Below, piece after piece: positions 1-24,689 of a stretch of 24,689 nt of DNA. The notes under the pieces were generated by a model. That model ran no database searches and was not told where the DNA came from. It saw only the letters and a list, made by a program, of their open reading frames with translations. The DNA is taken from positions 1 through 24,689 of IMG/VR virus record IMGVR_UViG_3300037847_001064; one strand, given 5' to 3'. This stretch comes from a virus. Within the stretch, counting starts at the first letter, position 1. Each line of letters begins with the position of its first letter. A program made the translations under genes and the position numbers.

Positions 1-2420
1 GAATAGGAGAAGTAGGTAGAATACTAAATGCAGTTGATTCTAATAATCAATCAGTAAATTGTGATGTTGGAGAAATTGTAGCATTTTCTTCATTAACTGC
101 ATCTGTTATTAGTCCAAGTGCACAAATTCGCAGAAGCTCAGACGATATAGAGGTAAATGTACATTTTGATTCAGATGGAAATGTTAGTAATAATTCTTTA
201 GTATCTAATGTAGGAGAAGAAACCACTGGTAGTAGTTCTGCTAGCACAAGTGTTACTGATCTTAATGGATTTTTAAATGAAACACTATCAGATAGATTTA
301 GTGCAGTAGATTACCCAAGTGGTATTGGTTCTGATTTTAGAAAATGGAGTACATTAACGGCAACATCTAACTCATTTGTTGCAACTACTGAAACATTTGC
401 TGATAACACAGCTAGATATAACTATGTACTACCAGCAACACTTACAGCAGCTGAATCTGCTAGCACTACATTTAGATTTTCTGGTACCGTAAATTACACA
501 GCTAGTGGAGGAACTGGTTTTAATATAAAACAAGGCAGTAATGATACTGCTTCTTCTACTCACGATTTTGCAAACCTAACATCAACTGGTGTAGGTACAA
601 TATCATCTGATACTTTTAAATTTTCTAACGGAGACTCCGGAGACTTTTCATTTGAATTTACTGGTAATGGTTCAAATGACTTTAGGTCTATTGTATTTTT
701 ACAAACAATAGTTAGTTCTGGCAGTTCTTCTATATCATTAACGAATCTAAAATTTGAAATAATTAAACACGGAGCTACTGTCCATACTTGGTACGACCAA
801 GCTGGGTCAAACAATGCAACTCAAACAACTGCTGCTAACCAACCAAAGATTGCAGAGAATGGAGCATTGCTCTCTGATGGAATAGACTTTGACGGAAGTG
901 ATGATTTTTTGTTAGCAGATGATTTACAATCAATTTATACCGGAACAGATGCAGTATCTTCTGCTTTTATTGTAGTAAATTCAGATGCAGCTAGTACGAC
1001 TCAATATATTATTGGAGCTGGTAATGCTGGTTTAAGTAGCCCTATGTATAATACTTTATTTCATAGTAGTGGTAATTTAGGTTGGCAAGCAAGAGATAAT
1101 TCTGCAACACTAAAAAGTAACTTAACTGCTACACCTTATATAGCTAATAAAATGTACTTAGTGTCCAATATAAATAGTGGCACTACTACTGACTTTAATA
1201 GCAATGCAGTTATAATAGACAATGGTGCTGACTCAGATGTTGGTGATAAATCTATTGGCACTGTTAAGCTAGGAGCTAGAGGTAATGGTGCAAGTAGCCC
1301 ACTTAATGGTAGTATGAAAGAAGCTATATTTTATGCTACTGACCAATCAGACAATCGCTTCAAGATTGAGTCCAACATCAATAACTATTATGGGTTGTAC
1401 AATGATGCGAATGATATGTCTACTGACTGGAGTGATGACCCAACCGCCCCTTATGGAAGTGCTTTTACTTCAAATGGTAAAGATGGGTATACTATAGATT
1501 ATAGTGCTGGAGTAGCAAGCACAAGAGCTAGATGGCAGTTTGAGCAAAATGTACCTAGTGGAAAAGTGGTTTATTATTCATTCAATGCAAGCATTACAAG
1601 TGGAACACCAGCGGTTATTTTAAAACAATCTGATGGTACATCAAATGCTAATTCAAGTTCTGTAGCAATTACAAATGGATTTAATTCTGGTAGTATTACT
1701 ACAAATGCAACTGCTGTTTATTTTGCCATAGGCGATACCGAGGGTACTCAAAATTATAGTATATCAGATTTCAAAGTGTCTCGCATAGCTCGTGATGGTT
1801 TCGTAGAAACTTGGTACGACCAAAGTGACAGCGGTAACGATGCTACACAGACAACAGCTAGTGAACAACCATTAATTGTTCATAACGGAGGTACAGTTAA
1901 AAATTCAAAAGGTAAACCATCTCTTAATTTTATTCCTAGCTCTGACCATTTAGATGTACCTGCTGTAATTGATAACATTAATACTGTTTCAACATTTGTT
2001 GTATTTGAAAGAGATGTTAATTCTGGAAACGGTACTGTTGCTGGTCAGCTTGGTAGCGATGCTGCTTCATCTAGATTTTATACACCTATATTTACTGGTA
2101 GTACTATGTATTTTGGTTACGGAGACTCAGCTACTAAAATAAATATGGGAAGTTATGATGCTAACCGAACTTACTTAGCATCTTTTGTCACGGGAGATAC
2201 AAACGCAGAAGCATTTTTAGATAACGTATCAAAGGGAACAACCGCTGTTCAAAGTGCAGCAATAGATGCAACAAATGGTGCTATAGCTAGAAACGTTCGT
2301 ACTTCTTCGTCCTTTCCTTGGGATGGTCGAGTATCAGAGGTCATTTATTACAAAGCAAAATTACAAGATGATGTTGCTGATTTAAATACAGACATAAACA
2401 ATCATTATAATATTTACTAA
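1..2420 (+). CDS. LamG-domain tail fibre/adhesin, 5' end missing
   Basis: The reading frame is open from the window edge (first full codon at base 3) to TAA at 2418-2420, giving at least 805 residues, so the true start lies upstream. It holds two copies of the same unit, about 341 residues apart: a beta-rich Ser/Thr/Asn module followed by a concanavalin/LamG-like domain opening with TWYDQ. The signature Trp residues fall at about residues 263 and 604 of the visible part, each followed by an N-x-AT-Q-TTA-x-x-QP stretch. Domains of this kind bind sugars or surface polymers and are common in marine phage and bacterial adhesins. Its place upstream of lysis-type and tail genes fits a fibre or receptor-binding protein. 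Shorter internal starts (for example TTG near 867) are not credible because the repeat unit extends upstream of them. Fibre role is inferred; the LamG call is fairly firm. Confidence 0.8.
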   Translation, partial: IGEVGRILNAVDSNNQSVNCDVGEIVAFSSLTASVISPSAQIRRSSDDIEVNVHFDSDGNVSNNSLVSNVGEETTGSSSASTSVTDLNGFLNETLSDRFSAVDYPSGIGSDFRKWSTLTATSNSFVATTETFADNTARYNYVLPATLTAAESASTTFRFSGTVNYTASGGTGFNIKQGSNDTASSTHDFANLTSTGVGTISSDTFKFSNGDSGDFSFEFTGNGSNDFRSIVFLQTIVSSGSSSISLTNLKFEIIKHGATVHTWYDQAGSNNATQTTAANQPKIAENGALLSDGIDFDGSDDFLLADDLQSIYTGTDAVSSAFIVVNSDAASTTQYIIGAGNAGLSSPMYNTLFHSSGNLGWQARDNSATLKSNLTATPYIANKMYLVSNINSGTTTDFNSNAVIIDNGADSDVGDKSIGTVKLGARGNGASSPLNGSMKEAIFYATDQSDNRFKIESNINNYYGLYNDANDMSTDWSDDPTAPYGSAFTSNGKDGYTIDYSAGVASTRARWQFEQNVPSGKVVYYSFNASITSGTPAVILKQSDGTSNANSSSVAITNGFNSGSITTNATAVYFAIGDTEGTQNYSISDFKVSRIARDGFVETWYDQSDSGNDATQTTASEQPLIVHNGGTVKNSKGKPSLNFIPSSDHLDVPAVIDNINTVSTFVVFERDVNSGNGTVAGQLGSDAASSRFYTPIFTGSTMYFGYGDSATKINMGSYDANRTYLASFVTGDTNAEAFLDNVSKGTTAVQSAAIDATNGAIARNVRTSSSFPWDGRVSEVIYYKAKLQDDVADLNTDINNHYNIY

Positions 2421-2422
2421 TT

Positions 2423-2671
2423 ATGAGCGAAGAAACAATTAACTACTTAGTATACGACACAGAGACCGATGCGATTGCAAGAGCAGACACAGAGGGTGCT
2501 AGACGAGGCTACGCTTACCATAGAGTAGGTTCCGGTACTCGTTATCATACTTACCCAAAAATGACTGCTGACAGCAAGTATGCCCTTGTTGTAAATGGAT
2601 ACGAACTAACAGAAGATGAAGAGTCAGCTATCACAACTAGCGTCACCTTCCCAGAACCAGAGGAAGTTTAG
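2423..2671 (+). CDS. small acidic phage protein, unknown function
   Basis: This 82-residue protein starts two bases after the fibre gene stop (TAATTATG), with no clear Shine-Dalgarno sequence, so it may be translated by coupling to the fibre gene. It is acidic, with a Glu/Pro-rich C-terminus (PEPEEV), no transmembrane segment and no cysteine. The middle is rich in Tyr, Arg and Gly (residues about 25-50). I do not recognise a family with confidence. Its position directly after a fibre gene would suit a fibre chaperone or accessory virion protein, but nothing in the sequence proves this. Confidence 0.7.
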   Translation: MSEETINYLVYDTETDAIARADTEGARRGYAYHRVGSGTRYHTYPKMTADSKYALVVNGYELTEDEESAITTSVTFPEPEEV

Positions 2672-2672
2672 T

Positions 2673-2831
2673 ATGGAAGAGACACTACAAAGATTATCCG
2701 TAGGAATCTTCGGATGGATAGCCACGGATACATTGCAGAGCGTAGACCTTGTGCTCGGTGTGGTGTCTAAAACAGCTTTGATTGCTCTAACTATTTTATC
2801 AATCTATAAATTATGGAAGGATCTTAAATGA
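2673..2831 (+). CDS. small membrane protein, holin candidate
   Basis: A 52-residue protein beginning MEETLQRL. I chose ATG 2673, one base after the previous stop and preceded by GAGGAAG; a longer in-frame reading from 2616 would overlap the previous gene without need. It has one clear transmembrane helix near residues 25-45 (LVLGVVSKTALIALTILSIY) and ends in a basic KLWKDLK tail, giving a short N-terminal amphipathic part and a cytoplasm-facing positive end. The size, single helix and pairing with the next membrane gene fit a small holin or pinholin, but no endolysin is in the window to support this. It overlaps the next gene by ATGA. Confidence 0.7.
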   Translation: MEETLQRLSVGIFGWIATDTLQSVDLVLGVVSKTALIALTILSIYKLWKDLK

Positions 2832-3235
2832 CAACAGAATTATTAGCAATGCTAGGAGGAGGATTCTCCGGGTTCGTATTCAAGTTGATCGGCACTATGG
2901 TTCAAAACCAAGCAGCTGTCACTGAAGGACTTATTAAAAGACAACAAGCATCAGACGCAAGTGCAGATGCAGCAGCAGCTAGGGTAGATGCCTTTGGTGC
3001 TTGGACTAGACGTATTATTGTATTGACTGTACTATTTGGAGTAATTGTTGCACCATTTATTTTAGCTCATAGCGAAGAAGGCGTAACAGTTGCTCACGAA
3101 TATAGCAAGTGGTTTGGCTTTGTTAAAGGCACAACTTACGAAACTCTACACGGATATATAATTTTACCAGAAATCAAAACAGCGGTTATCAGTATTATTT
3201 CCTTTTATTTTGGAAGTGCCGCAGTAAGTAAATAA
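2828..3235 (+). CDS. membrane protein, holin-like
   Basis: A 135-residue protein starting in an ATGA overlap with the previous gene, with AAGGA eight bases upstream. The N-terminus is Gly-rich (LGGGFSGF) and weakly hydrophobic, then comes a charged, Ala-rich helical stretch (about 35-57) and two hydrophobic helices, about 63-81 (IIVLTVLFGVIVAPFILA) and about 113-132 (ending ISFYFGSAAVSK). The order of a helical N-terminus followed by two or three membrane spans and a final YFG motif is seen in holin-like proteins of many marine phages. I call it a holin candidate by topology and context; the lytic role is inference. Confidence 0.7.
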   Translation: MTTELLAMLGGGFSGFVFKLIGTMVQNQAAVTEGLIKRQQASDASADAAAARVDAFGAWTRRIIVLTVLFGVIVAPFILAHSEEGVTVAHEYSKWFGFVKGTTYETLHGYIILPEIKTAVISIISFYFGSAAVSK

Positions 3236-3257
3236 TTATGAATTGTAAATTATGTAA

Positions 3258-4154
3258 ATGGATAAGCAAACTGCCAAAGATAAACTCAAAGAATTGCGGG
3301 ATTCTCTGTCCGAAGTCTTGGACGGAAAAAATTACCAAAGTTCTGAAGAGATTAAAGAGCAGTCTGCTGAAGCTATCCAGCAAGCCAGGTCAGCTGGTAA
3401 GCAACTTAAAAAGTCGCTTCTTGAAAAAATAAAAGACCTACCTGTTGTACAGAAGGTTAGCGAACTAGGAACAGCTGGTAGTGTTGCTGTAAGTACAGCC
3501 GCAGTTGCTCAGACAACGGTTGCGGTAGATCAGACAGAAGTCTTCGTGGCGAGCATCGCAAACGATGTTGTGGAGGAGCGTATCGAAGCTCCATTCTTTA
3601 TTGATACCTTTGTTGATTTCCACGAGTTAAATGATTGGGGTCAAGTAGTGATGGCCGAAAAGATAGATGCTGCACAAGACTTTGTAGAGAGAGCTGAAGC
3701 TATCGCTTCACCCTCCTCTTCACAGTCCGGAAGCGCTGATTCACCGGATCCCACACCTTCATCTTCTCAATCTTCACCATCCGACTCTTCAGATAAATCC
3801 TCTCAGTCTTCCAATACTGAAACCAAGCAAGGCTCAGAACAAAAAGGAGAAGAAACAAAACAGGATAAATCATCTAATGATAAGCAAGAAGATAAAGGGC
3901 AAAAAGAATCAAAAGAAGATAAATCATCTAAAGATAGCGATTCAAAACAAGATAGCAAAGATAAGCAATCGTCAGACCAGCAAGAAAAAACTGAAAGTAA
4001 AGAGCAAACTCAAGAAAGTAATTCATCACCCGATTCTGAGTCAAAATCAGATAATGTCAAGTCCGATCTACCTATTGTAGAAACTCCTTTTGAGCCAATG
4101 GGAGATGATATAAAACCACATTCAAACACAAGACAAGTATCACCTATAAACTAA
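3258..4154 (+). CDS. disordered Ser/Lys/Asp-rich protein, unknown function
   Basis: A 298-residue protein with two very different halves. Residues 1-65 are charged and helical (MDKQTAKDKLKELRD...), residues about 74-105 are Ala/Val-rich and mildly hydrophobic (SVAVSTAAVAQTTVAV), and residues about 110-150 form a further helical part. From about 151 to 275 the sequence is almost only Ser, Lys, Asp, Glu, Gln, with repeated KSS, DSK and QSS clusters, so it is very likely disordered. The C-terminus returns to mixed composition (DLPIVETPFEP). I chose ATG 3258; another ATG at 3238 opens a different frame of 64 codons that reads through the same DNA and looks like a shadow. It sits between holin-like genes and a single-span membrane gene. 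No family recognised. Confidence 0.75.
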   Translation: MDKQTAKDKLKELRDSLSEVLDGKNYQSSEEIKEQSAEAIQQARSAGKQLKKSLLEKIKDLPVVQKVSELGTAGSVAVSTAAVAQTTVAVDQTEVFVASIANDVVEERIEAPFFIDTFVDFHELNDWGQVVMAEKIDAAQDFVERAEAIASPSSSQSGSADSPDPTPSSSQSSPSDSSDKSSQSSNTETKQGSEQKGEETKQDKSSNDKQEDKGQKESKEDKSSKDSDSKQDSKDKQSSDQQEKTESKEQTQESNSSPDSESKSDNVKSDLPIVETPFEPMGDDIKPHSNTRQVSPIN

Positions 4155-4324
4155 TGGAATTTTTTAAATACATTTTCGACAACTACAAGGACAATATGCT
4201 AGGAATAGCATTTGCCTACATTGGTATAATATCTATAGTAATGATGTTTCTGCCTAAGGACAACTTCATTGCCAAAGCCTTTAAAGAGGTAGCATCAATC
4301 TTTACATCCCTATTTAAAAAATGA
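4154..4324 (+). CDS. 56-aa single-span membrane protein
   Basis: A 56-residue protein, MEFFKYIFDNYKDN at its N-terminus, then one hydrophobic helix (about 15-33, LGIAFAYIGIISIVMMFL) and an amphipathic basic C-terminus ending SIFTSLFKK. Its ATG overlaps the stop of the upstream gene (TAATG) and its stop overlaps the next start (ATGA), so the three genes are probably translated as a coupled unit. Small, single-span and coupled to other membrane genes, it could be part of a lysis or superinfection-exclusion set. No family recognised. Confidence 0.7.
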   Translation: MEFFKYIFDNYKDNMLGIAFAYIGIISIVMMFLPKDNFIAKAFKEVASIFTSLFKK

Positions 4325-4599
4325 GCCACGAATTTTCAGAACTTGATATTGACAACGACTTCGACTACGGTTGGGGTGATAGCATTACATCCACTAACTT
4401 TAATTATTTCTTTGTACCATCTATACCAGAGTGGGCATACAGTGAATTTGACGGATTACTTTACGAAGGTAAAGAGTACAACTGGAATGAAGTAGAGTAC
4501 AGACTTTCAGTAGATTACAATAGTGTGCCAGAGCCTGCATTTGTTGGTTTATTTATGGGACTTTGTTTACTGACAGTGGCTCTAATTAAAAGAAAGTAA
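4321..4599 (+). CDS. small protein with PEP-CTERM-like C-terminal tail
   Basis: A 92-residue protein. The first 65 residues are acidic and aromatic (many Asp, Tyr, Phe, Trp; for example DYGWGD at 15-20) with no signal peptide. The C-terminus has the exact order of a PEP-CTERM sorting signal: VPEP at 69-72, a hydrophobic helix at about 73-89, and a terminal basic KRK at 90-92. In bacteria such tails are recognised by exosortase, which sorts proteins through the inner membrane in species with exopolysaccharide-linked systems (Verrucomicrobia, Planctomycetes and some Proteobacteria). The absence of an N-terminal signal peptide is odd for a true exosortase substrate, so it may instead be a tail-anchored protein that mimics one. 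It starts in an ATGA overlap with the upstream membrane gene. Motif certain as seen; function inferred. Confidence 0.75.
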   Translation: MSHEFSELDIDNDFDYGWGDSITSTNFNYFFVPSIPEWAYSEFDGLLYEGKEYNWNEVEYRLSVDYNSVPEPAFVGLFMGLCLLTVALIKRK

Positions 4600-4609
4600 T
4601 TCTAGAATT
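4598..4609. repeat. perfect 12-bp palindrome between genes
   Basis: AATTCTAGAATT reads the same on both strands. It starts on the stop codon of the PEP-CTERM-like gene and lies about 25 bases before the next start, at the border between the membrane-protein set and the basic-protein cassette. It is AT-rich and has no following T-run in the form of a terminator. It could be a protein-binding site or chance. Confidence 0.35.
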
Positions 4610-4633
4610 TAATTTACAAAAACTTATAATATT

Positions 4634-4834
4634 ATGAAAAAATCTAAAATCCTTGCAAAGTTAGCAAATATAGCAAAAAACAATCCTTCCCAGAGAAAAT
4701 CATTAGGGAAATACTTAGGGCCTGGTGTACTAACAATGTTAGACAGACAGATGATTGATCCTGACTACGGTAGACGAGTTCTAGAAAATACTTCAAAAAA
4801 AACAAAAAAATCTAATAACCCAAATAGGAGATAA
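4634..4834 (+). CDS. 66-aa basic protein with PGVLTMLDRQMI motif
   Basis: A 66-residue, strongly basic protein (N-terminus MKKSKILAKLANIAKNN, C-terminus rich in Lys, Asn and Arg). Residues 29-41 read GPGVLTMLDRQMI. The same motif is found in the 168-residue protein at 5588-6094 and, in diverged form (GPGVLTEFDRQVI), in the ejection-type protein at 11592-12941. The DNA under the motif (4721-4757) matches 5783-5819 at 36 of 37 positions. The start follows a 34-base AT-rich gap; there is no obvious Shine-Dalgarno site. It opens the cassette of small basic genes. Function unknown; the shared motif suggests a common partner in the virion or assembly pathway. Confidence 0.7.
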   Translation: MKKSKILAKLANIAKNNPSQRKSLGKYLGPGVLTMLDRQMIDPDYGRRVLENTSKKTKKSNNPNRR

Positions 4835-4839
4835 TAATT

Positions 4840-4923
4840 ATGCCATACGGTAAAGGAACATACGGAAGTAAAGTCGGAAGACCACCTAAAAAGAAAACTA
4901 TGAAAAAGAAGGGTCGTAAGTAA
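4840..4923 (+). CDS. 27-aa Lys/Gly-rich micro-protein
   Basis: ATG 4840 to TAA 4921-4923, preceded by AGGAG nine bases upstream. The product begins MPYGKGTYGSKVGRPPKKK and is about 40 percent Lys/Arg. The VGRPPKKK part resembles the GRP core of AT-hook peptides, which sit in the minor groove of AT-rich DNA; this is a resemblance only. The stop overlaps the next start (TAATG). Very short, but the ribosome site, coupling and similar neighbours support it as a real gene. Micro-proteins with a similar MPYGKGTYG start recur in marine phages, from memory. Confidence 0.65.
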   Translation: MPYGKGTYGSKVGRPPKKKTMKKKGRK

Positions 4924-4988
4924 TGCACAAAGGTAAGGGTAGCTGCCCTGGTGGTAAAAAAGGTAAAACTAAAAGGAGACGTAAGTAA
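4923..4988 (+). CDS. 21-aa Lys/Arg/Gly-rich micro-protein
   Basis: ATG shares its A with the previous stop (TAATG) and the stop at 4986-4988 again overlaps the next ATG. The product starts MHKGKGSCPGGKKGK and ends TKRRRK, with one Cys. At 21 residues it is at the limit of what can be called from sequence, but it lies in an unbroken chain of coupled small genes in one operon, and the fit of both overlaps argues for translation. Likely nucleic-acid binding by charge; no family recognised. Confidence 0.5.
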   Translation: MHKGKGSCPGGKKGKTKRRRK

Positions 4989-5113
4989 TGCCATTTAGTA
5001 AATACAGTCCTAAACAAAAAAAACTTGCACGTTTGGCGATCCCTAGAGATAAGATAACAGCAGCAGACCTGGAGGTACTACGAGGTGAAAAGAAAAATAC
5101 TAAGCGTAGCTAG
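4988..5113 (+). CDS. 41-aa basic micro-protein
   Basis: Starts in a TAATG overlap, with AAGGAGA about nine bases upstream. Product MPFSKYSPKQKKLARLAI at the N-terminus, then an acidic-mixed helix (ITAADLEVLRG) and a basic end KKNTKRS. The KQKKLARLA and AADLEVLR parts could form two short helices, unlike the purely Lys/Gly neighbours. The last 29 bases overlap the following GTG-started gene. Function unknown. Confidence 0.6.
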   Translation: MPFSKYSPKQKKLARLAIPRDKITAADLEVLRGEKKNTKRS

Positions 5114-5201
5114 AAAGCTAGAACAAGCTAGTAAAGCTCACGCTGGACAAGCTAAAATACTAAAATCGTTAATTAAGAATGGCAGCAAAAAGAAAGGGTA
5201 A
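5085..5201 (+). CDS. 38-aa basic micro-protein, GTG start
   Basis: This frame has no ATG, but GTG at 5085 is preceded by GGAGGT (5071-5076) at a spacing of eight bases, the best ribosome site in the cassette, which decides the start. Product (M)KRKILSVARKLEQASKAHA at the N-terminus and LIKNGSKKKG at the end; one helix with an Ala/Lys/Gln-rich face. It overlaps the previous gene by 29 bases and the next by 23 bases, so three frames are used in close succession. Charge suggests nucleic-acid contact; unproven. Confidence 0.6.
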   Translation: MKRKILSVARKLEQASKAHAGQAKILKSLIKNGSKKKG

Positions 5202-5343
5202 TAAGATATGTGCAGCCGGTAAAGCTTGGGCAAGACGTACATTTGATGTGTACCCAAGTGCTTATGCGAATATGGCTGCTTCTAAGTATTGTAAGGATCC
5301 TAATTACGCAAAGGGTGCTAAAGGTAAACGTAAGAAAAAGTAA
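5179..5343 (+). CDS. 54-aa Cys-containing basic protein
   Basis: ATG 5179 lies inside the end of the previous gene; TAA 5341-5343 overlaps the next ATG. The product opens MAAKRKGNKICAAGKAWARR, continues TFDVYPSAYANMAASKYCKD, and ends in a run of Lys. Two cysteines (11 and 38) and a conserved-looking YPSAYAN core suggest a small fold rather than a plain basic tail. From memory, small proteins with this core recur among marine phages as uncharacterised genes. No function assigned. Confidence 0.7.
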   Translation: MAAKRKGNKICAAGKAWARRTFDVYPSAYANMAASKYCKDPNYAKGAKGKRKKK

Positions 5344-5588
5344 TGGGTGAACTAAAAAAATGGGTAAAGCAAAACTGGGTAAGGATTGGTACTGATGGAG
5401 AAATCAAAGGCCCTTGCGGAACATCTAAGAACAAGAAGAATCCCGACAGGTGCCTTCCGATGGCTAAAGCTAGAAGTCTATCGAAATCCCAGCGTGCTGC
5501 AACAGCTCGCAAAAAGAAGAGAGGCCAAAAAGGCGGAAGAGCCGTTGTCCCAAATACACCATCAGCGAAAGTAAGAACTAAAAAGTAA
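5343..5588 (+). CDS. 81-aa basic protein with GPCGTSKNKKNPDRCLP core
   Basis: An 81-residue protein: MGELKKWVKQNWVRIG, then GPCGTSKNKKNPDRCLPMAK (about 23-42; two cysteines) followed by SLSKSQRAATARKKKRGQKGG and a basic C-terminus. The frame fits both neighbours through TAATG overlaps at each end. The paired cysteines with the K/N-rich loop and the QRAATARKKKR helix look like a recurrent small family in marine phages that, as far as I know, has no assigned function. Likely DNA- or RNA-contacting by charge. Confidence 0.75.
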   Translation: MGELKKWVKQNWVRIGTDGEIKGPCGTSKNKKNPDRCLPMAKARSLSKSQRAATARKKKRGQKGGRAVVPNTPSAKVRTKK

Positions 5589-6094
5589 TGGCATTGCAAT
5601 ATACATACAATCCAGATGGCTCAATCAAATCTGTTGTTAGCGTAAATCCAGACGGAACTCGAAAAGTAGGAACTGATGATACTCCATTGCCCGTTCTAGG
5701 ATACTCAATTCCTAATACGGCGTTAAACAAAATAAATGCTAAAGAAGAGATGTTTGGTTCATTGCGATCAATGTTAAAAAAACCTGGTGTACTAACAATG
5801 TTGGACAGACAGATGATTGCGGATCAAATGCAAGAAATAGGAGATTTTAACAACCAAAAATTTGATCCGATAACAGGACAATCTGGAAAAAGAAATATAG
5901 AGGATTTTAAAAAATTTATTCGTATAAATAAAGAGGGTTTTTTGAGAGACGAAGGTCAGTTCGAAGGATTTCGTGGCGGAGGAATGAAAAGTTTTAATGA
6001 ATTTTTAGATAATTTACAAGAGGGCAAAATAGATCAATTATCTCCAGAAGAAGCAAAGTTTATAGACGATTTAAAAAACAATAGAGTGAATTAA
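5588..6094 (+). CDS. 168-aa protein with PGVLTMLDRQMI motif
   Basis: A 168-residue protein, mixed charge, unlike the Lys-rich genes around it. N-terminal part has a beta-like NPDGSIKSVVSVNPDGTRKV stretch (8-27). Residues 66-77 read PGVLTMLDRQMI, the same as in the 66-residue protein upstream, with near-identical DNA (5783-5819 against 4721-4757, one silent change). The C-terminal half is helical and charged (RNIEDFKKFI, SPEEAKFIDDLKNN). Start at the TAATG overlap with the previous stop. The shared block looks like a copied module; the rest of the protein is unique in the window. Function unknown; possibly a minor virion protein. Confidence 0.75.
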   Translation: MALQYTYNPDGSIKSVVSVNPDGTRKVGTDDTPLPVLGYSIPNTALNKINAKEEMFGSLRSMLKKPGVLTMLDRQMIADQMQEIGDFNNQKFDPITGQSGKRNIEDFKKFIRINKEGFLRDEGQFEGFRGGGMKSFNEFLDNLQEGKIDQLSPEEAKFIDDLKNNRVN

Positions 6095-6333
6095 TGAGAA
6101 AAGAGCACAAAAGTAAAAAGGGTGGATTGACAGCAGCTGGACGTGCTTACTTCAAGCGCAAGACAGGTGCCAATCTAAAACCACCAGTAACAGAAAAAAA
6201 TCCTAAAGGTAAAAGAGCTGCCAGGAAGAAATCTTTCTGTGCTCGTATGAAGGGCGTAAAAGGCCCTATGACAGATTCTAAAGGCCGTCCTACACGCAAG
6301 GCTCTAGCACTTCGTAGATGGCGTTGTGGTTAA
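6094..6333 (+). CDS. 79-aa basic protein, DUF6321-like
   Basis: A 79-residue basic protein: KKGGLTAAGRAYFKRKTGANLKPPV in the N-terminal half, then KSFCARMKGVKGPM and a C-terminus TRKALALRRWRCG. This order (GGLTAAGR, LKPPVT, SFCARMxGVKGPM, KALALRRW) is that of a recurrent small phage family I recall as DUF6321, whose function is not known. Two cysteines (about 49 and 78). It is the last gene of the basic cassette and abuts the large tail-hub gene. Family call from memory; a profile search would settle it. Confidence 0.75.
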   Translation: MRKEHKSKKGGLTAAGRAYFKRKTGANLKPPVTEKNPKGKRAARKKSFCARMKGVKGPMTDSKGRPTRKALALRRWRCG

Positions 6334-6336
6334 TTT

Positions 6337-9135
6337 ATGGCACGTTATGATACATATCTAGCTGGTGATGATAAAAAGCTAGAGGAACAGGAGCTTGGAT
6401 TCAAAGGATTCAACGATCGCTTACGCCCGGATCAGATTGGCCCAGGGATGTTACAAAAGAGCGAGAACGGAAGACTAGACCTCAATGGTCAATGGCAATC
6501 TCGTAAAGGTGTACAGAATAGATTATCACCTTTTGCAGTAAGTGGTACAGCTCTAAGATTACCTACAGAAGATGAGATTACAGCTGGTGAAATAATGCTC
6601 TTGTCCCATACTATAAGTGCCGCTACACATTCTGGTGGAGTTGTAACTTTGACAACTTACAATGAAGCGACTAGTGCCGTTGATGATCATCATTTATCTG
6701 TAGGAGATACAATACAAGTAAACGATATTGTTTCAGATGATTCTAATCCGGACATCGTGAATGGAACATTTACTATAGCATCTGTTCCTACTAGTAGCAC
6801 ATTAACATATGCGGTATCTGGTAGTAGTACATTGACTGTATCTAATGGTGCAAATATGACTGCCACTGGAGGCACTGATGTTACTGCGGACTCATATAGT
6901 AGATCTGGCACTACACTAACTATAAATGAAACTGCTCACGGATTATCAAACGGAACAGCGATTACAATAAGTGGATTAAGTGTTGCTTCCGGAACAAATC
7001 CGAACGGAGATAGATTTATATCAAATGTAAGTACAAACTCTTTTGATGTGGTAGTAACTGGCTTAGCTGTAACTCCTACCGGAACACTTGTGTACAATCA
7101 CGGAAAAGAAAGATTTTCATTTACTCCTCAAGAACTTACTACTGGTACACCTCCAAAGTTTTTACCTTGTGCTGGCGGCGTTATCTTGAATGACTCCGCA
7201 GTATCTGAAGTTACTTGCGGATGCAAGTTTAGTGATCCAAATGAAACAACTGATGAAGAGTATATATTACTTGCTTCTAATGCAAAGGTTGTAGCATTTA
7301 ACACAAGTACACTAGAGTCCTTTGATATGCCGTTGAAGACTGGTGAAACAATTCCAGAGGATTCATCGATTTTACAAGTATTTAATAAAGTAATTATATT
7401 TAGAGGCGGTCAAATATCTTTAGAGAATAATAAGTTCTTTTCTCCTATTACTATCAGTAAAGCAACTAGAGGTAATGTTGATAGTAGCGGTGATGCTGCT
7501 ACTACTGGTAGAATTACCACATTTGCAAATCACGGATTAGAGACTGGAGATTCTGTAGATATTAGTGGGCTCACTGGAACCACTGATCCTACTGGTCAAT
7601 TTGAAATAACTAAAATTAGCGACAAAGTATTTACTTACTCAATAGGATCTGGAACCGGATCAGAGACTTATACGTTGTCAGATGCTAAAGTAAGTCCTAC
7701 TTTCTTGTTGGTTGCTAATGGTGATTACACTCAACCGGTTAAACTCGCTGCTACTGGATTTGTTATAACTAACGGAGTAGCTACAGTTACAGTATCTAAC
7801 ACTTTGTCTCAAGGTGATACAGTGGTTCTAACAGTTGCTGGAAGTAGTACATTAACTGCGTTTACTGAGTTTATAGTTTCAGAAGCAACAAGTTCATTAT
7901 TCAAATTTTTTGTAAACTCAAGTGACGTAACTAATCAAACCGATGTAGTATTTACACAAAAGGTTTCGGAGGGCTTAGGGTTTACTCACTCGCCAGCTCC
8001 AAACTTCGGTGCTTATCATAATAAGAGATTAGTAGTACCATATAACTTTGAAGTTACTGGATCATCCGGAAGTGCAACAATTACTGATAGGAATATCAAG
8101 GACGAAGTGCTTATATCTGATATATTAGATTCGGATACATTTGACCAAATATTTTCACAGTTTAGATTCAATGCTGGTAGTGCCGACTTCGTGGTAGGAT
8201 TCCAATCATTTGCTAATGACCAACTTATTATATTTAATCGTAATAGTATTCATACTGTATTTAATACAATAAATCTTGCTTCATCATCTGTAAGACAAGT
8301 AACTGACGAGGTTGGATGTTTAGCTCGTAGAAGTATAGAACAAATCGGATCCGAGGTTTTATTCTTATCCGATAATGGTGTTTATGGTATATCTTTCGTA
8401 GATGAGTACAACCTTAGAGGTACTGCTTTACCGCTCAGTGAGCCCATAAATAAAACTATCCAACGTATAAATAAAGCCCACGCAGATAAATCTGTATCAG
8501 CATACTTTGATAATAGATATTATTTAGCAGTTCCTTTAGATGATTCAATAGAAAACAATGCTGTTATTATTTACAACTTTCTAAATAAACAGTGGGAATC
8601 TATTGATACCTATGGAAATGGTACTACGACTTTTGATATATTGGACTTGATTGTAGCTGGTAAAGGCACAAATAGAGCCGTATACGCTATCAATAAACAA
8701 GGTGGTATACATCAACTAGATGTAAATGAAAACGGACAAGATGCTATAATTTCTACACTAGGTCAAGATACAGCTACTGCTGTAGAAGTGGAAGCCGTAG
8801 CTAGAACTAGACAATTTACAATAGGTAGCATAGACCGCAAGAAATGGAATGATTTTGAGATTCACGCCGAGTCCGGCGAGTTCCCTACGGACTTCTCAAT
8901 AGCTGGTAACACAGAGAATATTGACGAAGATAATATAGACCTCAAAACCTTACATCAACTCAACGGAGGTTCTAACCTGGCGGCAGAAGAAGATGTTGCC
9001 ATACGTGGTAGAATAGGTAACAAGAGAGCATACGGACTCGATATAGAAATTACAAGAATTACTGGAAGACCTAAACTGAGGGCAGTGAAGGTTTCTGGTG
9101 TAGAAACATTTAGATCAACACATAGAGCAGAATAA
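6337..9135 (+). CDS. large tail hub/nozzle-like structural protein
   Basis: A 932-residue protein. Residues 1-60 (LGFKGFNDRLRPDQIGPGML, then NGRLDLNGQWQSRKGV) are the typical opening of large podovirus tail or head-stabilising proteins. Residues about 75-550 contain at least four copies of a small beta module with the pattern HGL-x-x-GD-x-V-x-ISGL ... G-x-F-x-I, near residues 118, 198, 397 and 488. The C-terminal part (about 560-930) has repeated short strands such as NDQLIIFNRNSIHTVF and VLFLSDNGVYGISF, which fit a beta-propeller as in P22 gp10 or T7 gp12-type nozzle proteins. The gene ends in TAATG with the next start. It probably forms part of the tail tube or hub through which DNA passes; the exact ring position is inference. 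Confidence 0.7.
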   Translation: MARYDTYLAGDDKKLEEQELGFKGFNDRLRPDQIGPGMLQKSENGRLDLNGQWQSRKGVQNRLSPFAVSGTALRLPTEDEITAGEIMLLSHTISAATHSGGVVTLTTYNEATSAVDDHHLSVGDTIQVNDIVSDDSNPDIVNGTFTIASVPTSSTLTYAVSGSSTLTVSNGANMTATGGTDVTADSYSRSGTTLTINETAHGLSNGTAITISGLSVASGTNPNGDRFISNVSTNSFDVVVTGLAVTPTGTLVYNHGKERFSFTPQELTTGTPPKFLPCAGGVILNDSAVSEVTCGCKFSDPNETTDEEYILLASNAKVVAFNTSTLESFDMPLKTGETIPEDSSILQVFNKVIIFRGGQISLENNKFFSPITISKATRGNVDSSGDAATTGRITTFANHGLETGDSVDISGLTGTTDPTGQFEITKISDKVFTYSIGSGTGSETYTLSDAKVSPTFLLVANGDYTQPVKLAATGFVITNGVATVTVSNTLSQGDTVVLTVAGSSTLTAFTEFIVSEATSSLFKFFVNSSDVTNQTDVVFTQKVSEGLGFTHSPAPNFGAYHNKRLVVPYNFEVTGSSGSATITDRNIKDEVLISDILDSDTFDQIFSQFRFNAGSADFVVGFQSFANDQLIIFNRNSIHTVFNTINLASSSVRQVTDEVGCLARRSIEQIGSEVLFLSDNGVYGISFVDEYNLRGTALPLSEPINKTIQRINKAHADKSVSAYFDNRYYLAVPLDDSIENNAVIIYNFLNKQWESIDTYGNGTTTFDILDLIVAGKGTNRAVYAINKQGGIHQLDVNENGQDAIISTLGQDTATAVEVEAVARTRQFTIGSIDRKKWNDFEIHAESGEFPTDFSIAGNTENIDEDNIDLKTLHQLNGGSNLAAEEDVAIRGRIGNKRAYGLDIEITRITGRPKLRAVKVSGVETFRSTHRAE

Positions 9136-9887
9136 TGGCAACAGTAAAATCTGGTATAGGTTCAAACGGTAGCGGATTTAGTAATAGTGATACAGTCACT
9201 TCTACTACTCTGAATAACCACGTAAATGACGCAACAGTAACAAATATTGTTAATGACGATGTTGCTAGTAATGCGGCAGTAGCGGTAACAAAATTGGCTG
9301 AAATAACTAACCAAAACGTATTAGGTAATATAGGTTCTGGTAACGCTAGTGTGCCTATTGTTGGAGCAAGCGGATTATTGTTAGATGAGGATACAATGTC
9401 AACTGACTCTAACACCAAAGGTGCTACACAACAAAGTATCAAAGCATATGTGGACGCAGAAATAGCCAAAAAGAAAAGAAATTGTTTAGTAACTAATACT
9501 TCAAGTAGTATTGCTGTTACTCATCCTACTATACTTTCTTTTAATTCAGAAATATCTGATGATAATAATCTGCACGATAATAGCACCAATAACAGTAGAA
9601 TCACTGTAGACACTACTGGAGTTTATATTATCAATGCAATTATAGCTACAGATGAAACAGACAATGGGGACTATTCAGCCGCTATCAGAAAAAATGGAAC
9701 AGAATTGTGCTACATTAGAAATGATAGTGGTAGTACTGTCTCTTCTCCCGGTTTATCTATAGAAATTTCACATACGGCTTTATTATCTTCTGGTGATTAC
9801 ATAGAATTAGAATTAGTTAAAACATCGGGTGTCGGTTGTAATGTTATCGGTACAAAAACTTTTTTCAGTGCAACCTTAGTATCTTAA
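9135..9887 (+). CDS. tail fibre with C1q-like C-terminal domain
   Basis: A 250-residue Ser/Asn/Thr-rich protein. N-terminal residues 1-60 include repeated TVTNIVNDDVASNAAVAVTK-type segments typical of fibre shafts; residues about 75-115 (LLLDEDTMSTDSNTKGATQQ then SIKAYVDAEIAKKK) form the short coiled-coil linker seen before fibre head domains. Residues about 120-250 look like a jelly-roll of the C1q/TNF type: YIINAIIATDETDNGDYSAA, then strands ending FFSATLVS. Such trimeric heads bind receptors. It lies directly between the hub and a collar-domain fibre, so it is probably a receptor-binding or baseplate spike component. Fold call is by pattern only. Confidence 0.65.
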   Translation: MATVKSGIGSNGSGFSNSDTVTSTTLNNHVNDATVTNIVNDDVASNAAVAVTKLAEITNQNVLGNIGSGNASVPIVGASGLLLDEDTMSTDSNTKGATQQSIKAYVDAEIAKKKRNCLVTNTSSSIAVTHPTILSFNSEISDDNNLHDNSTNNSRITVDTTGVYIINAIIATDETDNGDYSAAIRKNGTELCYIRNDSGSTVSSPGLSIEISHTALLSSGDYIELELVKTSGVGCNVIGTKTFFSATLVS

Positions 9888-9890
9888 ATT

Positions 9891-10466
9891 ATGTCAGTAA
9901 TAACTAAAGGAAAAACTTTCGCAAACGGTGAGCAACTTACAGCTGGTAAGTTGAATCAAATGCTTGATGCTGCTACATTTAGTTCATCCGCCGTTGACAA
10001 TACTAAGACTACACTATCTGGTGGTGCTATTACAATTGCTCCAGATGCGATTACATCTACTGAAGTTGCACAATCATTTTTAGATACGATTTATCCAATT
10101 GGCTCTATTTACACAAATGCTACAAACTCAACAAATCCCGGAACACTATTAGGGTTCGGTACTTGGGTATCTTTTGGTGCTGGTAGAGTACCAGTAGGTA
10201 TTGATTCCAGTGACACAGACTTTGATACAGCAGAAGAAACCGGAGGTGTAAAAGAAGTTACACTTACTGCGGCACAATCTGGATTGCCGTCTCATAGTCA
10301 TACACTACTTGGTGGTAGTTTTGATGGTAGTAGTGGTGCAGAACCCGGCAATAGTCGAGCTAGTGATTTAGGTCAAACTGGTACAACTGGTGGCACAGAT
10401 GCATCATCAGCTCATACGAATTTACAACCCTACATAGTCGTATATATGTGGAAACGAACAGCTTAG
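9891..10466 (+). CDS. collar-domain tail fibre / short fibre protein
   Basis: A 191-residue protein with a recognisable C-terminal collar-type head. After a shaft-like N-terminus (about 1-65, with LTAGKLNQMLDAATF) come PIGSIYTNAT (about 69-78), GFGTWVSFGAGRVPVG (about 88-103), a TGG and EVTLTAAQSGLPSHSHTL stretch containing the His-x-His pair, and the final AHTNLQPYIVVYMWKRTA. In T4 gp12 and related fibres the HxH pairs of a trimer bind a metal ion; the same layout is seen here. Function: receptor binding or fibre tip in the virion. Family call is firm; which organelle part it serves is not. Confidence 0.85.
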   Translation: MSVITKGKTFANGEQLTAGKLNQMLDAATFSSSAVDNTKTTLSGGAITIAPDAITSTEVAQSFLDTIYPIGSIYTNATNSTNPGTLLGFGTWVSFGAGRVPVGIDSSDTDFDTAEETGGVKEVTLTAAQSGLPSHSHTLLGGSFDGSSGAEPGNSRASDLGQTGTTGGTDASSAHTNLQPYIVVYMWKRTA

Positions 10467-10467
10467 T

Positions 10468-11589
10468 ATGAAAAACTTTTTAATAGAATTTTTTAGACCT
10501 CTAGATAATCTTATCTTTAATTACTTCGTAAGGATTGGAGCGATTAAACCTTTTCTTAGTTCAATACTTCCAGCAGTTGGTAAATTTCTAGGAAGTTCAG
10601 CCGGTAAAGCAATAGCTGGTCAAGCAGTCAGTGGTGCCTTAGGTTCTAGGTCAGCCCGTAGGGCCTCAAGAAAAGCATCAGCTTCAATGGAAAGAGCTTA
10701 TCAACAGCTAAGAGATCCTTCAGAAATTATTAGAGATGCTTACAGTACTGGCATTTATAGCCCAGAACTAATGGGCACTATTCTTGGTAGAGAAAGAGAA
10801 CTGATACCTCAGTTTCAAGAGTTAGCTGGACTTAGGGCTCGTGGTGTTAGAGACATACAAGAAGAGTCTAAGTTACGTCAGTTGGATTTGCTAGGTCAAT
10901 ACGGTGCAGATATCAGAGAAACTTTAGAAGATCCAAGATTAGCTAGACTAGCTGAACTAGAAATGGCTGAAGCTGAAAGATTATCTACAGAAGCCGCTGC
11001 TCCACTCTCTGGAGAAAGAGCTAGAGAAGCAGAACAAACTGCATTACAAATGGCTGTTCGCCAAGGTAGAGGTAGAGGTCAAGGAGCTGTGGCTCAAGCA
11101 ATATTAGGCCGTGCTGGTGCTTCCGATGTACTTTCTCAACAAGCTGCTGCTGCTAGACAAAGAGCACTGCAAACATCTTCAGCAGCTATGGTAGATCCAT
11201 CTCGTTTCTTATTTACACCTTCTGTTGAAGAACAGATATTTGTTAATACACCTTTAGGGGTGCAAGTCACAGACCCTGGAATGGCAGCATCATTAGGTTC
11301 TGCTACAGATGTACAAAGAGCACAGGCACTATTAGGTCAAGGTTTAGCTCAAGCACAAGGAGCCGCGGCACAAGGTAAGATACTAAGTTCAACAATTGGA
11401 GGAATTGGAGGTATATTGGGCAATATGGATTTTGGAAGTAAGCCAAAAGCAAATGTTCCTAGTATGAATCAAATTTATTCTAGTGGAATAGATGCATTCA
11501 ATCAAGCTAATGTACTACAGAATCAAATAGACAATACAATAGGCAACTTAGGAAACTTAGGATTTTCAATAGGAGACTTACGAAACTAA
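10468..11589 (+). CDS. internal virion / ejection-type protein A
   Basis: A 373-residue, Ala/Arg/Gln-rich, mainly helical protein starting one base after the fibre stop. Residues about 32-60 are Gly/Ala-rich and weakly hydrophobic (SILPAVGKFLGSSAGKAIAG), followed by a long helical section (about 65-260) full of Arg/Glu/Ala (GRERELIPQFQELAGLRARG), then a second Gly-rich part around residues 305-320. This composition and its place first in a run of three growing helical proteins after the tail genes match the small and middle ejection proteins of podoviruses, which leave the capsid with the DNA and build a channel across the cell envelope. No specific family motif recognised, so the role is inferred. 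Confidence 0.65.
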   Translation: MKNFLIEFFRPLDNLIFNYFVRIGAIKPFLSSILPAVGKFLGSSAGKAIAGQAVSGALGSRSARRASRKASASMERAYQQLRDPSEIIRDAYSTGIYSPELMGTILGRERELIPQFQELAGLRARGVRDIQEESKLRQLDLLGQYGADIRETLEDPRLARLAELEMAEAERLSTEAAAPLSGERAREAEQTALQMAVRQGRGRGQGAVAQAILGRAGASDVLSQQAAAARQRALQTSSAAMVDPSRFLFTPSVEEQIFVNTPLGVQVTDPGMAASLGSATDVQRAQALLGQGLAQAQGAAAQGKILSSTIGGIGGILGNMDFGSKPKANVPSMNQIYSSGIDAFNQANVLQNQIDNTIGNLGNLGFSIGDLRN

Positions 11590-11591
11590 TT

Positions 11592-12941
11592 ATGCTTCAA
11601 GGATCATCACCTATACAGTTATCTCAACTTGACGTAACGCCTGCTTTACAAGCTGCTGCTTTAGAGCAACAAGGTATACAAGAAGTAACAGCTGGATTAC
11701 AGACCGCTATTTTAGGTTTTGCTCAAAAACAACAAGAGAAAAAAATAAAAAATCAGCGCGAAGCTCAACTGAACACATTTATGCCACAATTTCTAGAAAA
11801 TATGGGCATAGGTATTGAAGCTGGTTCTCCAGAATATAGCGCACTTATTAAGTACATAAATAATACTAGTGGTGGCGATATTATGAGCGTATTAAAAGCT
11901 ATGGGAGATTTGCCTACGCCGACTGAAGCTCCTACTTTACAAACTGTAACTGGCCCAGATGGACAACAGGTATATACATTTGATGGCGACATAGTTGATC
12001 CCGACAAAGTCTTTGATCCAAATGCACCCGAAGTTCAATCATTAGGTTTTGGTTCCGAATACCCAAGAACATACTTAGTAAACTATGATGATGGTGGAAC
12101 ACCAGATGACCCAAGTGATGACACAGATGCTTATCGAGTACTAGCTTCACAAGTAAATGAAGTGAGTCCTGGATTAAAAGACAGATTCGGTAATCAAATC
12201 ACAAAGGGTCAACAAGTTTATTACGATAATGAAGGTAAATTAAATGTGCTAGATCTTACTAAGGTGACACCAATGTCAGATAGCTCTTTAGTGAACTTAG
12301 AGGATAGACTGAATAAATCTTTTGAGTTATACAATCAAAAAGTTCAAGAAACAAAAGACTTTAAAGATTATATAGACACTAGAGGTCGTATGAGTGACTC
12401 TGGTGGTACACGATTCTTAGAACAACTATCATTTGCTTATAAAAATCTTGTTGGAGACGATGCTGTTACTGCGGCTGAATATGCTACAGCTGAGGGTAAA
12501 GCTAAATTTAGACAACAACTGGGTGCACTTAGAGTACCAATATTAGGCCCAGGTGTTTTGACAGAATTTGACAGACAAGTTATTGAGCAAGCAATTGGAG
12601 GATTTGGCGTGCTGACAAATAACCAATTGGCTATAAATTTAGTGAATCAATATTTAGAGAGATCTATAGCACAGGGCGTGCGAGCTGGAAAAGCGTATAA
12701 TGAGTTATACAGACAAGCACCTCGTGAAATTAAATTAGGTATGTCACCAGTAGATTTATCAGAAATACAAGGTAATTTAATAATAAACCCAACAAAGAAT
12801 ATACAATCTGATTTTTCTATTGCTTTTGATTCGCCAACAGATGCTAGAGACTACCTAATATCGATAAAAGCAGCACCCGGAACTACTTTCAAATTCGGTG
12901 ATGACTATTATACATTAAAGCCATACAATACAACAGACTAA
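11592..12941 (+). CDS. internal virion / ejection-type protein B with GPGVLTEFDRQVI motif
   Basis: A 449-residue protein starting after TAATTATG. N-terminal residues 1-60 are Gln/Ala-rich and helical (LQAAALEQQGIQEVTAGL); the middle (about 110-250) is Asp/Thr-rich with beta-like segments such as DGQQVYTFDGDIVDPD; residues 319-331 read GPGVLTEFDRQVI, a diverged copy of the motif in the two small proteins upstream. The motif is followed by a helix (EQAIGGFGVLTNNQLAINLV). It lies between two other ejection-type genes and overlaps the next by TAATG. The motif may be how several small proteins and this one dock to the same capsid or portal site. Role inferred from context. Confidence 0.65.
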   Translation: MLQGSSPIQLSQLDVTPALQAAALEQQGIQEVTAGLQTAILGFAQKQQEKKIKNQREAQLNTFMPQFLENMGIGIEAGSPEYSALIKYINNTSGGDIMSVLKAMGDLPTPTEAPTLQTVTGPDGQQVYTFDGDIVDPDKVFDPNAPEVQSLGFGSEYPRTYLVNYDDGGTPDDPSDDTDAYRVLASQVNEVSPGLKDRFGNQITKGQQVYYDNEGKLNVLDLTKVTPMSDSSLVNLEDRLNKSFELYNQKVQETKDFKDYIDTRGRMSDSGGTRFLEQLSFAYKNLVGDDAVTAAEYATAEGKAKFRQQLGALRVPILGPGVLTEFDRQVIEQAIGGFGVLTNNQLAINLVNQYLERSIAQGVRAGKAYNELYRQAPREIKLGMSPVDLSEIQGNLIINPTKNIQSDFSIAFDSPTDARDYLISIKAAPGTTFKFGDDYYTLKPYNTTD

Positions 12942-15900
12942 TGAGTGCAGACGAAATAGAAGGTTTAGAAAAAATATCAGAAGCAGAATATCTTGAGACT
13001 ATAGGTCAGATGTATCAAGAAGGTGATCAACAATTAATGTTTGAGTCTACTCCAACAGCAGTTGATGAAGATAACATATACAATGTTATGGCCAGAAAAG
13101 AGCAAGAAATGTCAGAAAGAGATTTCTTTAACTTTCAAGATCGTGAAGCAAGAACCATTTTAGATGTTGATATGATGCTAGGCTCGTATGGTGTTGGGGA
13201 TTTAGTTTACGATGTTGTCATAGAACCTGGTATGTTTTTAACTGGTTCGACATTTGATATAGCTAATGGATTATTATTAGGTCTAGATAGAATGGTTGTA
13301 GAAACTGATAATTACTTTAGATCTAAAAAAGGTGAACCAAAACGAGTAAAGGGAGATTCAATTTTTGGAGATATAGCAAGAATGACCAACTCGTATCATA
13401 TGGGTCAACTTAATAGAGAAATTAACAGGCAAGCAGAGGCAATCCGTGCAATGCCAGATTCAGAGGACAGATTTGAAAACGCCAAAAGAATTACTGGTGA
13501 GTACGCATCTTTTTACGCATATCTTTTTGGAGCATTAGAGGTCGGGAAGAAGATTCCAGGCGTAAGAACATTTGCTAAAAAAGTTGATACACTAACTAGA
13601 CAAGCTATACTCAAAAACCCTTGGGCAACAGCTGGCGTAGAGGGTCTTGGTGTACTTGCTGAAACTGAAGTAGTAGCGCGAGGAGGCGGTGCTTTAGAAC
13701 AAGGTGGAGCAGGTATAACGGCAACCGTAGTTGTACCCTTTGTATATAATGCACACATAAAAAGCCAAGCTAGAAAGCGGGCAAGTGCAGTAGCTAGAGC
13801 TTACTTTGAAAATATGGGCTACAGAAACTTTCAGAGTGCAGCCGAACTATTGCAAAGAGTAACAGATCCAGAGAAAAGCGCTGAGTATCTTCACAAGCTA
13901 ATGAAGGATGGTAATCTACCGCCAGATGTTAAGGCACCGTTGCAGTTATTGCTAGGCGATGAGGGATTTACTTATCTAGAAACTATTTTAAACACTGCAA
14001 AGGATGGGGCGGTAAACATATCCCTCAGAGATAAAGAGTTTTTACAACAATTGAATAAACTCATAGAGCCTGTTTCTAAGGGTAAGGTTGTAGATGCAGA
14101 ATCGTGGTTTAGACTTTCTCAACAAATGTTTGAAAAAGATTTAGCGGCATCAACATCAAAACTAACACAAGAGGCCATAGAGCAGTTAAGTCAAGTTACA
14201 AAGAATTTACCCGACCCAGATGAAATAGCTACAGCTACATTTCAAGCGTTACAAGAGTCAAAGACAATATTTAGCAAACAAGTCGATGATGCTTGGGAAT
14301 TAGTAGATTTAGATGTAAGTTTACCAGGAACTGGTATATTTGGAGACTTCAATAGAATAGTATCTGTTCCTACAATAGATATAAATGCAAAAAACATTAA
14401 TGAAGTACTAAACAGATTTGAATCTGGTAAAGGTGGTCTCAAACAACTTAATGAAGAGTATCTTTTAAGACTAAATGCAGATGAAGTATATGCTACTCAA
14501 GACATATTAAGACAAGGTGTTATCGAAGCTACTGGTGGTAGTAAGAAAGCATTAAAGAAGTTTGATAGCTTCATAGCACAAGTTGATGCCCATAGGCAAC
14601 AAAGGCAAGCAAACGGAGTTCACACTGGAAATGCTTTTTCAAATCCAGAAGCCCTAAGAAATGCTTACGGAGATACTTATTTAACTAATGTAGCCACAGT
14701 AGCTAAAATACCTTACGAGAGTGCAACAATGCAAACCATTGAGGCTCTTGCTCAAAAACACGGCATTGATGCTTTACCACTTAGTGCACAAGAAATATTA
14801 AGGGGCGATAGAAAAATCAAGACTATCGGCGATCTTTACGAACTAAGAAGAACCTTAGGCACTGAAGGTATGGGTGGCATAGAAAAGGGTCAAGTAAGAC
14901 AAAACGCTTATTTTGCAAATGAAATAAGAAGTTCAATCTTAGATGATTTAGCTGAGTTACCAGATGAAGGTAATCTAACTCTAAAGAGAGCAATTGCGTT
15001 TTCTCGTGATTATAACACAACATTTAAATCTGGCATCGTAGGCAAAATATTACAGCTTTCATCAGATGGTAGTCCAATAGATCCTACTTTATCATTATTA
15101 AATGTTTTTAAAACCGGAGGAAACAATCTAAATAGAACCGGTAAAGTTAATGTTAATCAAATTCTTTTAGCTACTAAGAATATTAAATCAACTCCTGCTG
15201 GTGACATAACAAGAGTTAAAAATGGTTCTGTTGAGCAACTCTTACAAGATTATATGGTTAACTTGTTTGTAAACACAAGAGGTGTTGTGCAAGACGGAGC
15301 GTTAGTACCAGGAAGAGGTCAACTATTTTACGAAAATTACAAAGCAATACTTGATATGCCCGAAATGATAAGGGCTAAAGAAACTATTTTGAATGCATCC
15401 GGCGATGTATCCGTCATAAAAAAGATGCTGGACAACAATGTTTCATTGGCGAAAGTAAAGGCTGGATTCTATGGCAAGGAAAGTTTAGGCGCTGTTAATT
15501 TATTTTTAGGCGATGATATCACAACTGGCATCCAAAAGATGATGATGAGTAAAGGTGGTATCGAGCAGTTAAAAGAGTTGCAAAGATTGGTTATGTCTAA
15601 AGAGGTGCCAGAACATTTCTTTACCGATTTAGGTATATCGAGATCGCTGGTAAATGAAGGTATCAAAGACAGTGTAAGGTTAGGATTAATTGGCATAGCT
15701 GAACAAGGAACATCAGCAACATCTTTTAGTTTGTTAAATGATTTAGTAAAGACTGGATACAAAAGCGTTGGTGTGAATTATGAAGGACAACTTATTCCTT
15801 TTTTAAAGCAAGCTGGTTTTACTGCTGCAGAAATTAAGAATGTCCAAAAGTTTGCTAACGAACTAGAAAAGTACGGTAAATATATAGCAACAAAGGGTGG

Positions 15901-16543
15901 CAAAGCTAACGAGCCAGGTGGTTGGAAAAATGTAGATAATTTCTTTCATTCAATTATAGGTTTGTTCGTGGGTGGTGTTGGTGCCGACTTTTTCAGCAGT
16001 GGATCATCGTTAGCGGCTGCAACTTATATTAAAAAGCAAACCACAAATACACTACAAAAATTATCTGGCAACCAAGCAATTACTATAATTAATGATGCTA
16101 TGTCTGATCCTAAGTTATTGGATGAATTACTTAGAACTCCTACTTATTTCAATAAAAATCAATTAGCAAAAAGTAGGCCGTACTTATTTAAATATTTAGT
16201 CAGTAGAGGATTAGAAAACTTTGGTGCACCAAGTGATGAAGAAGTGGCACAAAAACTTGAGGATTTACAAAAATCAGATATACGGTTGCCGGAAGAACTT
16301 TTATTTGGATTAGAATTAGATAATGCTGCAAACTCATCAATATCATCTACTTTGATTTCAGATACACCTAGGTTAGAAGCTATCGATATTACCCAACGTC
16401 AATTAGAGCAAGATGCAGGTTTGAGGGAAATAATAGATCGGTTAGGAGCAGCAAATCCAGAAAATCTAAACGATCCTAGAAATAGAGCAATTATCGAAGA
16501 TTTAGAGAGACGTGAACAATTTAGAGCATCTCAACAACAGTAG
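12941..16543 (+). CDS. large internal virion / ejection protein C (1200 aa)
   Basis: The largest gene in the window, 1200 residues, mainly helical and charged. Several hydrophobic stretches stand out: about 89-118 (YDVVIEPGMFLTGSTFDIAN), about 187-200, about 227-270 (Gly-rich) and about 1001-1030 (FHSIIGLFVGGVGADFFSSG). I see no lysozyme or transglycosylase motif, unlike T7 gp16. Size, composition, membrane-prone segments and final position in the tail/ejection operon match the large ejection protein of podoviruses, which extends the DNA channel into the inner membrane. Its last 23 bases overlap the 3' end of the leftward nuclease gene, so the late and early transcription units converge with no gap. 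Confidence 0.65.
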   Translation: MSADEIEGLEKISEAEYLETIGQMYQEGDQQLMFESTPTAVDEDNIYNVMARKEQEMSERDFFNFQDREARTILDVDMMLGSYGVGDLVYDVVIEPGMFLTGSTFDIANGLLLGLDRMVVETDNYFRSKKGEPKRVKGDSIFGDIARMTNSYHMGQLNREINRQAEAIRAMPDSEDRFENAKRITGEYASFYAYLFGALEVGKKIPGVRTFAKKVDTLTRQAILKNPWATAGVEGLGVLAETEVVARGGGALEQGGAGITATVVVPFVYNAHIKSQARKRASAVARAYFENMGYRNFQSAAELLQRVTDPEKSAEYLHKLMKDGNLPPDVKAPLQLLLGDEGFTYLETILNTAKDGAVNISLRDKEFLQQLNKLIEPVSKGKVVDAESWFRLSQQMFEKDLAASTSKLTQEAIEQLSQVTKNLPDPDEIATATFQALQESKTIFSKQVDDAWELVDLDVSLPGTGIFGDFNRIVSVPTIDINAKNINEVLNRFESGKGGLKQLNEEYLLRLNADEVYATQDILRQGVIEATGGSKKALKKFDSFIAQVDAHRQQRQANGVHTGNAFSNPEALRNAYGDTYLTNVATVAKIPYESATMQTIEALAQKHGIDALPLSAQEILRGDRKIKTIGDLYELRRTLGTEGMGGIEKGQVRQNAYFANEIRSSILDDLAELPDEGNLTLKRAIAFSRDYNTTFKSGIVGKILQLSSDGSPIDPTLSLLNVFKTGGNNLNRTGKVNVNQILLATKNIKSTPAGDITRVKNGSVEQLLQDYMVNLFVNTRGVVQDGALVPGRGQLFYENYKAILDMPEMIRAKETILNASGDVSVIKKMLDNNVSLAKVKAGFYGKESLGAVNLFLGDDITTGIQKMMMSKGGIEQLKELQRLVMSKEVPEHFFTDLGISRSLVNEGIKDSVRLGLIGIAEQGTSATSFSLLNDLVKTGYKSVGVNYEGQLIPFLKQAGFTAAEIKNVQKFANELEKYGKYIATKGGKANEPGGWKNVDNFFHSIIGLFVGGVGADFFSSGSSLAAATYIKKQTTNTLQKLSGNQAITIINDAMSDPKLLDELLRTPTYFNKNQLAKSRPYLFKYLVSRGLENFGAPSDEEVAQKLEDLQKSDIRLPEELLFGLELDNAANSSISSTLISDTPRLEAIDITQRQLEQDAGLREIIDRLGAANPENLNDPRNRAIIEDLERREQFRASQQQ

Positions 16544-16928
16544 CATCCTTTTCGTATAAGTATCCTACTTCTTTGTCCACGAACTTATTATTGTCGAACT
16601 CTGTTGTGGCCGGCATCTTTCGTGTCTCCCAATTGAAGTCGTAATGATTATCGGCCATCTTCGTTATGTTCCAAACATAAGCAGTACCTTTGTACTCTGT
16701 GATATATAAGAACATCTTAGCTTGAGAGAAAGCGTACAACAGGTTTGCATCTGCTTTCATCTTTTCAATAATCCAAGACTTATACCTAGTGTCTCTGGAT
16801 TTTATTTCCATTAAGTATTGATCACACTCGAAGTCGTGATGGTCAAACTCAAATGATTCCTGGAGATCACCTAGCTGTGGGTACAGTCTAAGTATATCTT
16901 TAGCTATCTGTCTTTCTTTGTTTTTCAA
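16521..16928 (-). CDS. PD-(D/E)XK-type nuclease, resolvase-like (start uncertain)
   Basis: A 135-residue protein. Around residues 27-45 it reads FDHHDFECDQ then YLMEIKSRD: acidic residues followed by E41-x-K43, the signature of a PD-(D/E)XK nuclease. The following helix-strand part (SQAKMFLYITEYKGTAYVWN) fits the fold, and the size is close to T7-type endonuclease I. It would cut branched DNA during replication and packaging. The frame opens only at a TTG (16928) next to a stop two codons upstream, with no Shine-Dalgarno site. One extra base in the T-run just upstream would join it to an open stretch giving MAVGVNMLPFSPPTSFDF at its front, so an indel or frameshift is possible. Family call moderate. 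Confidence 0.6.
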   Translation of the reverse strand: MKNKERQIAKDILRLYPQLGDLQESFEFDHHDFECDQYLMEIKSRDTRYKSWIIEKMKADANLLYAFSQAKMFLYITEYKGTAYVWNITKMADNHYDFNWETRKMPATTEFDNNKFVDKEVGYLYEKDATVVEML

Positions 16929-16936
16929 AAATCAAA

Positions 16937-17006
16937 TGATGTAGGCGGCGAAAAGGGCAACATATTAACACCCACCGCCATCTTAATAGGCGGACTACCT
17001 ACATCA
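16937..17006. repeat. inverted repeat between helicase and nuclease genes
   Basis: Arms TGATGTAGG (16937-16945) and CCTACATCA (16998-17006) are perfect 9-base complements with 52 bases between them; inside are GGCGG and CCGCC blocks that can also pair. It fills the 80-base gap after the helicase stop. No T-run follows on the leftward strand, so it is not a standard terminator. It may be an RNA structure controlling the nuclease gene, or two repeated coding segments if the nuclease really starts upstream. Confidence 0.5.
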
Positions 17007-17008
17007 AA

Positions 17009-18352
17009 CTAATAGAACAAACCCATCGTATGATAGAATTTAAACTTACCTTTAACATCGCGTTCCCCCTCACGATTCTTAGCGATGTTGTATTTCATAT
17101 TAACGTATGGGCCGTTTCCGTCAAGTCTTTTGGACTGTTCTATGTCACCATTTTCTGGCCACATAAGTAGAATGACATCTGCATCGTTCTCGATGTCACC
17201 GGAGTCCTTCAAATCATATATAGCTAAACCACCATCACGCTTTGCTCCTTCTCTATTTACTTGTGACAGTAACAGTACACCAATATTAAGCTCCAGGGCA
17301 AGTTGCTTGATCGTGTGTGATATGTCTGCAATAGCATCGTTCTTGGACATATTCTTATTGTCCCAAGGTATCAGCTGTAAGTAGTCAATGACTAATAGTT
17401 TGACCTTATGTTTACGAACCATAGTTCTGGCGTAAGAACATAGATCAGAAATGTTTTTAATATTGTGTACAGTGTATATAGGAAACTCTTTGATATCGCT
17501 ACAAGCATCCTTAATACGCTTCATATGCTTATCTGATATCACGCCCTCTTGTACTTGCTTGAGACTAGCCTGGGACTTTATACCGATCAGTCTCTTGGCT
17601 ATCTGTTTTTGTGGCATCTCTAAACTAAATATACCACAAGGCACTTGATCTCTCATCATAGCCCTAGTAACAATATTTAGAGCTAACTGAGACTTACCAC
17701 AGGACGTTGGAGCTGAGATTACCATTACCTCTCCCAAGCCTATGCCAGAACACCCTAGAACGGCATCCAGATGCTCTATATGGGTCTTTATGGATTCTTG
17801 GGTATACTTACCCTCAATCTGCTCCTGGAACTCATTCTCAAGGATTTCTATAGAATTAGATAGACTGAAGTCATCCTTGCCACCTTTCTCTAATTCAAGG
17901 AAATCATTCTCTAATTTCCCTTTGATTACATTAAATTCTTCTGTCTCCTGTTCGGCCTTCTCAAGGTTTACTCGTAGGGATCTAATAAGTTTTCGGAGAT
18001 CAGACTTCTCCCTCACAACCTTCACTAATGATGGAGCTTGCAAGGGAGATGCCTTCTTGTCCATTAAATCTATGATACCAACGGCACCATCTGCTTCATC
18101 GAGTGCATTACGCTTCTTTAGTTCTTCTACTAATGTTATCTCATTTAAGCTCTCGCCTTTAGTGGCCAGTTCGCTTATACATTTGAAGATCAGTTGATGC
18201 TTGTATAGATAAAAATCATCGGCACTGAGAGTATGGGATATGGTATCAAAAAATTCTGTGCTATCTTCGTTTAAACAAGTAGCGAGGACACTCTCTTCAG
18301 CACTTACATTTTGGGGTATCGGGTTCGGGTTGGGACTGATTCCTGTAATCAT
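17009..18352 (-). CDS. dnaB: DnaB-type replicative helicase
   Basis: A 447-residue replicative DNA helicase. The N-terminal domain (about 13-110) opens PQNVSAEESVLATCL as in DnaB; the RecA-like domain has Walker A APTSCGKS at 214-221, Walker B LLVIDYLQLI at 319-328 (Asp323), SQVNRE at 363-368 and DLKDSGDIENDADVILLMWP at 380-399. It would form a ring on the lagging strand and unwind the fork, working with the recombination proteins encoded just upstream in the same leftward operon. Length is typical of DnaB. No primase domain is fused and no separate primase was seen. The start ATG 18352 overlaps the end of the upstream gene by 56 bases, suggesting coupling. Firm call. Confidence 0.93.
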   Translation of the reverse strand: MITGISPNPNPIPQNVSAEESVLATCLNEDSTEFFDTISHTLSADDFYLYKHQLIFKCISELATKGESLNEITLVEELKKRNALDEADGAVGIIDLMDKKASPLQAPSLVKVVREKSDLRKLIRSLRVNLEKAEQETEEFNVIKGKLENDFLELEKGGKDDFSLSNSIEILENEFQEQIEGKYTQESIKTHIEHLDAVLGCSGIGLGEVMVISAPTSCGKSQLALNIVTRAMMRDQVPCGIFSLEMPQKQIAKRLIGIKSQASLKQVQEGVISDKHMKRIKDACSDIKEFPIYTVHNIKNISDLCSYARTMVRKHKVKLLVIDYLQLIPWDNKNMSKNDAIADISHTIKQLALELNIGVLLLSQVNREGAKRDGGLAIYDLKDSGDIENDADVILLMWPENGDIEQSKRLDGNGPYVNMKYNIAKNREGERDVKGKFKFYHTMGLFY

Positions 18353-18521
18353 TAATCTGTTCTTTTAGCGCACTCACCGTCTGGTGTAAGTACTTAATTT
18401 CTTTTTTCTTTGTGTTGTAGTCGGTATCACTAGTTATCTCCTTTACGAAGTAGTTAGCTAGATCAACCCCATCAGTTATTGTGTTAAGGAATTGAGTAGT
18501 CATAGGTTTCCAATATACCAT
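18297..18521 (-). CDS. 74-aa coiled-coil protein, unknown function
   Basis: A 74-residue protein that overlaps the 5' end of the helicase gene by 56 bases. Residues about 35-60 form a likely coiled coil (KKKEIKYLHQTVSALKEQIN); the end is Pro/Cys/Lys-rich (PDTPKCKC). Two starts are possible, ATG 18521 and ATG 18503; neither has a strong ribosome site, and I list the longer. The deep overlap with dnaB and the coiled coil might suit a helicase loader or partner, but the protein is short and no family is recognised. Confidence 0.6.
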   Translation of the reverse strand: MVYWKPMTTQFLNTITDGVDLANYFVKEITSDTDYNTKKKEIKYLHQTVSALKEQINDYRNQSQPEPDTPKCKC

Positions 18522-18531
18522 AAAGGTAAAA

Positions 18532-18888
18532 TTAGTCCTTATGAATATCGTCTAATTCTTTGGGTAACTTGTTGGTTTCTATGGCTTTAAGTGTCCACAT
18601 CCAACAAGCGACATTCCAAAGCACTGCTCCAAAGTGGTCTTCTGAGGTATCACCATCACGAGCTTGCATTAGATGTCGAAAAGTAGCATCACAATATCTA
18701 GAAGTAGGAATACCCTTTCTCCAATTATCTGGGCCGTACTTGGTCGCACCATCTTCAAATCGGCGCGCCATAGCCATAATTGCACAAGTGGGTATCATAC
18801 TTGGAAAGCCTTTGCCTTTCATAGAGTCTCGGACAGCACCCGTATCGAATGCTGTCCTTGCTCCAGAATCTGGTAGATGTCTAGCCAT
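18532..18888 (-). CDS. dATP/dGTP diphosphohydrolase-family protein
   Basis: A 118-residue protein with the motif order of the family named dATP/dGTP diphosphohydrolase, N-terminal (formerly DUF5664): TGAVRD at 16-21, RRFEDGATKYG at 42-52, NWRKGIP at 55-61, DATFRHL at 67-73 and EDHFGAVLWN at 83-92. The Glu/Asp and His residues in these motifs resemble the metal site of MazG-like all-alpha nucleotide pyrophosphohydrolases, which turn dNTPs into dNMP plus pyrophosphate. In phages this would adjust the nucleotide pool for replication. No PurZ-type partner is present in the window, so there is no sign here of base replacement. Starts in a TAATG overlap with the SSB-like gene. Family fairly firm, activity not proven. 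Confidence 0.8.
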   Translation of the reverse strand: MARHLPDSGARTAFDTGAVRDSMKGKGFPSMIPTCAIMAMARRFEDGATKYGPDNWRKGIPTSRYCDATFRHLMQARDGDTSEDHFGAVLWNVACWMWTLKAIETNKLPKELDDIHKD

Positions 18889-19124
18889 TAGAAAGGTAGT
18901 GGCTCTTCGGCCTTAGTTTCTTTGGCTTTAAGGCTTCCACCTTTTTCAGTTTTTGGGCTAACTGAGATAGATAGGAATGAACCCACCTTGTCACTTTGTT
19001 TAACCCAGGCACTAAGTTCGTACTCACTGCCGTCTACATTGATCGGGCCACGGTAATCGGGCTGACGATCGTTTTGCTTCTCGTTTTTAAAGAGAGCACC
19101 TTTATTACTGTTATCGTATTCCAT
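18888..19124 (-). CDS. small SSB-like protein with acidic LPF tail
   Basis: A 78-residue protein. It begins MEYDNSNKGALFKNEKQ, then PDYRGPINVDG (about 22-32), YELSAWVKQS (about 35-44) and FLSISVSPK (about 50-58), an order of strands I know from small phage proteins with an OB-like fold often listed near single-strand-binding and recombination genes. The C-terminus is EEPLPF, close to the DDDIPF tip by which bacterial SSB recruits repair enzymes. Together with the Erf gene upstream and nucleases around it, this suggests a phage single-strand-binding protein. A candidate promoter and inverted repeat lie just upstream (19142-19188). The fold is not proven by sequence alone. Confidence 0.65.
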   Translation of the reverse strand: MEYDNSNKGALFKNEKQNDRQPDYRGPINVDGSEYELSAWVKQSDKVGSFLSISVSPKTEKGGSLKAKETKAEEPLPF

Positions 19125-19141
19125 AATTATATATATTAATA

Positions 19142-19170
19142 AATTTATGTGGTACTGCCCGCAAATTCAA
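19142..19170 (-). promoter_or_regulatory. candidate leftward promoter for SSB-like gene
   Basis: On the minus strand TTGAAT (19170-19165) and TAAATT (19147-19142) stand 17 bases apart, each matching the sigma70 consensus at four of six positions. It would start transcription shortly before the SSB-like gene. The spacer contains one arm of the inverted repeat at 19149-19188, so a bound protein would block the polymerase. Weak by itself; the repeat raises interest. Confidence 0.35.
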
Positions 19171-19188
19171 ATAAAAGGACAGTACCAC
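19149..19188. repeat. inverted repeat GTGGTACTG/CAGTACCAC, operator candidate
   Basis: Perfect 9-base arms at 19149-19157 and 19180-19188, 22 bases apart, in the 104-base gap between the Erf gene and the SSB-like gene. No T-run follows on either strand, so it is not an intrinsic terminator. One arm sits inside the spacer of a candidate promoter and the other just upstream of its -35. The arm core GTGGYACT recurs in the repeat at 21687-21721. Confidence 0.6.
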
Positions 19189-19228
19189 GACCCAGAACCT
19201 TACGACCCTGTGCCCCTTAATAAGAAAG

Positions 19229-19690
19229 TTATAAATTAAAAGATTCTTCTGTGATTCTTGGTTTTCTTGCGACAGGTTTGCTTTTCTTTCCGTGATCGTT
19301 AGTTGCATCTGGATCTTTTGTATCATCAATACATAGTAATCCATTTAATGCATACTTACGAGCGTAAGACGATGCTGATCCAGTAATCTGTGCTTCGTCC
19401 ATACCTTTCTTAACTTCTGCCTCACGAGCATAAGCCGTTGTAAAGATAGAGTTATCGTGCTCAGTATCAGTAATGCAAGCCGTAGCTTTTACATATACTC
19501 TACCTCCGATCTCAACAACTTCATCACTGATTGTTAATATGCATCCCCATTCGCCAAGTAATGGTTTTGTTGCTTCGACAATATCTTCGGCTGATCTATA
19601 CTTGTAGCCACCGAACTTATTGGTTTGCCCCTTAGGAGCTTTAAGGGCTGATTGTATCCCTTGCAGTTTTTGTCTAATGTTTTTAGTCAT
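19229..19690 (-). CDS. erf: Erf-family single-strand annealing recombinase
   Basis: A 153-residue protein with the core motifs of the ERF family: FGGYKYRSAEDIVEATKPLL (about 26-45), VKATACITD (about 67-75), and MDEAQITGSASSYARKYALN (97-116) followed by GLLCIDDTKDPDATN. ERF proteins form rings, coat single strands and anneal complementary DNA without ATP, as in P22. The C-terminus is basic (KKSKPVARKPR), likely DNA-contacting. With the RecB/Cas4-like exonuclease (20933-21682), which would make single-stranded ends, and the SSB-like protein, it forms a complete annealing module. Overlaps the endonuclease VII-like gene by eight bases. Firm call. Confidence 0.9.
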   Translation of the reverse strand: MTKNIRQKLQGIQSALKAPKGQTNKFGGYKYRSAEDIVEATKPLLGEWGCILTISDEVVEIGGRVYVKATACITDTEHDNSIFTTAYAREAEVKKGMDEAQITGSASSYARKYALNGLLCIDDTKDPDATNDHGKKSKPVARKPRITEESFNL

Positions 19691-20123
19691 TTTTTAGATA
19701 TGATTTATATAGTTTAGTTCTATCCAAACTATTGTTACAAGCTTGGATTAACTCCCTGTTTATACCGAGCTTCATCAGTATGTCAAGCTGAGTGGCCTTA
19801 TCCAAGCGAGAAAATCTTTTGTACAATTGTCTAAAGCCTTCTGGATGTAGTAAGTTACTACTAGGCTTCTCAAGGTACATAGCCATACTTCTGAGCATTG
19901 TAGGCAAAGAACAATGTCTTGCTTTCTTTGATAAACGTTTGTGAGCGTTTTCTATTCTACCCAGAAAGGCGTTGCCCTCTGATGATACGACACCCCTTAT
20001 CGTACCACCAGAATGGCAATGATCCACAACCCAATCCTTTGTCTCACAATTGAGCAAAGGACAAATTCTAGGTTTATTTTTTTCTCTGTACGTTTTTAGG
20101 TTTTTTTGTGGAACGTACTTCAT
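19683..20123 (-). CDS. endonuclease VII-like (HNH) recombination nuclease
   Basis: A 146-residue protein. Residues 21-60 carry the endonuclease VII pattern: C21 and C26, then DHCH at 34-37 (catalytic Asp and His pair), GTIRGV at 40-45, N51 and FLGRIENA at 53-60. T4 endonuclease VII (gp49) cuts Holliday junctions and other branches before packaging. The second Cys pair that completes the zinc site in T4 is missing here: the segment reads GVVSSEGN in place of a C-x-x-C. C36 may help, or the fold is held in another way. The C-terminal half (about 70-146) is helical and may dimerise. It begins eight bases after the HNH gene. Family likely, activity unproven. Confidence 0.8.
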   Translation of the reverse strand: MKYVPQKNLKTYREKNKPRICPLLNCETKDWVVDHCHSGGTIRGVVSSEGNAFLGRIENAHKRLSKKARHCSLPTMLRSMAMYLEKPSSNLLHPEGFRQLYKRFSRLDKATQLDILMKLGINRELIQACNNSLDRTKLYKSYLKND

Positions 20124-20131
20124 TAGCTTTT

Positions 20132-20521
20132 TTACTCAATAATTTTATTGTTCTCATTATATGTTAGTCTATGACAGTTAGCACATAGGAGTTCACATTT
20201 CTGCATCTCCTGGTAAAGTTTCTTGGGCTGACTTCTGAGCTTCGATACATTAGCTGTCTTTGTACTGGGATCAATGTGGTGACAGTCAAACTGCGATGGT
20301 TGTCCCTCGAACCCACATCTCTGGCATTTAAAACCTCCAAAGTATTTTTCAATAGCTTCTCTGTAGATATCAACCCTCTGGTTTTTACTACATTCTTTAC
20401 AGTAAGTCTTGTATTTTTTCTTTCCATTAGGTGTTTTTCCATTTGAGTGATATTGAGTTAAGGGTAAAAGTTTTTTGCATTTATTGCATTTGCGATATGA
20501 TTTATTCAAGGGGTAATTCAT
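20132..20521 (-). CDS. HNH endonuclease with extra zinc finger
   Basis: A 129-residue protein with two zinc-binding parts. N-terminal: C12-x-x-C15 and C41-x-x-C44 form a Cys4 finger. C-terminal: C66-x-x-C69 followed by DCHHIDP (79-85) and LCANCHR (112-118), the typical HNH layout in which His81/His82 and His117 make the metal site. HNH proteins of this size are common in phages as free-standing homing nucleases or as nucleases in packaging or host DNA breakdown. It lies inside a recombination gene row, next to another HNH-type gene, and overlaps the upstream gene by 20 bases, which argues for a resident gene rather than a recent insertion. Family firm. Confidence 0.88.
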   Translation of the reverse strand: MNYPLNKSYRKCNKCKKLLPLTQYHSNGKTPNGKKKYKTYCKECSKNQRVDIYREAIEKYFGGFKCQRCGFEGQPSQFDCHHIDPSTKTANVSKLRSQPKKLYQEMQKCELLCANCHRLTYNENNKIIE

Positions 20522-20699
20522 TGACTTCTAGAATCTGTATCCTCGCTCCTTTCTTAGTTGTGCCGTATCCATCTTTGGTTGGCTTTGTTGGGCAAATATA
20601 TTTTACGGCCTGTGCCTTATCTCTGGCCCACTTAACTTGATAGCCTCTATAATCTGGATGCATATCAAAGTGTTTGTATATGATCTCGTATTTATTCAT
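20502..20699 (-). CDS. 65-aa small protein, unknown function
   Basis: A 65-residue protein: MNKYEIIYKHFDMHPDYRGY at the start, then QVKWARDKAQAVKYICPTKP and a C-terminus rich in Thr, Lys and Gly with a final ELPLE. Mixed charge, one Cys, no membrane segment. It overlaps both neighbours (8 bases upstream, 20 bases with the HNH gene), as expected in a compact early operon. Not recognised. Confidence 0.65.
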   Translation of the reverse strand: MNKYEIIYKHFDMHPDYRGYQVKWARDKAQAVKYICPTKPTKDGYGTTKKGARIQILEVNELPLE

Positions 20700-20931
20700 C
20701 GTCTAGATCATACACTGGATAATTCATTACAAAACCCATACCACCCATACATCCGACTACATTATAATCGATCCATTCTATGGCTTCTTCTTCGGACATA
20801 CCTTGTTCTTTTTGAAAGTAATCCATCATTTTCTCCCAGGAGTAAACATAGAATCCATTCTGGTCTTCACCAATAATGCATTCATCTAATTCCTCGAATC
20901 TTATCTTTTGTGGTTCGTATTGTTCTTCCAT
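20692..20931 (-). CDS. 79-aa acidic protein, unknown function
   Basis: A 79-residue acidic protein starting MEEQYEPQKIRFEEL. I chose ATG 20931, which follows the exonuclease stop directly (TAATATG); a longer reading from 20994 would run inside the exonuclease gene. The middle reads GFYVYSWEKMMDYFQKEQGM, then SEEEAIEWIDYNVVG and a Gly/Met-rich end (CMGGMGFVMNYPV). A similar MSEEEAIEWI-type helix occurs in several small uncharacterised phage proteins I recall, with no known job. Acidic charge and early position would fit an inhibitor of a host enzyme; that is speculation. Confidence 0.7.
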   Translation of the reverse strand: MEEQYEPQKIRFEELDECIIGEDQNGFYVYSWEKMMDYFQKEQGMSEEEAIEWIDYNVVGCMGGMGFVMNYPVYDLDDE

Positions 20932-20932
20932 A

Positions 20933-21682
20933 TTATTTCTTTTTTGGTTTATGCATACGCTCTTGCCAGTAAACCTTTGCTGACAGTTTCGCACATTCTA
21001 AATAGTGGTCGAACTCAGAAGCAGTCCAGACCTTGTGATAATGAGTGGCACTATTTGTACAGATACATACTGATCTGATTTCTGGGTAGTAATCCAATTT
21101 AAATTTTCTAGCAAACATATAGCTTTCTACTGCTAACTGCTTGCAGTCCTTTGCATAGAACTTTCCTTTGTCCTCACAACTACGGCATTTGTAGTCGGCC
21201 AAAAATACTTTTCCATCTGGATATCGGCCTATAAAATCTACTGATCCTGCGATCTTCAATCGACTATCTGATATGATATATTCGCAATCCATAACCTCGA
21301 CATTATTTTCTTCTACCCAGTCGATAAATGGTTTGGCCCAATCATCAAAAGCGCTTGCAGTTATGTACCCATCTAGGAGCCATTCCTCTATACGCTTATG
21401 GACGGCCGTTCCAAATTCTGAGCTAGGTATCAACTCGCCAGTAAAAGGATGCTCACGGAAGCCGTAGGTCATCTCTTTAATTTGTTGCCAGTCGGCATCA
21501 GATTCTCTGGCCAATCTTACCATCTCTCTGGGCTGATAGATAGAATCCAAAAAGTCATCTTTAATTATACCCAATACAGTGGTCACGCTTGGATATGCTT
21601 TGCCAGATTTTCTGGCTTGTGCAGGAGTCTGGATATCTTCCAGAAAAGTGGGTTCTTTTGTCGAGGAGTAAAAGTGTGCCAT
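20933..21682 (-). CDS. RecB/Cas4-like PD-(D/E)XK exonuclease
   Basis: A 249-residue nuclease. Conserved parts in order: YPSVTTVLGIIKD (30-42), GTAVHKRIEEWL (91-102, His95), GSVDFIGR (146-153, Asp149), LADYKCRSC (161-169, Asp163 and Lys165 of the D-x-K core) and QLAVESYMF (182-190, Gln and Tyr). This is the RecB/Cas4-type exonuclease layout, which degrades one strand from a DNA end. Four cysteines (166, 169, 180 and 133 among others) are present, but I cannot tell whether an iron-sulfur cluster forms. It pairs with Erf as the exonuclease of a two-part annealing system. The ATG lies right after a stem and T-run, with no Shine-Dalgarno site; the N-terminal motif supports this start. Confidence 0.82.
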   Translation of the reverse strand: MAHFYSSTKEPTFLEDIQTPAQARKSGKAYPSVTTVLGIIKDDFLDSIYQPREMVRLARESDADWQQIKEMTYGFREHPFTGELIPSSEFGTAVHKRIEEWLLDGYITASAFDDWAKPFIDWVEENNVEVMDCEYIISDSRLKIAGSVDFIGRYPDGKVFLADYKCRSCEDKGKFYAKDCKQLAVESYMFARKFKLDYYPEIRSVCICTNSATHYHKVWTASEFDHYLECAKLSAKVYWQERMHKPKKK

Positions 21683-21721
21683 AAAAAAGTGCCACCAGGT
21701 ATAAACTCCGTAGTGGCACTT
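21683..21721 (-). terminator. stem-loop with T-run, possible terminator/attenuator
   Basis: On the minus strand AAGTGCCAC (21721-21713) pairs with GTGGCACTT (21695-21687) over a 17-base loop, followed by a run of six T that ends one base before the exonuclease ATG. It has the form of an intrinsic terminator for transcripts coming from the upstream genes. The same repeat overlaps a candidate promoter, so it may also be an operator. Confidence 0.55.
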
Positions 21722-21726
21722 GTCAA
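21698..21726 (-). promoter_or_regulatory. leftward promoter for exonuclease gene
   Basis: On the minus strand a perfect -35 TTGACA (21726-21721) and TATACC (21703-21698, four of six) are 17 bases apart. Transcription would begin roughly at 21691, leaving a leader of about ten bases before ATG 21682 and thus almost no room for a ribosome site. The inverted-repeat arms (21687-21695 and 21713-21721) cover the start region and the edge of the -35, an arrangement typical of repressor control. Confidence 0.55.
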
Positions 21727-21727
21727 A

Positions 21728-21928
21728 TTACTCTGGGTATTTGATATAATTTTTAGGGTAAACTAGCATTCCCTTCGTATAGAAAATGCTCGTGAGCCGT
21801 TTAGCTTCGTCCATAAGTTTCCTGTTCTCCATCTTCTTCCTAGCACAAGCATCTGAAGGGTCAATGAAGTATTTGTTAATGAATGATAAGTCTCGTTTCT
21901 CATTGTAAGTAGGTTCAATATTCGACAC
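21728..21928 (-). CDS. 66-aa small protein, GTG start
   Basis: The start is GTG at 21928, whose first G is the last base of the previous stop (TAGTG), with GGAGGAG five to six bases upstream; this strong site decides the start. Product (M)SNIEPTYNEKRDLSFINK at the N-terminus, DPSDACARKKMENRKLMDEA in the middle and a Tyr/Lys-rich end (YPKNYIKYPE). The part around 20-50 is helical and charged. One Cys, no membrane segment. Not recognised. Confidence 0.7.
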   Translation of the reverse strand: MSNIEPTYNEKRDLSFINKYFIDPSDACARKKMENRKLMDEAKRLTSIFYTKGMLVYPKNYIKYPE

Positions 21929-22320
21929 TATAGCTCCTCCATATCCATTAGGGGTTCAATGGCTTCACGGATACAGTTTTCACTATAATCAACCATACAC
22001 ACCACATCGTCAGATACACCTAAAAAACTCTTTTTAGTGACCTCCAGAGCCTTATAATATTCTGAGCTATGTTTGTCCTCATCAAGTAGATAATTGAATG
22101 ATAGGCCGTTTTTGGCGATGTATTGAAGAATGTCATCTGCATTTCGTGGTGGAATGGGCGCAGGTATTCTCTGGCAGTAGTAATCTCCTTTGACTAAATC
22201 TCCGACAAACTTTGTGTCGAGCGATCCTAGCTTATTTCTAACTAGGATGAATTCATCTTGACCCATAGAGTCAGCTATGCCGTCTGGGTAGATGTAGAAT
22301 GGTATTTTGTTATTTTGCAT
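21928..22320 (-). CDS. 130-aa protein, unknown function
   Basis: A 130-residue, mildly acidic protein: MQNNKIPFYIYPDGIADSMG, then DEFILVRNKLGSLDTKFV, YYCQRIPAPIPPRNADDIL, and a C-terminus with DDVVCMVDYSENCIREAI and an acidic MDMEEL end. Three cysteines are scattered. It follows the 54-residue gene by TAATATG. Mixed strands and helices suggest a small globular protein. No family recognised; part of the block of small early proteins between replication genes and the Api92-like gene. Confidence 0.7.
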   Translation of the reverse strand: MQNNKIPFYIYPDGIADSMGQDEFILVRNKLGSLDTKFVGDLVKGDYYCQRIPAPIPPRNADDILQYIAKNGLSFNYLLDEDKHSSEYYKALEVTKKSFLGVSDDVVCMVDYSENCIREAIEPLMDMEEL

Positions 22321-22321
22321 A

Positions 22322-22486
22322 TTAATATGTTGGTTCGATATTGATTTTGCGATCGATCATTACTAGTTCGACAGATGAAAAGTCACCAGTGCTAACGGCT
22401 TCCTCCACCTGGGCTTTGAATGGTGCTATGACTTTATAGGTCTCAGTCACCTCAAATTCGGTTGTTATTGGTTGTGGTTCGGGCAT
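22322..22486 (-). CDS. 54-aa small acidic protein
   Basis: ATG 22486 to TAA 22324-22322. Product MPEPQPITTEFEVTETYKVI, then APFKAQVEEAVSTGDFSSVE and LVMIDRKINIEPTY. GGGAGA lies about nine bases before the ATG, overlapping the stop region of the upstream gene, and the next gene starts two bases after its stop, so the frame fills the gap exactly. Composition (Glu, Val, Thr, Pro) is that of a coding frame. Function unknown. Confidence 0.65.
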   Translation of the reverse strand: MPEPQPITTEFEVTETYKVIAPFKAQVEEAVSTGDFSSVELVMIDRKINIEPTY

Positions 22487-22490
22487 TTTA

Positions 22491-22760
22491 CTATTCTCCC
22501 TCTTCCCAATCGTACAAATCTCCCTCGATCTTATTTGACATCATAAGATTGACGAAATCTTCGTAAGATAGTTTTAGTATATGTTTGTTTGCATCAAATA
22601 TTTTGCAATCAGTTTTAGTTAAAACGACTCCATCTGTTCTGAACGATATTTCAGTATGAATGGTATCAGTTCCATCTATACATTTGTCTAATACATCTGA
22701 TACAGTATCGCTTGGATTCCATTTGTAAAAGATGTATGCTTTACATAATTCGTTGCTCAT
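22491..22760 (-). CDS. 89-aa acidic protein, unknown function
   Basis: An 89-residue protein starting MSNELCKAYIFYKWNPSD. ATG 22760 is chosen because AAGGAGG lies just upstream (spacer CAC-A) and ATGA overlaps the previous stop; a reading from 22787 would overlap the upstream gene needlessly. It is acidic, with Asp/Thr-rich middle (VLDKCIDGTDTIHTEISF) and ends DLYDWEEGE. Two or three cysteines. No family recognised. Small, acidic, early: the profile of phage proteins that bind host enzymes, but nothing specific supports that. Confidence 0.7.
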   Translation of the reverse strand: MSNELCKAYIFYKWNPSDTVSDVLDKCIDGTDTIHTEISFRTDGVVLTKTDCKIFDANKHILKLSYEDFVNLMMSNKIEGDLYDWEEGE

Positions 22761-22969
22761 TGTGCCTCCTTCTCGATGTTCGGACATATAAATCTAATCC
22801 AGTGATAATCTTGATCTACATCTAGTGCTTGATTATTGAAGTGCTTTTGAAAGTCCTCTAAGCTATAAACGAATCCTTGAGATTCGGCGATATCCATAAA
22901 TTGCTCATCTGTGTACATCGATGGGCAACCTTCTGTATGATTTTCATCTATTAAGTATATTTTAAACAT
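22757..22969 (-). CDS. 70-aa small acidic protein, unknown function
   Basis: A 70-residue protein: MFKIYLIDENHTEGCPSMYT, DEQFMDIAESQGFVYSLEDF, QKHFNNQALDVDQDYHWIRF and an end ICPNIEKEAQ. The first strand plus helices suggest a compact alpha/beta fold. No clear Shine-Dalgarno site (AT-rich leader). It is the first gene after the 150-base regulatory gap 22970-23121 and may be transcribed from the leftward promoter candidate there. Not recognised. Confidence 0.65.
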   Translation of the reverse strand: MFKIYLIDENHTEGCPSMYTDEQFMDIAESQGFVYSLEDFQKHFNNQALDVDQDYHWIRFICPNIEKEAQ

Positions 22970-23019
22970 TTTATTTCGTTGATTATAAGTGGGTTATAGG
23001 ATGCCAAGCTACTTTTGGC

Positions 23020-23048
23020 TTGACACCCATATTAGTATTGAGTATAAT
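23020..23048 (+). promoter_or_regulatory. perfect consensus sigma70 promoter, rightward
   Basis: TTGACA at 23020-23025 and TATAAT at 23043-23048 with exactly 17 bases between: twelve of twelve consensus positions at the best spacing. It points rightward, against the leftward early genes around it, with a start near 23055. No rightward gene of size follows (only a 16-codon frame at 23151), so the product would be an antisense or small RNA running into the Api92-like gene. A TGCCAAGC/GCTTGACA imperfect repeat overlaps the -35. Confidence 0.65.
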
Positions 23049-23062
23049 TGCTTTAACATCGG

Positions 23063-23098
23063 TAGCGATAACAGTGATAGTTATCTCAAAAAGGCTAC
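23063..23098. repeat. nested palindrome between facing promoters
   Basis: GATAAC (23067-23072) and GTTATC (23080-23085) form a perfect inverted repeat with a 7-base centre; GTAGC (23063-23067) and GCTAC (23094-23098) can pair outside it, sharing one base. It lies just downstream of the consensus rightward promoter and upstream of the start region of a weaker leftward promoter. It could be an operator shared by both, or a stem in a small RNA. Confidence 0.5.
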
Positions 23099-23107
23099 GG
23101 CAGGTTT

Positions 23108-23136
23108 GTAATAGTGTGCAGTTAAAAATCTAACAA
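23108..23136 (-). promoter_or_regulatory. weak leftward promoter candidate
   Basis: On the minus strand TTGTTA (23136-23131) and TATTAC (23113-23108) are 17 bases apart, each four of six against consensus. Transcription would start near 23101 and run leftward into the 70-residue gene and onward. Its start faces that of the consensus rightward promoter about 45 bases away. Weak alone. Confidence 0.3.
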
Positions 23137-23175
23137 AAACACTATGAGTAAGAAGATAACGAGTACAAATATCAT
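23122..23175 (-). CDS. possible 17-aa hydrophobic micro-peptide
   Basis: ATG 23175 shares its A with the stop of the Api92-like gene (TAATG), with GGAG ten bases upstream. The product MIFVLVIFLLIVFLLDF is almost wholly hydrophobic and would make one short membrane helix. The same stop-start overlap marks many real genes of this phage. A competing frame from ATG 23182 gives a 33-residue product ending at 23081. Too short to be sure that either is made. Confidence 0.3.
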   Translation of the reverse strand: MIFVLVIFLLIVFLLDF

Positions 23176-23888
23176 TATTCATTATCTCCTTTAGGGTTTG
23201 TTTGTTTTTCAAATTCCCACATTGCAGTAATGTGCTTATATAGTTCTTCGGCATCGATTTCGTGGTCACATTCGGAGTCCCAGATAAGACCTTCATACAT
23301 TTCGAAGACCTCGTCATAGGCTACCTCTCTCTGTTCCTCTGGATCGTACTGGTCATCGTATTTATAGTAACCGATATCAAATAGCTTATCAATAGTTGAC
23401 CAGATATCATCCTGCTCCAGATAGCTATAAGTAAATACCTCTCCGTCATCATCAGCAGAGCCATAAAATCCACATCCAGACTCACTAAATTCATAATGAA
23501 AGCTAAGACTAGGGAATTGCTTTTTCATAGCCACAATTAGCTCTGTCGACATAGGAGACCAAGCAGTATCAAAATTATAGCTTACGCCAAATTGACTGCT
23601 TTCTGGATTACTATCTTTAGAGCATTCAACAAAGCAGGCATTCCACTTTGTTCCCCAATGATCAATGCACCAGTTCCATCCGACATCGCTAAAGCTTCCA
23701 TTGACTCCATCGGGATATAGAAACTGAGAAAAATCTAAAGCTTGGGTTTCAGTCTTTTCATCAGTATTTCGAGTGACTCCACTCTTATCCCAGTAAAGAC
23801 CTTTGCCTTTAGCCGTCTCATAGAATTTTTCAACAAGCTCTGGAATATCTCCAGAGACTCTTAAATAATTACTGCACCAGTTAGGCAT
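23175..23888 (-). CDS. Api92-like protein (ferredoxin-like fold)
   Basis: A 237-residue acidic protein opening MPNWCSNYLRVSGDIPELVE, the signature start of the Api92/YubB-like family (MPNWC-x-N-x-L-x-V-x-G). Further family features are the NWCIDHWGTKWNA stretch (about 72-84) and SFHYEFSESGCGFYG (about 128-142). These proteins are common in phages and plasmids, carry a ferredoxin-like fold and have no established function. The C-terminal 80 residues are very acidic. A strong GGAGGTG site precedes the ATG, and the gene overlaps the upstream one by eight bases. Family firm, function unknown. Confidence 0.82.
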   Translation of the reverse strand: MPNWCSNYLRVSGDIPELVEKFYETAKGKGLYWDKSGVTRNTDEKTETQALDFSQFLYPDGVNGSFSDVGWNWCIDHWGTKWNACFVECSKDSNPESSQFGVSYNFDTAWSPMSTELIVAMKKQFPSLSFHYEFSESGCGFYGSADDDGEVFTYSYLEQDDIWSTIDKLFDIGYYKYDDQYDPEEQREVAYDEVFEMYEGLIWDSECDHEIDAEELYKHITAMWEFEKQTNPKGDNE

Positions 23889-24243
23889 CTTTCACCTCCA
23901 AATCTCTATGATGATATACAAGTGTAGTTTCCTCATCATCTAATTTAATGACAAGTTTTTCGCCACAATCAAAACCTATGACTTCGCCAGTAATGTCTTG
24001 ATCAATATGTTTTACTTTTTGACCAATTTTTATTTTATTGTATTCGCTATTTTTTATAGCATCTAATTCCTGCTGAAGTAGGTTTCTGACTATTTGTTTA
24101 GCTCTGATAACTGCATCTAATACAGTAACTGAAGGATCTGTTTTACAGATGTGGAGAAGTTCTTGCATCTCCAGTTTTTCGGCACGATTTGAAAAATGAT
24201 TCTCAGCTTCTGCCATAGCTATGTTATATGTTATTTTATCCAT
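23881..24243 (-). CDS. 120-aa protein with SH3-like C-terminal part
   Basis: A 120-residue protein. The first 65 residues are helical (MDKITYNIAMAEAENHFSN and AVIRAKQIVRNLLQQELDAI); residues about 70-117 form a beta-rich unit, KIGQKVKHIDQDITGEVIGF followed by KLVIKLDDEETTLVYHHRDL, like small SH3/KOW-type barrels in which a Gly-x-V-x-G turn links strands. Such units bind nucleic acid or proteins. It is the first gene of the leftward block, behind a candidate promoter at 24251-24279. No family recognised; the barrel is a pattern call. Confidence 0.7.
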   Translation of the reverse strand: MDKITYNIAMAEAENHFSNRAEKLEMQELLHICKTDPSVTVLDAVIRAKQIVRNLLQQELDAIKNSEYNKIKIGQKVKHIDQDITGEVIGFDCGEKLVIKLDDEETTLVYHHRDLEVKDA

Positions 24244-24250
24244 AAATCAC

Positions 24251-24279
24251 TTTTTATGATCAAAATTAATTTTCGTCAA
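24251..24279 (-). promoter_or_regulatory. leftward early promoter candidate
   Basis: On the minus strand TTGACG (24279-24274, five of six) and TAAAAA (24256-24251, four of six) are 17 bases apart, in the 80-base divergent gap between the first leftward gene and the 41-residue rightward gene. It is well placed to drive the whole leftward early block. The leader would be very short, with no ribosome site visible. Confidence 0.5.
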
Positions 24280-24323
24280 TAAAAAACTTGCAATTATTTT
24301 CTAAATAGTTTTAAGTTCTAATT

Positions 24324-24449
24324 ATGGCAAAAATAAAAGAAAACAAAAACATAGAAAAAAGCTCTAATCTAAATACAGTAAAAAAAGCTAGTGAGTTATT
24401 TCCTAGCTCTTTAGAAGAAATGAATTTTTTTCTATACGGCAAAAAGTAA
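24324..24449 (+). CDS. 41-aa small basic protein
   Basis: ATG 24324 to TAA 24447-24449. Product MAKIKENKNIEKSSNLNTVK, then a short motif-like SELFPSSLEEMNFFLYGKK. The first half is basic and likely flexible, the second half may be an amphipathic helix. It stands alone between the divergent promoter gap and a strong terminator, so it would be a single-gene transcript. A weak -35-like TTGCAA lies about 35 bases upstream. Such isolated, early, tightly terminated small genes are often host-takeover factors; function here unknown. Confidence 0.6.
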   Translation: MAKIKENKNIEKSSNLNTVKKASELFPSSLEEMNFFLYGKK

Positions 24450-24470
24450 AGGCCGTTTTTCATAAGACTA

Positions 24471-24502
24471 AAGCCTAGGCCTAAAAACCTAGGCTTTTTT
24501 TT
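24471..24502. terminator. strong intrinsic terminator
   Basis: AAGCCTAGG (24471-24479) and CCTAGGCTT (24488-24496) pair perfectly over an 8-base loop, followed by six more T (24497-24502). It ends the 41-residue gene. Upstream of the stem the plus strand has few A residues, so it acts mainly rightward; the stem itself is symmetrical. Confidence 0.88.
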
Positions 24503-24542
24503 GCTTGCATTGTTTTAAATTATGATACAAATTAAAGGCCTT

Positions 24543-24689
24543 ATGAAAATAAAAGAATTAGAAAATAAATTAGGCACGTTAAGCGTGCCGTCTAAAATGC
24601 CGTCTTACTCTTTCAGTATACCAGCACAAAAATGCATTACTGGAAGTAAGCTAAGATTAAAGAAAAACTCAACTTGTTCATCGTGCTAT
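24543..24689 (+). CDS. Gp88-like Cys-containing protein, 3' end cut by window
   Basis: An open frame of 49 codons runs to the window edge. After MKIKELENKLGTL it reads MPSYSFSIPAQKCITGSKLR and LKKNSTCSSCY, so three cysteines lie at about residues 31, 45 and 48, the last two as C-x-x-C followed by Tyr. The order Y-x-F-x-x-PA-x-x-C ... C-x-x-CY resembles the start of the gene-product-88 family of phage proteins, of unknown function. The start sits about 40 bases after the terminator, with a possible promoter (TTGCTT 24501-24506, GATACA 24524-24529, 17 apart) in between. Partial sequence keeps this tentative. Confidence 0.6.
   Translation, partial: MKIKELENKLGTLSVPSKMPSYSFSIPAQKCITGSKLRLKKNSTCSSCY

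Follow-up and report, generated by a model that had tools for sequence, protein, structure and literature searches.

The 24,689-base window, the whole stretch of DNA analysed here, is a phage contig whose rightward genes extend from approximately position 867 to 16543, and whose leftward set runs from 24243 to 17009. The leftward genes encode a DnaB-like helicase, an ERF-type annealing protein, and an exonuclease, together with small genes, and the cumulative GC skew tracks gene direction, turning at the convergent point. Among the rightward genes, the one at 6337–9135 encodes a 932-aa protein with a Pfam E1_FCCH-domain match barely over the cut-off (30.4 versus 29.5 bits) and PHROGs matches to amidase/virion proteins. 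Upstream of the first leftward gene, an AT-rich stretch (GCAAGTTTTTTATTGAC, 24251–24300) common to the window and to L002, L021, L033, and L036 is likely the promoter of the leftward operon, and a putative head promoter, TTGACG-17-TAAAAA, can be assigned there by consensus match only (24251–24279, minus strand).

Two leftward ORFs of this set, at 22757–22969 and 23175–23888 (the latter an Api92-like gene), are separated by a gap of approximately 205 bases, which carries a sigma-70 consensus promoter on the plus strand (23020–23048). Its −35 hexamer, TTGACA, occupies 23020–23025 and its −10 hexamer, TATAAT, 23043–23048, with a 17-nt spacer between them; transcription would start at approximately 23055, as judged from spacing only. 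The preliminary description of this DNA had reported such a perfect rightward promoter amid leftward genes, with no sizeable rightward gene, and both points hold at exactly this position: the flanking ORFs are leftward, and no rightward ORF longer than 40 aa starts there. It had also estimated that a full-consensus match is unlikely by chance; the window has no second 12/12 match, and dinucleotide shuffles predict 0.042 per window for spacers of 16–18 (0.012 for a spacer of 17).

The other elements of that description fared differently. The weaker leftward promoter said to face this one, TTGTTA-17-TATTAC (23136–23108), matches the consensus at four of six bases in each hexamer, which is background level, since the minus strand of the window holds 449 sites of at least 8/12 (18 per kb). 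The palindrome placed between the two start regions, GATAAC-N7-GTTATC, does exist at 23067–23085, but it is ordinary: six-base inverted repeats number eight in the window at a loop of 7 nt, and 96 once loops of 3–12 nt are allowed. Moreover, its conservation was checked in five relatives and not found, one arm base being changed in L002 and the palindrome being absent from L033, L036, L256, and L257. The proposed role as a switch is not upheld, and the palindrome was rejected as an operator because it is degraded or lost in the relatives.

Conservation of the promoter in related contigs

Among these relatives, L002 and L033 were found via the Api92-like and helicase genes, L036 was added through a DNA pattern, and L256 and L257 through exonuclease alignment. 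The intergenic cassette, as shared with L002, spans 22970–23133 (plus strand), with block identities to the window of 94% in L002, 80% in L033, and 79% in L036, whereas L256 and L257 keep only approximately its first 82 bases, ending just past the −10 box. All five relatives hold TTGACA-16/17-TATAAT in the block, and sequence comparison establishes that the site exists, that it is unique, how it is oriented, and that it persists while spacer and surroundings change. In all six contigs, which are related to one another, so that these counts are not independent, the site lies at a gene junction and opposes its neighbours; none of these contigs (approximately 106 kb in total) has a second perfect site, the 36,025-base L256 contig included. 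This last contig (L341 + L342), whose gene order is as in the window, has a 77-base terminal direct repeat, which suggests that it is complete, and it is probably a whole 36-kb phage genome.

The 12 hexamer bases are invariant over the six sequences, in spite of five different spacer sequences and of a spacer length that is 17 in the window, L002, and L257, and 16 in L033, L036, and L256. When the window is compared with L033, both hexamers are identical (6/6 each), while the spacer keeps 12 of 17 bases and is one base shorter in L033, the next 28 transcribed bases keep 16, and the hairpin preceding the −35 box keeps 15 of 23. The left 27 bases of the cassette (24/27) and a 45-nt core (43/45), however, are as conserved as the promoter when judged by these alignments, and not all of the conservation here is explained by the promoter reading. 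The genes flanking the site, among them the one that follows the cassette when read leftward (22757–22969 in the window), differ among the window, L002, L033/L036, and L256/L257. A reversed-pattern control gave no match in the contigs of the five relatives.

Conservation, which the preliminary description had made a test of its reading, was found for the promoter in all five relatives. Invariant hexamers within a differing spacer, differing flanks, and a differing transcribed region make a good case for a functional promoter of the host type, and the site at 23020–23048 is very probably a genuine sigma-70 one. Its direction is unusual. A comparison set from less related phages (33 loci, 301 kb), fetched via the Api92-like or the helicase gene, plus C75C1, contains 25 perfect sites, and 25 of 25 are oriented with the reference gene, indicating that a perfect site is nothing exceptional for a phage promoter, whereas the antisense direction observed here is.

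The cassette was not found in more distant relatives that share the downstream gene (C75C1/L166, L046, L313, L325, and L292), nor did it match anything in an annotated phage collection. DNA-pattern matches beyond the known members were discarded, as those examined were due to chance, and L168 proved unrelated. Weak profile matches (E 0.06–0.08) to the left part of the cassette occur at L322:5644-5589(-) and L287:737-682(-), both with TTGACA and no matching −10 box, and each with an exonuclease gene approximately 350 bases downstream.

Three remoter relatives, L289, L294, and L299, whose exonuclease is approximately 50% identical, also have an antisense TTGAC[A/G]-16-TATAAT; it occupies other operon junctions and would precede a different RNA. 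Consensus or near-consensus promoters lie at L289:3146(-), L294:430(-), and L299:4167(-), and also at L289:364(+) and L299:274(+). Each is followed by untranslated sequence carrying a CCCC/GGGG hairpin and CCTTAAGGA(G) palindromes, in which a Shine-Dalgarno and an anti-Shine-Dalgarno motif are both present. Rfam gave no match for this stretch in any of the three loci, and the phage collection gave none for that of L294. Elsewhere in L299, positions 1218–1418 (plus strand) match the Rfam RAGATH-24 sRNA at 46.9 bits (gathering threshold 45.3).

The predicted opposing RNA and the hydrophobic peptide gene

On balance, the site is somewhat more probably than otherwise a conserved cis-antisense promoter, from which an untranslated RNA would restrain the leftward replication/recombination operon at this junction. 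This RNA would start from the host-type (sigma-70) promoter at approximately 23055 and run rightward, against the operon, so that it would be complementary to the operon transcript at the junction. Its action would most likely be in cis, through pairing with the leftward mRNA and/or through polymerase collision, and the expression on one side of the junction would be lowered or delayed. Transcription from the site, the RNA end, and the cis mechanism are what we infer; collision without base-pairing and antisense pairing fit these data equally well. What favours this role is that the promoter persists although the RNA sequence, the neighbouring genes, and even a peptide gene vary. In particular, the RNA sequence differs between the window/L033 group and L256/L257, which have the promoter in common, and this fits cis-antisense action, for which no conserved sequence is needed. 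The preliminary description had suggested an antisense RNA against the Api92-like transcript. The conserved, antisense-oriented promoter supports the first half of that proposal, but not the Api92-like transcript as its specific target, since the Api92-like gene is the upstream neighbour of the site in the window only and the other contigs have a different one.

The first part of the predicted RNA (23055–23121, plus strand) would consist of a variable 5′ portion followed by the 45-nt core (23077–23121). No conserved reading frame runs through the cassette in either direction; a 48-aa leftward ORF crossing it in L002 was rejected, as its frame is broken in L033 and L036 and it has no standard start in the window. 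Rfam searches with the cassette gave no match at the gathering threshold, and only a chance-level snoRNA match at E values up to 10. On neither strand does the region fold better than shuffled sequences (z-scores of −1.39 and 0.52 in the window, −0.46/−0.88 in L256, and 0.66/0.23 in L257). A search of the rightward strand of the window from the promoter to 24470 revealed no intrinsic terminator, and no convincing one was found around the site in L033, L036, and L256. A strong rightward intrinsic terminator, AAAGCCTAGG..CCTAGGCTTTTTTTTT, is present at 24470–24504 of the window, with a counterpart at L002 3729-3704(-); a long rightward antisense transcript would meet no canonical stop before it.

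The next feature rightward of the cassette is a leftward mini-ORF (23122–23175, minus strand) encoding the 17-aa, very hydrophobic peptide MIFVLVIFLLIVFLLDF (mean Kyte-Doolittle value of 3.2), the start of which and the stop of the Api92-like gene overlap. The peptide corresponds to MIILLALFLLIVFLLDV in L033 and MLILLALFLLIVFLLDV in L036, and its place is taken in L256 and L257 by a 34-aa ORF whose product is hydrophobic in its C-terminal half, for which neither Pfam nor PHROGs gave a confident match. Thus, five of the six contigs hold a very hydrophobic peptide gene of 17 or 34 aa just across the junction, and in these five a rightward transcript of sufficient length would be antisense to it, with base-pairing potentially covering the gene.

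This arrangement raises the possibility of a type I toxin–antitoxin-like pair, in which the peptide would be a membrane toxin or a lysis-timing peptide and the rightward RNA its antisense antitoxin. Such a pair is a special case of the cis-antisense explanation, and the most interesting one. The recurrence of a hydrophobic small ORF in the same place in two different forms speaks for it, as do a geometry like that of Ibs/Sib and the substitutions in the peptide gene, which avoid codon position 2: this position accounts for 1 of 13 differences between the window and L033 (p 0.04), for 1 of 16 when L036 is counted (p 0.014; the share of L036 being 0/3), and for 1 of 15 substitutions between the 34-aa ORFs of L256 and L257. 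On the other hand, L002 retains the promoter cassette and has no such ORF at this place, so that toxin and antitoxin are not always found together, and in L256/L257 the RNA would need to extend for approximately 170 nt before reaching the ORF. Additionally, Rfam has no match, including among known antitoxin RNA families, no terminator was found that would define an antitoxin RNA, and the mini-ORF is translationally coupled to the preceding gene, unlike a typical toxin mRNA. The absence of the peptide from L002, together with an RNA end that is not fixed by a terminator, led us not to file the locus as type I toxin–antitoxin; this reading is possible but unlikely for the site as a whole, and perhaps applies to most members. 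A bolder version, in which the only full-consensus host promoter opposes the replication operon and its cis-antisense RNA gates the hydrophobic peptide as a type I toxin–antitoxin-like or lysis-timing module, with the RNA sequence free and the promoter fixed, is put forward tentatively and with rather little confidence.

Other readings of the conserved site

A trans-acting phage small RNA, whose 45-nt core would pair with a phage or host mRNA encoded elsewhere, could account for the 43 of 45 core positions kept in L002, L033, and L036, above the level of the flanks and, in L002, in spite of the lost peptide gene. However, L256 and L257 keep the promoter and not the core, and neither a terminator nor an Rfam family marks such an RNA. 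Both a trans-acting RNA and a replication primer are disfavoured, since either should have retained its sequence, and we regard the former as improbable.

It is less probable still that the conserved feature is a leader or structured element of the leftward RNA between two genes, with the promoter match as a by-product on the reverse complement. In the window, the −35 box lies within a possible hairpin, GGGTGTCAAGC/GCTTGGCATCC (22999–23028, minus strand), that is more stable in the leftward RNA (−17.6 versus −11.4 kcal/mol rightward) and has a counterpart in L033 (−18.2 kcal/mol, leftward), and the 27 bases preceding the downstream gene are conserved too. Nevertheless, the −10 box is outside the hairpin, yet invariant while the bases on either side change; the hairpin arms vary between groups but keep TTGACA; and two full hexamers at a permitted spacing of 16 or 17 in six sequences would have to be a coincidence. 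The changes in L002 leave G-U pairs on the plus strand and break pairs on the minus strand, but L033 folds better on the minus strand, and consequently no strand-specific conclusion is drawn from the hairpin. A structured leftward RNA was dropped as the main explanation when the two hexamers turned out to be invariant around a spacer that changes. Finally, a transcription-activated origin or a primer RNA for phage replication would suit a single-copy site within a replication operon, but is highly implausible, as the skew trend does not change near the promoter, the cumulative GC skew following gene direction, and conservation of the transcribed sequence does not extend across the groups.

Relation to known antisense RNAs and biological meaning

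The cis-antisense promoter favoured here has precedents, since cis-antisense RNAs of phages are already known (OOP, aQ, sar, and those of PAK_P3); the present one is absent from Rfam and from the annotated phage collection searched. The lambdoid RNAs OOP (from pO), aQ (from paQ), and P22 sar arise from opposite-strand promoters in or beside a phage operon (PMC12197685). The likeness lies in an opposite-strand promoter of a phage operon that yields (here, is predicted to yield) an untranslated RNA complementary to phage mRNA, whereas the genes are different, no terminator was found before 24470 in the window, and no sequence relation was seen. The antisense transcripts of phage PAK_P3, found by RNA-seq and located mostly in the structural region, are thought to restrain phage genes (PMC4933390). 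They are likewise phage-encoded and cis-antisense, as predicted here, but the present site opposes a replication operon and was detected by conservation.

Regarding the peptide gene, Sib RNAs cover the entire ibs ORF and its ribosome-binding site (PMC4147584), and IbsC retains its toxicity when shortened to 15 aa of which at least 10 are hydrophobic (PMC8309996). The present locus resembles the Ibs/Sib pairs of E. coli in a very short hydrophobic ORF and an opposite-strand promoter whose RNA could cover that ORF and its ribosome-binding site, and differs in that the ORF is coupled to an upstream operon gene and missing in L002, and that no Sib RNA match was found in Rfam. The promoter/stem-loop (PeSL) cassettes of T4-like phages (Arbiol 2010 and Comeau 2014, as cited in PMC4503421) are also short regulatory cassettes with a promoter and a stem-loop at junctions with varying flanking genes; as far as that account describes them, they are present in many copies and the promoter drives the adjoining module, while here there is one perfect site per contig and it is directed against the genes.

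Phage antisense RNAs have mostly come from RNA-seq of cultured phages, whereas this candidate was picked out from uncultured contigs by comparison alone, through hexamers that are fixed in surroundings that are free. In most members, the comparison also links it with a mini-gene for a hydrophobic peptide, below the size ordinarily reported by gene callers, and the prediction is specific, as it names a single start site. If the sites of L289, L294, and L299 are analogous, the wider group would have antisense promoters repeatedly, with RNAs that are unrelated. Should a cis-antisense promoter prove general in this group, the antisense restraint of replication genes would be built into the infection programme, rather than being transcriptional noise.
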